A stretch of DNA of 64,000 bases, taken from the NCBI RefSeq assembly GCF_030345075.1, contig NZ_CP128361.1, positions 6,262,001 through 6,326,000 of the forward strand, in the 5' to 3' direction. This DNA is from Solwaraspora sp. WMMA2065 (GTDB lineage Bacteria; Actinomycetota; Actinomycetes; Mycobacteriales; Micromonosporaceae). The position numbers and the translations under genes are program-made. The notes beneath the pieces are model-generated. The model did no database searches, was not told the origin of the DNA, and saw only the letters and a list, made by a program, of their open reading frames with translations. Every line of letters begins with the position of its first letter. The first letter of the stretch is position 1. Below, piece by piece: positions 1-64,000 of the stretch.

Positions 1-1941
1 CACCGGTACGCCGACCGACGGCACCCCGTCGGTGTCGATGGCGAACAGCAGGTACGGCCCGGACGGCAGGATCGTCGCCTCTTCCGGCAGGCTCAGCTCC
101 AGTCGTCCCGTGCTGGCAGGGGTGAAGTCTACCGCCACCGACCGCTGCTCGTTGTTGAGCATGTGGGTGGCGGCACCCGGCCGGATCAGCCGCACCCGGT
201 CGATCCGGTCGGCGTGCGGGCTGATCACTGTGACGCTGCCGCCACGTTCGATCCGCTCCGGCACGCTGCCGAGGACCGGACGCACACCGCTGAACAGGTA
301 CGGCGGGGAGTACAGCTCCAGCCGCTGCTCGAACTCACCGCTGATGCTGTTCTTGGCGTCGCGGAACAGCGGGTCGGAGCCGACGGTGAGCACCCGGCCG
401 TCGGGCAGCAGCAACGCCGCCGAGTGGTAGTTACGACCGACATGGGGGTCGGCGGCAACCGTCAGAGTGTTGCTGTCCGGGTGGAAGATCCGGGCGGTGT
501 GGTTGTCGCTGAGGCCGCGACCCCGGTAGTCGCTGGCGCCGTTGGTGATCAGCACGGTGTCGTCGGGCAGCTGCACCAGGTTGGGGTAGCGGGTCCCGTC
601 CGGCAGGTCCGGACCGGGGGTGAACCGGGGGTTGTCCGAGGTCAGGTCGATGAGGTCGATTCGGTCGCTGGACAGGGCCGACTCGCCGACCCCGCCGCCG
701 CCGACGACCATGATCCGCTGCTCCTGCACCGGGCCGGCCCAGGCGCTCATGCTGGTTTCCAGTTGGTCGGTGTCGCGTAGCCCGTCGACCTCGGTGAACG
801 TGTTGTCGCTCAGGTCCCACAGGCCGGGTTCGCGGCCCTGGTCGTCGGGTCCGTAGCCGGCGTTCGATCCGGTGTAGAACAGCAGGTCGGGCGTTGCGGT
901 CTGGAACAGACTGGGGTACGTCGGGAAGTACCGTTCCAGGTCGGGTCGCAGGGTCCAGCTCCTGGTCTGCGGGTCGTAGGTTTCGTGCTGCGTGCCGTCG
1001 AGGACCTGGCCGCTGCCGTCGAGCCCGGCCACGGTGAGCACCTGCCCGTCGGGCAGCGTGGTCAGCGTCGGGTACCAGCGTTTGACGTGCATGTCGTCGA
1101 CCCGCTCGTACCGTTCGGTCCACGGGTTGAACTCGAACGCGGCGTCGAGTCCCTGGTAGTCCTGCTTGTCCATGGTGATTGCCTCGGCGAGGCCGTAGAT
1201 GTCCTGCACCTCGTCGCCGACCAGGCCGTTGACCCGGTACTGGGTCTGCCGGTCGACGACGTACTCGTCGCCGAAGCCGGCGGCGTCGACCCAGACCTCC
1301 GTCTCGCTGGCGGTGACGACGACCCGGTCGCCCGGTTCGTCGGTCTTGGTGGCCGGCGGTACGACGAAGTCGTGCCCGGCGGAGTAGCGCCGCCCGTCCG
1401 GGGCGACGAACTCGGTGCCCTTGACGAAGCCGCGCGGTCCGCCGTCCGGGGACTCGTTCTTGACCAGCATGGTGCCGCCGGCCCGGTCGATGTCGGGTTC
1501 GAGGACCTCGTACCGCTGGGTGCCGCCCGCGACGAGCAGGTTGCCGTCGGCCAGGAACGAGTGCCCGGAGCAGAACAGATCCTCCGGGGTCGGTACGAGT
1601 TCGGTCTGTTCGGTCGCCGGGTCGAACAGCAGGGTCTTGAACGTGCCGGCGTCGAACTGCTCCCGGTCGTTGCCTGAGCCGGCGATCAGCAGCACCTTGC
1701 CGGTGGGCAGCAGCGCGGCGTGGATCGCGTTGACCCGCTGGTCCTCGGGGAGTTCGAGGACCTGCCAGTAGCCGTGTTCCCGCTGGTACTCGACGCTGTT
1801 GAGCTTGCGCTCGTGCAGCCAGTCACTGGTAAAACCGTACAGTGGTGGCACGTTTGCGCTGAGTAGTAGCGCTACGCCGAGTACGGGTAGCAGGACGCGG
1901 TGGCGCAGGGTTGCGGGGGTAGGCCACTTCACCCGCTGCAC
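1..1941 (-). CDS. glxA: GlxA-like galactose/glyoxal oxidase, C-terminus cut by window edge
   Basis: Extracellular mononuclear copper radical oxidase of the galactose oxidase/GlxA family, which oxidises an alcohol or aldehyde to yield H2O2; in Streptomyces GlxA acts at the hyphal tip in glycan deposition (family knowledge). The GTG start chosen gives an N-terminal membrane anchor (LLPVLGVALLLSAN) and about 647 codons before the window edge, close to full family length. Visible landmarks are a candidate cross-link Cys near residue 122 in FCSGHSF with a Tyr in TQRYEV, kelch repeats, WYPT, the copper-ligand Tyr-His pair in GRNYHS, and THMLNNEQR matching the distal His ligand. The E-set C-terminal domain begins at the LELYSPPYLF stretch. 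GTG 1932 or an upstream GTG are alternative starts. Confidence 0.85.
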   Translation of the reverse strand, partial: MQRVKWPTPATLRHRVLLPVLGVALLLSANVPPLYGFTSDWLHERKLNSVEYQREHGYWQVLELPEDQRVNAIHAALLPTGKVLLIAGSGNDREQFDAGTFKTLLFDPATEQTELVPTPEDLFCSGHSFLADGNLLVAGGTQRYEVLEPDIDRAGGTMLVKNESPDGGPRGFVKGTEFVAPDGRRYSAGHDFVVPPATKTDEPGDRVVVTASETEVWVDAAGFGDEYVVDRQTQYRVNGLVGDEVQDIYGLAEAITMDKQDYQGLDAAFEFNPWTERYERVDDMHVKRWYPTLTTLPDGQVLTVAGLDGSGQVLDGTQHETYDPQTRSWTLRPDLERYFPTYPSLFQTATPDLLFYTGSNAGYGPDDQGREPGLWDLSDNTFTEVDGLRDTDQLETSMSAWAGPVQEQRIMVVGGGGVGESALSSDRIDLIDLTSDNPRFTPGPDLPDGTRYPNLVQLPDDTVLITNGASDYRGRGLSDNHTARIFHPDSNTLTVAADPHVGRNYHSAALLLPDGRVLTVGSDPLFRDAKNSISGEFEQRLELYSPPYLFSGVRPVLGSVPERIERGGSVTVISPHADRIDRVRLIRPGAATHMLNNEQRSVAVDFTPASTGRLELSLPEEATILPSGPYLLFAIDTDGVPSVGVPV

Positions 1942-2063
1942 GCTAGCCGCCGCAATCGCCACTGTGGAGCGGCCGACCGGGCCGGCGAGCCCGACCGCCC
2001 GCCGCAGCGGCGGTGGGTCATCGGCCCAGTCGTGGTCGGCCGTTGGGACTACACCCGGTCGAA

Positions 2064-2930
2064 CTACTCGCTCTGCTCCCGGATCGTCTCCGCCACGTCG
2101 AGCAACTCGCCGATGGTGCGCGGTTTGCTGCCGGCAGGGTCTGCCGCCGCCGTGCCGGTGTCGGCCCGGAACCGCTGCCGTAGTTCGGCGGTGACGGCCA
2201 GCCCGTCGCCCTGCAGCAGGCCGAGCAGCGCGGTGTCCTTGTCGGCGGAGGGCAGCTGAGCGATCCAGTCGGCCAGCCGGGCCGGGTCAGCGGCGGCGCC
2301 CGCGGCCTCCGGGGCACTGCCCTGCGCCGCGGCGGCGATCAGGTCGGGGTCGATCCGCAGGAACTCGGCGAACTCGTGCAGCGCGCCGGTCAGGTCACCG
2401 AGCCCGGCCGGCACCGCCGGTTCGGTCGCCTCGTCGCCGAACTCCCCGTCCTGGATGAGGAACAGCCAGGCCAGGTAGAGGGCACGGTAGTCGCCGGCCG
2501 CGAGCTGGTCGCGGACGCCGACGATGCTGGCGAGCCAGCCCTCACCGTCGCGGTCGAAGTCCTCGACGCCGTCGGGGTCCTCGCTGAAGAAGTTCAGGAT
2601 GAGGTTGTCGCCCGACTGGTACGCCTCGGCCGGCTCGGCCCAGCAGTACTGCTGGGCGGTCTCCAGGTCGAGCAGCCGCAGCGGCAGCCGCAGCACCAGC
2701 TGCCGGGTGCCCCAGTTGGTGATGTAGAGGTGCGCGTCGAAGTACTCCTCGACCATGGCGAGCGGATCGCCGCCGAAGCTGCCGAAGTGGTACACGTTGG
2801 TGAAGCTGGTACGGGTGATCTCCGCCCGGGTGGACAGCGTACGGAGCTCAGCCATCTGCTGCTCGTCGAGTGGCCGGTCGATGGCACGGAAGTCGTAGTA
2901 CTGGTACTCGCTCACCCGGCCATCATTCAC
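2064..2930 (-). CDS. Conserved actinobacterial protein of unknown function
   Basis: A 288-residue protein starting MNDGRVSEYQYYDF. I recognise the N-terminal pattern (QYYDF near the start, then LSTRAEIT, then YFDAHLYITNWGTR near residue 65-80) from a family widespread in actinobacteria that has no assigned function. No signal peptide or membrane segment is visible. The protein is acidic, and the C-terminal third is Ala-rich and predicted helical. It runs divergently from the restriction operon, with about 165 bases between the starts that must hold promoters for both. Its stop lies some 120 bases from the GlxA start on the same strand. Relatives I recall are longer, so the C-terminus may be shortened here (uncertain). 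Confidence 0.6.
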   Translation of the reverse strand: MNDGRVSEYQYYDFRAIDRPLDEQQMAELRTLSTRAEITRTSFTNVYHFGSFGGDPLAMVEEYFDAHLYITNWGTRQLVLRLPLRLLDLETAQQYCWAEPAEAYQSGDNLILNFFSEDPDGVEDFDRDGEGWLASIVGVRDQLAAGDYRALYLAWLFLIQDGEFGDEATEPAVPAGLGDLTGALHEFAEFLRIDPDLIAAAAQGSAPEAAGAAADPARLADWIAQLPSADKDTALLGLLQGDGLAVTAELRQRFRADTGTAAADPAGSKPRTIGELLDVAETIREQSE

Positions 2931-3095
2931 CGGGTCGCTGCCGGCTGCTGCCCGGGGTCAGTCCCGCAACCACCTTGACGGACCGGCGGAGCCTGCCCGA
3001 TCGGTATCGAACAGATACTTTCCGGCCGATGCCGTGTCGGCCCGAGCATGGATAGGCTCTGGCGTTCTACATCGGTCGTACCCCTGTGGAGAGTT

Positions 3096-6000
3096 GTGGA
3101 TCATCAACGAATCCGGCGTCTCGCCAACCAGTCCGCCAACTTCGGGTTCCTTGTGGATCATGGATTGCTGGTCTGGTACGGCGTCGGCGCCGAGTCGTTG
3201 ATCTACGTGGACGCCCAGTCGTCGATGTTCAAGGCGCGGGCGTTCGGCGACACTCTCGCCCGTGAGCTGGTGAATCGCACCGGCACCAAGGCCAGCAGTG
3301 ACAGGTTCGTCGACCAGGTGCAGGCACTCAACGCCAACGGCGTACTCACGCCGAAGATCAACGAGGCGTTCACCCGGCTGCGCAAGGTCGGCAACCAGGC
3401 CGTGCACGACCACCTCGACCAGGTACGGACCGCGCTGGAGCTGCTGCGCGACTGCTTCGAGCTGGGGGTGTGGTTCCACCGGGCGTTGACCGACGACCGC
3501 CGCCCGATCGGTTTCGTGCCGCCCAGCCCGCCACCGCAGCAGGTGCCACAGCACATCGTCGTCGGCCTGCAGGCCGAGCTGGACCGCTACCGCCAGGAGC
3601 TGGCCGAGGCGAAACTTCTGCTCGACGGACAGCCGTCGGTGGCGGCGGCGCAGGCTGCGGCGGAAGCCGCTGCCGACCGGGCAGTCACCGAGTCGGCGGC
3701 CCGCCGTACGGTCGCCGCCGAGCTGGTCGCGGACCTGGAGCCGCAGATGACGGTGGCCAGTGCGGAGTTCGCCGCCCGTGCGCCGGCGAAGGTGTCGGCG
3801 GCGAAACGCGAGGCGTTCATCAGCCGCGCCCGGCGCGCGTCGGCCGAGCCGCTCAACGAGGTGCAGACCCGGGTCGAGATCGACCGGCAGCTCATCGCCG
3901 CCGGCTGGCAGGTCCAGGACGAAACCCAGATCAATCTGTACGCGGGGACCGGGGTCGCCGGTGTCGCCGTACGGGAGGTCACCCTGGCCACCGGCCGGGC
4001 CGACTACCTGCTCTACGTACAGCAGAAACTGGTCGGGGTGATCGAAGCCAAGCGGGAAGGCACCGCGCCGCGTGGGGTGGAGGCGCAGCTGGACCGCTAC
4101 CTGCGCGGGCTGACCCGCGAGCAGCGAATCTCCGCCTGGCGGCGGGACGCGCCGCTGCCGTTCGGCTACGTCGCCACCGGCACCGAGACGGCGTTCGTCA
4201 ACGGGCTGGACCCGCAGCCGCGTACCCGGGAGGTTTTCGCCTTTCACCAGCCGGAGACGCTCGCGCGCTGGATGCGCGAGGCCGACGACGACCCGGCGGC
4301 CCCGACGCTGCGGGCCCGGCTGCGGCAACTTCCGCCGCTTGCGGAGGAGGGGCTGCGCCAAGCCCAGATCGACGCGGTACGCGGCCTCGAAGGCGCGCTG
4401 GCCGCAGACAAGCCTAGGTCGCTGATCCAGATGGCGACCGGTGCGGGGAAGACGTTCATGGCGGTGACCAGCAGCTACCGGCTGCTGCACCACGCCAAGG
4501 CAGTCCGCATTCTGTTCCTGGTCGACCGCAACAACCTGGGCCGGCAGACGCTGCGCGAGTACGCCGGCTACGCCACGCCGGGGGACGGGCGCAAGTTCAC
4601 CGAGTTGTTCAACGTGGACCGGCTGGCCGGGGCCGGCATGCTCGGCTCGTCGGCGGTGGTGATCTCCACGATCCAGCGGCTCTACGGCGCGTTGGCCGGG
4701 CGGGAGCTGCCGGACGTCGACGTCGACGACCAGGCGTACGACAGCTATGACCTGGATGAACCGGCGCAGGTCGCCTACAACCCGGCTATCCCACCGGAAG
4801 CGTTTGATCTCATCATTGTGGACGAATGCCACCGGTCGATCTACGGCAAGTGGCGGGCGGTGCTCGAGTACTTCGACGCCTTCATGGTCGGGCTGACCGC
4901 CACGCCGGTGAAGCAGACCCTCGGCTTCTTCCGACAAAATCTGGTCTCGGAGTACACCTACGAGCAGGCGGTCGCCGACGGGGTCAACGTCGGCTTCGAC
5001 GTCTACCGGATCCGCACCGAGATCACCGACGCCGGCTCGACCATCGAGGCGAAGACGGTGGTGCCGCTGCGCGACCGGCGCACCCGCGCCGAGCGCTACC
5101 AGGAGCTGGAGGAGGACTTCAGCTACGTCGGTAAGGACGTCGGCCGCACGGTGATCTCCCGTGGCCAGCTGAAACTGGTGCTGGAGACCTTCCGGGACCG
5201 ACTCTTCACCGAGATCTTCCCCGGCCGCACGACCGTACCCAAGACGTTGATCTTCGCTCGGGACGACAACCACGCCGAAGAGATCGTCACCATGGTCCGC
5301 GACGTCTTCGGCCGCGGCAACGACTTCGCCACCAAGATCACGTACGCGTCGCGGCGCACCGGCGACAACCCCGACGAGCTGATCCAGGCGCTGCGCAACA
5401 GCCCGGAGCTGCGGATCGCCGTCACCGTCGACATGATCGCCACCGGCACCGACGTCCGGCCGCTGGAATGCCTGCTGTTCCTGCGCCCGGTCCGCACGGC
5501 GACCTACTTCGAGCAGATGAAAGGCCGGGGCGCCCGCACCATCGACGCCGCCGACTTCCAGGCCGTCACCCCGGACGCCCAGGTCAAGGACCGGTTCGTC
5601 ATCGTCGACGCGGTCGGCGTCACCGAGCAGGAGTTGGACGAGGCGGTGCCGCTGCACCGGCGCACCGAAGCACAGATCTCACTGCGCGAACTCCTCGGCA
5701 AAGCCGGCACCCTCACCGCCGACCAGGACGAGGTCGCCACCCTGGCCGCCCGACTGGCCCGGCTAGACCGCCAACTCACCGACGACGAACGCGCCGAGCT
5801 GACCGACCTCGCCGACGGCCAACCCCTGGCCGCAATCGCCCGCCGACTCACCGACGCCGTCGCCCCCGAATCGCTGATTCCCGCGCACGAGGCCGGCCCC
5901 GACGCGGTACGCGACCTGCTCGCCGAAGCGCTCCGGCCGCTGGCCGCCGCACCGGAGCTGCGGCACCGCATCCTGGAGATCCGCCGCGCCCACGACATCA

Positions 6001-6599
6001 CCATCGACGAGGTCAACCGGGACACGCTGCTGTCCGCCGCCGGGGTGCCGGCCGCCGAACGGGCGCAGAAGGTCGTCCGCAGCTGGCACGCCTACCTCGA
6101 AGAACACCGCGACGAGATCACCGCGCTGCAGGTCTTCTTCGACGGCAAAGGCCGGGTCGACTTCGACCAGCTCAAAGAGCTGGCCGCGCGGATCTCCCGA
6201 CCACCGCAGGCGTGGACGCCGGACCGGCTGTGGGAGGCGTACGTGCTGCTCGGCCGCACCGCCGAAGCCCCCGGCGACCGGGGCGTCACCGACCTGATCA
6301 CCCTCGTGCGCTACGAGCTCGGCCTCGACCAGGAGCTGCGCCCGTACCGGTCGGTCGTCGAAGAACGCTTCCAAGGTTGGCTGCTGCGCCAGGAGCAGGC
6401 CGGCGCAGCCTTCACCCCCGAGCAAGTCTGGTGGCTGGAAAGGATCAAGAACGTGATAGCGGCAAGCGTTGCCGTCACCCCCGACGACCTGGACGGCGCC
6501 CCGTTCACCGAACGCGGCGGCATCGACGGGTACGTCCAGACCTTCGGTGCCCAGGCCGAACCCCTCATCACCGAACTCAACCAGGAACTCACCGCATGA
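3096..6599 (+). CDS. hsdR: Type I restriction enzyme subunit R (HsdR)
   Basis: ATP-dependent translocase and nuclease subunit of a type I restriction complex. From the GTG chosen (GGAG four bases upstream) it has about 1167 residues. An N-terminal DUF4145-like helical region (NFGFL near residue 14, conserved VGNQAVHDHL) is followed by a coiled region. A PD-(D/E)XK nuclease follows, with RADYLLY near 301 and EAK near 315. The SF2 helicase core has Walker A ATGAGKTF near 446, DECH near 575 and GLTATP near 597, then the helicase C lobe and an EcoEI-type C-terminal domain. ATG 3048 is an alternative start adding 16 residues. The stop overlaps the hsdS start (ATGA). All motifs look intact. Confidence 0.93.
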   Translation: MDHQRIRRLANQSANFGFLVDHGLLVWYGVGAESLIYVDAQSSMFKARAFGDTLARELVNRTGTKASSDRFVDQVQALNANGVLTPKINEAFTRLRKVGNQAVHDHLDQVRTALELLRDCFELGVWFHRALTDDRRPIGFVPPSPPPQQVPQHIVVGLQAELDRYRQELAEAKLLLDGQPSVAAAQAAAEAAADRAVTESAARRTVAAELVADLEPQMTVASAEFAARAPAKVSAAKREAFISRARRASAEPLNEVQTRVEIDRQLIAAGWQVQDETQINLYAGTGVAGVAVREVTLATGRADYLLYVQQKLVGVIEAKREGTAPRGVEAQLDRYLRGLTREQRISAWRRDAPLPFGYVATGTETAFVNGLDPQPRTREVFAFHQPETLARWMREADDDPAAPTLRARLRQLPPLAEEGLRQAQIDAVRGLEGALAADKPRSLIQMATGAGKTFMAVTSSYRLLHHAKAVRILFLVDRNNLGRQTLREYAGYATPGDGRKFTELFNVDRLAGAGMLGSSAVVISTIQRLYGALAGRELPDVDVDDQAYDSYDLDEPAQVAYNPAIPPEAFDLIIVDECHRSIYGKWRAVLEYFDAFMVGLTATPVKQTLGFFRQNLVSEYTYEQAVADGVNVGFDVYRIRTEITDAGSTIEAKTVVPLRDRRTRAERYQELEEDFSYVGKDVGRTVISRGQLKLVLETFRDRLFTEIFPGRTTVPKTLIFARDDNHAEEIVTMVRDVFGRGNDFATKITYASRRTGDNPDELIQALRNSPELRIAVTVDMIATGTDVRPLECLLFLRPVRTATYFEQMKGRGARTIDAADFQAVTPDAQVKDRFVIVDAVGVTEQELDEAVPLHRRTEAQISLRELLGKAGTLTADQDEVATLAARLARLDRQLTDDERAELTDLADGQPLAAIARRLTDAVAPESLIPAHEAGPDAVRDLLAEALRPLAAAPELRHRILEIRRAHDITIDEVNRDTLLSAAGVPAAERAQKVVRSWHAYLEEHRDEITALQVFFDGKGRVDFDQLKELAARISRPPQAWTPDRLWEAYVLLGRTAEAPGDRGVTDLITLVRYELGLDQELRPYRSVVEERFQGWLLRQEQAGAAFTPEQVWWLERIKNVIAASVAVTPDDLDGAPFTERGGIDGYVQTFGAQAEPLITELNQELTA

Positions 6600-7972
6600 G
6601 CGACCTACCCCCCGGCTGGGAATGGGCGACCCTTGGCGAGGTCGCTGACATCAGGGGTGGCATCCAAAAGCAAGCAAAACGGCGTCCGGTCGAAAACAAG
6701 TACCCATTTCTCCGTGTCGCCAACGTGCTCAGGGGGCAGCTCAACCTGTCCGAGATCCACGAGGTTGAACTCTTCGAAGGTGAGCTCGACCGCTATAGGC
6801 TGCAGCGAGGGGACTTGCTTGTTGTCGAGGGCAACGGGAGCCCGGATCAGATTGGCCGAGCCGCGCTCTGGGACGGAAGTATCATCGACTGCGTCCACCA
6901 GAATCATCTGATCTGCGTCCGTCCGTCTCCGGCTGTACTGCCTGAGTATCTTGAGTATGCGTGGAACTCTCCGACTGTTTCGGCTTACGTTCGATCAGTC
7001 GCGGGTTCCACCAGCGGGCTGTACACACTAAGTGTGGGCAAGCTGAGAAGCGTGGTACTACCGGTTCCGCCACTCGCTGAGCAGCGCCGCATCGTCGCGG
7101 CCGTCGAGAAGGAACTTTCACGGTTGGAAGCGGGGAAAGGATACTTGCAGCGAGCAGCGGCACGTCGGCTGCCATTGCGTAGGTCACGGTTGATGGCGCT
7201 TCGCGAGGAGGCGCTCCTTGCGGGTGCCGTTCAGCTTCCTCTAGGGGAATTGGCTGATACGAGCCTGGGAAAGATGCTCGACGCGAAGCGTTCTACTGGC
7301 GAGCTGTCGCCGTACCTTCGGAACATCAATGTTCGCTGGGGTTCTGTGGACCTCACCAACGTCGAGCGCGTGCCGCTGGGGAGCCGCGAGCGGACCAGGT
7401 TCGCGTTGCAGGCAGGCGACCTGCTGGTCTGCGAGGGTGGTGAGCCGGGACGCTGTGCCGTTTGGCGAGACTCACGAGAGATGGCCTACCAAAAGGCTCT
7501 GCACCGCGTTCGAGTCACTGAGCGAGTTCTGGTGGACTGGGTAGCGTTGATGCTTGAGGAGTCCGTCCGGAACGGCCGGATCAACAAGCTCCTTACGGGA
7601 ACTACTATCAAGCACCTTCCTCAAGAGAAGCTGCGAATCATCACCATCCCTGTCCCTGATTTGGAGTATCAGCGTAGCGCCATTTCGCGTTCCGCCGAAC
7701 TGGATGTGAGCCTCGGAGAGGTAGAGCAGTCAATAGCCCACGCCGATCGGCGGGCGGGGCGGCTTCGTGAGGCGTTGCTGGTGGAGGCATTTGCGGGGCG
7801 GTTGGTGGAGCAGGAACCGGCGGATGAGCCGGCGTCGGAGTTGCTGGCACGCATTCGGGCGCAACGGGTGGTGGTGCCGAAGCAGCGAGGGCGGCGTACG
7901 GCCAAGGAGCTGGCTGCGCCCGCGACCAGGGCGATTGGGACCGATTTTCAGCAGGGAGAGTTGCCGCTGTGA
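6596..7972 (+). CDS. hsdS: Type I restriction specificity subunit S (HsdS)
   Basis: DNA sequence-recognition subunit, 458 residues. Two target recognition domains are each followed by a conserved helical spacer. The first begins MSDLPPGWEWATLGEVADI and ends in the typical PPLAEQRRIVAAVE near residue 160. The second runs from about 210 (QLPLGELADTSLGKML) to a spacer near 370, followed by EALLVEAFAGRLVEQEP, which is typical of HsdS C-termini. It overlaps hsdR by ATGA and hsdM by GTGA, so the three are translationally coupled. Codon use in the recognition domains is clearly less GC-biased than in hsdR or hsdM, which suggests specificity exchange by transfer or recombination (inference). The R-S-M order is less common than M-S-R or R-M-S. 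Confidence 0.92.
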   Translation: MSDLPPGWEWATLGEVADIRGGIQKQAKRRPVENKYPFLRVANVLRGQLNLSEIHEVELFEGELDRYRLQRGDLLVVEGNGSPDQIGRAALWDGSIIDCVHQNHLICVRPSPAVLPEYLEYAWNSPTVSAYVRSVAGSTSGLYTLSVGKLRSVVLPVPPLAEQRRIVAAVEKELSRLEAGKGYLQRAAARRLPLRRSRLMALREEALLAGAVQLPLGELADTSLGKMLDAKRSTGELSPYLRNINVRWGSVDLTNVERVPLGSRERTRFALQAGDLLVCEGGEPGRCAVWRDSREMAYQKALHRVRVTERVLVDWVALMLEESVRNGRINKLLTGTTIKHLPQEKLRIITIPVPDLEYQRSAISRSAELDVSLGEVEQSIAHADRRAGRLREALLVEAFAGRLVEQEPADEPASELLARIRAQRVVVPKQRGRRTAKELAAPATRAIGTDFQQGELPL

Positions 7973-9519
7973 GCAACGTGGATTCGCGCCGGCTGGTGCA
8001 GAAGCTGTGGAACTACTGCGACGTGCTGCGCGACGACGGGGTTTCCACGATCGACTACGTGGAGCAGCTGACGTACCTGCTGTTCTTGAAGATGGCCCAC
8101 GAACGGGCCAACCGGCCGCTCAAGCCGGAGCAGATCGTGCCGGCGGACCTGAGCTGGCAGACGTTGCTCGACAGCGACGGTGTCCGGCTAGAAGTGCAGT
8201 ACCGCAACATCCTCAGCGGCCTCGGGCAGGAGTCCGGCACGCTCGGCACGATCTTCCGCAAGGCGCAGAACAAGATCCAGGACCCTGCGAAGCTCAAGAA
8301 GCTGATCGTCGACCTGATCGACAAGGAGCAGTGGTCGCAGGCCGGCGTCGACGTCAAGGGCGACGCGTACGAGGAACTGCTGGCCAAGGGCGCGGAGGAT
8401 GCCAAGTCGGGTGCCGGGCAGTACTTCACGCCGCGTGCGCTGATCGAGGCGATCGTCGACTGCGTGCAGCCGACCCCGGGCGACACGATCACCGACCCGG
8501 CGTGCGGCACGGGTGGGTTCCTGCTGTCGGCGTACGACCATATCCAGCGGCACCACGGCGACAGCCTGACCCGCGACCAGGCCCGGCACCTGGCCAACGG
8601 TGGGATCACCGGCACCGAGCTGGTCGACGGCACCGCGCGGCTCGCCGCCATGAACATGCTGCTGCACGGCATTGGTACGGCGAGCGGCCCGTCGCTGATC
8701 GACGTCCGCGACTCGCTCGGGCGGGAGCCGTCGAGCAAGGTCAGCCTGGTGCTGGCCAACCCGCCGTTCGGGCGTAGCTCGTCGATCCGCATGATCGGTG
8801 AGGACGGGCGGGCCAGCCGCGAGGAGCGGGAGATCGAGCGCGCCGACTTCTGGGCGACGACGTCGAACAAGCAGCTCAACTTCGTGCAGCACATCGCTTC
8901 GATGCTGGAGATCGACGGGCGGGCCGCGGTGGTGCTGCCCGACAACGTGCTCTTCGAGGGCGGGGCGGGGGAGACGATCCGGCGGCGGCTGCTCAAGCAG
9001 TACGACCTGCACACCATGCTGCGGCTGCCGACCGGCATCTTCTACGCCGGTGGGGTCAAGGCCAACGTGCTGTTCTTCGAGCGCAAGCGCGCCCGGGAGG
9101 AGCCGTGGACCAGCAAGCACTGGGTGTACGACTTCCGCACCAACCAGCACTTCACCCTTAAGCAGAACCCGCTGCGGCGGGAGCATCTGGAGGAGTTCGT
9201 CAGGGACTGCTACCTGCCGGGCAAGGATCGGGCCGAGCGGGTGGAGAGCGAGCGGTTCCGAGCGTACGACTACGACGAGTTGCTGAGCCGGGACAAAGTC
9301 AACCTGGACATCACCTGGCTGAAGGACGCCTCGCTGGAGGACGCCGACGCACTGCTGCCACCCGAGGTCATCGCCCAGGAGATCGTCGAAGACCTACAAG
9401 CCGCCCTACGCGAGTTCGCCGCCATCGCCGACGCGCTCACGAGTCGCGCTGCAGTGAATGCGCTACCTTTGCAGAAGTCGGAGTCAAGAGTTCCTGATGC
9501 AAATACTACTTTGCAGTAG
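7969..9519 (+). CDS. hsdM: Type I DNA methyltransferase subunit M (HsdM)
   Basis: N6-adenine methyltransferase subunit, 516 residues, GTG start overlapping the hsdS stop. The HsdM N-terminal helical domain (VQKLWNYCDVLRDDG, YLLFLKM) is followed by the N6_Mtase domain. SAM motif I DPACGTGGF lies near residue 176 and catalytic motif IV NPPFG near 264. The stretch AGQYFTP before motif I is also typical. It methylates the host sites that HsdS recognises and protects them from HsdR. The last 30 or so residues (from TSRAAVNALPLQ) lie in DNA that already shows the lower GC of the downstream module, so the C-terminal tail may be a junction product (inference). Confidence 0.93.
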   Translation: MSNVDSRRLVQKLWNYCDVLRDDGVSTIDYVEQLTYLLFLKMAHERANRPLKPEQIVPADLSWQTLLDSDGVRLEVQYRNILSGLGQESGTLGTIFRKAQNKIQDPAKLKKLIVDLIDKEQWSQAGVDVKGDAYEELLAKGAEDAKSGAGQYFTPRALIEAIVDCVQPTPGDTITDPACGTGGFLLSAYDHIQRHHGDSLTRDQARHLANGGITGTELVDGTARLAAMNMLLHGIGTASGPSLIDVRDSLGREPSSKVSLVLANPPFGRSSSIRMIGEDGRASREEREIERADFWATTSNKQLNFVQHIASMLEIDGRAAVVLPDNVLFEGGAGETIRRRLLKQYDLHTMLRLPTGIFYAGGVKANVLFFERKRAREEPWTSKHWVYDFRTNQHFTLKQNPLRREHLEEFVRDCYLPGKDRAERVESERFRAYDYDELLSRDKVNLDITWLKDASLEDADALLPPEVIAQEIVEDLQAALREFAAIADALTSRAAVNALPLQKSESRVPDANTTLQ

Positions 9520-9686
9520 AGTGGAAAGAATGCGGTGCCCACTCCAGACGGGAGTGCGCTCTCTCTGCAAAGATCCGGTTTCTGGTGCCTTGTTGGTTGT
9601 GGTTAGTCTGACAAGCCTCTCCGACAATCCAAGAACAGTCCGGCTATGCGGGAATTATATCCTGCGGCCAAACCGAGGAGTGCCAA

Positions 9687-12600
9687 ATGCCCCCAACGCT
9701 GGTTAATGGTAGATTTGTACTGACCGACGAGTCGCCAAAACGGGGTGGCTTGTCAGAGGTGCGGAAGGCGTTCGACAGTGCAAGTGGCGGGTTCGTCGCG
9801 GTCAAGATGCTTAACTCGCCTACGGGTGACGGCGTCATCGAGATTTTCTTGCAGCGGGAGACGGAGACACTCGGAAAGCTGCAGCACAAAAACATCGTCC
9901 GCTTGCTAGACTCCGGATGGAGCGCAGAGCTCGGCAAGTACTTTATGGCCCTGGAGTGGATCGACCGTAGTCTGAAGGACGAACTTGACGCAGGACGCGT
10001 TTACGAGTGGCAAGAGTACTTTGACAAGATTGGCCTTCCGCTCGCAAATGCGTTGAGTTTTGCACACGCAAAGGAAATTGAGCATCGGGATGTCAAGCCA
10101 GGAAATGTGCTGCTTGATCCCGAAGGTGAGGTAAAGCTTGCGGACTTTGGAATTGCAAAGATTCGTTCAAAAATGACGGATCCGGACCGGACTGTTTCCG
10201 GCTTCCGGTCTGGCTTGTACGCACCTCCCGAAATGGATGATTCGGTTCCTTATGTGCGCGACATATTTGCATTCGGGGTACTTGCGGTCAAGGTGCTTGC
10301 GTCGCGTGAGGTCGCAAGTTACGCAGACCTTGAGCCGGCGCTAAATAGTCTCGTAGTCGTGCCAAACGAGATTCGTGATGTCCTGTGGAATTGTGTCGCC
10401 CTCGATCCAAGTGATCGCTTCAAAAATGCTGCAGTGCTGAACCAGAAGCTGACGGATGCTTACCAAATTTTCCGGCAACGGACCTCTCGTAAGAATAACG
10501 TTCTTTGGCTTGGGATGACCCGTGCCGCCGCTGGTGCGATCCTGCGCGTTGAAAAGGAGAAGGTTGACCAAAGGCGGGCTGAGGCTGATGTCCTCAACGA
10601 TTTGGGTGATGTATTGCACATCGATTATGGATACGACGCAAGAAGTCGGCAAGTCGACCGCGATGTGATCGTTCTTGCCGGCAAGTCCATGATGCTGCGC
10701 GTTGTGCAGGACCACGAGTATGACGACCGGGCGCGGATCGTGAGTGCTAGTGTCAGAGACGAGGAGTGGCTACGGCGATGGCGAGAGAAAGCTGTCGATT
10801 TCAGCCGACTTCTGACTCTCCGTTTCGATGATCCGGGCGAGGCGGCGGCCAGTGCAGGCATCGATTTTGTGCTTGATCGCTTGGACGAGGATCAGTCAAA
10901 TAAACGTGCTGCAGCCGAGAGTTCGGCAGAGAACGGGGACAAGATTGGTGACCTGTATGAAAAATGGCGCAGGCTGCTGGAAGCGCGCGAAGTCCTTGCC
11001 CGTGGTGCCCGGAAGCCAATTGTCTATAGGGGAATTACTCAGCGTGGCCGAAAAATCATTTTTCATCTGACCGAACCTCATGAGATTTCCCTGATGGGGG
11101 AGGAATGGGAGGTGGCCCACTCACCTCAGGGCTATTCCGTCGATCGTGGCGAGGTGATTGAGCAAACAGATGACGGCATACGCATCCAGTTCCGGAAGCA
11201 GACAAATAGGGTTCCCCGAAACGGCGTCCTGGTGCCGTACCTAGGACCGAGCAAGGTCGCCCTGCAGCGGCAGCAGGAGGCACTCGTCAACGTCCGTACC
11301 GGCCAGACAGCGAACCCACGACTGGGGCAGATCATCCAGGATCCGATCTCTCTACAGGCAGGAACGCCAGTCGAGGTCACGGAGTGGTCGCGCGGTAACC
11401 TTGATCAGAGCAAGCAGCAGGTGGTCCGGCACGCTTTGGGGACACAGGATCTCTTGCTTATCCAAGGACCGCCTGGTACCGGCAAAACGACGGTCATCGT
11501 TGAAATCGTGCGGCAGACGATTAGGCGACAGCCGAACGCCCGGATCCTAATAGTCAGCCAAACCCATATCGCAGTCGACAATGCGCTGGAGCGCTTGGAA
11601 TCGGCTGGCGTTGAGGGCCTCGTACGGCTTGGACGTCCGGACGATCCTAGAGTTTCCGGGGATGTTCGACATCTGTTAATCGACGGTCGGATCAAGAAGT
11701 GGTCACGTGGTATACGGGCAAAGGCTGCCGCATACTTAAAGCAGATCGCATCCGCTCAAGGGCTTAATTCCCGTCATCTCGAAGCCGCCTTGCTGTTGGA
11801 AGAGTTGGCAGCGATTCAATCAGATGCGAGTCACGTGCGGGAAGTCGTTGCTCGTCTGGAGTCTTCGATAACCGGTGATAAGACTAGTGCAACGAGAAAC
11901 GCTGCTGGCGATCTGATTAACGCTCGGGAGCGGTTGGAGCGGCTGCAGGAGAAGTCCGACGAGCTGATGGTGGATATCCAAGTTCTCCTTGATGGAGCAC
12001 TTACGCTTCCAGCCCGACCTAATGCCTCCGTGGCGCGCTCTGCTATCGGCGCGCTGCTTGGTGATGCACCCACAGCACATAATCTGATGAACCTTCTCAG
12101 ATTGCAGGGAGAGTGGCTACAACGCATCGATACCGACATGAAGCTAGTAACCGCGTATTTGCGTACCACAAATGTTGTTGGTGGTACGGCGCTTGGATTC
12201 CTCAGCCATCCTGCTGCGCGTGAGTTGGATTTTGATCTGTGCATCTTCGACGAGGCATCGAAAGCTACTGCGACCGAGGCTCTGGTACCACTTGCTCGAG
12301 CTCGGCAGTGGATCCTGGTGGGAGACACCAACCAACTGCCGCCGATGGACGAAGACCTGTTGCGGGAGCCTCGATTGATAGACGAGTTCGGACTCACCGA
12401 GGAGCTGATCAAGACAACGCTATTTCAGTACCTATCAGATCGGACTGCAGCGCCAATCCGGCACATGCTCACCGAGCAGTACCGCATGACGCCTGCAATT
12501 GGGAACCTTGTCTCAACTTGCTTTTATCAGGGCGAGCTCGTTTCGCCGAACCGCCACCTGCTGAAGGGCTACGATTGGCTCAACAAGCCGGTGCTCTGGA

Positions 12601-13115
12601 TTAACACGCGTTCGCTAGGTGAGGCGCGGCGCGAGTCAATACGTAGCTTTGGAAATACGAGCGTCGCCAATCCGGCTGAGGCGAGTCAGGTGATCGCAGC
12701 GCTTGAGGTGATGAATCGGGCGGTCGATCTGCACATGGTCGAACCGGGCGGAGATAGGCTCAATATTCTCGTGATTGCGCCATACGGGCGCCAGGTGGAG
12801 GACCTTCGAAGGCGAGTCGCGGGCATGCGTCCGACGCATCTGATCGTCGAAGTTCTGTCTGTCGATGCGGTGCAAGGGAGGGAGTGCGATATTGCAATCT
12901 TCTCCGTCACGCGCAGCAACGAACGCGGGGAATTCGGATTCATCGGCGAGCACTACTGGCGGCGAATAAACGTTGCGCTCTCTCGTGCCCGTTTTGGTCT
13001 GATCGTCATCGGGGACGCCGAATTTTGCCGAGGTAAGCCGGGTGCGCTGCGTGATGTCCTATATTATATCAGCGAGCACCCAGAGGAGTGTGGTATCCGT
13101 GATGCAGGCAACTAG
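9687..13115 (+). CDS. mkoA: Ser/Thr protein kinase fused to SF1 (Upf1-like) helicase; MkoA-like
   Basis: A 1142-residue fusion. Residues 1 to about 270 are a Hanks-type kinase with an intact-looking core: VAVKML lysine, HRDVKPGN near 133, ADFGIAK near 152 and a YAPPE activation-segment end. A middle region of about 300 residues has no recognised domain. The C-terminal half is an SF1 helicase of the COG1112/Upf1 type: GPPGTGKTT near 595, IFDEAS near 852, GDTNQLPPM near 878, EQYRM near 928, VQGREC near 1061 and NVALSRAR near 1096. GAGGAG sits six bases before the ATG. Together with the PLD gene overlapping its end, this is the composition reported for type I Mokosh antiphage systems. The mechanism is unknown; RNA or RNA-DNA sensing is inference. 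GC is low for the window. Confidence 0.88.
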   Translation: MPPTLVNGRFVLTDESPKRGGLSEVRKAFDSASGGFVAVKMLNSPTGDGVIEIFLQRETETLGKLQHKNIVRLLDSGWSAELGKYFMALEWIDRSLKDELDAGRVYEWQEYFDKIGLPLANALSFAHAKEIEHRDVKPGNVLLDPEGEVKLADFGIAKIRSKMTDPDRTVSGFRSGLYAPPEMDDSVPYVRDIFAFGVLAVKVLASREVASYADLEPALNSLVVVPNEIRDVLWNCVALDPSDRFKNAAVLNQKLTDAYQIFRQRTSRKNNVLWLGMTRAAAGAILRVEKEKVDQRRAEADVLNDLGDVLHIDYGYDARSRQVDRDVIVLAGKSMMLRVVQDHEYDDRARIVSASVRDEEWLRRWREKAVDFSRLLTLRFDDPGEAAASAGIDFVLDRLDEDQSNKRAAAESSAENGDKIGDLYEKWRRLLEAREVLARGARKPIVYRGITQRGRKIIFHLTEPHEISLMGEEWEVAHSPQGYSVDRGEVIEQTDDGIRIQFRKQTNRVPRNGVLVPYLGPSKVALQRQQEALVNVRTGQTANPRLGQIIQDPISLQAGTPVEVTEWSRGNLDQSKQQVVRHALGTQDLLLIQGPPGTGKTTVIVEIVRQTIRRQPNARILIVSQTHIAVDNALERLESAGVEGLVRLGRPDDPRVSGDVRHLLIDGRIKKWSRGIRAKAAAYLKQIASAQGLNSRHLEAALLLEELAAIQSDASHVREVVARLESSITGDKTSATRNAAGDLINARERLERLQEKSDELMVDIQVLLDGALTLPARPNASVARSAIGALLGDAPTAHNLMNLLRLQGEWLQRIDTDMKLVTAYLRTTNVVGGTALGFLSHPAARELDFDLCIFDEASKATATEALVPLARARQWILVGDTNQLPPMDEDLLREPRLIDEFGLTEELIKTTLFQYLSDRTAAPIRHMLTEQYRMTPAIGNLVSTCFYQGELVSPNRHLLKGYDWLNKPVLWINTRSLGEARRESIRSFGNTSVANPAEASQVIAALEVMNRAVDLHMVEPGGDRLNILVIAPYGRQVEDLRRRVAGMRPTHLIVEVLSVDAVQGRECDIAIFSVTRSNERGEFGFIGEHYWRRINVALSRARFGLIVIGDAEFCRGKPGALRDVLYYISEHPEECGIRDAGN

Positions 13116-14472
13116 CAGTCCAGACAACCAGTTGGCGTTGCGGTTCCAGGGAAGTCGTCCCGGTTGGGACCTGGTCGCTATTGTCGATGCGGCCATTCCT
13201 GTCACTCTAGTCAGCGCGGATGTGCTCGCCCAGGATAGGAAGAAGCTACCGCCACTAGACGAATTTATCCTCCGATTTCTTGCTGCAGACGTTGTAACTG
13301 TCGAAGACCTCACCGGTCTCCTAGGCCTTCCGGAAGCTATTGTCACTGACGCCATCGCCGGCCAATTGTCGTCTGACAACATCGCCTACCGTCACCACCT
13401 AAATCGAAAGACGCTGGCGCTCACTGGTCGCGGTCGGGTTACGGCCCGGGAACTTGCGTCGGTGAGCCCTGTGAACGTAGAGCTTCCGTTGATTTTCGAC
13501 CGGCTACTCTGGCGAATTCGGCCGTATGACGATGGTCAGACAATATCCCGAAGTGAGGCCCAGCGAGATGATGTCGTCATCCTTCCGGAGTTGCGGCCAC
13601 ATAAAGTGGCGACGACGGATATAACCGCGGCGGAGATTAATTCGATTCTCCAGACTGATGGGCTAGCGGAGCGCGAGGTGCTGGTTGTCAAGGGGGTTCG
13701 GCAGCGACCCGCAAAGCGCTTTATGTCGGCAAAGTTGATGGTCTTTGCGGACGCGTCGCGAGAGGAAGTGCAGCTAGCTGTCGTTGTGGACGACGAACTC
13801 AGCCAAGAGCATGAGATGGCTTTGCTGAGTTTAGGCGGCGCATCGAGGATTGGGATCAAGGCCGAGCCTGCTGAGCCAAGACCGTTGCTCTCGGATGAGT
13901 TGGAGAGCTTACGTGTCCCGCTGGAAGAAGTGACGCGGCAGCAGGCGGAGTCTCTATCCGATGGCCAGCGCGACGAAGTGGCTCTTCCGGTGGACATGCC
14001 GGAGGTCCGTGGGATCGGAGTCGTTGAGCATCCCGGCCTTTTGGATGAGGCGCTGACTCAAGCATCACGCCGTGTTCTTATCGTGTCGCCTTGGATCAAG
14101 AGGAATGTCGTCAACACCTCTTTTCTTGGGAAGCTCGAGCAGCGACTACGACGAAATGTTTCAGTGCATATTGCGTACGGGATCGACCCAGGGGATCCAG
14201 AATGTCACGAGGACGCCGTGCGCAAGCTGTCGAACCTCGCGGGACGATATCCCGATCGGTTCACCTTCACTAGGTTGCGCAGGACGCATGCCAAGGTGCT
14301 TATTTATGATGACGTATGGATTACAACAAGTTTCAACTGGCTTTCGTTCCAGGGATCGGCGGACCGCACCTATCGGATGGAAGAGGGCACGCTCGTGCGA
14401 AGCAAGGAACTAGTTGATGAAAATTACCAGAAGTACTTAAGCTTGATTGCGCAACACCGCCTCACTGCGTGA
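13102..14472 (+). CDS. mkoB: Phospholipase-D-fold nuclease; MkoB-like
   Basis: About 456 residues. The C-terminal portion carries one HKD-type motif, HAKVLIYDDVWITTSFNW near residue 395, preceded by VLIVSPWIKRNVV, the usual PLD beta-strand. A single HKD motif implies a dimeric active site (family knowledge). The first 250 residues show no motif that I know; residues 50 to 110 may be a winged-helix-like segment. The start overlaps the end of the kinase-helicase gene, so the two are co-translated. I chose ATG 13102 (GAGGAG upstream); GTG 13099 or 13090 are also possible. It is the likely effector nuclease of the module. Low GC matches its partner and not the flanking SDR gene. Confidence 0.85.
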   Translation: MQATSSPDNQLALRFQGSRPGWDLVAIVDAAIPVTLVSADVLAQDRKKLPPLDEFILRFLAADVVTVEDLTGLLGLPEAIVTDAIAGQLSSDNIAYRHHLNRKTLALTGRGRVTARELASVSPVNVELPLIFDRLLWRIRPYDDGQTISRSEAQRDDVVILPELRPHKVATTDITAAEINSILQTDGLAEREVLVVKGVRQRPAKRFMSAKLMVFADASREEVQLAVVVDDELSQEHEMALLSLGGASRIGIKAEPAEPRPLLSDELESLRVPLEEVTRQQAESLSDGQRDEVALPVDMPEVRGIGVVEHPGLLDEALTQASRRVLIVSPWIKRNVVNTSFLGKLEQRLRRNVSVHIAYGIDPGDPECHEDAVRKLSNLAGRYPDRFTFTRLRRTHAKVLIYDDVWITTSFNWLSFQGSADRTYRMEEGTLVRSKELVDENYQKYLSLIAQHRLTA

Positions 14473-14559
14473 CTTGGTGTGGGATGGTCGTGGTATGGGC
14501 CTGCCCTCGATCGACTCCTAGTTTGTTCCGGGATTGTGCGGATTCCGATTTGTGGGGTT

Positions 14560-15378
14560 CTATCGTGTTCCTGAGAAAAGGTTGGGGCGTTGACCCTGTT
14601 CACCAGGTGAGTGGGTTGCGGTTGTGAAGAGTCGGCCGGTGTGTCCGTGGCCGGGCAGTGTGGCCAGCCAGGTGAGTGTTTCGGCTGCTTCGTCGGGGGT
14701 GTGGTTGGCTTTGCCGTAGGGGAGGCGGGTGTTGCCCTTCCCTGGCGAGGCGGCGTTGACGAGGATGTTGTGGTCGTGTAGCTCAGCCGCGAGGATCTGG
14801 GTGAGTGCGTTGACGCCCGCCTTGGAGACTCGGTAGGAGACGCTGCCGGTCCCCATCTCGGCGGACGTGCCCATGTGGCTGGTGACATTGACGATCCGGC
14901 CGTACCCGTTTCGCTTCATCTCCGGGATGGCGGCGGTGCAGCAGCGCCAGGTGCCGATGAGGTTCGCGTCGAGGGTCGCGGTGACCTTTTCCATGTCGAC
15001 TGCGCTGGCTGCCTGGCCTCGGTCGATGGCGATGGCGGCGTTGTTGACCAGGACGTCGAGTCGGCCGTACTGGTAGCCGATGTCGGCCATGGCGCGGGCG
15101 ACGCTGGCGGGGTCGGTGATGTCGAGCTGGTGGCCCGAGACCGGCAGGCCGAGTCCGGTCAGCTCGGCGGCTGTCCGTTCTGCGGCTTCCTCGCTTCTGG
15201 CGGTGACGACGACGTGGAGGCCGGCCTGGGCGAGCTGTTGGGCGATTGCTCGGCCGAGCCCTCGGTTGGCTCCGGTGACCACCGCTACCCGCTGGAGTGC
15301 CGAGGCTGCGCCGGCATCTGCTGCTGCCTGCGTGGCCTGAGGACTGCTACCGGTGGGTTGGTCAGTCACGGTGGGCAC
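14560..15378 (-). CDS. Short-chain dehydrogenase/reductase
   Basis: Classical SDR of 272 residues with an NAD(P)-binding TGANRGLG near residue 35, NNAAI, and the catalytic Tyr-x3-Lys in YRVSK with a preceding Ser in NVTSHMG. It reduces or oxidises a carbonyl/alcohol; the substrate cannot be told. The ending HSPGEQGQRPNLFSG is unusual. The GTG start lies inside what would be the original C-terminus of the SLOG-like gene upstream; GTG 15369 is an alternative that would overlap that reading frame's original stop as GTGACTGA. High GC, unlike the converging defence module, so the island ends between 14472 and 14560. Confidence 0.85.
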   Translation of the reverse strand: MPTVTDQPTGSSPQATQAAADAGAASALQRVAVVTGANRGLGRAIAQQLAQAGLHVVVTARSEEAAERTAAELTGLGLPVSGHQLDITDPASVARAMADIGYQYGRLDVLVNNAAIAIDRGQAASAVDMEKVTATLDANLIGTWRCCTAAIPEMKRNGYGRIVNVTSHMGTSAEMGTGSVSYRVSKAGVNALTQILAAELHDHNILVNAASPGKGNTRLPYGKANHTPDEAAETLTWLATLPGHGHTGRLFTTATHSPGEQGQRPNLFSGTR

Positions 15379-15433
15379 CGGGCGGCCAGATGATGTTCAC
15401 AGGGACGCCGCGAGACTTGGCGTAGGCGACGGC

Positions 15434-15835
15434 CTAGGCGGTGCCGCCGTAGCTTCGGGCGGGCATACCGTCCCAGACGGCGAAGAGCCGATCCGATTGG
15501 TCGACCATCAACTCGCTTGCCGCCATGTGGGCATCCGAGTCGGAGACCCGGTAGTCGCATCGGTGGACCTTCGCGGCCTGACTGATCAACTTGTCGTACG
15601 CGGCGTGGGCGTGCTCGGGCAGGCCGTCGCGGTACTCCTGTGCAGGGACGACAACTTCAAGCCGACCGCCGCACCGGAGCACCGCTTCAGCGAAGAGTTG
15701 ATCTGCCCCGTCAGCGAGGCAGGTGACGCCAACGAGGTCGTCGGTCAACTGCGCGAGTTGCACACCGAGGGCTCGCGCGACAAAGCCGCTGACCTCGTCG
15801 CTGAGCCCTCGATGTCCGGTGATCGCTATCCGCAT
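15434..15835 (-). CDS. SLOG-like Rossmann nucleotide-binding protein, truncated by amber codon
   Basis: A 133-residue protein starting MRIAITGHRGLS, the pattern of the SLOG/DprA-like superfamily of nucleotide or nucleotide-derived ligand binders (beta strand, GHRG loop, CLADGADQLFAEAVL, VVVPA). It ends at TAG 15436-15434 after ARSYGGTA. Past the TAG the same frame continues for 22 more residues with family-like sequence (AVAYAKSRGVPVNIIWPPG) to TGA 15364-15362. The stop therefore looks like a point mutation removing the last strand of the fold. The original length would have been about 157 residues, overlapping the next gene's start. Whether the short product is stable is unknown. SLOG proteins often act in stress or defence signalling (family knowledge); no effector partner is visible. 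Confidence 0.7.
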   Translation of the reverse strand: MRIAITGHRGLSDEVSGFVARALGVQLAQLTDDLVGVTCLADGADQLFAEAVLRCGGRLEVVVPAQEYRDGLPEHAHAAYDKLISQAAKVHRCDYRVSDSDAHMAASELMVDQSDRLFAVWDGMPARSYGGTA

Positions 15836-15845
15836 GGATGCCAAG

Positions 15846-16037
15846 TCAGTGCTTGGTGCTGACCTCGGCGATGAACGACTGCCAGGCAGCCGTCGCGAAG
15901 GCCAGGGTGCCGCTGTCGCGGTCCTTGCTGTCGCGGACGAGCACGCGACCGGGGACGTTGGCGGCCACCTCCACGCACTCGCCACCGTTGCTGCTGCTGC
16001 GGGATGATTTGCGCCAGATCGGTTCAACCGTGCTCAT
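15846..16037 (-). CDS. DUF397 protein
   Basis: A 63-residue DUF397 protein: WRKSSRSSSNGGECVEVA, then VLVRDSKD, then a C-terminal WQSFIAEV. These small proteins accompany XRE regulators in actinobacteria and are thought to work as their partners, as in BldB/WhiJ-type systems. It lies 10 bases upstream of the SLOG-like gene on the same strand, so the two are probably co-transcribed. The large XRE regulator starts divergently about 285 bases away. Confidence 0.85.
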   Translation of the reverse strand: MSTVEPIWRKSSRSSSNGGECVEVAANVPGRVLVRDSKDRDSGTLAFATAAWQSFIAEVSTKH

Positions 16038-16322
16038 CGATCATCCTCCGGTTGAGTCTCGCGGCTGCTGGTCGGGGGAGCCTCTGAATCTTCCCACGGA
16101 TCCATCCTGAGTCCAACCGTGAGTGCAACTGCTCCGTGCACCCGCCGCGATCTTGCTTGGCTGCGACAATATTGCGACATGCGTGATCTGGCGCGGGCAG
16201 CGTCAGCTGTGGACAGCGTTGGTATATCGATGGCAGCATCGATCACTGCCGGAGATAGTTCGTACGGGGAAGTGGCAGCGGATATGGCAATCGGTAACGC
16301 CGGTAAGGATCATGAGGTCGGC

Positions 16323-17672
16323 ATGATCAAATCGCAGGTGATCGCCGAAGCGCGGAGAGCGCTGGGACGGCAGCTCGCCGCCTACCGGGAGGCCGCCGGG
16401 CTCATCCAAGAACAACTCGCCCCTTTGATCCACTACGGTCGCAGCACGATCGCCAACGCCGAAACTGGCTATTCGATCTGCAGCCGTACCTTCTGGGAAC
16501 GGTGTGACGCGGAGCTGAACGCGCATGGCGTGCTGCTCCGCAGCTACGACGAGTTCAAAGCACTCACGCGCGGACAGCGAGCTGCGGCCGCCGAGCAGGT
16601 GAAGGATGACCGGCTCGCCAAGCTGCGGCGGTTGCAAGATCATTCGAGTGGGACCTCCGGCGTTGGCACGGTAGGCGAACCATCCGATGTGCCTCTCCAG
16701 CGGATACCGGAGCCCTCGTCGTTCGCCGAGAGCCGGCCGGACGAGCCCTGGGGCCGTCTCGCGTACTTCATGCAGCATCCAGATCAACTGGACGAGCCCA
16801 CCGTCGAACACCTTGAGTGGTACACCTGCGAGATGTTCCGCCGCGAGGAGCACCTGCCGAGCGGAGATCTGACCAGGCACCTGCAAGCGCACATCATGCG
16901 TCTGAATCACCTGCTCACCGGGCCGCCTGTGCGATTCCAGCGCCGGTTGCTGATGGCGGCCGGCGAGGCGCTGGCCCTGGCCGGCTGGCTCGCCTGGGAT
17001 CTGAGGGACTTCGCCGAAGCGGACCGTCTCCTCGGTGCCGCGTCAGATGCGGCGCACCAGGCCGGAGACGGACCGCTGCTCGCCTGTGTCCTGGCCTACC
17101 GCAGCTACGCCGCCGAAGCAGACGGCGACACTGGAAACGCCCGCGAACTGCTCGTCGCGGCCCAGCGCTATGCGCGCAGCCCAGAAAGTGCCACCACGCG
17201 GGCATGGCTGGCAGCACGCGAAGCCGAGATCAACGCCACTCTGACGGACGAGATGCCCGCGCTGCGGGCGCTCGACCGGGCGATGACGGCCTACGATTAC
17301 GCCCGTCCTCACAATGAACGTTCGTGGACCGCCTTCCTGACGCCGACACGTCTGGGCAGCATGTCGATCACCACGCATGCCCGGCTGGACCATGCCGATC
17401 TTGATGCGGTCACGGACTCGGTCATCGCCTCGCTGGAGGCGACAGACTTCAAGAAGGTCATCGTCCTCGCGGACGTGTCCGCTGCGGCTATCCAGCGCGG
17501 ACGTTACGACCAAGGTGCGGCGCTCGGCCACGAGGCTCTTGACCACACAGGAGCAAGGAAGACCCGCCTGATTAGCCAGCGGGTGCACGGCTTGCGTCAG
17601 CTGATCCGGGACAAGTCCGATGTCCCGGCGCTCGCCGAGCTTGACGACCGGCTCCTGACCCACGTGGCGTGA
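16323..17672 (+). CDS. XRE-family regulator with C-terminal TPR-like region
   Basis: About 449 residues. The HTH lies at residues 15 to 70 (ALGRQLAAYREAAG, QLAPLIHYGRSTIANAETG). A linker leads to an Ala-rich helical-repeat region from about 200 to the end (LLGAASDAAHQAGDG, ARELLVAAQRYAR, LDHADLDAVTDSVIASLE), as in actinobacterial TPR-bearing regulators. The ATG at 16323 was chosen because it puts the HTH at the usual distance from the N-terminus; the open frame extends upstream to 16119 without family resemblance. It is divergent from DUF397, with which it probably forms a regulator pair, and converges on cutA with only 4 bases between the stops. Confidence 0.8.
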   Translation: MIKSQVIAEARRALGRQLAAYREAAGLIQEQLAPLIHYGRSTIANAETGYSICSRTFWERCDAELNAHGVLLRSYDEFKALTRGQRAAAAEQVKDDRLAKLRRLQDHSSGTSGVGTVGEPSDVPLQRIPEPSSFAESRPDEPWGRLAYFMQHPDQLDEPTVEHLEWYTCEMFRREEHLPSGDLTRHLQAHIMRLNHLLTGPPVRFQRRLLMAAGEALALAGWLAWDLRDFAEADRLLGAASDAAHQAGDGPLLACVLAYRSYAAEADGDTGNARELLVAAQRYARSPESATTRAWLAAREAEINATLTDEMPALRALDRAMTAYDYARPHNERSWTAFLTPTRLGSMSITTHARLDHADLDAVTDSVIASLEATDFKKVIVLADVSAAAIQRGRYDQGAALGHEALDHTGARKTRLISQRVHGLRQLIRDKSDVPALAELDDRLLTHVA

Positions 17673-17676
17673 ACGT

Positions 17677-18006
17677 TCAGCGCTCCTGCGTCTCGGCGAC
17701 AATCCACTGCAGGTACGGTGCGAATCCGGCGACGATCGGCACACACACGATGCCGGGCACCTCGTAGTTGTGACGCGCCCGGATGTGCTCCTCCAAGTCC
17801 GCGTACCGGGTGATCGTGGTCCTGAACGTCACCCGCCACTCCTCGGCGGCCACCACCTCGCCCTGCCACCTGTAGGTGCTCCTGATCGGGCCGGCGATCT
17901 GAGCGGAAGCAGCCAGCCGCGCCGCGACGGCAGAATCGGCCAGCGCTTCGGCCACCGTACGGGAATCGGTAGCCGTGACGACGTGGCAATGCTGCTGACT
18001 GGACAT
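17677..18006 (-). CDS. cutA: CutA-family divalent ion tolerance protein
   Basis: A 109-residue CutA-like trimeric ferredoxin-fold protein. The pattern is complete: early TATDS segment, AQIAGPIRSTYRWQGEV, EWRVTFRTT, HNYEVPGIVCVPI, then YLQWIVAET. GAGGGAGA precedes the ATG. The family is linked to copper/divalent metal tolerance, but its molecular role is unsettled. It follows the Imm1-like gene on the same strand with about 38 bases between, so the epimerase, Imm1-like and cutA genes look like one transcript. Confidence 0.85.
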   Translation of the reverse strand: MSSQQHCHVVTATDSRTVAEALADSAVAARLAASAQIAGPIRSTYRWQGEVVAAEEWRVTFRTTITRYADLEEHIRARHNYEVPGIVCVPIVAGFAPYLQWIVAETQER

Positions 18007-18043
18007 CGATGGCTCTCCCTCGGGGATCGTCTGGTCGTGACCG

Positions 18044-18451
18044 TCAAGTTGGCAGGGTCGGCGGCGCGCCTCCGGTCTGGAGATATGTGACCGCTGCTGC
18101 GATGGCTGCCTCCGGTCGGAGGCGGAGGTGTTCGGCGGGATACTCCGTGGGGACGCCGCCGAAGTCGAAACTGATGCCACCCGCCGGGGGTCTGACGTCC
18201 GAGGCGGCGAGGTGGTAGCCGTTGTCCGAGATATGGGCGACGAACGCGTGGATGGGGTGGCCGAGTCCGATCTGCAGGCCGGGTGGCAGCTCGTCGGGGT
18301 CAGTGGGTGGCTCGGGGTAGATGGTCACGACAACGGGCTCGGCCCGGTCGTGGATCTCGCGCAGCAGGGAGCCCAAGTCAGCGGCGTCTATTGATGTGGT
18401 GCTGTGGCGCTCCCGGAGGCCGCCCTTGTCGTATGCCCAGTTCACTTTCAT
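18044..18451 (-). CDS. Imm1-like immunity-family protein
   Basis: A 135-residue acidic protein beginning MKVNWAYDKGG. The pattern of a short N-terminal strand, the LLREIHDRAEPVVVTIY segment, a GLGHPIHAFV strand and AGGISFDFGG then EYPAEHLRL fits the Imm1 immunity family seen beside polymorphic toxins and deaminases. No toxin gene is adjacent. The start overlaps the epimerase stop by ATGA. Imm1-like orphans are common in actinobacteria, so a role in toxin neutralisation is only an inference. Confidence 0.55.
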   Translation of the reverse strand: MKVNWAYDKGGLRERHSTTSIDAADLGSLLREIHDRAEPVVVTIYPEPPTDPDELPPGLQIGLGHPIHAFVAHISDNGYHLAASDVRPPAGGISFDFGGVPTEYPAEHLRLRPEAAIAAAVTYLQTGGAPPTLPT

Positions 18452-19491
18452 GCGATGGCGTTTGAGCTGCGCTGCCACTCGGTCAGCAGTTCGCGCTCGC
18501 GGTCTTGCGGCAGTCCGTGGTCGGCGGCGCGGGCCGCTTCGCCTTCGCCAACTATCCAACTGCCGCCCTCGGTCAGCCACGCCCAGGTGTCGTCGATGGT
18601 CGCCGTCAGAGGTACGCAGCGTAGCCCGGCGGCCTGTGCCCGTGAGCTGTCGACGGCCCACACACCGCCGTGGGTACGCCACAGCGGCAGGCCGGTCCAC
18701 TGCTCGACGCCGTGTGCGGTCAGCCAGTCGGGGTCGGCCCAGACCGGCTCGGCGTCCGATCCGGTCGCCGCGATACAGCCGGTGACCAGGTCCGCGAATG
18801 TGGCGTGCCCTGGCGGGGCGGTGATGTTGAAGGTGCCTGAGGTGCCGTGGCGGGCGCAGCGCAGGGCGAAGTCAGCCACGTCGCGTACGTCGATCGGCTG
18901 AATCGGTCGTGCCGCCGGGGCGGGCACGAGTAGCTGACCGCCTCGGGCGGCGCGAGCCAGCCACCAGGTGAGCCGGCCTACGTACTCGTAGCGGCCGAGG
19001 ATCACACCGGGGCGCAGGATCGTCGTTTTATCGGTGCCGACAGTCGCTGTCACCGCCTGTTCGCAGCCGGCTTTGAGCGCGCCGTACTGGCCGGCGTAGC
19101 CGAGGTCTGCCCCGAAGTCAGCTCCGGCGTCCGGTGGGCAGTCGAAGACAGGGGAGTCCTCGTCGAGCGGCTGGTCCGGCCAACCGGTGTAGACGTTGAC
19201 AGTGGACAGGTAGACGTAGTGCCCGACGACGGGGGCCAGCGCCGACGCGGCGGCCAGGACCTGGTTCGGGACGTAGCCGATGGTGTCGATCACGGCGTCC
19301 CACGGGCCGTGGTCGGCCAGCCGGTGGAGGTCGTCGGGGTTCTCCCGGTCGCCGTGGACAGCAGAGACCCCAGGCGCGTCGGCTGCTGACGAGCCCCGGT
19401 TGAAGGTGGTGACCGCCCAGCCGGCGGCGAGTGCCCGCTCGGCCAGGTGGCGTCCGAGGAACCAGGTCCCGCCCAGGATCAGCAGCCGCAT
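18448..19491 (-). CDS. NAD-dependent epimerase/dehydratase family protein
   Basis: A 347-residue extended SDR with the N-terminal nucleotide-binding LILGGTWFLGRHLAE, TFNRGSS at the end of strand 2, DTIGYVP, and YLSTVNVYTGW followed by a YGALK active-site Tyr-x3-Lys. The first motif GGTWFLG rather than GATGFIG is typical of isoflavone reductase-like or mRNA-binding-type epimerases. The substrate is unknown. It is the first gene of an apparent epimerase, Imm1-like, cutA transcript. Confidence 0.85.
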   Translation of the reverse strand: MRLLILGGTWFLGRHLAERALAAGWAVTTFNRGSSAADAPGVSAVHGDRENPDDLHRLADHGPWDAVIDTIGYVPNQVLAAASALAPVVGHYVYLSTVNVYTGWPDQPLDEDSPVFDCPPDAGADFGADLGYAGQYGALKAGCEQAVTATVGTDKTTILRPGVILGRYEYVGRLTWWLARAARGGQLLVPAPAARPIQPIDVRDVADFALRCARHGTSGTFNITAPPGHATFADLVTGCIAATGSDAEPVWADPDWLTAHGVEQWTGLPLWRTHGGVWAVDSSRAQAAGLRCVPLTATIDDTWAWLTEGGSWIVGEGEAARAADHGLPQDRERELLTEWQRSSNAIA

Positions 19492-19647
19492 GTCCTCATC
19501 ATGGCGCAGCGACGGATCGACGGCTGATGTGCCTGGACTGTCAGCCGATTGCTGCCGTCAGCGTGACGCCGTAGCCGACAACGAGATCGGGCGAGTTCGC
19601 TCGGTGGGCACGTGATTCGTGTCCGTTCGATCTTGCGGGAGACGACT

Positions 19648-19911
19648 GTGGAAAGACTGCTGGCGTTCACCATGGTGGGCTTGGCCGCCGGATTCATGCT
19701 CGGCTTCTTCACGTTCCGGTTGAAGCAGCGGTGGTGTCCGGTGTGTGGGGCGACGTTGCGGTGTCCGGAGTGTGCGCCTCGGCATTCGATGCGGTTCAGC
19801 CCGACCGGACCGTCCGGCGTGCATGGTTCGGCGGGTGCTGGTCGGACTGGTGCTGTCGGGCGGGCTGCGGTGGACGCGGCTCGGGTGAACCGGGGGCGGT
19901 GGTCGCGGTGA
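19648..19911 (+). CDS. Small membrane protein with paired CxxC zinc-ribbon
   Basis: From GTG 19648 (GGGAG six bases upstream) an 87-residue protein with one N-terminal membrane helix (LLAFTMVGLAAGFMLGFF) followed by a cytosolic zinc ribbon WCPVCGATLRCPEC. The rest is Gly/Arg-rich. I have no function for it. Its stop overlaps the next start (GTGA), and that gene overlaps the GNAT gene, giving a tightly coupled three-gene unit. Confidence 0.6.
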   Translation: MERLLAFTMVGLAAGFMLGFFTFRLKQRWCPVCGATLRCPECAPRHSMRFSPTGPSGVHGSAGAGRTGAVGRAAVDAARVNRGRWSR

Positions 19912-20273
19912 GGGCGCGGTTGCGGGAGCTGGCCGCTGCTGGTGGTGGGGTGCTGGTCGTCCGTCATGACGGGCATCCTGGGGTCGGCCGGGTCGGCGGC
20001 TCTGCGTACCGCGATGTGACCGGTGTGGAGCCGGCGGCCGACAGCGGCGGCGGTGGTGGTCATGTGGCGGTGCGGCCGTTGTGGTCGTGTGCCGGCTGCG
20101 GCGAATTGTGGCCGTGTTTGGTGGCGCGGGTCGAGTTGGCGGGGGTGTTCGGGCCGGTCGCGTTGGCGACGTATGCGGTGGAGCGGATGACCGAGGCGGC
20201 GTTCGACCTGCCCGATGTGACGGCGGCGGAGTTGTTCGACCGGTTTCTGGTGTGGACGTGGCGGCCATGCTGA
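19908..20273 (+). CDS. Small protein with CxxCG..WPC motif
   Basis: 121 residues, GTG start in the GTGA overlap. After a Gly-rich N-terminal half comes LWSCAGCGELWPCLVARVEL, then helical sequence ending ELFDRFLVWTWRPC. The CxxCGxxWPC motif is a known signature of a family of short actinobacterial proteins that databases sometimes label flavin reductase without good support. It probably binds zinc. It overlaps the GNAT start by seven bases, so the products are probably co-expressed. Confidence 0.6.
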   Translation: MRARLRELAAAGGGVLVVRHDGHPGVGRVGGSAYRDVTGVEPAADSGGGGGHVAVRPLWSCAGCGELWPCLVARVELAGVFGPVALATYAVERMTEAAFDLPDVTAAELFDRFLVWTWRPC

Positions 20274-20890
20274 CCGTACGGGCGGCGACGGTCGCCGACG
20301 TGGAGCCGTTGGGGGAGTTGTTGGCGCAGTCGTGTGTGGTGGACCCGGTGGTGGCGTGGCTGATCAGCGACCACGCGTTGCGCTATCTGACGATGCACCG
20401 GTTCTTCACCGCTGAGTTGGAGTTCGGTGTCCGGCACGGGATCGTGGACGTGGTGGGGCACTGCGACGGGGTGGCGATCTGGTATCCGCATCCGGCGGAC
20501 CGGCTGCTGGGTGCGGAGCATCAGCGGCGCAGGTTGCGGTCCTGTGGTGACCGGCATGGCCCGTACGCGCACTACACGTTCACCGCCGGCCGGCTGGAGC
20601 CGACCGGCCGACACCACCACCTGGCGTTCCTGGCGGCGGCACCCTGGCTGAGACGCCAGGGCATCGGGTCGACGCTACTCGCGGCGCATCATGCCCGGCT
20701 GGACCGGATCGGCATGCCGGCGGTGGTCGAGGCCAGCAGCCAACGACAGCGGAAGTTCTACGAACGCCACGGTTACCGCGTCGTCCGCGTGGCGCACCTG
20801 CCGGCGGGCGGGCCGCCGCTGTCGGCGATGCGCCGCTCCGGCGACCCGGTCGACCAACCGCCCATGGCCGCAGCGCTGCGTGTCGGCTGA
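20267..20890 (+). CDS. GNAT-family N-acetyltransferase
   Basis: 207 residues with a full GNAT fold: MLTVRAATVADVEPL at the start, AIWYPHP, HHHLAFLAAAPWLRRQGIGS (strand 4 plus the acetyl-CoA RRQGIG loop) and RKFYERHGYRVV near the end. The substrate cannot be told. The closest relative in this window is the GNAT protein at 47687, which shares the DP/APVVAWLISD-type helix and the AIWY strand, so the two are likely paralogues. Confidence 0.85.
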   Translation: MLTVRAATVADVEPLGELLAQSCVVDPVVAWLISDHALRYLTMHRFFTAELEFGVRHGIVDVVGHCDGVAIWYPHPADRLLGAEHQRRRLRSCGDRHGPYAHYTFTAGRLEPTGRHHHLAFLAAAPWLRRQGIGSTLLAAHHARLDRIGMPAVVEASSQRQRKFYERHGYRVVRVAHLPAGGPPLSAMRRSGDPVDQPPMAAALRVG

Positions 20891-20897
20891 GTCGGAT

Positions 20898-20929
20898 GCT
20901 GGCCTGCGGCCACGTTGTCGCAGGCCAGC
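20898..20929. terminator. Stem-loop between convergent genes
   Basis: GCTGGCCTGCG (20898-20908) pairs perfectly with CGCAGGCCAGC (20919-20929) around a 10-base loop. It lies between the stops of the convergent GNAT and XRE genes, a good place for a bidirectional terminator. Confidence 0.7.
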
Positions 20930-20932
20930 GGG

Positions 20933-21238
20933 TCACGAGGCGAGCGGGAACTCCGCACGAGTGCTGGTGCCGGTGATCTTGATGTCCAGCTCGCCTTCCA
21001 ATGCCCCGGCCAGGCGATGCAGCAGTGGAAGCGTCGGCGTGACCGCGCCACCTTCCAACCGCGAGATCACTGTCTGTGTGGTGCCAGCCCGAGCGGCGAG
21101 CTCGGCCTGGCTCAGGCCGAGCGCGACCCGACGATCGTAAACGGCCTGCCCGAGGGCGATGCGGGCGCCAGCCTCGACGTACTCAGGGCTCGCCCGGTGC
21201 TCGTCCGGAACAGTCCACCTGGTGTGGTATCCCTTCAT
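20933..21238 (-). CDS. XRE-family HTH protein (HigA-like antitoxin type)
   Basis: 101 residues. An N-terminal [14 protein letters not shown] segment leads to a classic [49 protein letters not shown]. This layout matches HTH antitoxins of the HigA/RelE-partner type, but no toxin gene is present on either side, so it is an orphan or a plain regulator. It is divergent from the asparaginase gene, with about 94 bases between the starts, and might regulate it (inference). Confidence 0.8.
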
Positions 21239-21332
21239 GGCCTCATCCTCTCCCGATCGTAGGAATGCGTCGCTGGCTGATGCTGCTCCCGACACCACCA
21301 CGAACAACTCCCGTCCGTACGGAAGGAACCCG

Positions 21333-22421
21333 GTGTCCTCAACTCCGGCTACGCCCACGCCACGGGTGGTGGTGTTCGGCCTCGGCGGCACCATCGCCAT
21401 GACCAGCAGCACCGGTGGCGGCGCGGTCAGTCCCGCCCTGACCGCCCAGCAACTCGTCGACGCCGTACCCGGGCTCGCGGACGCCCGGATCGCGGTCGAC
21501 GTCGTCGACTTCCGCCGCCGCCCCGGCGCAAGCCTCACCGTCGCCGACCTCACCGAGCTGCACACAGCCGCGACGCGCGCCTTGGCCGACGGCGCGGCCG
21601 GTGTCGTCGTCACCCAGGGCACCGACACCATCGAGGAAACCGCCTACCTGCTCGACCTGCTCCACCACCGCCCCGAACCGATCGTGGTCACCGGCGCGAT
21701 GCGTAACCCCACCCTCGCCGGCGCCGACGGCCCCGCGAACATCCTCGCCGCCATCCACACCGCCGCCTCCCCACAGGCGCGGGACCAGGGCTGCCTCGTC
21801 GCCTTCGCCGACGAGATCCACGCCGCACGTTGGGTGACGAAGACCCACTCCACCAGCGGCGCGACCTTTCGCTCCCTCGACACCGGCCCCCTCGGCTACG
21901 TCCTCGAAGGCACCGTACGGATGCTCAACCGGCTGCCCCACCGGCTGACCATCCCCGCCCCGCACCGGGCAGACACCGCGACCGTCGCCCTGCACACCGT
22001 CACCCTCGACGACGACCCCACGCTCCTCGACGCCATCAGACGGCACTGCGACGGACTCGTTGTCGCCGGATTCGGCGTCGGCCACGTCCCCGAACCACTC
22101 GTCGACACCCTCACCGCCCTCGCCGGACGAATCCCCGTCGTCCTCGCCTCCCGCACCCCCGCCGGACCGACCCTGACCCGCACCTACGGCTTCCCCGGCT
22201 CCGAGCAGGACCTCATCGGTCGCGGTCTCATCCCTGTCGGCTGGCTCCACCCCTACAAGGCCCGCATCCTGCTTCGTGCCTTGCTCGCCGCCGACGCGAG
22301 CCCGCACGACATCGTGGCCGCGGTCGCCGCAGCCGGTGGAATCATCGAACTCACCGCCTGGCCCTGGACCACCACCGCCACCAGCGACGGCCGGCCGGGA
22401 ACGAGCCCGACGGATGGGTAG
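21333..22421 (+). CDS. ansA: Type I/II L-asparaginase
   Basis: 362 residues from GTG 21333, with GGAAGGAA upstream. Asparaginase signature 1 GLGGTIAMT has the nucleophile Thr, signature 2 is [18 protein letters not shown] with the Thr-Asp pair, and THSTSGATF carries the conserved downstream Lys region. No signal peptide is seen, so it is probably cytosolic. It hydrolyses L-asparagine to aspartate and ammonia. It is divergent from the small XRE gene. Confidence 0.9.
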
Positions 22422-22444
22422 AGCGGCGGCCAGACTTGGTCGAA

Positions 22445-22588
22445 GTGGTTGACGGGCGCCTCGATGAGCTACCCTGCCCCCGTGCCGGAGGGTGGAAGCT
22501 GCAGTACTACCGATCCTGCGCGACCGCTCGATGTACGGCAACCGAGGCGCTGCGGCTGATCGACGCCCGGTACGGCTGCCTGGAGTGA
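22445..22588 (+). CDS. Possible short Cys-containing peptide gene or remnant
   Basis: A 47-residue frame from GTG 22445 to TGA 22588, four bases before the VOC gene start. The sequence includes DELPCPRAGGWKLQYYRSC and CTATEALRLIDARYGCLE, with several Cys and a hydrophobic/helical tail that looks more like protein than chance. I do not recognise it. No ribosome site stands out. It may be the surviving 3' end of a deleted gene. Confidence 0.25.
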   Translation: MVDGRLDELPCPRAGGWKLQYYRSCATARCTATEALRLIDARYGCLE

Positions 22589-22592
22589 CGAG

Positions 22593-23237
22593 ATGAAGCT
22601 GGGTCATGTCATCTACAAGGTGAACGACCTCGATCGGGCGGTCGAGGAGTACACCGCAAAGGGCTTCATGGTCGAGTACGGCAAGGCGAAGAACCCCTAC
22701 AACGCGCTGATCTACTTCGCCGAGGGACCCTACTTCGAGCTGCTCGGGTCTACCGGCATGCCTGGGTTCGCCAAGCGGCTGTTGAGGCTCTTCGGGAAGC
22801 ACGCCTTCGTCGACCGGCTGGATGCCTGGGACCGGGCAGAGGAAGGCTTCATCGGACTGGGCCTCGAGAATGACCGGCTGGAAGTCGACCAGGAACAGAA
22901 GATCCTCGATGAGGCGAAGGTGACCTACCTCAAGGGCAGGTCGGGCAGAACTGACCCGAAGGGTCGAAAGATCCGGTTCCGTGGCATCTTTCCGGACGAC
23001 ATGCAGCTCCCGGTGTTGGGCAGCGCCTTCAACGTGAACGTGCGCCCCTCCGGGGGATACGTGCACCCCAACGGCGTCAAGGCAATCAAGAGCGTCGCCT
23101 TCGGCACCCGGGAGGAGCTCATCCCCGTCATTCGCAGGCTATGTGACGACGAGGGGCTGACCCTGTTCATGGGGCAAGGCGTCAAGGACGTCGAGTTCGA
23201 GTACGCGGACACGACGGCCGACCCCGAAAAGAAATGA
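22593..23237 (+). CDS. VOC/glyoxalase-like domain protein
   Basis: 214 residues starting MKLGHVIYKVNDLDRAVEEY, the first beta-alpha unit of the vicinal-oxygen-chelate fold, followed by YFAEGPYFELLG with the metal-ligand-type Glu position. A second half (FNVNVRPSGGYVHPNGVKAI) fits the Glyoxalase_3-like paired-module arrangement. Substrate unknown; members include dioxygenases, resistance proteins and isomerases. Codon use is somewhat less GC-biased than the asparaginase gene upstream. Confidence 0.75.
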   Translation: MKLGHVIYKVNDLDRAVEEYTAKGFMVEYGKAKNPYNALIYFAEGPYFELLGSTGMPGFAKRLLRLFGKHAFVDRLDAWDRAEEGFIGLGLENDRLEVDQEQKILDEAKVTYLKGRSGRTDPKGRKIRFRGIFPDDMQLPVLGSAFNVNVRPSGGYVHPNGVKAIKSVAFGTREELIPVIRRLCDDEGLTLFMGQGVKDVEFEYADTTADPEKK

Positions 23238-23404
23238 CCCGCGAGTCACCTTGCTGAACCTCTGACAGCGTCATCAGCACGAGCAACGCCTGAACGAGCG
23301 GCTCCGCCAACGCAATGACCGACAAATCCTGAAATCCGTGCGCTCGCGCCGGTACCTGCCTCGACGGACTGGGCTGCCGTTGCCTCGCTGCCGATGCCGT
23401 CGGG

Positions 23405-23689
23405 CTACAGCAGGTCGTAGACGTCGCTGCGATGGCCGAGGTGCACCACGAGAACGATCAGCTTGCCATCGTCGATCTGGTAGACCACCCGGTAGTCGCC
23501 GACGCGGATTCGCAGGAGCCCAGGGTGTCCTGTCAGGGCTTTGACCCCGTGTGGTCGTGGATCGATGCTGAGGGCGGCGATGGCGGCGACAAGTCGGGAC
23601 TGGACGGGTCGGTCCAGCTTGCGCAGCAGCTTGGCAGCTTTCGTATCGAGCTGGATTTCGTACGGTGGCCGCCGAGTCGGTCCGGTCAC
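23405..23689 (-). CDS. RelE-family mRNA interferase toxin
   Basis: 94 residues with the RelE/ParE fold pattern: YEIQLDTKAAKLLRKLD, SRLVAAIAALS, GVKALTGHPGLLRIRVGDYRVVYQI, then VVHLGHRSDVY. The RIRVGDYRVVY strand and the terminal HRSDVY Tyr are the residues expected of an RNA-cleaving RelE. Its start overlaps the antitoxin stop (ATGA), so it is co-translated with it. Confidence 0.9.
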   Translation of the reverse strand: MTGPTRRPPYEIQLDTKAAKLLRKLDRPVQSRLVAAIAALSIDPRPHGVKALTGHPGLLRIRVGDYRVVYQIDDGKLIVLVVHLGHRSDVYDLL

Positions 23690-24003
23690 AACCCGAGCTC
23701 GGCACGAAGCTCTGCCAGCGAGACGGGCTTCTCGCCCGCATCGATGCGGGCCAGCGCCTCGCGGGCGGCCGCGACGTCGGCGGCGTCCTCGGCACGCTCG
23801 ATCGCCTCGGCCAGGTCGGCAGGGACGATCGCGGCGAGTCGTTGACCCCGTCGAGTGACGTAGGTGATCCGGCCGCTGTAGTGGGCGCGGGACACGATGT
23901 CGGCGAGCTCATCTCGGGCGGCCGAGATGCTCAGCTCCTGCTCGGGTCTGATCGGTTCTGCGGTCACGTACGAATCGTACGCCTTGTACAAGTCGTACGC
24001 CAC
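23686..24003 (-). CDS. Phd/YefM-family antitoxin
   Basis: 105 residues from ATG 24003. The Phd/YefM core starts at LSISAARDELADIVSRAH, then RITYVTRRGQRLAAIVP, with a C-terminal toxin-binding helix region (AREALARIDAGEKPVSLAEL). The first 12 residues are encoded by the palindromic operator, so the natural start may be GTG 23967, giving 93 residues. It represses its own operon through the DNA-binding core (family knowledge) and neutralises RelE. Confidence 0.88.
   Translation of the reverse strand: MAYDLYKAYDSYVTAEPIRPEQELSISAARDELADIVSRAHYSGRITYVTRRGQRLAAIVPADLAEAIERAEDAADVAAAREALARIDAGEKPVSLAELRAELGL
23976..23999. promoter_or_regulatory. Palindromic Phd/YefM operator
   Basis: A 24-base palindrome with one mismatched pair: CGTACG, one base, CTTGTACAAG, one base, CGTACG. 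A third CGTACG lies at 23967-23972. The centre contains TGTACA, the core recognised by YefM-type antitoxins at their operators (established for YefM-YoeB). It overlaps the first codons of the antitoxin frame if ATG 24003 is used. Confidence 0.75.
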
Positions 24004-24236
24004 CGTCTGCCACTACCCGCACCTATTTTCGTGTCATATGAGTGCTCTGTTGCCTCACCTCGGCGATGGGCGACAAGGCAACGCCGGCACCCGAGCCGGC
24101 CGCCGCTGACGATGCACTGCCCGGCCGGCGCACCACTCGACAGGCGGCGCGGCGCTCCACTGGCGTGCCGCGTTGGTGACACGGTGACGGTTGTGCGACG
24201 CTGCGCAGTCAGTTTTCGGTGGCCGGTGGAGGCGTG

Positions 24237-24806
24237 GTGCGTGAGGTCGAGGTCAAGTACCGCGTCCAGGACCGGGAAGCGCTGCTCGTCGCGCTCACGG
24301 CGCGCGGCATCGAGCCCGGTCCGCCGGTCGTCCAGGACGATCAGGCGTACGCCCCGACCACCTGGTCGTACGGCGACAGCAAGACCGGCGTCCCCTTCGT
24401 ACGGTTACGGACCGTCGACGGCCGGCACACCTTCACCCTGAAACGTCCAGTCGACAACGCGCTCGCCGGCGACGAGTACGAGACGGCGGTCACCGACCGC
24501 GGTCAGATGCACGCCGCCATCCTGGCGATGGGCTTCCGTCCGACCGTACGGATCGCGAAAGTACGCCGTACCGCCGATTTGCCCGACGGTGAGCTCTGCG
24601 TCGACGACGTCGCCGGCCTCGGCACGTTCCTTGAGGTGGAACGCATCGTCCCCGAGGGCGTGCCCGGCGTGGCGGTGCAGGCCGAGTTGGCGGCGTTCGT
24701 CGCGTCACTCGGCCTCGCGGCGATCCGCACCGAGGAGACGTACGACTCGCTTGTCCGCGGGGCGACCTTCCGGCGGCAGGCTGTCGTCGGCAGAGAGCAG
24801 GCTTAG
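24237..24806 (+). CDS. CYTH-domain (class IV adenylate cyclase-like) protein
   Basis: About 189 residues. It begins with the CYTH signature VREVEVKYRV (ExExK type) and continues with FVRLRTVDGRHTFTLKRPV, DEYETAV, then RRTADLPDGELCVDDVAGLG and TFLEVERIV, the charged strands lining the tunnel that binds triphosphates. GGAGG sits five bases before GTG 24237. Members include CyaB-type adenylate cyclases and thiamine or inorganic triphosphatases, and the sequence alone does not decide. Confidence 0.85.
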   Translation: MREVEVKYRVQDREALLVALTARGIEPGPPVVQDDQAYAPTTWSYGDSKTGVPFVRLRTVDGRHTFTLKRPVDNALAGDEYETAVTDRGQMHAAILAMGFRPTVRIAKVRRTADLPDGELCVDDVAGLGTFLEVERIVPEGVPGVAVQAELAAFVASLGLAAIRTEETYDSLVRGATFRRQAVVGREQA

Positions 24807-24882
24807 ATGCGTGCTGTCCTACTGCGGACACCCAAACAACGAACCATCCGTGTTGAGGATCAGGTGCGGGCAGTCAGCCAGG

Positions 24883-25425
24883 CTAGTAGCCCAGCCGCCA
24901 TTGCTGGTAGCCGTTCCCCGCGATGCATCCGTACCCGTAAACGGCACCTTGGGAGTTGCCGTCCAGGCACAGGTCGCTGAACCTGTTCTTCAGTGCCACC
25001 TTGTACCAGTCTCGGCCACCGACCACCTCCCACTGGGTGCTCTTCGCCGAGTTGCACTCACTCAGCCCGGCTCCACCGCCCGTATTGACCTGGACGCAGT
25101 AGCCGGTCTTGACGTGCTGCAGCATCACCAGATCGTGGCCGTCCCAGCTGCCTTGATCGATCGGCCGCCAGAGCTGATAGCGGTTCGAGCCGACCGGCAT
25201 GCTGCACGGCAGGGTGTACATCTGCCCCCGGTCGTTCGCGTCCAGGCACCTGCCGGTGCTCCAGTTGCGTAGATAGTTCTGCCCAGGTACGGCCTGTGCC
25301 GGTGCTTGCGCCGCCACCACCGAGATCGCCGCCGCGCACACCGCGACGAGCATCATGGCCAGCAGCCGCAGTGGCCGGCGAACCATTTCCCCGGTGCCGA
25401 TCGACCAATTTCGGACTCGAGACAC
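24883..25425 (-). CDS. Secreted ricin-B-type lectin
   Basis: 180 residues from GTG 25425, which has AGGAG at five bases; ATG 25386 is an alternative. The signal peptide has an RR-containing n-region then LLAMMLVAVCAAAISVVAA with an AQA cleavage site. The mature part is a single beta-trefoil: NWSTGRCLDANDRG, YQLWRP, TGYCVQVNT, QWEVVGG, LCLDGNSQGAVYGYGC, and a final NGYQQWRLG. QxW repeats and paired Cys are typical of RICIN domains that bind galactose or xylan. It stands alone as a lectin with no catalytic domain and is next to the lyase genes. Confidence 0.85.
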   Translation of the reverse strand: MSRVRNWSIGTGEMVRRPLRLLAMMLVAVCAAAISVVAAQAPAQAVPGQNYLRNWSTGRCLDANDRGQMYTLPCSMPVGSNRYQLWRPIDQGSWDGHDLVMLQHVKTGYCVQVNTGGGAGLSECNSAKSTQWEVVGGRDWYKVALKNRFSDLCLDGNSQGAVYGYGCIAGNGYQQWRLGY

Positions 25426-25694
25426 GCTTGCTCCTAGTTGCAGATGACATAGACGAGGCCCACGCTCGAGGGCACGATACATGTGTTGCCGGCGGCTCTC
25501 GGTGGCGGTCGATTCGGGTGCCGGCGGGGCCGTTCGGTGCCCTGACCTCTGCTTCTATCCGGCTCCGATGATGTCGGGTCACGGTCGAGGTTGCTGGGAG
25601 GTGGTCGGATGACGACCGTCGTACCGGTGAATACTAGGCAGTTCACCATCAGCGGGGTGGGTGGTGCTGCAACTGTTCAGTGTGGCTCCTCGGT

Positions 25695-25725
25695 GTCGGG
25701 ATCCCCGGAAACCGGGGATCCCGAC
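25695..25725. terminator. Perfect 14-base-pair hairpin after lyase gene
   Basis: GTCGGGATCCCCGG (25695-25708) and its exact complement (25712-25725) surround an AAA loop. It sits 14 bases past the stop of the PL7-like lyase and before the lectin start, on the expected side for termination of the minus-strand lyase transcript. Confidence 0.8.
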
Positions 25726-25738
25726 AGATCACTTGTCG

Positions 25739-26512
25739 TCAGGAGTGCGTGACGAGTAGTTTGTACAGGCTTGTCTGACCGTAGTTCGAGCTGCTGCACG
25801 GGGAAGAGTTGCCGCAGTTGGCCTGGGTGTAGGCGCCGGCCTTGAAATAGTTGCCGGACGCGGTGTGCGAGATGGTCGTCTGCAGGGCGCCGTTGTAGTA
25901 CACCTTGATCTGACCGCCACTGACCACGAACTTGCCTTCGAAGACTGTGTGCAGCTTGTAGCTGCTGGTGATCAGCTTGTGATTAGTGGTGTTTCCTTTG
26001 GTGACGTACAGGTTGGTGCCTTCCAGGCGGAAGACGGTGACGTCGTCGTCGCCGTCGTGGATCTGGGCTCCGACGACGTGTGCCTTGTCGTTCGGGAGCT
26101 TGTTGAACGCGAGCCGGAAGGTCATGGTGCGGGTGCCCGAGGTCGCCGACCAGGAGGCATTCGCGGTGCCGTTGCTGGCCATCTCGCGAAGCTCGGAGCG
26201 CGCGTAACTCGAGTTGGGCGTGGTCACTCCGTTGACCGGGGATCGGAACTGAACTCCGGTGCAGGCGGAGTTGACCGTGAACCACGGATTGGCCGAGTAG
26301 GTCTTGAGCTGCGGTTGCTTGATCTCGGTCGGGGATCCGGATGAACCGGTCGGCAACGTGACCTTCCAGTTCGTCAGGTTGAGCTGTTGGGCCGGGTAGT
26401 CGCACGGGGCGGCGGCGGTGGCGACGCCTCCCGGGGTGAGGAGGGAGGCTGCCAGGACGACTGTGGTCGCCAGCAATGCGGTCACGAGTCGCTGTGTGCG
26501 GTGCGTTGTCAT
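25739..26512 (-). CDS. Secreted PL7-family polysaccharide (alginate) lyase
   Basis: 257 residues with a signal peptide (LVTALLATTVVLAASLLTPGG, cleavage near ATAAA). The PL7 catalytic motifs are all present: R-x-E-L-R in ARSELREM, QIH in VVGAQIHDGDDD, and YxKxGxY in NYFKAGAYTQANC. The enzyme cleaves alginate or a related uronan by beta-elimination outside the cell. It is a single-domain member of normal length. The CBM-bearing homologue upstream on the same strand makes a tandem pair separated by a strong hairpin, so the two are probably transcribed apart. Confidence 0.9.
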   Translation of the reverse strand: MTTHRTQRLVTALLATTVVLAASLLTPGGVATAAAPCDYPAQQLNLTNWKVTLPTGSSGSPTEIKQPQLKTYSANPWFTVNSACTGVQFRSPVNGVTTPNSSYARSELREMASNGTANASWSATSGTRTMTFRLAFNKLPNDKAHVVGAQIHDGDDDVTVFRLEGTNLYVTKGNTTNHKLITSSYKLHTVFEGKFVVSGGQIKVYYNGALQTTISHTASGNYFKAGAYTQANCGNSSPCSSSNYGQTSLYKLLVTHS

Positions 26513-26827
26513 CGCGGGTTGAGGCCTTTCGGGTGATGGTGATGGCGTCGGACGGCGATCGGCACCCATGGCGGACGATTCGTCGCGCGTCGCTTCATCG
26601 CGCCAGGAGTGCGCATTCAGTTCACAGTTGTGAACTGTTGGGCACTAGTGCCAGGTGAGAGTAGGAGACGCAATCAGATACGTCAATAGAAGTTTTTCCG
26701 CTGCACGGAAACAGGACCAGACCCGGTACGGCGGCCACCTGGCGACCGTACGTGTCCGGTCCTGTTTCTGGCCCTGGCCGTGGGGATGTGCGGGTACGAG
26801 CGTCGACTACCGGTATCCCCGAGTCCG
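26513..26827. other. Intergenic region between the two lyase genes
   Basis: 315 bases hold the promoter region of the downstream lyase and a terminator hairpin. An AT-rich stretch at 26625-26705 (with an AGTTCACAGTTGTGAACTG inverted repeat near 26620-26640) may be an operator. No coding signal was seen. Confidence 0.5.
26708..26768. terminator. Long hairpin after CBM-PL7 lyase gene
   Basis: GAAACAGGACC (26708-26718) pairs exactly with GGTCCTGTTTC (26758-26768), and the pairing extends inward through near-matching GTACG/CGTAC segments. It follows the stop of the CBM-bearing lyase by about 60 bases and is a likely terminator. Confidence 0.75.
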
Positions 26828-28141
26828 TTACTGGAGCGGACCACCCGTGTGTACGACGTTACTGAAGGTGACCCTGGCCTTGCTGATGTCGGAGTCGGCG
26901 AAGTACTGCCGCCAGAGCACCTCCGCCTCTGCCGGACTGCTGGCTTCGCCGTACGGTACCCACCCGGGGTACTCGCAGTCGAGATCGTTGGTGACGTTGC
27001 AGCCGCTCTCGGCGTCCTGGGCTTGGACGTAACTCCCGAACTTCATGTAGGACGCCTGGGAATCCTGCATGTCGTACGTGAAACTGGTCGACGTACGGCC
27101 GATGGTCGAGTCGACCGTGACCACGCCGTAGTCGTTGATGAACTCGTACCTCATGGTCTCTCCGCTCCGGACGGTGCCGAGGTCGAAGATCTCCTCGTTG
27201 ATCTGGCCGTCACCGCTCACGAAGCCCGGGATCTGAACACGAACGTACACGTCGAAGACACCGTTGCTGGGTACCCCCTCGAGCAGCGGGTAGTCGTCGA
27301 TCGAGAAGTCCTGTTCGCCCTCGCCTTTGAAGATTCCGAGTGGGCTGGAATCCTGGACGTAGAGCTTGACCTGGGTGGAGAAGCCGGCACCGGTGCCGGC
27401 GTGGATCTGGTGGGCGATGAGCTTGACCCCGTCGTCGAGATCGAACCTGATGTCAGCCGAGAAGGATTCGTAGATCTCGTCCGAAGCCTTCCTGGCAGCC
27501 ACCGGTGTCTTCAGCTCGTCGCGCGGACCGCCGCCGCTGCCGGTGACGGTGAACTGCTCCAAGCCGTCGAAGCTCAAGACGTACGGGTCGCTTGACTTGA
27601 TGTAGTCGCCCGCCTCCGAACTGTCCCAGACGCTCGGGTCGAAGCCGGCGCCCGGTGCCGGTCCGGTGGACAGGGTGAAATCGTCGAACCGGCCGGTCTT
27701 GCCACCGTAGGCCGCGAAGATTTCGACGGTGCTGGCGCTGCCGGTGTTGAAATCGACGCTGACCGGCTCGAAGCCACGGCCACCGCCGGAAGAGGTGTAG
27801 GTGTCGCCGCCCACCCTGGCGCCGATGACGCCCTTGCCCCGGACGTACGCGGTCAAGGTGTAGTCGGTGCCGGGCGTGACAGTGACGTCTTGCCGGACTT
27901 CGCCGCCCGTACCTTGGATCTTGGCCGAATGGTGGCCGGTGTTGCCGATATCAGAGAGAGCCACCTTGCGGGAGTTGATGATGCGCCAGCCGTCGAAGTA
28001 GCCACTTTCGAAGCCGGGATTGGCGACGGCCACGGAATCGGCACTCGCGGTGGTGGCCAGCGTGCCGGTGGCAACCGCGGCGATGAGGCCTACTGTTGCT
28101 ATCCGCGCGAGTGACGTGGTCCGTCTTCTGATTGCTTTCAT
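26828..28141 (-). CDS. Secreted CBM plus PL7-like polysaccharide lyase
   Basis: 437 residues, GGAAGGAA before ATG 28141. A signal peptide (IATVGLIAAVATGTLATTASA) precedes a jelly-roll carbohydrate-binding module of the CBM4/9/16 type (NPGFESGYFDGW to FDDFTLS, about residues 36-160). The catalytic domain from about 180 has PL7-style motifs: RDELKTP for RxELK, LIAHQIHAG for QIH, and YMKFGSYVQAQ for YxKxGxY. The motifs are more divergent than in its neighbour, so the substrate may differ. Secreted. The tandem pair suggests endo- and accessory action on one polysaccharide (inference). Confidence 0.82.
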   Translation of the reverse strand: MKAIRRRTTSLARIATVGLIAAVATGTLATTASADSVAVANPGFESGYFDGWRIINSRKVALSDIGNTGHHSAKIQGTGGEVRQDVTVTPGTDYTLTAYVRGKGVIGARVGGDTYTSSGGGRGFEPVSVDFNTGSASTVEIFAAYGGKTGRFDDFTLSTGPAPGAGFDPSVWDSSEAGDYIKSSDPYVLSFDGLEQFTVTGSGGGPRDELKTPVAARKASDEIYESFSADIRFDLDDGVKLIAHQIHAGTGAGFSTQVKLYVQDSSPLGIFKGEGEQDFSIDDYPLLEGVPSNGVFDVYVRVQIPGFVSGDGQINEEIFDLGTVRSGETMRYEFINDYGVVTVDSTIGRTSTSFTYDMQDSQASYMKFGSYVQAQDAESGCNVTNDLDCEYPGWVPYGEASSPAEAEVLWRQYFADSDISKARVTFSNVVHTGGPLQ

Positions 28142-28583
28142 GGTGCGGGTTCCTTCCGGGTCGCAGATCGGGACGGTTGATACGGCGAGGCCGGTCCGGC
28201 GTCCGCGCGGCGGCACGGCAACGGCACCGCAACGGCACCCCGCAGGGCGCCACAGGGGGTCCACGGACCATGACGCAAAGTAGTCGCATCGTCACCTAGA
28301 CTCAGTGCATCGGTTTACTGAGATTCAGGATTATCTGTTCCTGGTGGCCTGGCTGTCAATGCTTGGCGATGGCCCGAACCCCCGGGGTGGGCGTGAGCAA
28401 GGCTGCGACATGCCGCACCGGCCCGATGAGGCGCTGCGCAAGCAGAGACTTCGCGTCACAGACGGTCACCCGAGCTAGTCGACCGATGCACTAGAAGTCC
28501 CGGATCGGGGCAGGTGACTGCTGACATACTGCGAGAGCATGTCGGGCCGTCCACGCGGCACCAGCGAGGCGGGCTCGCTCCCG
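28142..28583. other. Intergenic region upstream of CBM-PL7 lyase
   Basis: No credible gene in 442 bases. It holds two copies of GCAACGGCACC near 28220-28240 and a dyad CTCAGT (28301-28306) / ACTGAG (28317-28322) in locally AT-rich sequence, the best candidate operator for the lyase gene. The stretch near 28380-28500 is the 3' side of the B-lectin gene. Confidence 0.4.
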
Positions 28584-29873
28584 CTACAGCTGGCCGCCGG
28601 TGCCGGTCTGCCAGAAGACCTGCCGGGTGGACCCGGACCGCAGCACCAGGTTCCCGTCGTCGCGCAGCACCAACTCCGGGCTGGGGCCAGCCCCGACGGA
28701 ATCCGACGCCCACACCGCCGCCGCATCAGCGGCTGAGTTGTCGTAGACGACGAGGTTGCCGTCGGGCTGCATCCTGGTCTCCCGCACGCTCATGCCGCCG
28801 ACGACGATCTGGTGTGTGCCGGACGACCAGAGCACGCTGGTGCCGGGCCCGTACAGGACCAGGTTGCCGTCCTGCTGTTGCATCAGGTGGTAGACCTCGT
28901 TCGGCGAGGACAGGTACCGCAGGGTGGTGAGCCGGTAGCCGGCCGGCATCGTGCCAGCGTACGACAGGGAGCTTTTCTGTTCGGACAGGCCCGTCAGCGT
29001 CATCACCGTCGAGCCGTCCCTGCGGGCCAGATGGAAGTGTCCCTGGTTGGTGACCATCACCCTGGTCGCGTCGGAATCCTTGGTGTTGGATGCCCAGGCG
29101 ACGCTGCCGTCGGGGCGGTAGATGACGAGGTTGCCGTCGCTCTGCATGACGACCCGGCTTCCGGGCTGGCCGTTGGTGTTGCTGGCCCACCAGTCGTAGG
29201 GGCCTTGGCAGATGTTGGGTCGGGGCGCCCCGCAGGGCGACGGACCGTAGGCGACGAGGTTGCCGTCGGTCTGCATCAGCAGGCCGAACCGGCCGTCGGG
29301 GGAGAGGATGTACTCGCCTGCGTACATGGTCGTGTCCGCGTTGAGCTGGCTGCCGATCCTGGTCGCGCCGACGAACGCACCGGTCCGGATCGCGCCGGTG
29401 GCGGGTTGCGCCGGGGCGGCGGGCGACATCGACCCCGGCGACGCCGCCGCGGCGACGGCCTGCCGGTCCGGGCCTGCCTGCGACGCCGTCGGGCTCGGCG
29501 TGGCACCGGGCGACGGTGCTGCCGGATCGGGCGTTGCCGGATCCGCCGGCCCAGCGGACGACTCCGCCGTCGGCTCGCCGGTCAGCGCCACCGCCCCCGG
29601 CGTCTCGATCTCGTCGGACCGGTTCGCGAAGGCCACGGCCGTTGCGATCGTCAGCACCACGGCGACCATGCCGAGCGCGCCGAGCAGCAGCGCCGGCCGC
29701 CGAGGTCGGGTCGGCGGCGCGTTGTCGCCCGGGCCAGGATGCGACACCCCGACGATTTCCGTGGCGGCACTGTCGATGCCGACATCGCCGCTGCGCTCAC
29801 CCGTCGGGGTGCCGGTGACGACAACTGCCGGATCGACATCCGCCCACGGGTCGACCGGATCATGCTGCGACAT
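28584..29873 (-). CDS. Membrane-anchored bulb-type (B-) lectin protein
   Basis: 429 residues from ATG 29873, AGGAG six bases upstream. A cytosolic N-terminus of about 75 residues precedes one membrane helix (ALLLGALGMVAVVLTIATAVAF), then a Pro/Ala/Thr-rich stalk to about 205. Two B-lectin beta-prism repeats follow, with recognisable mannose-site strings MQTDGNLVAYG, MQSDGNLVIYRP, QQQDGNLVLYG, MQPDGNLVVYD and LRDDGNLVLR, the QxDxNxVxY type. It is probably a cell-surface glycan binder. It is upstream of the lyase and lectin genes on the same strand. Confidence 0.88.
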   Translation of the reverse strand: MSQHDPVDPWADVDPAVVVTGTPTGERSGDVGIDSAATEIVGVSHPGPGDNAPPTRPRRPALLLGALGMVAVVLTIATAVAFANRSDEIETPGAVALTGEPTAESSAGPADPATPDPAAPSPGATPSPTASQAGPDRQAVAAAASPGSMSPAAPAQPATGAIRTGAFVGATRIGSQLNADTTMYAGEYILSPDGRFGLLMQTDGNLVAYGPSPCGAPRPNICQGPYDWWASNTNGQPGSRVVMQSDGNLVIYRPDGSVAWASNTKDSDATRVMVTNQGHFHLARRDGSTVMTLTGLSEQKSSLSYAGTMPAGYRLTTLRYLSSPNEVYHLMQQQDGNLVLYGPGTSVLWSSGTHQIVVGGMSVRETRMQPDGNLVVYDNSAADAAAVWASDSVGAGPSPELVLRDDGNLVLRSGSTRQVFWQTGTGGQL

Positions 29874-30239
29874 TGACATCTCCTGACGGACCAGCGACAA
29901 GGTACGGGTCGTCCGGAATCCGGACGCGGCGCACCGGGGCCAGGCCACGGTGCCTGGCGCGAACAAGGCACCAGCGGGAAATCCTGCCAATCCCTGGAGG
30001 CCGTTGACCAGTCGCGACCGGCGAATCTAGGCAGTCGCCACGTCTGACCGTGGACCTTGACCCGCGCGTCGCGCTCGTCGCGTACGGGCAGACGTTGGCG
30101 TCGCTGCGTTGGGCGATCCGCACCGTCTGCGGCCTGTTGATCGGCGCGATGGCGCTGCCGGTCGGCTTGCAGACGACCCCGGTGCTGAGCTTGATGGTGC
30201 CGTAGCGGCGCGGTCCCGGACGCCGGGCCAAGGGCGCGA
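29874..30239. other. Intergenic region with a possible 51-codon frame
   Basis: 366 bases between the B-lectin start and the exporter stop. The plus strand has an open frame 30050-30205 (GTG to TAG) whose product reads ALVAYGQTLASLRWAIRTVCG and then a hydrophobic segment. It might be a small membrane peptide or a gene remnant; I give it low weight. Otherwise it holds only the lectin promoter region. Confidence 0.3.
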
Positions 30240-31514
30240 TCACCCCTGGCCGATGCCGGCGTCGGGGGGCAGCCGGAGCACCGGCCGGCCGAGCATCGGC
30301 AGCAGGCTGGCCAGCATCCCGACGGCGCACACCCACAGTGCGGTCCGTTCCCCGATCGCCTGGACCAGGAAGCCGCCGAACAACCCGCCGACCGGCATCA
30401 TGCCCCACATCAGGAACCGCATGGCGGAGTTCATCCGCCCGTGCAGTTCCGGCGGGCAGATGGCCTGACGGTAGGTGATCTGGGCGACGTTCTGGATGGC
30501 GCTGCCGCCGATGTAGGCGGCGTAGCCGATCGGGTAGAGCACCACCAGCCAGCCCTGACCCACCAGCGGCATGAGCAGCAGCAGCGGAAACGTCACGGCG
30601 AACGGCAACCACAGCGTACGGGCGATGCCGAACGTCGCGACGAAGCGGTTGGCGAACACGCTGCCGACCACCCCGCCGACCGCGACGGCCCCGGTCACCA
30701 GGCCGTACGCCGCCGGCGACAGGCCGAGCGTGTTCACCAGCAGCAGCGGCTGGACGGTGAGCAGCGCGTACTCGAACAGCAGGGCGATCATGCCGTGCAG
30801 CACGACCAGCCGGAGAATCGGCTGACCGGCGACGTACCGCACTCCGATGGTGAGCTCCCGGCCCAGCCGTGGCCGTCCACTGGGCCGGTCGACCTGCGGT
30901 TCCGGTGGCCGGATCCGGCCGAGCAGCCAGGCGGAGGCCAGGTGGCACACCGCGTTGAAGGCCAGCGCGCCCGAGGCGGTGACGATCTGCACCAGCGCCC
31001 CGCCCAGGGGCGGTCCGGCCAGCTGACTGCCGTTGCCGGCCACCTCCAGCTTGCTGAAGCCGGCCAGTAGGCGGTCCTTGCCCACCAGGTACGTGACGTA
31101 GCCCTGCTGCGCGACGTCGAAGAAGACGTTGCCGACCCCGATGACCAGGGCGACCACGTACAGCTGCCCCAGGCTCAGCGCCCCGAACGCCGCTGTCACC
31201 GGCACCGACAACAGCACCAGCGCGCGGACCAGGTCGGCGGCCACCAGCACGGACCGCTGCCGTAGCCGGTCCACCCAGACCCCGGCCGGCAGCGCGACGA
31301 CGAGGAAGGCGAGCGTGCTCGCCGCCACCAGGAGCCCCACCTGCTGGGCGGAGGCGTCCAGCACGAGCACCGCGAGCAGCGGCAGGGCGACGAGTGCGAC
31401 GTGGCCGCCGGTGCGGCTGACCACATCGGAGGCGAGCAGCAGACGGAAACCGCGATGGGAGCGCAGCAGGTCGTCGGCTGGCCGTACCCGCTCGGGCACG
31501 TCCACTGTCGTCAA
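30240..31514 (-). CDS. MFS exporter (EntS/MFS_3-like)
   Basis: 424 residues from TTG 31514, with CGGAGG seven bases upstream. The start overlaps the aminotransferase stop by TTGA; GTG 31505 is an alternative. Twelve membrane helices are evident. Features are FRLLLASDVVSRTGGHVALV in TM1, VDRLRQRSVL after TM2, GVGNVFFDVAQQGYVTYLV in the TM4-5 region, and RMNSAMRFLMWG late. This is the MFS_3 type, usual for siderophore or small-molecule export. As the last gene of the aminotransferase operon it likely exports the product of this locus (inference). Confidence 0.85.
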   Translation of the reverse strand: MTTVDVPERVRPADDLLRSHRGFRLLLASDVVSRTGGHVALVALPLLAVLVLDASAQQVGLLVAASTLAFLVVALPAGVWVDRLRQRSVLVAADLVRALVLLSVPVTAAFGALSLGQLYVVALVIGVGNVFFDVAQQGYVTYLVGKDRLLAGFSKLEVAGNGSQLAGPPLGGALVQIVTASGALAFNAVCHLASAWLLGRIRPPEPQVDRPSGRPRLGRELTIGVRYVAGQPILRLVVLHGMIALLFEYALLTVQPLLLVNTLGLSPAAYGLVTGAVAVGGVVGSVFANRFVATFGIARTLWLPFAVTFPLLLLMPLVGQGWLVVLYPIGYAAYIGGSAIQNVAQITYRQAICPPELHGRMNSAMRFLMWGMMPVGGLFGGFLVQAIGERTALWVCAVGMLASLLPMLGRPVLRLPPDAGIGQG

Positions 31515-32716
31515 AGAACCAACCTCCGGGGTGTCATCGACCGGACCGGACCCGCTGTTGCCGTGGCGGCGTGCGCCAACCGTCGCACGATCTCGGTGAG
31601 GATAGCGGGGGTGGTGGCGAAGTTGAGTCTGAGGAAACCCGTGCCCGGCGGGCCGAACTCGGCACCGTCCATCACGCTCACCCGCGCGCGTTCGGCGAGG
31701 TCTGCGGCCGGCGGGTAGTCGCGCAGGTCGAGCCAGCCCAGGTAGGTGCCTTCGGGCGGGGTGTAGCGGGCCATCGGCAGGTGCACGCCGAGCAGCTCGG
31801 CCAGCAGATGCCGGTTGCGGTCGAGCCGGCCGAGCACCGTGTCGAGCCACGGCCCACCGGCCAGGTACGCGGCCGTGGCGGCCAGCACGCCCAGGGTGGC
31901 GGTGCCGTCGGTGTGCAGCCGTCCGAGCTCACCCCACCGCTTACGGTCGGCGTCGTTGCTGGTCAGCAGCTGAGCGCACTTCAGACCCGCCACGTTCCAC
32001 GCCTTCGACGTCGACGTGGCTGTCACCGTGTGTCCGGCCGCCGCTTCACAGCAGGTGGCGTACGGGACATGCCGGTGCCCGGGATAGACGAGCGGTGCGT
32101 GGACCTCGTCGCTGAACACCCGGCCACGGTGCCGTTCGACGACCTCCGCGACGGCCAACAGTTCACCGGGCTCCATGACCGCGCCGAGGGGGTTGTTGGG
32201 GTTGCAGAGGACGAGCGTGTTCCCGCCCGCCGCGAAGGCGCGGTCGAGAGCGTCCAGGTCGTAGCCGTAGCGGCCGCCCGACTCCACCATCTCGACCTGG
32301 ATGACGCGTCGACCGAGCAGCCGGGGTACGGCCAGGAACGGCGGGTACGCGGGCACCGGCACGATGACGGCCGAGCCGGGCCGGGAGAAGCAGTCGATGG
32401 CGACGTGCAGGGCACGGATGACGTCCGGCAACGGCCGCACATCCGCCGGCGAGAGGTCCCATCCGTACCTGTCGTGTTGCCAGGCGGCGCACGCCTCAGC
32501 CAGCTGTGCCGTCAGCTGCGGCGTGAGGTAGCCGACCTGACCGCGGTCCACCGCGTCGTGCAACGCGTCCGCAACGTCGGGTGCCGTACCGAAGTCCATC
32601 TCGGCCACACACGCCGCCAGTCTTCCCGGGCCGGCGGCGGCCCACTTCAGCCCACCGCGCTCGCGCAACGAGTCGACGGTGACGACGTCGGAACCTGTCC
32701 ACACCTGCGTTGTCAC
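31511..32716 (-). CDS. MalY/PatB-type PLP-dependent C-S lyase or aminotransferase
   Basis: 401 residues, fold-type I PLP enzyme. The PLP lysine is in TSTSKAWNVAGLKCAQ, preceded by LCNPNNPLGAV and SDEVHAPLV, which carry the usual Asn, Asp and Tyr contacts. The AEMDFGTAPDV start and ERGGLKW are typical of the MalY/PatB family of cystathionine beta-lyase-like enzymes. In a biosynthetic locus such enzymes can cleave C-S bonds or transaminate an amino-acid building block. The GTG start is spaced tightly behind the GFA gene. Confidence 0.87.
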   Translation of the reverse strand: MTTQVWTGSDVVTVDSLRERGGLKWAAAGPGRLAACVAEMDFGTAPDVADALHDAVDRGQVGYLTPQLTAQLAEACAAWQHDRYGWDLSPADVRPLPDVIRALHVAIDCFSRPGSAVIVPVPAYPPFLAVPRLLGRRVIQVEMVESGGRYGYDLDALDRAFAAGGNTLVLCNPNNPLGAVMEPGELLAVAEVVERHRGRVFSDEVHAPLVYPGHRHVPYATCCEAAAGHTVTATSTSKAWNVAGLKCAQLLTSNDADRKRWGELGRLHTDGTATLGVLAATAAYLAGGPWLDTVLGRLDRNRHLLAELLGVHLPMARYTPPEGTYLGWLDLRDYPPAADLAERARVSVMDGAEFGPPGTGFLRLNFATTPAILTEIVRRLAHAATATAGPVRSMTPRRLVL

Positions 32717-33145
32717 CTACTCCGTCAACACGTGTTTGCCGGCGGCGATGCTCGCCTCCCAGTTCTGCCCGTCGAATTCCACAAACTCGATGTTCTCGGC
32801 GGGGGAGAGGTCGAGGCACCGCGCGTTGACGCTGAAATAGCCGGTGGGATGCGATCGGGGGCGGTAGAACGGCAGCACGCCGCAGACCGCGCAGAAGGTG
32901 TGGTCCGCGATGCGGTTGCCGAACCGGTACGGCTTGAGGAACTCCTGTCCCTGGTGCAGCTTGAACCGCGCCTCCGGGGTCATCAGTTCCTGGTGGCCGT
33001 GCCGGTGGCAGATTCCGCAATTGCACAGGGTGATGGTCAGGTTGCGACTGGCCGCTGCGGAAAATACCACCCCGCCGCAGTGGCAGCTGCCGTCGTACCA
33101 CACGCGTTCGATGGTCTCGGTCGTTCCCGTCACCTCTTCGGTCAT
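32717..33145 (-). CDS. GFA-family zinc protein
   Basis: 142 residues with the complete GFA (glutathione-dependent formaldehyde-activating family) Cys set: SCHCGGVVF, NCGICHRHGHQEL, then FCAVCGVLPFYR. It has the usual length, binds zinc, and ends in a conserved FDGQNWE. Members often act as accessory or lyase-like enzymes, some in natural-product pathways. It lies between the dioxygenase and aminotransferase genes with no real gap, so it is in the same operon. Confidence 0.87.
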   Translation of the reverse strand: MTEEVTGTTETIERVWYDGSCHCGGVVFSAAASRNLTITLCNCGICHRHGHQELMTPEARFKLHQGQEFLKPYRFGNRIADHTFCAVCGVLPFYRPRSHPTGYFSVNARCLDLSPAENIEFVEFDGQNWEASIAAGKHVLTE

Positions 33146-33158
33146 AGCGTCACTCCGA

Positions 33159-34067
33159 TCAGTTGGCGGTTGCGAGCGCGGGCAGGTCGGCGGGCAGGCC
33201 GAACGACATGGGCAGCATGCGGTGCGGGGCGACCGAGTCGTACCGGAACGAGACGTGCCCCTTCTCGGTGGGCTTCCTGGTGAAGAAGATGAGCATGTCC
33301 CGGATGGCTGGCTCCGTGTCGTCGATCGGGTAGACCGGCGAGACGCTGTGCTTGTACTCGTGATCGACGACCATCAAGGTGTCCAGGAATTCGCCGTGCC
33401 GCGCCCTGCCCTTGACCAACGCGGGGTCCGTCTCGTGCCAGCGGCGGCCGTTGACCTCTCTCATGTCGTGCAGGAAGGTCTCCGCGCTGTCGGTGGTCAT
33501 GTTGCGCGCGGAGAGGAACGTGGTCATGGTGTGGTCCACCCCGTCGGAGTGCACGCCCTCCAGCGCGGGTTCGCCCAGCAGGCCGGTGGTCGTGACGGTC
33601 CGCAGGTTGAACAGGGTGCAGATCCACTCGGCGCGGCCGTAGTCCAGCCGGGGCCGCTGTGCCACGTCGATCCCGTGGGCGACCAGGAACTTGAAGACCA
33701 GCATCGCCTGCAGGGCGGTGTTCAGTTGCAGGTCGTCCTGCACCTCGTCGAACGTGCGCAGCGTCTCCGAGTCGTGCCGCACGAAGTCCTCCTCGCGGGA
33801 GAGAACGAAGGGCTGCGCCTCCAGCCGGTACCCGCGCCGGGTCTGCGGGTCGAGGCAGATCCGTCCGTTCCTGCTCTTGCGAAATGGCAGGGTCGGGTCC
33901 GACTCCAGTTGGTCGCTGATCACCTTCAGGCGCTCGAAGTCCTCGTCTGTCGCGCCGAGCGATTGCAGCATCGAGACCATTCTTGCCCCGTCGACGAAAG
34001 CCCATCGGGCGCGGATGTACTCGGATCTGACATCCATGACGTCGGACACGGCGGAGTCGTATTTCAC
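33159..34067 (-). CDS. 2-oxoglutarate/Fe(II)-dependent dioxygenase (PF10014 type)
   Basis: About 302 residues from GTG 34067, which has GGAG six bases upstream; GTG 34166 or ATG 34124 would add 33 or 19 residues. The double-stranded beta-helix has the first Fe ligands in GVHSDGVDHTMTTFLSARN (HxD) and the distal His in MVVDHEYKHSVSPV, then a 2OG-binding basic residue toward GHVSFRYDS. This is the 2OG-Fe dioxygenase family that hydroxylates free amino acids. It heads the minus-strand operon, so hydroxylation of an amino-acid precursor or peptide product is the likely step (inference). Confidence 0.8.
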   Translation of the reverse strand: MKYDSAVSDVMDVRSEYIRARWAFVDGARMVSMLQSLGATDEDFERLKVISDQLESDPTLPFRKSRNGRICLDPQTRRGYRLEAQPFVLSREEDFVRHDSETLRTFDEVQDDLQLNTALQAMLVFKFLVAHGIDVAQRPRLDYGRAEWICTLFNLRTVTTTGLLGEPALEGVHSDGVDHTMTTFLSARNMTTDSAETFLHDMREVNGRRWHETDPALVKGRARHGEFLDTLMVVDHEYKHSVSPVYPIDDTEPAIRDMLIFFTRKPTEKGHVSFRYDSVAPHRMLPMSFGLPADLPALATAN

Positions 34068-34356
34068 AGCCTTCTCCACTCCCTGAAATGACTTTGACAG
34101 CAAGCGCTCTGAGATCCACATCATGGTGCGGGCGGTAGGCCTCCGCTTCTTCTGAATTGCCCTCACGGAGGGTGATGGGTTACCGGTGGTAGTCGGGGAT
34201 TGAGAGCAACGTGGGAGAAGACAACTGCCCCGGGGCGGGGAACCGTGTACACGGTCGAGCGTGCTCGTCAGCCGCGCCTCTTACCGTTTCGAGATTTGAC
34301 ACCAACGTGGTAAGTGCCCTGCTCGGGGACACCACGACAAACCGGGAGGACGACCG
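34068..34356. promoter_or_regulatory. Divergent promoter region of the biosynthetic locus
   Basis: 289 bases between the dioxygenase and ATP-grasp starts drive both halves of the locus. The part 34167-34300 is non-coding under every start choice. I see the ribosome site GGGAGGA (34344-34350) for the ligase but no clear operator. Confidence 0.5.
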
Positions 34357-35697
34357 TTGCCAAAGTTGATGTTCGCCAATTCGACCAGCCGTGTGATGGC
34401 AGCTCGGCCGGATGACGTCCCGGACGACGCGAAGGACTCCTACCGTTTTCTCGCCAACCGGATGCTGTGGTCGATGGACGAGGGCGACGTAGCTGTTCTT
34501 CCTGGCAAGGTCAGTGACGCGTGGCTGGCGTACGTCGCCGATCTGCTCGGCCTCGCGTCACCTCCCACGGTGCTTTCCCTGGCTGACTACCCCGGCGCCG
34601 GGTGGTATCCCGGCGACCGACCGCAGCTCGCCGATGCCCTGCGCGGTCTGATGGTGGCCGGTGGCGGCGCCACGGACCCGTGGCGTCTGGAGTGCTACAT
34701 CCACGACCGGGACATCGCCTCCTGGGAGCGACTGCTCGGCATCGGCGCGGAGGAGTCCGTGCGCTTCGCGCAAGGGACCGCCGAGCTGGTCAACTCCAAG
34801 TCGGTCTTCCGGTCCATGGCAACGGCCTGCGGGATCCCGGTCGCCGAGGGGCGCGTCGTGGACCGTGGACCTGAGCTGGTCGACGGCGCGTCCGAACTGC
34901 TCGCCCGGACCGGCGCCGTCATCATCAAGCAGGACGTCAACGCCGGCGGAGACGGCAACATCCTGCTGACCACGGTCGAGGGAGGAAAGGAGGCCGGCGC
35001 GCACTACGTGGTTCACCTGGCGGCGACCGATCCCGCGACGGTCGCGTTGGCGCTCGAACCGTTCGGCCTGACGGCCCTGCCCGACCTGCCGGCCGGCGCC
35101 AGCCCGGCGCACAACATCATCGAGGTCTACCACGAGTCGGTCCGCGAACTGTCCGCTGACATGACCGTGCCACGCGTCGGCGCGCCGACCCTGATGAGCT
35201 ACAGCGACCTACGCATGGCCGAGACCTGGAAGGGCAGCATCTACCCGCCGCAGAACCTCACCCCCAGATTGCACGCGCATCTGGGCGCATACATGCAGCA
35301 GGTCGCGATCGTCGCCCAGCAGCTCGGCTACTACGGGCCGATGAACATCGACGCGATCGTTACCGGATCCGGCGAGCTGCTGTTCAACGAGTTCAACGGG
35401 CGGGTCGGTGGCACCACCGGCATCGACATGATCGGACGGCGGCTGCTCGGCCAGGACTACCTCGACCATCACGTCCTCGCCTCGCGTATCGACGTGCCCG
35501 CGCCCGGCTGCGATATCCTCGTGAAGGCCCTGGACGAGCAGGGACTGCTGTTCACCCGGGGATCAGACCACGGCGTGGTCGTCTACAACGACACCACCGA
35601 GCAGACGGGCACGATCGAGTACGTGGTGATCGGCCGTAGCTGGGCGGAGACGTCCCGTGCCGAGGAGCAGCTGACCAGCGTCCTGAACAAGCTCTGA
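34357..35697 (+). CDS. PGM1-like ATP-grasp peptide ligase
   Basis: 446 residues, TTG start with GGGAGGA six bases upstream. The N-terminal pre-ATP-grasp region has DEGDVAVLPGKVSDAWLAYV. The ATP-grasp core has IIKQDVNAGGDGNILL near residue 188, IIEVYHESVRELSADM, and the metal-binding NEFNGRVGGTTGIDMIGR near 345. The length and the pre-ATP-grasp domain match the family of the pheganomycin ligase PGM1, which joins an amino acid to a peptide through an acyl phosphate. It stands alone on the plus strand, divergent from the dioxygenase operon, and should be the bond-forming step. Confidence 0.82.
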   Translation: MPKLMFANSTSRVMAARPDDVPDDAKDSYRFLANRMLWSMDEGDVAVLPGKVSDAWLAYVADLLGLASPPTVLSLADYPGAGWYPGDRPQLADALRGLMVAGGGATDPWRLECYIHDRDIASWERLLGIGAEESVRFAQGTAELVNSKSVFRSMATACGIPVAEGRVVDRGPELVDGASELLARTGAVIIKQDVNAGGDGNILLTTVEGGKEAGAHYVVHLAATDPATVALALEPFGLTALPDLPAGASPAHNIIEVYHESVRELSADMTVPRVGAPTLMSYSDLRMAETWKGSIYPPQNLTPRLHAHLGAYMQQVAIVAQQLGYYGPMNIDAIVTGSGELLFNEFNGRVGGTTGIDMIGRRLLGQDYLDHHVLASRIDVPAPGCDILVKALDEQGLLFTRGSDHGVVVYNDTTEQTGTIEYVVIGRSWAETSRAEEQLTSVLNKL

Positions 35698-35787
35698 GCG
35701 ACTCCGAGCGACTCCGAGCAGCTTCGAGCAGGTCCGGCAGGTGGTCCGGCTGCGGGTTCGTTCAGCGCAGTGGCGATGCCGTCGACA

Positions 35788-36369
35788 CTATGTGGACGAC
35801 TCTGGGCGCGGCCGGGGCGTGAGTCCGTCGTGCAGGACGGTGAGGATCCGTTGCTGGCCTTTCTGGTCGGGGCCGACCTGCTCCAGCGCCCGCGAGGTGC
35901 CGATCATCAGCCCGATCAACTCGGCTGTGGCGATGTCCGGGCGTACGGCTCCGGACTGCTGCGCCCTGGTCAGCAGGTCCCCCATCGCGTCGCGCAGGTC
36001 CGCGCCGGCTGAGGCGATCGCCGCCCGTACTGCGGCCATCGCCTCGTCATCGGAGTCGACGGCGTCGGTGAAGGCATGCTTGACCGTCGACTGTTTGACG
36101 GCCTCGGTGAAGAACGCGAAGAAGCCGGCGCCGACGTCGCCGGCGGTGGCCATCTCCCGCGCGTACGCGGTGATCTCCCGTAGCCGGGACATGAACACCG
36201 CCTCGATGAGAGCGGCCTTCGTGGGGAAGTGACGGAAGACGGTGCCGATCGCCACGCCGGCGAGCTCGGCGAGCTCCTCGGTCGAGGCGGACGGACCGGC
36301 CGCCGCGAAGACCTGTTCGGCGGCGGCGAGGATCCGGGCGGCCGTTACTGCCTGGATCTGTCCGATCAG
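35788..36369 (-). CDS. TetR-family regulator, apparent CTG start
   Basis: The reading frame encodes a normal TetR N-terminus (AARILAAAEQVFAAAGPSAS, ELAELAGVAIGTVFRHFPTK) and a C-terminal ligand domain ending at TGA 35788. There is no ATG, GTG or TTG within the needed region; the best position is CTG 36369-36367, which overlaps the MerR stop as CTGA and gives 193 residues beginning IGQIQAVTA. The next ordinary start, GTG at 36258, would cut off half the HTH. It could use CTG, be re-initiated from MerR, or be damaged. It probably regulates the divergent SDR. Confidence 0.7.
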   Translation of the reverse strand: MIGQIQAVTAARILAAAEQVFAAAGPSASTEELAELAGVAIGTVFRHFPTKAALIEAVFMSRLREITAYAREMATAGDVGAGFFAFFTEAVKQSTVKHAFTDAVDSDDEAMAAVRAAIASAGADLRDAMGDLLTRAQQSGAVRPDIATAELIGLMIGTSRALEQVGPDQKGQQRILTVLHDGLTPRPRPESST

Positions 36370-36764
36370 GGCGGTCCGGCCGGGCCGGACTCGTACGCGC
36401 AGCCGCTGGCCGGGTGTGCGGCCCGCGCGATCACCTCGTCCAGGCGGGAGCGGGCTGCCGTCAACTCGGCGATCCGCGCGTCGATCCGGTCGCGCTCGGC
36501 AGCCAGCCGGGCGCGTGACTCGGGCGTGTTGACCTTGGCGTCCACACAGGGCATCAGGTCGGCGATGGTCCGGCTGGACAGGTTGGCCGCGTACAGCCGC
36601 TGGATCAGCCGGACCCGTTCGACGGCCGACTCCGAGTAGCGGCGCTGACCGGCCGGGCTGCGCTGCGCGACCAGCAGACCCTGCTCCTCGTAGTAGCGCA
36701 GCGCCCGGGTGCTCACCCCGGCGCGGTCGGCCAGCTCACCGATCCGCACAGTGACCCCCATCAC
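36366..36764 (-). CDS. MerR-family regulator
   Basis: 132 residues with the MerR winged HTH at the start: VRIGELADRAGVSTRALRYYEEQGLL, then RRYSESAVERVRLIQRLY. A dimerisation helix (SRARLAAERDRIDARIAEL) follows. A single Cys near position 88 and another near the C-terminus do not form a metal-site pattern, so it is more likely a drug- or stress-sensing type. It is divergent from the SDR gene by 45 bases, the classical MerR arrangement with its target. Confidence 0.85.
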   Translation of the reverse strand: MMGVTVRIGELADRAGVSTRALRYYEEQGLLVAQRSPAGQRRYSESAVERVRLIQRLYAANLSSRTIADLMPCVDAKVNTPESRARLAAERDRIDARIAELTAARSRLDEVIARAAHPASGCAYESGPAGPP

Positions 36765-36809
36765 AAGTCTTTGCCTTTGACGTCAATGTCAGGTTTTAGC
36801 GTAGCCAGC
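36765..36809. promoter_or_regulatory. MerR/SDR divergent promoter with TTGACGTCAA palindrome
   Basis: The 45-base gap holds TTGACGTCAA, a perfect 10-base palindrome, which doubles as a -35-like TTGACG for the SDR gene. A looser dyad CCT...AGG surrounds it. This is the likely MerR site. Confidence 0.5.
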
Positions 36810-37496
36810 ATGCAGATTTTCGGAGCAACCGCCCTGGTCACCGGGGCCAATCGTGGTATCGGCCGGCACTTCGCCGCCCAGCTGGTCGAGCGCGGTGCCG
36901 CCACGGTCTACGCCACCGCCCGCCGCCCCGAGTCCGTCGACCTGCCCGGCGTACGGGTCCTGCCGCTGGACGTCACCGACCCGGACTCGGTCGCCGCCGC
37001 CGCGGCGGCCACCGGTGACGTCACCCTGCTGGTCAACAACGCCGGGGTCACGACCGGAGCGGACCTGGTCGGCGGTGACCTCGGCCTGATCCGCCAGGAG
37101 ATGGACACCCACTTCTGGGGGACGCTGCACATGATCCGGGCCTTCGCGCCGCAGCTGGCCAACGGCGCGATCCTCAACGTGCTGTCGGCGCTGTCCTGGA
37201 GCGCCTACCCGGGTGCCGGCGGCTACGCGGCGGCGAAGGCCGCCGAGTGGAACCTCACCAACGCCGTACGGCTGGAGCTGGCCGCACAGCACACCCAGGT
37301 CACCGGTCTGCTGATGGGCGCCGTCGACACCGACATGATGGCCTCCTACGACGGACCGAAAAGCGACCCGGCGGTGATCGTCAAGGCAGCCCTGGACGGT
37401 CTCGAGGCGGGTGAGTGGGAGGTGCTCGCCGACGAGACGGCCCGTGCGGTCAAGGCATCCCTCGCCGCGGACCCCTCCGGCGGTCAGAAGACCTGA
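36810..37496 (+). CDS. Short-chain dehydrogenase/reductase
   Basis: 228 residues from ATG 36810. TALVTGANRGIGRHFAAQLV, NNAGVTTGADLV, and YAAAKAAEWNL with the catalytic Tyr-x3-Lys identify a classical SDR. The preceding Ser region is VLSALSWSAYPGAGG. The substrate is unknown. The gene is divergent from MerR/TetR and likely controlled by one or both. It ends convergently with the next gene, overlapping it by 13 bases. Confidence 0.88.
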   Translation: MQIFGATALVTGANRGIGRHFAAQLVERGAATVYATARRPESVDLPGVRVLPLDVTDPDSVAAAAAATGDVTLLVNNAGVTTGADLVGGDLGLIRQEMDTHFWGTLHMIRAFAPQLANGAILNVLSALSWSAYPGAGGYAAAKAAEWNLTNAVRLELAAQHTQVTGLLMGAVDTDMMASYDGPKSDPAVIVKAALDGLEAGEWEVLADETARAVKASLAADPSGGQKT

Positions 37497-38353
37497 CCAG
37501 AGCGTACGGCGGTGAACAGCAGCGGCGTGCCGACGCCGAGCCGGGCCACGGCGTCGGCGGCCGCCTCGGCCAGCCACCCGATCGCGTCGCAGGACCACTC
37601 GACCAGCTCACCGCGAAGCACCACACCGTGCAGTGGTGGGCCGTTCCAGAGGCTGTCGTCGAACAGTGGAGCCGGGGTGGTGTCGGCGGCCGCGAGGTCG
37701 TGCGACCGGTATCCGAACACATCCGGACCCAGGTCGGCGAGCAGCTCGGTGAGCTGGACCGCCACGTCGGGTAGCGACGGCTCCCGGCCGCTGTTGACGG
37801 TGATCTCGACCGGCGTCCGGTCCGCCGGACCGTGGCCGGTGAACCACGGGCTCGTCCGAGTCGCCGACACCGGCGCGTACGGCGGGCGGGACGCCGGGTC
37901 GAGCCCGTGCACCGGTAGCAGCAGTTGTACCGCAGACAGGTCGAGCGGACCCCGCCGTGCCGTCACCTCTGCGGCGCAGTGCAGGAACGGCTGCACCGGC
38001 AGTGGCCGGTCGCCCGCCACCGCGCTGGCGTCGACCTGGAACCAGGACAGCAGGGCGGCGTCGGGCGCGGCGGCTGGATGCTGCCACCCGGCGTCGTTCG
38101 TCGCCCACAGGCCACCCGACCGGAGCATGCCGTTGTCGCGATCGCCGCCAGCCGAGGAATCGTCGAGCCAGCCCATGGCGAGTGACCGGTGGTAGAAGAG
38201 CGAATAGGCGTCCAGCTCCCCGTCGGCCCCGTGTGGCACATCGTCTGCGGGTCCGGTGAGGAAGCTGCCGTAGAGAGCGGCGAACATGGTGCCGGCGACC
38301 CGAAGGGTCGCCGGCACCACGCCGGGCCGCGTATTGATGCTGCGTTCCGGCAT
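37484..38353 (-). CDS. Uncharacterised actinobacterial protein
   Basis: 289 residues starting MPERSINTRPGVVPATLRVAG. No domain is recognised. The sequence is mostly beta/alpha mixed with DLSAVQLLLPVHGLDP, and ends LFTAVRSGQVF. There is no signal peptide or membrane helix. The coding bias is clear on this strand and there is a good actinobacterial codon pattern, so the gene is real. It overlaps the convergent SDR end. Confidence 0.6.
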   Translation of the reverse strand: MPERSINTRPGVVPATLRVAGTMFAALYGSFLTGPADDVPHGADGELDAYSLFYHRSLAMGWLDDSSAGGDRDNGMLRSGGLWATNDAGWQHPAAAPDAALLSWFQVDASAVAGDRPLPVQPFLHCAAEVTARRGPLDLSAVQLLLPVHGLDPASRPPYAPVSATRTSPWFTGHGPADRTPVEITVNSGREPSLPDVAVQLTELLADLGPDVFGYRSHDLAAADTTPAPLFDDSLWNGPPLHGVVLRGELVEWSCDAIGWLAEAAADAVARLGVGTPLLFTAVRSGQVF

Positions 38354-38411
38354 CTGTTTCCTGTGCCTTTCCAGCTGCCGCGCAGCTGCGAGTCTCCTGT
38401 TTGCGAAAGGG

Positions 38412-38867
38412 TCAGTATACGCGACAGGCGACGTCGTTCTGGCGATGCGGCCACTCGCCGGTGTCGATTTCTCCGATCACGTCGACGTCGACGTGATTGC
38501 GCCACGACGTCATCTGGGTGTCGTCGCAGTCGTGACGCGCGACGGTGCGGTCGCCGCTTCCGGTGTAGGGCCGTAGTTCCCTGGTCGACGAGCAGGCCTT
38601 CTGCCGCCAGGTGTTGTCCCGGCCGCTCTCTGGTGTGCAGCCGATCAGAGCCGTGTCTGCGGCCGTGCCGGTGGTCGTGGCCATCGGGATCATCCGGCCG
38701 GCGCGGTCCAGATATGTTGCGGTGCCTGCGGAACCCGATGGCGCGATTCCCGGCACCGCGACCGCAGTGTCCGTTGGCTCAGCCATCGCCTGTGCGGGCG
38801 TGGCAACGCCGACGAGGGCGAGGGTGGTTGCGGCCAGGGCGCTGAGCACCCGTGTTGCTTGTTTCAT
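38412..38867 (-). CDS. Small secreted protein
   Basis: 151 residues, GGGGAGG ahead of ATG 38867. There is a Sec signal peptide (VLSALAATTLALVGVATPAQA), then a Thr/Ala-rich mature protein with Cys residues at GCTPESG, KACSSTREL, RHDCDDTQM and NDVACRVY, which may form two disulfides. No known domain. The function is unknown; it is extracellular. Confidence 0.65.
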   Translation of the reverse strand: MKQATRVLSALAATTLALVGVATPAQAMAEPTDTAVAVPGIAPSGSAGTATYLDRAGRMIPMATTTGTAADTALIGCTPESGRDNTWRQKACSSTRELRPYTGSGDRTVARHDCDDTQMTSWRNHVDVDVIGEIDTGEWPHRQNDVACRVY

Positions 38868-39218
38868 TGATCCTCCCCGTGCTGGAACAATTGAGGACAC
38901 GCGACTGAGATAGCATTTCCTGCAGTCAGGGGTGAATTGTCGGCCGGCGAGTGGGGGTTGATCAATTCGCCCCGTACGACGACCAACGACCACGACGCTA
39001 ATCGATTGACTCTCGAGGTGCAACCCGGGGTCGACGTGAAGCAGACCGATCATGAAAGCAGACCGATCATGAAACATGGGTGCGCCGGTGCGGCTCAGCT
39101 TGCGGACGCGGTTTCACCAAATGGTCGCCGACGCTTTGGATGCTCTGCGGACCGGCCTGATGGTGCAGGCGCATGTCGATGCATCTGCGCCATCAGGATG
39201 GCGGAGTCGCTTGCCCTG
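38868..39218. other. Intergenic region
   Basis: 351 bases. The minus-strand promoter of the small secreted protein lies at the left. The plus-strand stretch 39076-39200 reads LRTRFHQMVADALDALRTGLM, possibly a gene relic, but no start or family supports it. Two copies of an AGACCGATCATGAAA repeat lie at about 39042-39074. Confidence 0.4.
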
Positions 39219-39728
39219 TCAGAGGGGCACGGTCGGGGTGACGGTCGACGGGGTGAAGGTGTGCGGGCGGCCGCAGTAGTCCGGGATCGGGGTGATGTCG
39301 AGCAGTGACACCCGGCAGACCTGGATGGCGACGCGGTCGATTCCTCGGACGGCGGCGTTCGCGCCGAGGACGAACTCGATCTCGACGACGCCGTTGTTCA
39401 CCCGGCGGGCGGTCTCGTCGACGACCCGCTCGCCGGCGTACGCGGTATAGCTGGCGATGGTGTAACGGCTGTCGTCGCGGCAGACGGCTCCCGGGTCGTT
39501 CGGGAACGGACGGTCGGCGAGCATCCCGGTCACCCGTACCGCGCTGGTCGGCGGGGCGGAGCGCCACTCCAGGTGACCCAGGGTGTAGCCGTAGGTGCAG
39601 TTGTCCCCGGACGGGACGGAGAACCGCTGCAGGATCGACGGGCTGGCGGTGGCTCCGCTGGCCGCGAGGGCAGCGGCGGCGATCGCGGCGGCGAGGACGG
39701 TCGCCGCACGCAGGACTGCGCGCTTCAT
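39219..39728 (-). CDS. Secreted protein of unknown function
   Basis: 169 residues from ATG 39728, with AAGGAAG upstream. The signal peptide reads VLAAAIAAAALAASGATA. The mature region has DNCTYGYTLGHLEWRSAPP, a beta-rich body with paired Cys (NCTY, AVCRDDSRY, QVCRVSL, DYCGRP), and a Thr/Pro-rich tail. No family is recognised. Its -35/-10 region lies in the AT-rich stretch before 39830. Confidence 0.6.
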   Translation of the reverse strand: MKRAVLRAATVLAAAIAAAALAASGATASPSILQRFSVPSGDNCTYGYTLGHLEWRSAPPTSAVRVTGMLADRPFPNDPGAVCRDDSRYTIASYTAYAGERVVDETARRVNNGVVEIEFVLGANAAVRGIDRVAIQVCRVSLLDITPIPDYCGRPHTFTPSTVTPTVPL

Positions 39729-39935
39729 CTGCTTCCTTTCTGCTGTCTCGGATGCTTCGTGGACGGTCATCGGCACCTGGTGCGGGTGTGACGACAAATA
39801 CATCAAAGATTACCGATGTATAGCTGTGAAGTCATCTGCTGGCCGATGGGCGTTGTGCGTGAAGGAGTCGCCTGTTGGGTACCGGCTCGGGCAGTGGCAT
39901 CGACCCGACGAGTCCACCCCCGAAGGAGACATGGC

Positions 39936-41300
39936 ATGAGCCAGGTCACCGAGGCCGCGCCGCAGCGGTCGACCGGCGTACCCGAACCACCGACCGGCTG
40001 GCGCCGATTCCGCTACATCGGCCCCGGCGTGCTGTGGGCGCTCGCCGCCCTCGCCACCGGCGAACTGCTGTTCACTCCCCGGGTCGGAGCCCAGTACGGC
40101 TACAGTCTGATGTGGGCGCTGGTCGCCGTACTCGTCCTCAAGCTCTTCGTCACCCGGGAAATCGGCCGCTACAGCGTCGTCACCGGCCGCCGGCTGCTCA
40201 CCGGCCTGGCCGGCCTGCCCGGCCCGGCCGGCTGGGCGATCTGGCTGATCCTGGTGCCGCAGCTGGTCGTCGGGATCGCCGCGATCGCCGGGATCGCCAG
40301 CGCCGCCGGCAGCGCACTCGCGCTCGCCGTACCCGGTCCGATCCAGGCCTGGACCGGCGCGGTCCTCGCGGCCGCCGCCGGGCTGGTGCTGGTCGGTCAC
40401 TACACCGGCGTCGAATGGGTGTCCCGAGTCCTCGGCATCGCGCTCGCCCTCGGCGCGGTCGTCGCCGCGATCCAGGTCGGGCCGGACCTGACCGAGGCCG
40501 CCGCCGGGTTCGTCCCGGTGCCGCCGGACGATCTGCAGGTAGCCGAGATCCTGCCCTGGCTCGGCTTCCTGTCCAACGGCGCGGCCGGACTGATGTGGTA
40601 CTCGTACTGGATCACCGCCAAGGGCATCGGCCACGCCGGGGTGGCGGCGGCCGACCGCCGCGACCCACGGGACCTCGACAGCCACCAGATCGACCGGGTA
40701 CGCGGCTGGCTGCGGACGATGACCCTCGACTCGACGTTCGCCGTGGTGGGCGTCGCGCTGATCACCGTCGCGTTCCTGATCCTCGGCGCCGAGCTGCTGC
40801 GGCCGGAAGGCATCGTGCCCGCCGAAGCCGACGTCGCCCGCGACCTGACCCGCCTGTTCAGCGAGGTGTTCGGCAGCGTCGGCTTCTGGCTGATGGTCGT
40901 CGGACTGGTCTCGGCGTTCTGGACCGCCACCCTCACCAACATCGACGGGTGGCAGCGGCTCTACACCGACGGCGTACGGCGTGTGCTGCCGGAACGGCTC
41001 ACCGAGCACAGCCTGGCCCGCCCGGCGGTGATCAGCCGGACCGCCGTCGTGGTGTGGCTGGCGACCCTGCCGTACGCCGTGTTCCTGATCTTCGGCAATC
41101 CGGTCGCCCTGCTGACCCTCGCCGGGTCGATCGAGGCCGTGCACATCCCGCTGGTCGCCGGACTCGTGCTGTGGCTCAACCGGCGGACCATGCCACGCGC
41201 GTTGCGCGCCGGGTGGGCCGCGACCGCACTGGTGGTCGCCGCCGTGGTCTTCTTCACCTGGTTCGCGCTCTACTACCTGTGGCAGCAGTTCGCCGGCTGA
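39936..41300 (+). CDS. Nramp-related transporter lacking canonical metal motifs
   Basis: 454 residues from ATG 39936, AAGGAG seven bases upstream. About eleven membrane helices follow an Nramp pattern (GPGVLWALAALATGELLFTPRVGAQYGYS at TM1, LFVTREIGRYSVVTG at TM2, SAFWTATLTNIDGWQRL later). The TM1 motif DPGN is replaced (ALAALATGEL) and TM6 shows LPWLGFLSNGAAGLMWYSYW in place of an MPHN. Canonical Mn/Fe transporters need both motifs, so substrate or ion coupling must differ. Similar divergent Nramp clades carry other metals, such as Mg or Al (family knowledge). Confidence 0.8.
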   Translation: MSQVTEAAPQRSTGVPEPPTGWRRFRYIGPGVLWALAALATGELLFTPRVGAQYGYSLMWALVAVLVLKLFVTREIGRYSVVTGRRLLTGLAGLPGPAGWAIWLILVPQLVVGIAAIAGIASAAGSALALAVPGPIQAWTGAVLAAAAGLVLVGHYTGVEWVSRVLGIALALGAVVAAIQVGPDLTEAAAGFVPVPPDDLQVAEILPWLGFLSNGAAGLMWYSYWITAKGIGHAGVAAADRRDPRDLDSHQIDRVRGWLRTMTLDSTFAVVGVALITVAFLILGAELLRPEGIVPAEADVARDLTRLFSEVFGSVGFWLMVVGLVSAFWTATLTNIDGWQRLYTDGVRRVLPERLTEHSLARPAVISRTAVVVWLATLPYAVFLIFGNPVALLTLAGSIEAVHIPLVAGLVLWLNRRTMPRALRAGWAATALVVAAVVFFTWFALYYLWQQFAG

Positions 41301-41409
41301 CCGGAAGCGGCCAGCCGAAGAGGGCAGGCCGGTTGCGGTCGGTGGCCAGATCCGCCACCATGGTGGACATGATCACTTCCTACCGGAAGGGCGGAACCGC
41401 CCTCGCGCG

Positions 41410-42342
41410 GTGACCGCGCCCGCGCGGCGTGACGCCGCCCGCTCCACCTCCCCAGCACCAGCTTCCGATCGGCTCGTCGCCTACTGGCGGCTGGCCGAAC
41501 CCGTCCGGCGCGAATGGCTCGACCACGGGCTCGACACCGCGCCCGCCGGCCGGGCCACCACAGAGGACATCCTGTCCCGCATCTATGCCCGGCACTCTCG
41601 TCGTCGACCCCGGTTCCGTTGGGTCGACTCACCACGTCAGGCACTGCCGCTGCTGGCCGGTCTGCCCACCCACGACCTGCTCCAGCAGTGGATCAGAGCT
41701 CGACAGCCGGCCGGGAAACCCCCACTAGCCAGCGACATCGCCGCCGGGCTGTCCCGGCTGCGCAGCGCCCTGGACGCGGCCGCCGACCATCCCGACCTGA
41801 CCCCACCACAGGCCGGCCGGAAGAAGGACACCCGGAAGAAGGACGCCTGGAAGAAGGACGCCGGCCAGAAACAGGACGGTGCCGGATCGAAATGGCCGGT
41901 GCTGCCGCCGATCGAGGCGCTCGCGGCCGGCGTACCGCTGCGGGTCGTCCTGCAGCAGGGGGTCCGCGACGCGCTGCGGACCAGCCTCGTTGACGGCTTC
42001 TCCCTACCGGTCCGCGCGGCACTCGCGGCCGTCGGGCGACAGCCCGTGCCGACCGCCTGGTACGGCCAGCAGGACGCGCACTGGGTGGCGTACTACGACG
42101 TGCTGCGCCGGCTCGGGCTGGCCCGGTACCGGCGGGCCGACGAGACTCAGCTCGACGAGTGGGCGACGTTGGCCCGGTCCGCCGGCTGGTGGTGGCCGGG
42201 GGAGCGGACCTGCGTACTGGTCGAACGTCCGGCGGTGATCCGGACCGGGCCGGTGCCGGGCGCCCGGCACGGCGAGCAGCGCCCGGCATCGGGGGTGGCC
42301 GGCCCGGTCGGATACCGGGACGGCTGGCGACCACTCGGGTAG
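41410..42342 (+). CDS. DUF6745-like protein with KKD repeat
   Basis: 310 residues, GTG start. The C-terminal part (YYDVLRRLGLARYR, ARSAGWWWPGERTCVLVERPAVI) resembles DUF6745, which often accompanies LRR or toxin-like genes; the match is tentative. Residues 138 to 154 hold a lysine-rich tandem repeat, KKDTRKKDAWKKDAGQK, which looks like slippage-driven expansion. No signal peptide. It lies 110 bases after the transporter gene. Confidence 0.55.
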   Translation: MTAPARRDAARSTSPAPASDRLVAYWRLAEPVRREWLDHGLDTAPAGRATTEDILSRIYARHSRRRPRFRWVDSPRQALPLLAGLPTHDLLQQWIRARQPAGKPPLASDIAAGLSRLRSALDAAADHPDLTPPQAGRKKDTRKKDAWKKDAGQKQDGAGSKWPVLPPIEALAAGVPLRVVLQQGVRDALRTSLVDGFSLPVRAALAAVGRQPVPTAWYGQQDAHWVAYYDVLRRLGLARYRRADETQLDEWATLARSAGWWWPGERTCVLVERPAVIRTGPVPGARHGEQRPASGVAGPVGYRDGWRPLG

Positions 42343-42473
42343 CCGTCCGGCGGCTGAGTCTGCCGGGCAGATGGTGGACAGACGCCTCCTCGCTACTGTG
42401 GTGCGGACATAGGCGATCATGATCTGCCCGGCGGCTCCCGGCCGCCGAGGCTCGAAGGGCGGTGGCTGTCCTG

Positions 42474-42884
42474 ATGCACTCGCACCAACATGAACCCGTT
42501 GGCCGTACGCCGGGTGCTGCCCGTGGCAGCGGTGCACCTGCCCTGCGTCCGGCATCGAACCCGGCACACCACCTGCAGCGCCGGTACGGCAACCGGCAGA
42601 CCAGGGCGATCATCCAGGCGAAGCTTGCGGTGGGCTCCACCACCGACCCACTCGAGCGGGAAGCGGACCGGATCTTGCGGCTGGCAACCGGCGGGTCGGC
42701 GCAGCGGGCACCCGAGGCGGTCGGGCAGGAGCCCGCGACGGCGGTGGGTGAGTCGGCGGGCGCGGCGGTGGAGCAGGGCGTGGCCCGGGCCCGGGCGGAG
42801 CAGGGCAGGGAAAGCCGGTCCGTCGCCGGGGCGGATCGGCGTCCACCCCACACGCGACCCCACGGCTCACGACCGAATCGCTAG
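42474..42884 (+). CDS. DUF4157 (eCIS core) N-terminal fragment
   Basis: 136 residues. Residues 35 to 68 carry the start of the DUF4157/eCIS-core domain: YGNRQTRAIIQAKLAVGSTT and DPLEREADRILRLA. In intact members this is followed by a metallopeptidase-like HExxH segment, which is absent. The remainder is a disordered Ala/Arg tail that runs into the insertion element. This is a truncated remnant of a protein associated with contractile injection systems or secreted toxins. Confidence 0.65.
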   Translation: MHSHQHEPVGRTPGAARGSGAPALRPASNPAHHLQRRYGNRQTRAIIQAKLAVGSTTDPLEREADRILRLATGGSAQRAPEAVGQEPATAVGESAGAAVEQGVARARAEQGRESRSVAGADRRPPHTRPHGSRPNR

Positions 42885-42894
42885 ACTGTGGACT

Positions 42895-43898
42895 GTGTCC
42901 AGGACCGTGAAGCGGGCGTTCAGGTACCGCTTCGACCCCACCCCCGGGCAGGCCGCCGAGCTCGCCCGGACGTTCGGCTGTGTCCGGCTGGTCTGCAACA
43001 TGGCCGCTGGCCGCCCGCACCGAGGCGTGGACCCTGCGTCGGGAACGGGTCACCTACAACGCCACGTCGGCGATGCTGACCGGGTGGAAGAAGACCGACG
43101 ACCTCGCGTTCCTCAATGAGGTGTCGACGGTGACCGTGTCGCAGGACCCGGCGGGCCGCTGGTTCGTCTCCCTGCTCTGCGACGACCGGATCGAACCGGC
43201 CCCGGCCACCACCGCCGTGGTGGGGGTCGACGCCGGCCTCGACAGCCTGTTCACCCTGTCCACCGGGGAGAAGATCCCCGACCCGGGACATGAACGCCGT
43301 GACCGGCGGCGGCTGGCCCGGGCCCAGCGGAACCTCGCACGCAAGGCCAGAGGCTCCGCGAACCGGGCCAAGGCTCGGCTGGCGGTGGCCCGGGTTCATG
43401 CCCGGGTCGCCGACCGCCGCCGCGATCACCTGCACAAGTTGACCACCCGGCTCGTTCGTGAAACCCAGACGATCGTGATCGAGGACCTGGCCGTCCGCAA
43501 CATGATGGCCAACCACCGTCTGGCCCGCGCCGTCTCGGACGCGGGCTGGCGGCAGTTCCGCAGCATGCTGGGGTACAGAGCGGACTGGTACGGCCGGGAT
43601 CTGGTGGTCGTGGACCGCTGGTTCCCGTCGACCCGACTGTGCTCGGGCTGTGGTGTACTGGCTGAACACCTGCCGTTGGCGGTCCGGTCGTGGACCTGCC
43701 GGTGCGGGCAGGCCCATGACCGGGACGTGAACGCGGCCCGGAACATTCTCGCGGAGGGGCTCTCCGTGATTGCCTGTGGAGGCGGTGTGAGACCTCACCG
43801 GGAGTCCTCCTCTCGGACGGGGCGGTCGTCGGTGAAGCAGGAACCCCCTGGGGCGACCCAGGGAATCCCCGTCCCTTCAGGGCGGGGAGGATTGTCAA
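42895..43898 (+). pseudogene. tnpB: Broken TnpB (RuvC-like RNA-guided nuclease)
   Basis: The frame starts VSRTVKRAFRYRFDPTPGQA and reads correctly to VCNMAA; one extra C in GGCCGC at about 43006-43012 shifts it (the shifted frame gives LAARTEAWTLRRERVTYNAT). At about 43107-43120 the expected 60-70 residues between NEVS and TVTVSQDPAGRWF are missing. The remaining RuvC core is intact: GVDAG, IEDL, a CSGCG/CRCG zinc ribbon, and HDRDVNAARNI. It is probably inactive. The transferred 3' end and an omega-RNA would lie near 43800-43898. Confidence 0.85.
43867..43887 (+). repeat. IS605-type right-end hairpin
   Basis: CCCCGTCCC pairs with GGGCGGGG around TTCA with one bulged T. Such a hairpin next to the GTCAA end is the substrate of the IS605 transposase. 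Confidence 0.75.
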
Positions 43899-44356
43899 GG
43901 TCTGCAATGGTGCGGGCAGTGAGGTGCCCCGAGGATTCCGGACAGGGAGCGAGACGATGTCGGTGACCCCCAGCGACGGCCGGTTGGACAGGGTCAGCAG
44001 GTCGTGGACGACGCGGGGCGGGCCGACGGTAACCGGCTGGGACGGTTCGTCCGTTTCCATGCCGAGATCCACAGACGTGCACGCGCTGCCGGTGGCGAGA
44101 GCGCGCAGGGTCACCGACCAGATGGCCAATCCCTGGCTGACCCGGGACTGAGCCTCGATCCCGTACATGTCGTCGCTGTCGAGGACGCGCAGGTGTAGCA
44201 CCTTGTCACCGACGACGGTTTCACCGAGGTCGATCGGTGTCGCATCAGGATCGTCCAGTGCCCACCGGCTGAAACTCTCGTGTGCCAGCTCCACGACGGC
44301 CCGCGGTCGGATTCCTCGGTGCAGTCCTTCCAAATGGCTCGGTAGAGAAGGCTCAT
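43899..44356 (-). pseudogene. 5' part of a gene cut by the IS element, with frameshift
   Basis: A GGGAG ribosome site precedes ATG 44356. The protein begins MSLLYRAIWKDCTEE, then the frame must shift near 44310-44318 to continue IRPRAVVELAHESFSRWALD and DPDATPIDLGETVVGDKVLH down to LPAPLQTL, where the IS begins. The coding bias continues in the second frame. I do not recognise the family. It is clearly a remnant. Confidence 0.7.
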
Positions 44357-44537
44357 CTGCTGCTCCCGAGTCACTCGGCGACGACACGTGGGCTGCGGAC
44401 GAGCCCATCGCGTATCGCAGAGAGTACCGAGCTGATGCACGTACCGGCATCGACTGTACTTCCATGCCTGACCGACCCCGGCGTACGCCGCTACGGCGCC
44501 GAAGCGCCTACGTTGCCCCGACCCGATCCGGTGCCGA

Positions 44538-44954
44538 CTAGCGGTAGAACGGGTAGCCCGGGTACACGTACCCGACGCCCCAGAACGGCGGGCAACCGTA
44601 GTAGCCGTACAGCTCCTCGTAGTACTTGTCCTGTGACACGAGCTCCGGATCGTAGGCCGGGGCACCGGCCACCCGCTCACTCGACTCGTTGATGTGCACG
44701 ACGCCGTCGGTGATCCGGACGATCGCGTCGACCGGGACGAACGACGGAGTGGCCCCGAGACCGAGGATGCCGCCGTGCTCGACCCGCAGCAGCCGGACCT
44801 TGTGTTCTGCCTCGTCGATCAGCAGGTCGTCGACCTTACCGATGTCGTTGCCGTCCGCGTCGCACACCTTTCGGCCGCGAATGTCCTCGGCCGGATCGGC
44901 GACCATTTCGTGGGCGTCGCTCATCCTGACCAGCTTCGCCAACCCCTCGGTCAT
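44538..44954 (-). CDS. PRC-barrel domain protein
   Basis: 138 residues, GGAGGGG before the ATG. The PRC-barrel runs from about residue 22 (AEDIRGRKVCDADGNDIGKV, DDLLIDEAEHKVRLLRVEH) to about 95 (VPVDAIVRITDGVVHINES), then a Tyr/Gly/Pro-rich tail (YYEELYGYYGCPPFWGVGY). PRC-barrel proteins of this length are common in actinobacteria and may sense stress or bind other proteins. Function is not known. Confidence 0.85.
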   Translation of the reverse strand: MTEGLAKLVRMSDAHEMVADPAEDIRGRKVCDADGNDIGKVDDLLIDEAEHKVRLLRVEHGGILGLGATPSFVPVDAIVRITDGVVHINESSERVAGAPAYDPELVSQDKYYEELYGYYGCPPFWGVGYVYPGYPFYR

Positions 44955-45034
44955 GGTGCCCCCTCCTGCTCGCCAACTGCCTCACCCCTTCCGGGTTACC
45001 ACTTCCGTCGGCCGGCAAACCCGCCGGCCGGCGG

Positions 45035-45658
45035 TCACAGCAGCAGGGCCCTCGGATCGGCGTCCATGGTGTGCAGGAGATGGGCGGCCTCGTGTGCGCC
45101 GGGGCAGGAAGCGGCGGAGAACGCCCGGGCCAGCGCGATCATCTCGGCAGCGGGTAGCAGGGTGCCCTCCCGGTTGCGCAGCGGCAGCCGGACGGTGCCG
45201 TCCGGGCCGCTGACGGTGAGCACCGGGGTGCTGGCGGCGCCGCCGCCGCTGTCCTGTTCCGTGCCGCTGTTCTGTTCCGTGCCGCTGTTCGGTTCCGCAT
45301 CGGTGGTCGCGGGGGAGCCGAGCGAAATCGTCACGGTCTCGGCCGTACGCAGGTCGACGGTGCGGGTGGCGAGTCCGCGTACGGTGAGCTGGGTGCCGGA
45401 CAGCCACGCCCCGGTCCGGGCGACCCGGGCGATCGGCAGGCCGATACCGGCGGACGCCCCCAGAGCGAGACCGGTGCCGAGCAGCACCGGCAGGGTCGGC
45501 TCGTCCCCGCCGCCCGAGACCACCAGCCCGAGCAGGCTGCCGAGGCAGCACCCGGCGGTGACCAGCCCGACGCCCAGTACCGACAGCACCGCGAGCCGGG
45601 TCGGCCGGCTGGTTGGGTATCCGATGGACAGTTCGAGTCTGCCGTGCCCGTGATCCAT
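45035..45658 (-). CDS. Two-helix membrane protein of unknown function
   Basis: 207 residues from ATG 45658. Two or more N-terminal membrane helices (LAVLSVLGVGLVTAGCCLGS, LPVLLGTGLALGASAGIGLP) are followed by a PH-like beta region (LSGTQLTVRGLATRTVDLRT, EGTLLPAAEMIALARAF). An imperfect tandem repeat NSGTEQNSGTEQDSG interrupts the domain near residue 123. Similar membrane-anchored PH-like proteins occur in actinobacteria without known roles. Confidence 0.6.
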   Translation of the reverse strand: MDHGHGRLELSIGYPTSRPTRLAVLSVLGVGLVTAGCCLGSLLGLVVSGGGDEPTLPVLLGTGLALGASAGIGLPIARVARTGAWLSGTQLTVRGLATRTVDLRTAETVTISLGSPATTDAEPNSGTEQNSGTEQDSGGGAASTPVLTVSGPDGTVRLPLRNREGTLLPAAEMIALARAFSAASCPGAHEAAHLLHTMDADPRALLL

Positions 45659-46083
45659 GGCGGAGATCGTGCCATTGTCGATCAAGGTCGGCGACGGCGG
45701 TGGTGGCGACCGGCCATCGCAGCGGTGGCGGTGGCCGACGGGACGGTGATGGGGAGGGATCCCGTCGGCCACCGGGATCACCCGCGCGAGGCGTGGGACC
45801 TACCAGCGTATCGGACGACCGCCGGTCTCGGCATCGGCCGGCGCGTCCACCGTCCTCGTTGGTCGGCGTCGTGGTGGGGGCCGATCGGGGCGCTGCCATC
45901 CGGATTCCGGACGACCTCCGAGGAGTCGACGAAGGTGAACCCGCAGCTGTTTCGGGGTTTTCAAACTCTCGGCGCGGTTTCACCGGCGCGTTGAGCGTTG
46001 CACCACTGTGGGTACCCTGGCAGACTCGATCTGCGTCCGCCGATGGCGGTCAATCGATGGTGTCCCAGGGTGAGGAGTTCGCG
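45659..46083. other. Intergenic region
   Basis: 425 bases without a credible gene on either strand. The minus-strand side is the promoter of the membrane-protein gene. The right end holds the GAGGAG ribosome site (46073-46078) of the next plus-strand gene. Nothing else recognised. Confidence 0.4.
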
Positions 46084-46464
46084 ATGGCGAAAAGCCGTGG
46101 CACGCGCTGGGAGATCACCGACGGTGCTGAGCTGAATGATGCTCGGGTCGGCGCTCTCAATACGTCGCCCGGTGGCTATCCGTCACCACTGGCCGGTCTG
46201 CTCTTCTGTGCAACTTGCGAACGGCAAATGATCCCGATGGCCAGGCTCAACGGCTGGGTGTACGGTGCCCCGTGCGGCTGCCGGCTGAGCCCGGTGGACG
46301 CGCTCACCGTCGAACGTCTCGTGTTCAACGCGGTGGCGGCTCATCATCCGGATCTGTTGGCCGGCACCGCCGTCGGGGATCTTTCCTCGGCGTTCCGGGA
46401 GGTGCTCTCCGAGGTTCGGATCGGTGGTGCAGCCGACGAGTTGGAATTCATCTGGTCCACGTGA
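46084..46464 (+). CDS. Small recombinase-type zinc-ribbon protein
   Basis: 126 residues from ATG 46084. The stretch SPLAGLLFCATCERQMIPMA, then GWVYGAPCGCRLS, matches the zinc beta-ribbon that follows the catalytic domain in large serine recombinases. Here it stands alone, with no resolvase domain. It may be a derived DNA-binding protein or a remnant of an excised recombinase gene. The flanking sequence has no other recombinase signal. Confidence 0.55.
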   Translation: MAKSRGTRWEITDGAELNDARVGALNTSPGGYPSPLAGLLFCATCERQMIPMARLNGWVYGAPCGCRLSPVDALTVERLVFNAVAAHHPDLLAGTAVGDLSSAFREVLSEVRIGGAADELEFIWST

Positions 46465-46599
46465 CCAATGTCCGCCAAGCGCTCTCCCCGACCTGGATCT
46501 TCACGTTAGAGAAAACGACGTCCGGATCGCCTGCCGTGCTCCGGATGGCGACGCGTGCCCCCGGTGGCGCGTCCGATGATTCCGGCTGGATCGATATAT

Positions 46600-46938
46600 A
46601 TGACCTACAATGTTAAGAACGTGGAAGTTTCGGAGTTGCCGCCGGGTACGGTGCTCCGATTCGCCGTCTCCGAGTGGCAGTACGGGCGAGGTCCCGTGCC
46701 CGGCGAGCCCTTCGATCTGCTGATCACCTACGTCCGGATCGGCTCCGCCCGCAGCTACGGCGGGCAGTGGGTGTGGGTCGACGGCCACCACGTCGACTGT
46801 CGACCCGACCATCCACCTTGCCAACAGGCGCTGGTCAGCGTCGCTGCGGTGCGGCGGGCCGCCGTCGGCGAACACGCCAGTATCCAGCCGCCGCCCGCCG
46901 AGCAGGTGGTGGTCGACGGTGCCGCTGCTCGCCGATGA
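46600..46938 (+). CDS. Unknown small protein before GPP34 gene
   Basis: 112 residues. It begins MTYNVKNVEVSELPPGTVLR, then SEWQYGRGPVPGEPFDLL, VWVDGHHVDC and PDHPPCQQALV. The N-terminal part is beta-rich and has no known family. The 5' sequence around ATG 46600 (TCGATATATATGACC) is unusually AT-rich. Its end overlaps the GPP34 start by 20 bases, so the two are coupled. Confidence 0.6.
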   Translation: MTYNVKNVEVSELPPGTVLRFAVSEWQYGRGPVPGEPFDLLITYVRIGSARSYGGQWVWVDGHHVDCRPDHPPCQQALVSVAAVRRAAVGEHASIQPPPAEQVVVDGAAARR

Positions 46939-47548
46939 GTTCTTCCTGCTTGCCCACCACGATGTCACCGGTCGCGCCCGGCTGCACCCCCGGGCGGTCG
47001 GGCTCGGTCTGGCCAGCGCGGTCCTCGCCGAGCTGGTCACCGCGCAGGCCGTCGCCGTCGATGCCGGTCACGTCTGGGTGGTCGATCCGGCGGCGCCAGC
47101 CGATGCGCTCGGTCGTTCCGCGCTGCGGCTGCTGCTCGACGAGCCGGAGCACACCAGCCTACGGGTCTGGCTGACCGTTCTGTCGGAGCGGGCCCCGGAC
47201 CACGTCGCCCAGCGGCTGACTGCCGCCGGGGTCGTCCGACCCGAGCAGGTACGCCGGCTGATGCGCACCCGGACGATCTACGTACCGGTCGACATCAACC
47301 TCGCGGCCTGGCCGTGGGCGCGGTTGTCGCTGCGGCTGCGCCGGATGGAACCGCTCGACGAGCCCGACCTGTTCCTTGCCGGACTGGCTGCGGCGACCGG
47401 ACTGGACACCTATCTGCTCGACGGTGCCGAACCCGAGGTGGCCCGTCACCTCGATGTCCTGCTACGGGCGCTGCGGCCTGCGCTGCGCGACCTGTTGGGC
47501 CGGACCGGCGCGGCGGTCGGCAACGCTGTGCTGAGCGGGCGTACCTGA
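46919..47548 (+). CDS. GPP34 (GOLPH3/Vps74)-family protein
   Basis: 209 residues, GTG start. LLADEFFLLAHHDVTGRARLH, then LGLASAVLAELVTAQAVAVD, VRRLMRTRTIYVPVDINLAA and LAAATGLDTYLLDGAEPE are the conserved parts of the GPP34 fold. Eukaryotic members bind PI4P and sort Golgi enzymes; bacterial members are common in actinobacteria with membrane-binding and unknown roles. This one is full length. Confidence 0.85.
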   Translation: MPLLADEFFLLAHHDVTGRARLHPRAVGLGLASAVLAELVTAQAVAVDAGHVWVVDPAAPADALGRSALRLLLDEPEHTSLRVWLTVLSERAPDHVAQRLTAAGVVRPEQVRRLMRTRTIYVPVDINLAAWPWARLSLRLRRMEPLDEPDLFLAGLAAATGLDTYLLDGAEPEVARHLDVLLRALRPALRDLLGRTGAAVGNAVLSGRT

Positions 47549-47686
47549 GCCTGAGTCGGCCAGCCGGGGCCGGCACGACCTGCCACCCGCACGATCCTCC
47601 TACCGCGCAGTCCCTTTACCGCGCGACCCAGCTGTTTCATTCCACCTGTTCCATTCCACCCACACTCACCCTCCTGGAGCGTGCCG

Positions 47687-48379
47687 ATGAACGCGACCAC
47701 ACCCGCCATGACCGTCCGGGCCGCCACCCACGACGACATCCCTCAGGCGGCGACGCTGCTCACCGAGGCGTTTCTGATCGCACCGGTCTCCCAGTGGTTG
47801 GTGGGGGACATCGACGCCCGGGTCACCACGTTCCGGTCGCTGTTCACCATCGAACTCGAACACGCCATCGACACCGGTGCCGACGTGTACGTGGCGGGAC
47901 CGTTCACCGGGGTGGCGATCTGGTACCAGCGTGATCAGCCGGAGTCGGCCAACCACATCACCGTCCACCAGCGTCGAATGATGCTCGCCGCCGGCATCTG
48001 GCAGCACCGCGTCGCCGCCCTGCACGGCATCCTCAGCGGACACCGGCCGGACCGGCCGCACCGGTATCTCGCGTACCTCGGGGTCACACCCTGGCTGCAG
48101 GGCCGGGGCGTTGGCACCGCCCTGCTGACCCACCAGCACCGGCAGCTCGACGCCTCGGGCACCCCGGCGTACCTGGAGGCCACCACGCCGCGCAACCGCG
48201 GCCTCTACCTTCGGCACGGGTACGTCGCCGCCGAACCGGTCCAGCTGCCGGACGGCCCGCCGATCTGGCCGATGTGGCGCGCGCCGGCTCAGGGCGACCA
48301 GCTCTCCGGCCGCGACGGCGACCAGCCCTCCGGCCGCGACGGCGACCAGAGTCGGGACCAGCGCCCCGGACCCGGGTGA
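47687..48379 (+). CDS. GNAT-family N-acetyltransferase
   Basis: 230 residues from ATG 47687, GGAG seven bases upstream. MTVRAATHDDIPQAATLL, GVAIWYQRD, RYLAYLGVTPWLQGRGVGTA with the acetyl-CoA loop, and LEATTPRNRGLYLRHGYVA complete the GNAT fold. The C-terminal tail is a repeated SGRDGDQ unit encoded by a 24-base tandem repeat at 48301-48352, outside the domain. Paralogue of the protein at 20267. Confidence 0.87.
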   Translation: MNATTPAMTVRAATHDDIPQAATLLTEAFLIAPVSQWLVGDIDARVTTFRSLFTIELEHAIDTGADVYVAGPFTGVAIWYQRDQPESANHITVHQRRMMLAAGIWQHRVAALHGILSGHRPDRPHRYLAYLGVTPWLQGRGVGTALLTHQHRQLDASGTPAYLEATTPRNRGLYLRHGYVAAEPVQLPDGPPIWPMWRAPAQGDQLSGRDGDQPSGRDGDQSRDQRPGPG

Positions 48380-48502
48380 CGATCAGCTCTTGCCGGATCA
48401 TCGGGACCGCCGGGAACCAACCGGCATCGGCGGCCGACCAATCCACCAAGCTCCCGCCCAGAGGCACCCTCGGCGGCCCGATGATCGAGAGGTAACCCGT
48501 CC

Positions 48503-49228
48503 ATGCACTCCACCCTTCGTCGCGTCGCCCGGTCCGGTGCCGTCGCCGCCATCGCCGGCGGCGCCATCCTGCTCGCTGGCTCCCCGGCGGCGGCGCACGT
48601 CACCGTCACCCCCACCGTCACCACCGCCGACTCCTACACCGTGCTGACGGTGTCGGTGCCGCACGGCTGCGACGGCTCGGCCACCACCAAGGTGGCCATC
48701 CAGATCCCCGACCAGATCAACTCGGTGACACCCACCATCAATCAGGGCTGGACGGTCGAGAAGGTGATGGCCACCCTCGACCCGCCGGTCACCGACAGCC
48801 ACGGCAACGAGCTCACCGAGCGGGTCGCGGAGATCGTCTACACCGCCAAGACCCCACTGCCCGAAGGTCACCGGGACGTGTTCGAGCTGTCCCTGCGACT
48901 GCCCGACGCGGCCGGGGAGACCCTCGTCTTCCCCTCCATCCAGACCTGCGAGCAGGGCGAGACCGCCTGGGCCCAGGTGCCGGCGGACGGCCAGGACAGC
49001 CACGAGCTGGACTACCCGGCACCCTCGTTCGTCATCACCGCCGCCGACGCCGACGGCACCGCCGCCGGTGACGAGCCCGCCGACGACGCCGAGCCGACCG
49101 AGCTCACCACCGCCGGCTCCACCACCAGCGACGGCGGCTCCGTCGTCGGCTGGATCGGCCTGATCCTCGGCCTGCTCGGCTTCACCGCCGGCGGCCTGGC
49201 GCTGCAGCGCACCCGGAAGACCACATAG
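48503..49228 (+). CDS. ycnI: YcnI-family (DUF1775) secreted copper-binding protein
   Basis: 241 residues. The signal peptide ends at SPAAA, placing His at the mature N-terminus (HVTVTP). The DUF1775 body has SVPHGCDGSATTKVAIQIP, the TPTINQGWTVEKV segment with its conserved Trp, PLPEGHRDVFELSLRLPD and FPSIQTCEQGE. A C-terminal membrane helix (VVGWIGLILGLLGFTAGGLAL) anchors it. Members bind Cu(II) through the N-terminal His. It is first in a three-gene copper operon. Confidence 0.9.
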   Translation: MHSTLRRVARSGAVAAIAGGAILLAGSPAAAHVTVTPTVTTADSYTVLTVSVPHGCDGSATTKVAIQIPDQINSVTPTINQGWTVEKVMATLDPPVTDSHGNELTERVAEIVYTAKTPLPEGHRDVFELSLRLPDAAGETLVFPSIQTCEQGETAWAQVPADGQDSHELDYPAPSFVITAADADGTAAGDEPADDAEPTELTTAGSTTSDGGSVVGWIGLILGLLGFTAGGLALQRTRKTT

Positions 49229-49230
49229 GG

Positions 49231-50952
49231 GTGTGGTCGCCGCACCGGGTACGGCGGGCCGCGCTGCTCGCCGTACCCGGACTGTTGTCCGGAAGCCTGC
49301 TCGGTCTGCTGCTCGCGCTCGCCGGGGCCGGCCCGGCCGCCGCGCACGCCACGCTGCTGACCAACGATCCGGCGGACGGCGCGTTGCTCGCCGAGGCGCC
49401 GCCGTCGGTCACCCTGACCTTCGACGAGCCGGTCCAGATCCGCGCCGAGGGCGTGCAGGTGCTCGACGCCGGCGGGTCCACGATCGACGTCACCGCCAGG
49501 TCGGTGGACAGCACCGTCGTCATCGACCTGCCGACCGGCCTGGCCGACGGCACGTACGTGGTCAGCTGGCGGGTCGTTTCCGCGGACAGCCACCCGGTGG
49601 CCGGCGGGTTCAGCTTCGCGATCGGCGCACCCACCGCCGGCAGCGTCGCGATCCCGGTCACCGAGCCGGACCTCGCCCTGCGGGTGCTCCGCCCGGCCAC
49701 CGAGGCGCTGCTGTACGTCGGCGTGCTCGGCGGCACCGGGCTGGCCGTGTTCGGCCTGTCCTTCCTGCCGATCCCGGCGCGTCGACGACAGCTGCCCACA
49801 GTGGTCGGGCTCGGGGTCGTCGCCCTCGTCGCGGTGGCGGTGATGCCGCCGGTCACCACCGCATGGCAGGACGCGGCCGACGTCGGCGCGTTGGCCGGCC
49901 CGGCGCCTTGGCGGACCGGCTACCTGTCCGACCTCGGCCTGGCCGCCGCACTCACCGCCGCCGGCGTGCTCGCGGTCCTGGTCGGAGCCAGGCTGGGCAG
50001 CGGCGGTGCCGGTGCGGCCCGCCGCCCGGCCGGTGTAGCGGTGTTCGCCGGGGCCGGGCTGGCGCTCGGCGCGTCGGCGCTGGTCGGCCACACCCGCAGC
50101 TTCGGCCCGGCCTGGCTGACCCTGGGCAGCGACCTGCTGCACCTGGTCACGGCCGCGGTGTGGCTCGGCGGGATCCTCGGCCTGGGTCACCTGCTGTCCC
50201 GGCGGACCGACACCCCGTCGGCCACGCAGCGGGCCGGCGTCGTGGCCGCGTTCTCCCAGACCGCCGCGTTGCTGGTCGCCCTGCTGGCGGTGGCCGGAGT
50301 CCTGCTCGGTTGGCGGATCGTCGGCTCCTGGTCGGCGTTGCTCGGCACCACGTACGGGCTGGTGCTGCTCGGCAAGGTCGCGGCGGTGGCGGTGCTCGTC
50401 GGAATCGCCGGCTGGAACCGTTATTTGCTGGTGCCGCGTACCCGCCGACCTGACACCGAGGCCGCCGCCCTGCGTTCACTGCGCCGCACCGTCCGGGCGG
50501 AGGCGGTACTGCTGGTCGGGGTGCTCGCCGTCACCGGTGTGCTGGTCACCCGAGACCCGACCAACCGGGCCTCCGAGACCGACAACGCCGCCACCGGTTC
50601 GGCCGACGGCCGTACCAGCTCCGTTGAGCAGGCCGTCGTCGCGGACGCCGCGCTCGGCGACGGCCGGGTGCAGATCCGGATAACCCCGGGTGCCACCGGG
50701 ATCAACGCGCTGGAGTTGGCGCTGTTCGACGTCGCCGGGCAGCCGTTGGAGCCGGTCACGCCGCCGACGGTCACTGTCACGCTGCCCGAAGTCGGGGTCG
50801 GGCCGCTGGAGCGCCGGCTCGCCCAGACGGGCCCCGGAAGCTACGAGGCGGTCGCCGACTTCCCGTTGCCCGGCAGTTGGGAGGTCACCGTCAACGCGCG
50901 TACCTCCCGGTTCGACAGCCCGATCGCGATTATTCCGGTGGAGATCCGATGA
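49231..50952 (+). CDS. ycnJ: CopC-CopD fusion copper protein (YcnJ-like)
   Basis: 573 residues, GTG start two bases after the ycnI stop. After a signal peptide the CopC domain starts HATLLTNDPADGALLAEAPP and contains VVSADSHPVAGGFSFAIG with the second His ligand, to about residue 130. A CopD domain follows with eight membrane helices and VGHTRSFGP. A C-terminal extracellular region (GDGRVQIRITPGATGINALE) resembles a CopC- or FixH-like domain. This is a copper import or handling protein of the periplasm/membrane. Confidence 0.9.
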   Translation: MWSPHRVRRAALLAVPGLLSGSLLGLLLALAGAGPAAAHATLLTNDPADGALLAEAPPSVTLTFDEPVQIRAEGVQVLDAGGSTIDVTARSVDSTVVIDLPTGLADGTYVVSWRVVSADSHPVAGGFSFAIGAPTAGSVAIPVTEPDLALRVLRPATEALLYVGVLGGTGLAVFGLSFLPIPARRRQLPTVVGLGVVALVAVAVMPPVTTAWQDAADVGALAGPAPWRTGYLSDLGLAAALTAAGVLAVLVGARLGSGGAGAARRPAGVAVFAGAGLALGASALVGHTRSFGPAWLTLGSDLLHLVTAAVWLGGILGLGHLLSRRTDTPSATQRAGVVAAFSQTAALLVALLAVAGVLLGWRIVGSWSALLGTTYGLVLLGKVAAVAVLVGIAGWNRYLLVPRTRRPDTEAAALRSLRRTVRAEAVLLVGVLAVTGVLVTRDPTNRASETDNAATGSADGRTSSVEQAVVADAALGDGRVQIRITPGATGINALELALFDVAGQPLEPVTPPTVTVTLPEVGVGPLERRLAQTGPGSYEAVADFPLPGSWEVTVNARTSRFDSPIAIIPVEIR

Positions 50953-51584
50953 ACAGGTTCCGACGACGTGCCGCAGGACTACTCGGCGCGGCGCTGCTGG
51001 GCCTGGCACCGGCGGCGCTGGTGACGCTCTGGTCGGCGGCGCCGGCGGCGGCCCACACCCAGCTGGCCGGCGCGGCCCCGAACGGTGCCGGTGCCACCAC
51101 GTTGACCTTCACCTTCGACCACGGCTGCGACAACGCGGACACCGACGAGCTGGTGGTCGAAATGCCGGCCGGGGCGATCGCCGGTTCGACGACCGGACAG
51201 CCGCCCGGGTGGGCTGCCGAGGTCACCCCCGGCCGGGTCAGCTGGACCGGGCCGGCGATCAGCGCCGAGCAGATCGCCGCCGGGGTCGCCGAGTTCTCGG
51301 TGCTTGTCCGGTTGACCGGGACGGCCGGGCAGACCTTCTGGTTCCCGGCGGTGCAGCGGTGCGTCGACGGCGACAGCTACGAGTGGTCGGACACCGGGCC
51401 GGGTGCTGAGCGGCCCGCCCCGTCGCTGATCGCGACCAACGCGGTGCTCGCGCCGGCACCACCGGCGGCTCCGGCCGATCAGCCGGCCGGCGGTGGCGGT
51501 GCCAGTGTGGCGCAGGCGTTGACCGCTGTAGGGCTGCTGGTGGTCGGTGCCGGTCTGGTCGGCTACCGACTGACCGGACGGTGA
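50949..51584 (+). CDS. Second YcnI-like secreted copper protein
   Basis: 211 residues from ATG 50949, overlapping the CopCD stop as ATGA. The signal peptide ends at SAAPAAA, giving mature N-terminal HTQLAG, and the DUF1775-like body contains FTFDHGCDNADTDELVVEMP, GWAAEV and FWFPAVQRCVDGDSYEW. A C-terminal helix anchors it. It is a more divergent paralogue of the first gene. Together the three genes form a copper acquisition or tolerance unit. Confidence 0.8.
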   Translation: MNRFRRRAAGLLGAALLGLAPAALVTLWSAAPAAAHTQLAGAAPNGAGATTLTFTFDHGCDNADTDELVVEMPAGAIAGSTTGQPPGWAAEVTPGRVSWTGPAISAEQIAAGVAEFSVLVRLTGTAGQTFWFPAVQRCVDGDSYEWSDTGPGAERPAPSLIATNAVLAPAPPAAPADQPAGGGGASVAQALTAVGLLVVGAGLVGYRLTGR

Positions 51585-51594
51585 CGGCGGAGCT

Positions 51595-51762
51595 TCATCG
51601 TGGCCAGTGGCCCCGGTTGATCGGCACCCGGTGCAGGGTGCGGCAGGGCAGTTCAGCGCCACACCGGCAGGTCCGCCGCCACCGGCGCCACGACCACTGT
51701 GGCCGGTGTCGGCGGGCCAGTGTCGCCGCGACGGCGAAGAGGTACTCGTCGTACGAGACCAT
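51595..51762 (-). CDS. 55-residue Cys-rich protein
   Basis: ATG 51762 follows GGAGGGAGGG. The protein starts MVSYDEYLFAVAATLARRHR, then WRRTCRCGAELPCRTLHRVP and INRGHWPR. The CxCGxxLPC motif is like those in small actinobacterial zinc proteins that sit beside XRE regulators. It follows the XRE gene upstream on the same strand and may be co-transcribed with it. Confidence 0.55.
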   Translation of the reverse strand: MVSYDEYLFAVAATLARRHRPQWSWRRWRRTCRCGAELPCRTLHRVPINRGHWPR

Positions 51763-51942
51763 GTCCCTCCCTCCACGACAGTCCTTCACGACGGTGCGAG
51801 CGCAACAGGGGACCGCCGAGCGGAGCCACAGGTGCGACCCGGAAGCCGGGGTGCGACACCGGGGGCTCTCCACTGACACCCGGCACCGCACCCCGTACTC
51901 ATGACGGTACGAGACTGCAAGCGGATTCTGCGTAACGAGCGG

Positions 51943-53139
51943 TTACGTCGAATGATCCTCTGGCGAGAGTGGATCGATTCCCATCCGTACCGCGAGTTGC
52001 CGAAGCTCGTCGGAGCCACTACGGGGCGACGAGTCCCGCACGATGTGCGCGATGATCTCCCGGACGGTGGCCCGGCTGCGGGTCTCGTGCGGGGCGATCG
52101 CCTCGGCCCGCAGGAACGCCCGTACCGCCTCTTCGTTGCGCTTGGCGGCGTGGAACCCGCGCCCGGCGTCCATGTGCAACCTGGCCCGGCGCTGCGGGGT
52201 CCGCAGCGCGCTCTGGTCCACTTTGCGGGCGAGTTCCGGGGCGCGGCCCGGCTCGCCGTTCTCCAGCACCACCCCGACCCGCCACACCGCGACGTTCGCC
52301 GAGGTGAACTCCATCCGCCACGGATCACCAGCGGTACGCCGGGCGACGTCGGCGGCCTCGGCGATGTGCGTTTCGGCGACGTCGTGCTGACCTAGGCTGG
52401 CGGCGGACAGCGCGGCGTGCAGGTGCAGCATGCCGTACCACGCGCGGCCTTCGTCCGTACTTGTGTGAAGTTGGATTCGTTCGGCGGCGTCGCAGGCCAA
52501 CGTCCAGGATCGCTTCCGCAGCCCGGTGGCCAGGACCGCCTGGGCCAGCGCGTAGTCGGCGGCGGCGACGCAGGCCGGGTCGTCGGCGAGCTGCGCCGCC
52601 CGGACGGCGCGCTCGGCGAGCCGCATCGCCAGGTCGACGTGGCCCTGTGGTTTGAGCGCCAGCGAACCGGTGACCAGGGCCTGCACCGCGATCCGCAGTG
52701 CGACTGGGTCTTCGTCGGCGTTGGCCGTGGAGCGGATCTCGGCGATCAACCGGGGCAGCAGGATGCCGAGGGTCGGGTTGTCGCAGGCCATCCGGGCCCG
52801 CATCGCCCGGTCGGCCTCGGCGGCGAGCAGCGCCGCCGGGCGGGCCGCAGCCGGCTCGTCGTCGTCCATCGCCTTGCGGATCGCCGGTACGGCGGCGTAG
52901 AGCGCCAGGTCGTTGCGGGACCGGGGCAGGTACGGCTGCGCGGTGAGGTCCATCGTAGAGACCCCGAGCGCGGTGGCGAGCGCGATGAGCATGGACCTCT
53001 TGGTCACCGCGCGCTTGCCGTTCTCGATCATGGAAACGTACTCGCGGCTTACCCCGATCTCGGCGGCGAGCTGTTGCTGCGTCATGCCGGCGATGTCACG
53101 CCACCGCGCGACCCGCAGGCCGATGTAATCCTCCGGCAT
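51943..53139 (-). CDS. XRE regulator with helical-repeat C-terminus
   Basis: 398 residues from ATG 53139, GGGAGG upstream. The HTH is near residues 10-65 (VARWRDIAGMTQQQLAAEIG, VSREYVSMIENGKRAV). The rest is an Ala/Leu-rich TPR-like repeat region (DPVALRIAVQALVTGSLAL, CVAAADYALAQAVLA, HVDLAMRLAERAVRAAQLAD). It is a typical actinobacterial developmental or secondary-metabolite regulator of unknown target. Start-proximal sequence is AT-rich, which suggests the promoter at 53150-53230. Confidence 0.82.
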   Translation of the reverse strand: MPEDYIGLRVARWRDIAGMTQQQLAAEIGVSREYVSMIENGKRAVTKRSMLIALATALGVSTMDLTAQPYLPRSRNDLALYAAVPAIRKAMDDDEPAAARPAALLAAEADRAMRARMACDNPTLGILLPRLIAEIRSTANADEDPVALRIAVQALVTGSLALKPQGHVDLAMRLAERAVRAAQLADDPACVAAADYALAQAVLATGLRKRSWTLACDAAERIQLHTSTDEGRAWYGMLHLHAALSAASLGQHDVAETHIAEAADVARRTAGDPWRMEFTSANVAVWRVGVVLENGEPGRAPELARKVDQSALRTPQRRARLHMDAGRGFHAAKRNEEAVRAFLRAEAIAPHETRSRATVREIIAHIVRDSSPRSGSDELRQLAVRMGIDPLSPEDHST

Positions 53140-53264
53140 GGGGGACCTCCCATGCTGACGGTACGGTCGAAACGGCGTGACGTCGACCAATGTAACTGGT
53201 TGTTACGCCTGTCCCGCCTGTTGGTGACCCAGGTGGTCGGCCGACCTCACTCTTCGTGGCCCGG

Positions 53265-54575
53265 TCAGCTGTTCGCCAACACCGCATTGGCCTGTGCGAC
53301 GAACTCCTCGGCCGCCTGCCGAGGGGTCGCCGCGCCGATCTGTACGCTCTCCGCCGCCGTGACCAGTAGTGTCCGGACCGTGGTGTGGCCGGGCGGCGGG
53401 GGCACCGGTGCCGGACCGAACAGATCGGACATCTGCTGCTCGAACGCGACCGACGCCTGCATCTTCTCGTCGGCGAGCGTCGCCTGCACCGTCTCGCGGA
53501 CTTTCAGGTTGGAGCTGAGGCCGCGCTCGGTGCCGAGGATGCGGCCAGCCTGCGGGTCGTTGACCAGGAAGTCGATCAGGTCCACCACTTCCTGCTGGTG
53601 CCGGGTGCCCCGGAATCCCGCCCAGTACATCGACGCCCGCGCCCACTGGCCCTCCGGGTCGCCTGGATAGGCGACCACGCCGAGGTCGGCGGTGGTGTGC
53701 TTTTGCAGCTCAGCCAGCTGATTGGACCACATGAACGACGTCGCCGCGTCACCGGTGACGACGAGTTGCTGGGTGGCGTTGCCGTTGTTCGCCGCCCTGA
53801 TCAGCTCGACGCTCGGGGTGGCGTCCGCGTCGCGGGCCTGTTGCCACAGGTCGAACCAGGCTTTGAGGTCGTCGACCTCGAAGCCCAGTTGCCGTCCCCG
53901 GTACAGCTCGAGTTCGTTGCTACGTAGCCAGAGCCAGAGCGCCTTGTAGTCGGCCGACGGGTCCATCGTGCCGGCCACCTCGCCGTCGGTGAGCGCGGTG
54001 ATCTGGCTGGCCCAGTCGATCAGCACCGGGTAGGTCATTCCGATCGTCGGTTCGTCGACACCGAGCTCGGCCAGCAGCGTCTTGTTGTACACCATCGCCG
54101 GGGTGTTCGCGGCGGCGGCGACCGCCACCGTCCGTCCGCCGATCTGTCCGTACTGGACCAGGCTGTTAGGGAAGCCGGAGAGGTCGAGCTCGCCGCTGTC
54201 GACGTAGGGGGTGAGGTCGAGTACGACGTCACGTTCGGCGTACTCGGTCAGGTAGTTGTCGTCGATCTGGAACAGGTCCGGCGTGTTGCCGGCGGCGGCC
54301 TGGGTGGCCAGCTTGTCGTAGTAGCCGGTGTAGCCCTGCCAGGTCACTCTGAAGGTGATCCCCGGATTGCGGGCGGCGTAGACGTCGAGCGCCTGCTGGG
54401 TCAGCTCGGCCCGGCGCTCCGCGCCCCACCAGAAGACGGAGAGTTCGATCGGCCCGTCCTCGGTCGGCTCGCCGGTGTCGTCGGTGGCGCAGGCGCCGAG
54501 TCCGATGGCGACCGCCATCAGGACAGTGAGTGTTCGGGCAACGGCTCCGCGTGTCGATACGGCGGATGATGACAC
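53265..54575 (-). CDS. Sugar ABC-transporter solute-binding lipoprotein
   Basis: 436 residues, GTG start with AGGAG seven bases upstream. The signal peptide ends in a lipobox LGAC. The mature part has ELSVFWWGAERRAELTQQAL, a VTWQGYTGYYDKLATQAAAG segment, NTPDLFQIDDNYLTEYAERD and a C-terminal QASVAFEQQMSDLF, all typical of family 1 (SBP_bac_1) binding proteins. No permease or ATPase gene is adjacent, so it must work with a transporter elsewhere. A LacI-type operator lies upstream. Confidence 0.88.
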   Translation of the reverse strand: MSSSAVSTRGAVARTLTVLMAVAIGLGACATDDTGEPTEDGPIELSVFWWGAERRAELTQQALDVYAARNPGITFRVTWQGYTGYYDKLATQAAAGNTPDLFQIDDNYLTEYAERDVVLDLTPYVDSGELDLSGFPNSLVQYGQIGGRTVAVAAAANTPAMVYNKTLLAELGVDEPTIGMTYPVLIDWASQITALTDGEVAGTMDPSADYKALWLWLRSNELELYRGRQLGFEVDDLKAWFDLWQQARDADATPSVELIRAANNGNATQQLVVTGDAATSFMWSNQLAELQKHTTADLGVVAYPGDPEGQWARASMYWAGFRGTRHQQEVVDLIDFLVNDPQAGRILGTERGLSSNLKVRETVQATLADEKMQASVAFEQQMSDLFGPAPVPPPPGHTTVRTLLVTAAESVQIGAATPRQAAEEFVAQANAVLANS

Positions 54576-54912
54576 GGGTTTCTCCTGATCAGGGCTGGGC
54601 TGGCCGGTCTACGGCCCGATCATTTACACAAGCGACCAGGTCGGGTGTCAACGGGCCGTCCGGCTGTTCGTGCCGCCTCCTCAGTCGATGCATTGACGGT
54701 GTGTGGGCTGATCGCGTAGCGTTCGTCCCACTGGAAAGCGTTTTCCTGAGGAATATCAGGGCCAGTACGCGTCGCTTCGTCGGCCCGGGTAACGCCGACG
54801 AAGCGGCGGCCGGCCAGGATCGAGCCCCCAACCTGGCCAGCCCGTCCGCCCGCCAGCCCGGGGCGGACGGGCACCCGTCTTCGCCGGCCGCCGTCGTGAT
54901 GTACTTGCCGAC
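54576..54912. other. Intergenic region between the lipoprotein and purC
   Basis: 337 bases hold the divergent promoters. A LacI-type operator lies at 54733-54746. The stretch 54780-54900 is high-GC with no clear gene and includes the leader of purC. No purine riboswitch was recognised. Confidence 0.45.
54733..54746. promoter_or_regulatory. LacI-type operator
   Basis: GGAAAGCGTTTTCC is a 14-base palindrome with a central CG and one mismatch, matching the core of sugar-responsive LacI-family sites. It lies about 158 bases upstream of the sugar-binding lipoprotein start. Confidence 0.6.
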
Positions 54913-55743
54913 GTGGAGCTGCTGCACTCGGGCAAGGTCAGGGACGTGTACGCCGACGGCAACGACCTGATCCTGGTCGCCTCCGACCGGATCAGCGTCT
55001 ACGACGTGGTGCTGCCCACCCCGATCCCGGACAAGGGCAAGCTGCTCACCGCGCTGTCGCTGTGGTGGTTCGAGCAGCTCGCCGATCTTGTGCCGCACCA
55101 TGTCGTCTCCGCCACCGACGTACCGGCCGAGTTCGCCGGCCGGGCCATCCGCTGCCGCCGCCTCGACATGGTGCCCGTCGAGTGCATCGCTCGTGGTTAC
55201 CTCACCGGACTCGGGTTGAAGGAGTACGAGAAGTCGGGCTCGGTCTCCGGCATCGCGCTGCCCGCCGGCCTGGTCGAGGCGTCCCGGCTGCCCGAGCCGA
55301 TCTTCACCCCGACCACCAAGGCCCCCGTCGGCGAGCACGACGAGTTCATCACGTACGCCGACGTCGTCACCCAGGTCGGCGCGGAGACCGCCGAGCGGCT
55401 GCGGCAGATCACCCTGGACGTCTACCGGCGCGGCGCGGCGCTCGCCGCCGAACGCGGCCTGATCGTCGCCGACACCAAGATCGAGCTTGGTTGGGCCCCC
55501 GATGGCACCCTGGTCCTCGCCGACGAGGTGCTGACCAGCGACTCCTCCCGCTTCTGGCCGGCCGACGCGTACCTGCCGGGCCGCCCCCAGTTCTCCTTCG
55601 ACAAGCAGTACGTGCGGGACTGGGCCGCCGGCACCGGCTGGGACAAGCGCCCGCCCGCCCCGCAGGTGCCGGCCGACATCGTCGAGATGACCCGGGCCCG
55701 CTACGTCGAGGTCTACGAACGAATCACCGGCCACACCTGGTGA
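54913..55743 (+). CDS. purC: SAICAR synthetase (PurC)
   Basis: 276 residues, GTG start. It catalyses step 7 of purine synthesis, joining aspartate to CAIR with ATP. Signatures are LLHSGKVRDVY at the N-terminus, ASDRISVYDV, PVECIARGYLTGLGLKEYEK, and EVLTSDSSRFWPADAYLPG. The length is normal for a single-domain SAICAR synthetase. The gene stands alone here, without other pur genes in the window. Confidence 0.95.
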   Translation: MELLHSGKVRDVYADGNDLILVASDRISVYDVVLPTPIPDKGKLLTALSLWWFEQLADLVPHHVVSATDVPAEFAGRAIRCRRLDMVPVECIARGYLTGLGLKEYEKSGSVSGIALPAGLVEASRLPEPIFTPTTKAPVGEHDEFITYADVVTQVGAETAERLRQITLDVYRRGAALAAERGLIVADTKIELGWAPDGTLVLADEVLTSDSSRFWPADAYLPGRPQFSFDKQYVRDWAAGTGWDKRPPAPQVPADIVEMTRARYVEVYERITGHTW

Positions 55744-55759
55744 TCCGGGCGCCTCGCCG

Positions 55760-56317
55760 CTACCGCCGAGCGCGCAGTTCGGCGACGCTGACCCCGAGTC
55801 CGGATCTCTCGAGGCGGTCAAGTACGTCGTCGAAGCTCCCAGGCGGGTTGCGCCACGAGTCGGCGATCTGCTGCACCGCGGCGTGTACCGTGCTGCGGTC
55901 TAGACTGATCTGGTCGCGAACGAACTCGTCAGGTGACTTCGGGTCGATGTCCCAGCCGGTCAGCTCATCGGCGGGGAAATGTCGGAGGTTGCCGGTGACA
56001 GTGAGTTGAGCCCGCGCCCGGATCGCGGCGGCAAGCACGTGACGGTCGTCAGGGTCGGGCAGTTTGAGCGAGTCGACGAGCGGCTCGTAGCCGGTGATCT
56101 TCCAGTCCCGGACCGCAGTGCCCATCAACCTTCGTGTCCGTGCGAGTCTGGCCTCGTCGAGGTCTGGTCGCTGCCGGCGTAGGGCGGCGAAACCTCATTG
56201 AAGAATCTGCTCGGTCCATTTGGCGTCGACCAGACCTGACTGGGCGATTCGCAGCAGTAGATCCCGTAGCGTGCTCGGGTACGACACGCTCGCGTCGAAG
56301 ATGACAACGAAGGTCAT
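55760..56317 (-). pseudogene. PIN-domain toxin interrupted by an in-frame TGA
   Basis: From ATG 56317 the frame reads MTFVVIFDASVSYPSTLRDL, then QILQ, then TGA at 56197-56195 (codon 41), and continues without shift GFAALRRQRPDLDEARLART to the C-terminal PIN region (VTGYEPLVDSLKLPDPDDRH, VTGNLRHFPADEL). The PIN fold with FDASVSYP first acidic residue and DPDDRH is otherwise intact. A single base change explains the stop. It follows the antitoxin gene by 3 bases. Confidence 0.8.
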
Positions 56318-56320
56318 GAC

Positions 56321-56776
56321 TCAGGTGAGGTCCATCTCCTGGGCGAGCCGGGTCAGCTCATCGGCTGCGGCACGACGGCGGGCGTCGTCCCGGTGTTTGT
56401 ACGCCAGCAGTGATCCGGCGAGTACCCGCCGGTGGGTGCCCACCCTGCGGAACTGGATCTCACCCGCCTCCAGTAGGCCGATCAGATGCGGGCGGGAAAC
56501 GTTGAGCAGCTCGGCTGCCTGCTGAGTTGTCAGCTCCGCGTGAGCCGGAACGACCGAGACGCTGTGGCCGTTAGCCATGTGGGCCAGAACGCGCGCCAAC
56601 AACTCGATGGCTCCACGGGGCACCACGAGTGTGTCGCCAGCGCCGTCCTCCACGAGTCGAACGGCTGCCGCAGCCTCCTCGTGGGTGCGCAGGTAGGCCT
56701 GCACCCGCGTCAGCGCCTCAGCTGCCACCTCGACCGACTGCGGATCAGGCGTGACCGGACTGACCGCGAGAGTCAT
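56321..56776 (-). CDS. Excisionase-type antitoxin of PIN pair
   Basis: 151 residues from ATG 56776, GGAGG five bases upstream. An N-terminal helical part is followed by a MerR/excisionase-like HTH: HAELTTQQAAELLNVSRPHL, IGLLEAGEIQFRRVGTHRRV. Antitoxins of this layout accompany PIN toxins (annotated as excisionase-family DNA-binding). It ends 3 bases before the toxin start. With the toxin broken, it may now serve only as a DNA-binding protein. Confidence 0.8.
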   Translation of the reverse strand: MTLAVSPVTPDPQSVEVAAEALTRVQAYLRTHEEAAAAVRLVEDGAGDTLVVPRGAIELLARVLAHMANGHSVSVVPAHAELTTQQAAELLNVSRPHLIGLLEAGEIQFRRVGTHRRVLAGSLLAYKHRDDARRRAAADELTRLAQEMDLT

Positions 56777-56923
56777 GATCACCTCCGGGAGGGCAGTCGA
56801 AACATGTGCAGCAAGTGTGGCAACCGAAACGACTGAGTTCGAGCGTTCGGTGAATCTGGTGGTTGGCGCCCAGACGAACCATGGGCACCAACCACCAGCA
56901 CGACGACCTGACGCAAAGCGCGT

Positions 56924-58546
56924 TCAGCCGGCGACCGCGTCCTTCGTGGGATCCCCTGGCGACGGTTCCGGCTGCTCGGCTCGTGGCCGACGCTGCGGAC
57001 CCCGGGCGAGCACGTAGCCGAACAGGAGCACCATCACCCCGACGCCCACCCACATCGCCTGCTGCCAGCCGTCGACGAACGACTGCTGTGCGGCCCGGAC
57101 CAGCTCGTCGGCGTACGGGCCGGCGTCGTCGGCGGCGGCGAGAGCGGTGGCGATACCCTCCCGGGCCGCGTCGGGCGCGTCGACGGCCAGCTCGTCGAGC
57201 CGGGTGCCGACGGCGTTGCGGTAACCGGCGGACACGATCGCCCCGAGCAGCGCGACGCCGAGCGCGGCACCGAACTCCCTGGTGACGTCGTTGAGCGCGG
57301 ACGCGGTGCCCTGCCGGGCGCGGGGCAGGGCGCTGGTGATCGCCTCGGTGGAGGGGGTCATCGACAGGCCCATGCCGAGCCCCATGGCGAGCATGCCGGG
57401 CAGCACCGACAGGTAGCCGCCGTCGACGGAGACGAAGCCGGCCATCAGGGCCAGGCCCGCGCCGCCGAGGAAGATCCCGGCCGCCATGGTGGCGCGGGCA
57501 CCGACCAGCGCGGCCAGCCGTGGGGCGAGGCCGGAGGCGACCATCATCAGCAGGGCCATCGGCATCATCGCCAGCGTGGAACGCAGCCCGGACCAGCCGA
57601 GGACCGCCTGGAAGTACGGGAAGAGCACCACGAAGATGCCGGCCTGTACGCCGAACACCGCGAGCAGCGCCACCGAACCGCTGGACAGGCCCCGATCACG
57701 GAACAGCCGGACGTCGAGCAGTGGTGCCCGCCGGCGCAGCTCCCAGGCGACGAAGACGGCGGCGCCGGCGACGCCGACGAGCAGACCCGCCAGCGTGGCG
57801 GGCGCGGTCCAGCCGTGTTCCGGACCCTCGTGCAGGACGAAGATCAGCCCGACGGCGGCCAGCACCGACGACAGCGAACCGACGGTGTCGAACGGGTGGT
57901 CCGACTCCTCGCGGGAGTTCGGGACGTACCGGATCGTCAGGCCGGCGGCCACGACGACCAGCGCGACCGGGAGGGCGAACAGCCAGCGCCAGTCCGCCAC
58001 GTCGACCAGCAGCGCCGACAGGTACATCCCGAGCAGGCCGCCGCCACCGGCGACAGCGGTCCACGCGCCGATCGCCCGGGACCGCTCCTGGTCCGGGAAG
58101 GTCGAGGTGATCACGGCCAGCGTGATCGGCATGATCATCGCCGCGCCGACGCCGCTGAGCAGCCGTGCGGTGATCATGATCTCGGTCGAGGTGGCGAGGC
58201 CGGCGGCGGCGCTGGCGGCCCCGAAGACGACCAGCCCGGCGAGCAGTACGGGTTTGCGGCCCCACCGGTCGCCGACCGCGCCGAGCGGCAACAGCAGTGC
58301 GGCCAAGGTGATCGTGTAGATGTTGATGATCCACAGGACGGTGCTCTGCGAAGCGCCGAACGCGACGGCGAACTCCTGCTGGGCGACGTTCAGCCCGGAT
58401 ACGGAGGCGATCACCGCCATCAGCGCGATGCAGACCGCGATGAGGACGGCGCGGCGTCGACGCGGATCGTGGATCGTCGGGTCGGAATCGGCCGCAGCGG
58501 CTTCCGTCCCGGCGGACACCTGCGGAGACAGGCTTGGAGAGGTCAT
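56924..58546 (-). CDS. DHA2-family multidrug exporter (EmrB/QacA type)
   Basis: 540 residues, 14 membrane helices. Motif A-type LPLGAVGDRWGRKPVLLAGL and the motif C-like GAAMIMPITLAVITSTFP are present, and QSTVLWIINIYTITLAALLL opens TM2. It is an H+-driven drug exporter. The gene is next to an XRE-cupin regulator gene on the same strand, upstream by about 58 bases, which may control it. The C-terminal cytosolic tail is Pro/Arg-rich. Confidence 0.9.
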   Translation of the reverse strand: MTSPSLSPQVSAGTEAAAADSDPTIHDPRRRRAVLIAVCIALMAVIASVSGLNVAQQEFAVAFGASQSTVLWIINIYTITLAALLLPLGAVGDRWGRKPVLLAGLVVFGAASAAAGLATSTEIMITARLLSGVGAAMIMPITLAVITSTFPDQERSRAIGAWTAVAGGGGLLGMYLSALLVDVADWRWLFALPVALVVVAAGLTIRYVPNSREESDHPFDTVGSLSSVLAAVGLIFVLHEGPEHGWTAPATLAGLLVGVAGAAVFVAWELRRRAPLLDVRLFRDRGLSSGSVALLAVFGVQAGIFVVLFPYFQAVLGWSGLRSTLAMMPMALLMMVASGLAPRLAALVGARATMAAGIFLGGAGLALMAGFVSVDGGYLSVLPGMLAMGLGMGLSMTPSTEAITSALPRARQGTASALNDVTREFGAALGVALLGAIVSAGYRNAVGTRLDELAVDAPDAAREGIATALAAADDAGPYADELVRAAQQSFVDGWQQAMWVGVGVMVLLFGYVLARGPQRRPRAEQPEPSPGDPTKDAVAG

Positions 58547-58604
58547 GCGGGAAAGCTAACGCCGGCTTGCTCAATCGGCACCAAGGCTTGCAGTAATGGC
58601 AAGA

Positions 58605-59204
58605 CTAACTGGTTGGGGCGTCTCCCGACGACTGCGCGTGTGCCCGCTCGCCGTCCTGGTCGAAGATGGTGAGGATCTCCACCGGCCCGTTCACCGCGCC
58701 GATGGAGTGCGGGATCATCGTGGAGAACTCTGCCGCGTTCCCTTGGCCGACCGGGATCTGCCGCTCACCCAGGTGCAGCAGTGCGGTGCCGCTGAGCACG
58801 AAGAACCACTCCCGCCCTGGGTGCACGCTCAGATGCCCCGGACCGGTACGGCGCTCCGGAGTGATCCGCATCTTCGCCACCATGCTGCCGCCGGGCTGGC
58901 TTGAGCCGCGCGACAACACCCAGGTGGCCAGACCCGGCTCCTGGTGCTTCATCGGCCGGATGATCACGTCGGCATCGTCGACCGGCTCGACGAGCTGGTC
59001 GATCGTGGTGTCCAGGGCCCGGGCCAGGGCGACGAGCTGGTCGAGGTCGATCCGCCGGTGGCCGGTCTCGATGCGGCTCAGCGTGGACGGGCTCAGGTGG
59101 CAGCGTGCGGCGAGGGAGTCGAGACTCCAGCCGCGCGCCTGCCGCAGGCCACGGATGCGCTGCCGGACCACGTCGGAAAGCTCGACCCCTGACACGCCCA
59201 CCAT
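58605..59204 (-). CDS. XRE-cupin transcriptional regulator
   Basis: 199 residues from ATG 59204. HTH residues 10 to 65 (QRIRGLRQARGWSLDSLAAR, LSPSTLSRIETGHRRIDLDQ), then a cupin from about 105 with HPGREWFFVLSGTALLHLGE and MIPHSIGAV. Such regulators control adjacent transport or metabolism genes. It is upstream of the exporter on the same strand and divergent from the methyltransferase gene. Confidence 0.88.
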   Translation of the reverse strand: MVGVSGVELSDVVRQRIRGLRQARGWSLDSLAARCHLSPSTLSRIETGHRRIDLDQLVALARALDTTIDQLVEPVDDADVIIRPMKHQEPGLATWVLSRGSSQPGGSMVAKMRITPERRTGPGHLSVHPGREWFFVLSGTALLHLGERQIPVGQGNAAEFSTMIPHSIGAVNGPVEILTIFDQDGERAHAQSSGDAPTS

Positions 59205-59304
59205 GCTAGGTGCCCCCGCTGCCGGGCCTCGCTGTTGTACGGCACCTTCTTGCGGAAACCGCATGAACTCTTCCGATTGCCGAAAGGCTCACTACCGTCG
59301 AAGC

Positions 59305-59946
59305 ATGACCAACGAGACCCACGCGGGCCATCCCGCGTTCAGTGCCGACTGGTGGGAGCAGCACTATCAGGCGCACCCGGCGGGACACGTCTCGCCAGGA
59401 CCACAGCTGGTCGCCGAGGTTGCGGACCTGCCCCCCGGTACGGCGCTCGACGCGGGCTGCGGCACCGGCGCCGACGCGATCTGGCTCGCCGGCCGGGGCT
59501 GGCAGGTGACCGCCGTCGACGCCTCGTCGACAGCGGTCGGCCGCGCCCAGAAGCTTGCCGCGCAGCAGGAACCGGGCGTCGCGCAGCGGATCACCTGGCT
59601 CACCACCGACCTGACCAGCTGGGAGCCGTCGCAACGCTACGACCTGGTGACCAGCCAGTACGTCCACCCCGACCTGCCGTTCGACCAGTTCGTGGCACGG
59701 CTGGCCGCCGCCGTCGCCCCCGGCGGGACGCTGCTGGTCGTCGGCCACGACCACGCCGACACCCACTCGGCTGCCCACGCCCCACAGGCCGCGTCGATCG
59801 GTCTGGACGCCGTCGTCGGCTCTCTACCCGAAGCGCAGTGGAAGGTGGTTGTGGCGGAGTCCCGTACCCGCGAGGTGCACCACGAATCGCAGCAGCTGAT
59901 CATCCACGACTTCGTCGTCCGGGCCCACCGCACGCCGTCGCCCTGA
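59305..59946 (+). CDS. Class I SAM-dependent methyltransferase
   Basis: 213 residues from ATG 59305. Motif I ALDAGCGTGADAIWLAGRGW, post-I VTAVDASSTAV, then DLVTSQYVHPDLPFDQF and APGGTLLVVGHDH are present. It begins HPAFSADWWEQHYQAHP, a pattern shared by a tellurite-resistance/TehB-like group of small methyltransferases. Substrate unknown. It is divergent from the XRE-cupin regulator, which may regulate it. Confidence 0.85.
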   Translation: MTNETHAGHPAFSADWWEQHYQAHPAGHVSPGPQLVAEVADLPPGTALDAGCGTGADAIWLAGRGWQVTAVDASSTAVGRAQKLAAQQEPGVAQRITWLTTDLTSWEPSQRYDLVTSQYVHPDLPFDQFVARLAAAVAPGGTLLVVGHDHADTHSAAHAPQAASIGLDAVVGSLPEAQWKVVVAESRTREVHHESQQLIIHDFVVRAHRTPSP

Positions 59947-59975
59947 GAAACCGCGCTGGCTGCTGCCTCGATGCC

Positions 59976-60013
59976 GTCTGCCGGGCTGGCCGTGATCGGC
60001 CAGCCCGGCAGAC
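59976..60013. terminator. Perfect 16-base-pair hairpin between convergent genes
   Basis: GTCTGCCGGGCTGGCC (59976-59991) pairs exactly with 59998-60013 around a six-base loop, 30 bases after the methyltransferase stop and before the convergent gene's stop. It is a strong bidirectional terminator. Confidence 0.85.
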
Positions 60014-60063
60014 GTCTGTCAGCAGTCGGCTGTTGCGTGCAGGTCGCCGGGCCGGCCGGCGCG

Positions 60064-60432
60064 TCAGCTCCCGCCGTCGGCGTAGGGCAACTCCACGTAC
60101 GCCGTCCAGTAGCAGAGGTCGGCCCGGTGCTCGACCAGCGTGACCGGCTTGCCGCAGTGCTCGGAGATCAGCGTCGCCGCCTGATCGAGGTCGACCACGT
60201 CCGCCTCCCAGTGGTGGTCCAGGTAGAGCTTGAGCCCCGGGTTCTCCCGGCCGAGATCCAGGACCTCCGCCTCCTCCGGCGGCAGCAGGATCACCGTGTA
60301 GCGGGCAGCCGTGTGCTCCGCCTCGCTGAGCTGCTCGGGCAGGTCCGGGCCAGGCCGGAAGTGGTCGATCACCGACGGAATCGGCCCCGGGCTGTCCGCC
60401 GGGTCGTACGCCCGCACCTTCACCAACATCAC
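60064..60432 (-). CDS. Unknown small acidic protein
   Basis: 122 residues, start MMLVKVRAYDPADSPGPIPS, later RYTVILLPPEEAEVLDLG, LKLYLDHHWEADVVDLDQAA and LCYWTAYVELPYAD. No known family; possibly an alpha/beta fold. It is divergent from the XRE-DUF5753 gene with about 100 bases between, which is a typical target position for such regulators (inference). Confidence 0.55.
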   Translation of the reverse strand: MMLVKVRAYDPADSPGPIPSVIDHFRPGPDLPEQLSEAEHTAARYTVILLPPEEAEVLDLGRENPGLKLYLDHHWEADVVDLDQAATLISEHCGKPVTLVEHRADLCYWTAYVELPYADGGS

Positions 60433-60535
60433 TGGCTCACCTCACTCAAGCTGTATCTCTCGGGGAAGCAACGTTGCATACAACATGGCTACGGCGGTAG
60501 CCTCGTGTCAAGAGGTTGGGGACAGGAGGATTTCG

Positions 60536-61411
60536 ATGACCAAGCCAACGCCGTCCACCATCGCCATCCGTGGCCTCGCTGGCGAACTACGGACCCTGCG
60601 GCAGGGCAGGAAGCTGAGCGTCCGTGGGGTGGCGGCGAGACTGGGCTGGCCGGCGTCGAAGTTGTCCAGGATGGAGACCGGTCGGCAGGGCAGCAAGTTG
60701 GAGGACGTCGCATCCCTGCTCGTCATCTATGGCGTCACTGGGGAGGAACGTCAGCGGCTGCTCGCCATGTCGGAGCGCTCCGAGCCCGGCTGGTGGGAGG
60801 TGCTGGGCGGTCTCCCGGTCGAGTCCCGGACGTTGATCCAGTTGGAGGCCGAGGCGTCGGCGATCGTCGACTTCGAGCCACTGCTTGTGCCGGGGCTGCT
60901 CCAGACCCCGGACTACACCAGGGCAGTCTTGCAAGGCTGCGGCGTTCCGGAGGCCGACGCGCAGACCAGAGTTACCGCTCGGCTTGGGCGCCAAGCCATT
61001 CTGGCGAGGTCCGAACCCCCGGCGCTGCATGCCATCCTGGACGAGTCGGCGCTGCGTCGGCCGCTCGGCGGTCCATGGGTGATGGGCCGGCAACTACGGC
61101 ACCTTGTCGACGCCGCCGACCGCCCGAACGTCACCCTGCAGGTCGTGCCGTGGTCGGTTGGTGGCTACACGGGTCTGGACGGAGCATTCGCCATCTTGGA
61201 CTTCCCCCGTAATCGGACGGTTGTGCACCTTGAGCACAAGATCTCCGGATTGTTCCTGGAGGAGCCCGAGCAGGTGAGCTTCTTTCGCGAGGAACTGGAT
61301 AGGCTGCTCACGGTGGCGCTGAGCCCTGCCGAGTCGATCGACCTGGTGGCCCGGCTCGCGGGAGAACACGAGCGTGAGCGAGGCGAGGATGGACGCAGCC
61401 GAACTGCCTGA
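60536..61411 (+). CDS. XRE regulator with DUF5753 domain
   Basis: 291 residues, AGGAGGA before ATG 60536. HTH at residues 10-65 (LRQGRKLSVRGVAARLGWPA, SKLSRMETGRQGSKLEDV), then DUF5753 from about 95: FEPLLVPGLLQTPDYTRAVL, LHAILDESALRRPLGGPWVM, RHLVDAADRPNVTLQVVP and the VHLEHK strand. Overlaps the DUF397 gene by 38 bases. This is the standard actinobacterial XRE-DUF397 pair. Confidence 0.92.
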   Translation: MTKPTPSTIAIRGLAGELRTLRQGRKLSVRGVAARLGWPASKLSRMETGRQGSKLEDVASLLVIYGVTGEERQRLLAMSERSEPGWWEVLGGLPVESRTLIQLEAEASAIVDFEPLLVPGLLQTPDYTRAVLQGCGVPEADAQTRVTARLGRQAILARSEPPALHAILDESALRRPLGGPWVMGRQLRHLVDAADRPNVTLQVVPWSVGGYTGLDGAFAILDFPRNRTVVHLEHKISGLFLEEPEQVSFFREELDRLLTVALSPAESIDLVARLAGEHERERGEDGRSRTA

Positions 61412-61634
61412 CGGGACGTGGCGCAAGTCGAGTCGGAGCGGTTCAAACTCCAACTGCGTCGAGGTGGCTGGGCTTCCCGGGGTGGTTGGGTTCACTGACC
61501 AGGGTGTCTCTGGTGCGCTTGGCGTCGCGGTGCGGGACTCGAAGGATCCGTACGGCCCGGTGTTGTCCTTCTCCGGCGACTCCTGGACCGGCTTCGTGAC
61601 CGCCCTTCGGCACGGCGGCCCCGCCTCAGCTTGA
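61374..61634 (+). CDS. DUF397 protein
   Basis: 86 residues, GTG start inside the end of the XRE gene. GTWRKSSRSGSNSNCVEVA, then LGVAVRDSKDPYGPVLSF and WTGFVTAL are the full DUF397 pattern. It acts with the upstream regulator (family knowledge). The stop is followed within 10 bases by the first copy of the long palindrome. Confidence 0.9.
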   Translation: MSEARMDAAELPDGTWRKSSRSGSNSNCVEVAGLPGVVGFTDQGVSGALGVAVRDSKDPYGPVLSFSGDSWTGFVTALRHGGPASA

Positions 61635-61643
61635 CGTGCTCGT

Positions 61644-61703
61644 GTCGAGGTGAGGCTGACGCACCTCATTTCGCGTTTTGACGTGCGTCAGCCTCACCTC
61701 GAC
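61644..61703. repeat. Long palindrome, copy 1
   Basis: A 21-base arm (61644-61664, starting GTCGAGGTGAGGCTGACGCA) and its perfect complement (61683-61703) flank an 18-base loop. It sits between the convergent DUF397 and DUF559 genes and could work as a terminator. A near-identical copy is at 63197-63254. Confidence 0.85.
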
Positions 61704-61716
61704 GGGCGCGATGTGG

Positions 61717-62643
61717 TCAGGTGGCGCGGTCGGCGATCGCGCGCCGTACCTTTTGGGTGACTTGTTCTTTCCGCCGGAGTACGTCGTCGGCTGTGAAGCG
61801 GAGCGCGATCCAGCCAGCTTCCCGCAGCGCGTTGAAGCGGTACACGTCCTTGCGGAACGCGGCCCGCTCCCGGTGATGGTCACCTTCGTACTCGATGGCG
61901 ATCCGCCATTGCGGGTACGCCAGGTCGACCCGGGCGACGAACCGCCCCTTGCCCGCAGAAGGAGCCTTCACCCTGTACTGCGGAGTGGGTTTTGGCAGGC
62001 CGGCGTCGTGCAGCAGCAGGCGGAGCCGGCTCTCCATCGGTGATTCACTCAACGGTTCCGCGAGAGCAAGAAGATCCCTGACCTGTAGCAGGCCGCGCAG
62101 CCCGGAGCGGGTGTCGATGTATGCGGCAAGGCTGTTGCGTGTGACAAGGCGGCGTTGGAGGAACGCGTCGAGGGCACCGAGCGCAGCGGCACGCGGCAAT
62201 GATCGGCCCAGATCGAACGCGGTACGGACTTCAGTGGTCAAGGGAAGCCCACTCAAGGAGGTGATGTCGTCCGGGGTGAGCGTCCGGGATGCGTACCTGA
62301 TCCTGGGGTGCGGATCAGGCCGGGCGGTCTTCGGCAGCGCGACGTGCACCGGTACCACCGTCTGTCTCGGGCCGCGTAGCGGCAGAAGATCAATCCCCCA
62401 GAGAAAAGCCGCGCTGAGCTCGTGGATCGCCGCGCCGGGCGGCAGTCGTGCGGCGGCGGCTACACACCACATCCGGTGGTCCTCGGGTCGGTACGAACCT
62501 TCGTGCACGTAGACGTCGGGCAGGATGCGGCGCCAGTGCGGGCCGTTGAGCATCCGTCGGGTGATCAGGCCGGCGGCGATGGCGCGGCTGCCGGAGAACG
62601 GCTCGAAGCTCAACTCGCGGGGCACCGTGGCGGGGCGGGACAT
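61717..62643 (-). CDS. DUF559/Vsr-fold protein with AbiEi-like N-terminus
   Basis: 308 residues from ATG 62643. The N-terminal 100 residues (RAIAAGLITRRMLNGPHWRR, VYVHEGSYRPED) look like the winged-helix/AbiEi-type region of this family. The C-terminal part is a PD-(D/E)XK/Vsr-like nuclease fold: RVDLAYPQWRIAIEYEGDHH, RFNALREAGWIALRFTADDV. The putative catalytic D/E set is intact. Such proteins are numerous in actinobacteria; biological role unclear (possibly defence). Confidence 0.78.
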   Translation of the reverse strand: MSRPATVPRELSFEPFSGSRAIAAGLITRRMLNGPHWRRILPDVYVHEGSYRPEDHRMWCVAAAARLPPGAAIHELSAAFLWGIDLLPLRGPRQTVVPVHVALPKTARPDPHPRIRYASRTLTPDDITSLSGLPLTTEVRTAFDLGRSLPRAAALGALDAFLQRRLVTRNSLAAYIDTRSGLRGLLQVRDLLALAEPLSESPMESRLRLLLHDAGLPKPTPQYRVKAPSAGKGRFVARVDLAYPQWRIAIEYEGDHHRERAAFRKDVYRFNALREAGWIALRFTADDVLRRKEQVTQKVRRAIADRAT

Positions 62644-62799
62644 CGGACGAGCTTGCCGGGTCGTCGCCGTCGTTTTCTGCCCGGTACGCCGGTCCAGTCG
62701 CGCATCCGACGCAAGAAAACCACCGCAATAGAAACCATCGCCGGCTCCAGACGCACCCGCCGGGTACAGGAGCACTGCCGGCAGCGTGGCCTTCGTAGT

Positions 62800-63132
62800 T
62801 CAGCCGCGTGGGGCGTACATGATGACGGCGACGCCGATCAGGCAGATCGCCGCGCCGGTGATGTCCCAGCGGTCCGGCCGGAACCTGTCCACGACGACGC
62901 CCCAGACGAGTGAACCGGCGACGAAGACCCCACCGTAGGCGGCGAGGATCCGGCCGAAGTGCGGGTCCGGCTGCAAGGACGCCGCGAACCCGTACAGCCC
63001 GAGCGCCATCACCCCGGCGGCGATCCACAGCAGGCCGCGGTGCTCCCGCCAGCCCTGCCAGATCAGCCACGCCCCACCGATCTCGGCCAGCGCGGCGAGG
63101 ACGAACAGGACCAGGGATCGCGTGACGGTCAC
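62800..63132 (-). CDS. ynfA: YnfA/UPF0060 small membrane protein
   Basis: 110 residues from GTG 63132. Four membrane helices: [60 protein letters not shown] and [20 protein letters not shown]. The family is an SMR-like small exporter of toxic cations (DMT superfamily). It is the last gene before copy 2 of the palindrome (on its upstream side). Confidence 0.88.
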
Positions 63133-63196
63133 GGCGCTGACCCTACCCAGACCTTCGCCGGCACCTGGGGGCGCCGCACCGCCGTCGTCCGCCGCA

Positions 63197-63254
63197 TCGA
63201 GGTGAGGCTGACACACCTCAAATCGCGAAATGACGTGCGTCAGCCTCACCTCGA
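63197..63254. repeat. Long palindrome, copy 2
   Basis: The arm 63197-63216 (TCGAGGTGAGGCTGACACAC) pairs with 63235-63254 with one mismatch, around an 18-base loop (CTCAAATCGCGAAATGAC). The arms and loop edges match copy 1. It lies between ynfA and the last methyltransferase gene, in divergent spacing. Confidence 0.85.
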
Positions 63255-63318
63255 CGGTGTGACCACTCCGCACTTTAAAGACTTGCGTGTGTACGGGAAC
63301 GCTTTGAGTATCGTGTCC

Positions 63319-64000
63319 ATGACGAGCAGTGACCTATGGGGCGAGCAGGCAGCGCAGGCGTACGACAAGGGCTCGGCCGAGATGTTCGCCCCACACGTAC
63401 TTGCGCCGACGGTGAAGTTTCTGGCTCAACTGGCCGGCGCCGGTCCTGCGCTGGAGTTCGCGATCGGCACCGGTCGGGTGGCGATCCCGCTTTCCGCGAA
63501 GGGCATTCCGGTGAGCGGGATCGAGCTGTCGCAGCCGATGGTCGATCAGCTCCGCCGCAAGGTCCCACTGGCAGACGACCTGCCGGTCGTCGTCGGCGAC
63601 ATGGCGACGGCGACGGCTCCGGGGCGGTTCTCCCTGGTATACGTCGTGTACAACAGCATCGGCAACCTGCGTACGCAGGATGAGCAGGTGGAGTGCTTCC
63701 GCAACGCCGCCCGGCACCTCTCGCCGGGTGGGCGGTTCGTCGTCGAGCTGTGGGTGCCGGGTATCCGGCGGTTCCCACCGGGGCAGTCGGCGGTGCCGTT
63801 CGAGGTGACGGATCGGCATGTCGGCTTCGACACCTACGACATGGTCACTCAGCAGGGCACCTCGCACCACTACCGCCGGCGCGACGACGGCAGCGCCAGC
63901 TACGGTGCCAGCAACTTCCGCTACATCTGGCCGGCCGAGTGCGACCTGATGGCCCGGCTCGCCGGCCTGGAGCTGGAGCAGCGGGTAGCGGACTGGGACG
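63319..64000 (+). CDS. Class I SAM-dependent methyltransferase, cut by window end
   Basis: At least 227 residues from ATG 63319, running past the window. [20 protein letters not shown] opens the protein, then motif I region [20 protein letters not shown], post-[34 protein letters not shown] and [15 protein letters not shown]. Typical small-molecule methyltransferase; the substrate is unknown. GTG 63313 is an alternative start. Confidence 0.87.

What the first reader, a model, noticed from the sequence alone, without database searches (positions are those of the whole stretch)
3096..14472. Type I RM operon joined to a Mokosh type I-like kinase-helicase/PLD module
hsdR, hsdS and hsdM overlap by 4 bases each; the kinase-SF1 helicase fusion follows after 167 bases and overlaps the PLD gene. 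Kinase residues (HRDVKPGN, DFG), all SF1 helicase motifs and the HKD motif are intact. A kinase-helicase fusion plus a PLD nuclease is the composition reported for type I Mokosh. Sitting directly behind a complete RM operon in R-S-M order, it could be a combined layered defence in which restriction products or modification state feed the second module (inference).
Basis: partly seen in the sequence, partly recalled or inferred. Interest (0 to 1): 0.8.

Follow-up and report, generated by a model that had tools for sequence, protein, structure and literature searches.

The report
Swappable defence slot behind restriction operon
A known anti-virus gene pair (Mokosh type I) sits behind an older DNA-restriction operon at a spot where related bacteria carry quite different defence genes, so the pairing looks like one of several exchangeable add-ons rather than a new joint machine.

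Summary
In detail: hsdR-hsdS-hsdM overlap by 4 bp each, and 167 bp on lies a kinase-SF1 helicase gene overlapping a PLD gene. PADLOC assigns the pair to Mokosh type I (MkoA 6.7e-227, MkoB 1.2e-74). A fixed RM-Mokosh unit is not supported: 0 of 29 MkoA-MkoB loci from genome contigs with at least 5 kb upstream have an hsd gene within 1 kb 5' of mkoA. The RM operon is resident at this site in the genus, and sister species carry other genes in Mokosh's place: DUF6119, a ParA-like ATPase, PIN_8, GmrSD-RAMA. These five slot contents share no blastn similarity and are GC-poor. Over the family, genus included, the slot holds GmrSD (5 loci), AIPR (4), other genes or nothing clear, scattered over the HsdR tree. 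Window and sister G308 share a nearly identical tract of about 10.8 kb that spans Mokosh and ends inside hsdM; G308 also keeps a second, diverged copy of part of the right flank, so it probably received the segment by recombination. Defence genes in type I RM operons are known (PrrC, RloF, TgvAB, DarTG2); Mokosh as cargo and in-place exchange 3' of hsdM look new. Functional coupling is untested.

The parts
3048..6599 (+). hsdR, type I restriction subunit with N-terminal DUF4145 extension (alternative GTG start 3096)
6596..7972 (+). hsdS, specificity subunit (two Methylase_S stretches); 34-39% identical to the HsdS of G304, G306, G308, G309 while HsdM is 97-98%
7969..9519 (+). hsdM, N6-adenine methyltransferase subunit; the part after codon ~493 is not conserved
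9442..14590 (.). cargo slot: stretch without counterpart at this site in G304, G306, G307, G309; GC 0.559 against 0.67 in the RM part
9687..13115 (+). mkoA, Ser/Thr kinase-SF1 (AAA_11/AAA_12) helicase, Mokosh type I
   Evidence: PADLOC PDLC03920 6.7e-227; Pfam
13102..14472 (+). mkoB, PLD-family protein (ORF opens at GTG 13042; ATG 13102 likelier), Mokosh type I
   Evidence: PADLOC PDLC03922 1.2e-74; fold match to Nuc/NucT
14560..15378 (-). short-chain dehydrogenase gene forming the right border; sequence shared with G306, G307, G309 resumes at 14591-14602
9262..20117 (.). tract with 7 differing positions in ~10.86 kb against sister G308; recent recombination tract whose left end lies inside hsdM

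Best explanation
A complete Mokosh type I pair (mkoA, mkoB) is the current cargo of an exchangeable slot at the 3' end of a resident type I RM operon. Shown: both systems identified; RM resident without Mokosh in sister species; different, mostly defence-type genes at the same place; near-identical tract shared with G308 that ends inside hsdM. Inferred: cargo is exchanged by homologous recombination in conserved flanks (hsdM and downstream genes); the operon gives cargo a ready-made transcription unit; the two systems act as separate layers, type I restriction of unmethylated DNA first, then Mokosh, in which the helicase engages phage nucleic acid, the kinase switches the complex and the PLD subunit cuts.
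For: PADLOC and Pfam assignment. G304, G306, G309 have hsdR 91.6-94.4% and hsdM 96.8-98.4% at the same site without Mokosh there and with other genes. The five slots have no mutual blastn match at E<=0.01; GC 0.50-0.56. Swap of GmrSD for AIPR between homologous flanks (L189/L203) and an occupied/empty pair (L200 2.7 kb, L196 18 bp). HsdR tree of 27: 12 changes of cargo label, shuffled mean 12.3; GmrSD 5 rows 5 changes, AIPR 4 rows 4. Control: PADLOC at E<=1e-8 finds GmrSD-like models in 5, AIPR-like in 4 and MkoA in 1 of 28 genes behind hsdM; in 24 genes before hsdR only one regulator hit (Csa3). Tract to G308 and second, diverged copy of part of the right flank there.
Against: Half of the surveyed slots hold no large same-strand gene (14 of 28 do, one of them an HTH protein). 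The HsdM tail is variable also in loci without cargo and similar between some of these (L192/L195/L198; L188/L197), so the conserved-to-variable step in hsdM does not by itself mark a recombination site. DUF6119 and PIN_8 cargos matched no PADLOC model at 0.01, the ParA-like one only weakly. hsdS also has low GC3 (0.69). Gene order at operon ends varies anyway, and the upstream control had 24 of 28 genes. No repeat was seen at the one junction inspected, so the exchange mechanism is inferred. Expression is untested; the scan found no promoter or terminator in the gap but covers only sigma-70-type consensus.
Confidence: 0.77

Rival explanations
1. PrrC-like guard: the slot gene is kept silent by or senses the RM complex, and Mokosh is released or activated when a phage inhibits restriction or when RM cuts make DNA ends.
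For: PrrC inside EcoprrI works this way (PMC3874165, passage; PMC12707154, passage); cargo recurs in the same operon position and includes families tied to abortive infection or toxic nucleases (AIPR, PIN_8, HEPN-like) (their role here is inferred); no terminator-like site in the gap.
Against: Mokosh pairs stand without adjacent type I RM in the other loci examined; HsdM tails next to the same cargo family share no motif by eye; cargo families are unrelated, so one common contact to the RM complex is unlikely.
Confidence: 0.15
2. Fixed joint system: RM and Mokosh form one evolved defence unit.
For: Same strand, 167 bp gap; present in sister G308; one Roseivirga contig has hsdR, hsdM, hsdS followed by a Mokosh-like helicase, a PLD gene and CARF genes.
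Against: No recurrence in 38 scripted MkoA-MkoB pairs; RM without Mokosh in sisters; the Roseivirga-type helicase was found in 2 of 341 genomes sampled from that order, and in the other one, G613, no HsdR/M/S match at 1e-3 lies in the 20 kb read.
Confidence: 0.04
3. Plain chance adjacency of two defence systems in a defence island, with no special slot.
For: Defence genes cluster; 4 of 38 Mokosh pairs have hsdM and hsdS 2.9-5.3 kb away in varied orders.
Against: The same position behind hsdM holds defence-type genes repeatedly and swaps in place; the 5' side does not in the genes tested.
Confidence: 0.1

Closest known systems
Mokosh type I (MkoA + MkoB)
   Same: Kinase-SF1 helicase plus PLD protein in overlapping genes; full-length PADLOC match of MkoA
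   Different: Sits behind a type I RM operon; no NERD domain among the 25 of 27 Pfam families shown for MkoA, although PMC10952713 lists NERD for Mokosh type I (passage)
EcoprrI with embedded prrC anticodon nuclease
   Same: Second defence gene within a type I RM operon (PMC3874165, passage; PMC12707154, passage)
   Different: PrrC lies inside the operon and is held by the RM complex; Mokosh lies behind hsdM and no contact is shown
RloF/GmrSD and TgvAB in type I RM loci
   Same: Type I RM loci carrying GmrSD-family genes (PMC4619093, passages; PMC11411939, abstract and sections 5 and 10); the same family is the commonest cargo in this slot
   Different: RloF is described between hsdS and hsdR and TgvAB embedded in the operon; here the site is 3' of hsdM
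DarTG2 in the EPEC type I RM island (RptR)
   Different: Other position, other cargo, Gammaproteobacteria
MADS
   Same: HsdM-, HsdS- and kinase-like members: mad2 5.2e-53, mad5 3.3e-32, mad6 6.3e-31
   Different: Better matches to type I RM and MkoA models; no other mad gene among the families shown for the 9 proteins tested

Membership tests
Mokosh type I | MkoA: kinase fused to AAA_11/AAA_12 SF1 helicase | tested here: met
   PDLC03920 6.7e-227, residues 5-1138 on profile 6-1108 of 1112; Pkinase, AAA_11, AAA_12
Mokosh type I | MkoB: separate PLD-family protein next to mkoA | tested here: met
   PDLC03922 1.2e-74; HAKVLIYD motif; fold match to 1byr
Mokosh type I | NERD domain, listed for type I in PMC10952713 Table 1 | tested here: inconclusive
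   Not among the 25 of 27 Pfam families shown; whether all type I members have it is not known to me
Mokosh type I | anti-phage activity | not testable with these tools
   no experiment
Type I restriction-modification | HsdR, HsdM and HsdS with recognisable domains in one operon | tested here: met
Type I restriction-modification | methylation and restriction activity | not testable with these tools
   no methylome
MADS | full mad gene set (recalled) | tested here: not met
   only mad2/mad5/mad6 similarity, each weaker than the RM or MkoA models (top 25 families shown per protein)
DISARM | drmA/drmB core with drmC PLD (recalled) | tested here: not met
   MkoB has a weak DrmC hit (4.5e-5); no drmA/drmB among the families shown for the 9 proteins
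PrrC-type RM-linked effector | effector regulated by the RM complex | not testable with these tools
   needs interaction and infection experiments

The most novel reading that the evidence does not exclude
The 3' end of this hsdRSM operon family is a plug-in site for second-line effectors (cell-suicidal or modification-sensing) that are expressed with, and perhaps triggered through, the RM enzyme; species swap effectors by recombination anchored in hsdM while also swapping HsdS specificity, so first and second line are reshuffled together in one locus, with Mokosh one of at least six alternatives.
Probability: 0.2. Interest if true: 0.78.

Novelty: new variant of a known kind. Interest (0 to 1): 0.5.

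Why it matters
It turns a one-off adjacency into a natural experiment: the same restriction operon in near relatives with Mokosh, GmrSD, AIPR, a PIN_8 protein, DUF6119, a ParA-like gene pair or an empty slot. That gives matched loci to test whether restriction and second-line effectors cooperate, and a simple way to look for new effectors (the DUF6119 and ParA-like cargos) behind hsdM. No title or abstract start listed by searches describes Mokosh in a type I RM locus; the four papers holding both terms name Mokosh only in lists or tables (passages). The library lacks most subscription papers, and I did not see the original Mokosh paper.

Tried and rejected
Fixed RM-Mokosh unit: rejected after the neighbourhood survey. 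MADS and DISARM: rejected on gene set. A cargo-specific HsdM tail as adaptor: tails beside the same cargo family share no motif by eye. Site-specific integration: no recombinase among the slot's two genes, no shared 8-mer at the junction of L200. RNA structure in the hsdM-mkoA gap: z 0.08. tRNA as integration site: none in window 1-24000. The Roseivirga locus L102 looked like an independent RM-Mokosh union, but the related module of G613 stands without hsd in the 20 kb read. The family search with the MkoA model matched all 354 genomes because kinase or helicase domains alone pass; only the 19 best non-own places were followed. In the self-check two statements were mended: the L196 gap is 18 bp, not 19, and HsdM tails are not all different; the confidence was lowered from 0.78 to 0.77 for the second.
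Full report
OBSERVATION. The window lies in a single-contig 6.74 Mb genome (G000:C1:6262001-6326000). Domain searches support each. MkoA matches the PADLOC MkoA model end to end (6.7e-227) and MkoB its model (1.2e-74). The helicase's best NCBIfam match is the IGHMBP2-type model TIGR00376 (1.9e-69, below its cut-off). MkoB's Pfam PLD match is weak (1.8e-4), but an AlphaFold model (mean pLDDT 87.2) finds the PLD nucleases Nuc and NucT, the DNA-binding protein TrmBL2 and, lower down, mouse Zucchini.

IS THE LINKAGE RECURRENT? In the window's family 354 genomes were searched with the MkoA model. The 19 best non-own places were read with 20 kb each. Six carry an MkoA clearly similar to the window's with MkoB beside it: G308, G088, G028, G168, G090, G304. 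Only G308, of the same genus, has the RM operon in front. In G168 (L054/L187) a broken hsd operon with transposase-like genes (by eye) lies 3' of mkoB. In the other 13 no hsd gene passed the cut-offs. Beyond the family, a scan of genome contigs with a MkoA alignment gave 77 loci. Profile searches found 38 MkoA-MkoB pairs (L058 is one more, missed by the script; L081 repeats G088). Twenty-nine have at least 5 kb upstream; none has an hsd gene ending within 1 kb 5' of mkoA. Four of 38 (L069, L082, L093, L099) have hsdM and hsdS 2.9-5.3 kb away, in varied order and strand. On plasmids, 30 of 72,556 records match MkoA; their surroundings were not examined. So Mokosh does not, as a rule, travel with type I RM.

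ONE INDEPENDENT CASE. Roseivirga contig L102 has hsdR, then after 1.2 kb hsdM, hsdS, a 141 aa gene, a Mokosh-like helicase without kinase match (MkoA model 3.7e-123 from profile position 314 on), a 433 aa gene, a PLD gene (DrmC-like) and a CARF gene, the last seven overlapping or close. Of 341 genomes sampled from that order one other has the helicase at E<=1e-80 (G613), and there no HsdR/M/S profile match at 1e-3 lies in the 20 kb read.

THE RM OPERON STANDS WITHOUT MOKOSH. HsdM homologues at E<=1e-60 occur in 57 of 354 family genomes. In the genus (7 genomes), G304, G306 and G309 have hsdR (91.6, 94.4, 92.0%) and hsdM (98.4, 97.4, 96.8%) at this site, between flanks that share genes with the window, but no Mokosh there; G304 has a different Mokosh elsewhere (G304:C1). 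G307 keeps a frameshifted hsdM and a scrap of hsdR, and G305 only remnants. HsdS is just 34-39% identical between the window and G304, G306, G308, G309.

A SLOT WITH CHANGING CARGO. In Mokosh's place are: G304, a 548 aa DUF6119/TIGR04141 protein; G306, a ParA-like ATPase plus a 133 aa protein; G307, a PIN_8 protein; G309, a GmrSD-RAMA protein. Their GC3 is 0.53-0.60, like mkoA/mkoB (0.60, 0.61), against 0.90 and 0.91 for hsdR and hsdM; hsdS is between, 0.69. The five slot sequences do not match each other (blastn, E<=0.01) and have GC 0.50-0.56, while the RM part has 0.67; in the window GC drops at about 9.5 kb and recovers at about 14.5 kb. DNA similarity to the sisters ends about 70-90 bp before the hsdM stop. 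In 28 of 29 HsdM copies examined the conserved part ends at or near ...EFAAIA(D/E)AL and a variable tail follows (none found for L194); tails differ between loci with different cargo, but loci without cargo vary too and some of these share tails (L192/L195/L198; L188/L197), so this step alone does not prove a recombination point. The right edge is the 3' end of the SDR gene in window, G306, G307 and G309; in G304 and G305 sequence shared with the window resumes only further on, at 15355-15366.

WIDER SURVEY. Forty further regions around HsdM homologues were read; the rest of the 57 genomes were not. In the close clade (HsdM 82% or more: window, G308, four sisters and 25 others, two of which end just behind hsdM) the slot holds GmrSD-RAMA in 5 (L184, L189, L191, L200, L201), AIPR in 4 (L193, L203, L205, L211), Mokosh in 2, PIN_8, DUF6119 and ParA-like in 1 each; the rest have HTH or small genes, opposite-strand genes or nothing clear. 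On an HsdR tree of 27 rows the cargo labels need 12 changes, no fewer than shuffled labels (mean 12.3; as low in 100 of 200); the five GmrSD rows need 5 changes, the four AIPR rows 4, and firmly supported branches alone force 4 and 4. Sister pair L189/L203 has GmrSD in one and AIPR in the other between homologous flanks, and L196 has 18 bp where L200 has 2.7 kb with GmrSD. In a more distant branch four loci (L223-L226) have a HEPN-like gene just behind hsdM (by eye; one tested, Pfam 1.1e-5, just below cut-off).

CONTROL. Of 28 loci, 14 have a same-strand gene of at least 250 aa within 200 bp behind hsdM (one is an HTH protein); before hsdR 5 of 28 do. PADLOC at 1e-8 gives, behind hsdM, GmrSD-like models in 5 of 28, AIPR-like in 4, MkoA in 1, PDC-S04 in 1 and capH (regulator) in 2 (first 25 of 57 families shown); before hsdR, in 24 of those 28 genes, only one Csa3 hit. 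Pfam agrees: GmrSD 5, AIPR 4, single PIN_8, DUF6119, Fic and PIN behind hsdM (first 25 of 30 families shown), against regulators, metabolic families and one APH-type phosphotransferase before hsdR.

EXCHANGE BY RECOMBINATION. Window and G308 differ at 7 positions between 9262 and 20117, while 300 bp windows outside this tract are mostly 90-98% identical (an identical patch also lies at 5400-6000 in hsdR, and most of hsdS does not align). Four-fold sites tell the same: SDR 0.000, GNAT gene 0.094, hsdM 0.11-0.12 in its first two quarters and 0.05 in its last two. In G308 the copy that continues the tract to window position 20890 is followed by a second set of the same stretch: window 17587-18459 at 83.9% and 18456-20890 at 91.5%; the window has no such repeat between 14001 and 34000. 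The simplest reading is that G308 received the Mokosh segment from a relative of the window species, with one crossover in hsdM, and kept part of its own right flank. This is how cargo could be exchanged without its own mobility genes; at the L200/L196 junction no repeat was seen.

HOW IT LIKELY WORKS. Inferred from family knowledge: HsdRSM methylates self DNA and cuts unmethylated invaders. MkoA/MkoB form a second line; PMC11291487 describes Mokosh as degrading viral transcripts (passage), a claim not tested here. The place behind hsdM may lend expression. A guard role like PrrC (PMC3874165, passage) cannot be excluded.

AGAINST KNOWN. Type I RM loci with inner or linked defence genes are known: PrrC, RloF/GmrSD (PMC4619093, passages), TgvAB (PMC11411939, abstract and two sections), DarTG2 with the hsdS-hsdR gap called a potential hotspot (PMC12255303, abstract and passages, which also cites a preprint on embedded defences that I have not seen). 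New here as far as the searches reach: Mokosh as cargo, the position 3' of hsdM, and in-place swaps among close relatives.

Noticed in passing
A2 alignment; L049/L081, L057, L072, L075, L080, L082: MkoB lacks the H.K....D motif in 7 of 18 aligned sequences (6 distinct loci) while the pairing with MkoA persists, so PLD catalysis may not be universal in this Mokosh type.
   Followed up: partly
L102:1076-15719: Roseivirga: hsdR, hsdM, hsdS followed by a Mokosh-like helicase without kinase match, a PLD gene and a CARF gene in one run; a related helicase module occurs without hsd in G613.
   Followed up: partly
L050 and L234 (G308), window 17587-20890: G308 carries a second, diverged copy of part of the right flank behind the Mokosh tract, pointing to G308 as the recipient.
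   Followed up: partly
L182:4918-6248: ParA-like ATPase plus a 133 aa protein without Pfam match in the slot of G306: possible undescribed defence pair.
   Followed up: no
L181:6427-8073: DUF6119/TIGR04141 'sporadically distributed' protein in the slot of G304: candidate effector.
   Followed up: no
window:3048-3700: HsdR has an N-terminal DUF4145 extension that also matches PADLOC candidate PDC-M16A (3.9e-17, residues 30-217).
   Followed up: no
window:6596-7972: HsdS is 34-39% identical to its counterparts in four sister species whose HsdM is 97-98%: target specificity is also being exchanged.
   Followed up: partly
window:14560-14620: The 3' end of the SDR gene seems to read in another frame than in relatives, giving a different C-terminus (by eye).
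   Followed up: no
L187, L183: hsd operons decaying: broken up with transposase-like genes in G168; in G307 hsdR largely gone and hsdM frameshifted, yet the slot ORF is open over 515 codons.
   Followed up: partly
L223-L226, just 3' of hsdM: HEPN (RiboL-PSP)-like gene behind hsdM in four more distant RM loci.
   Followed up: partly
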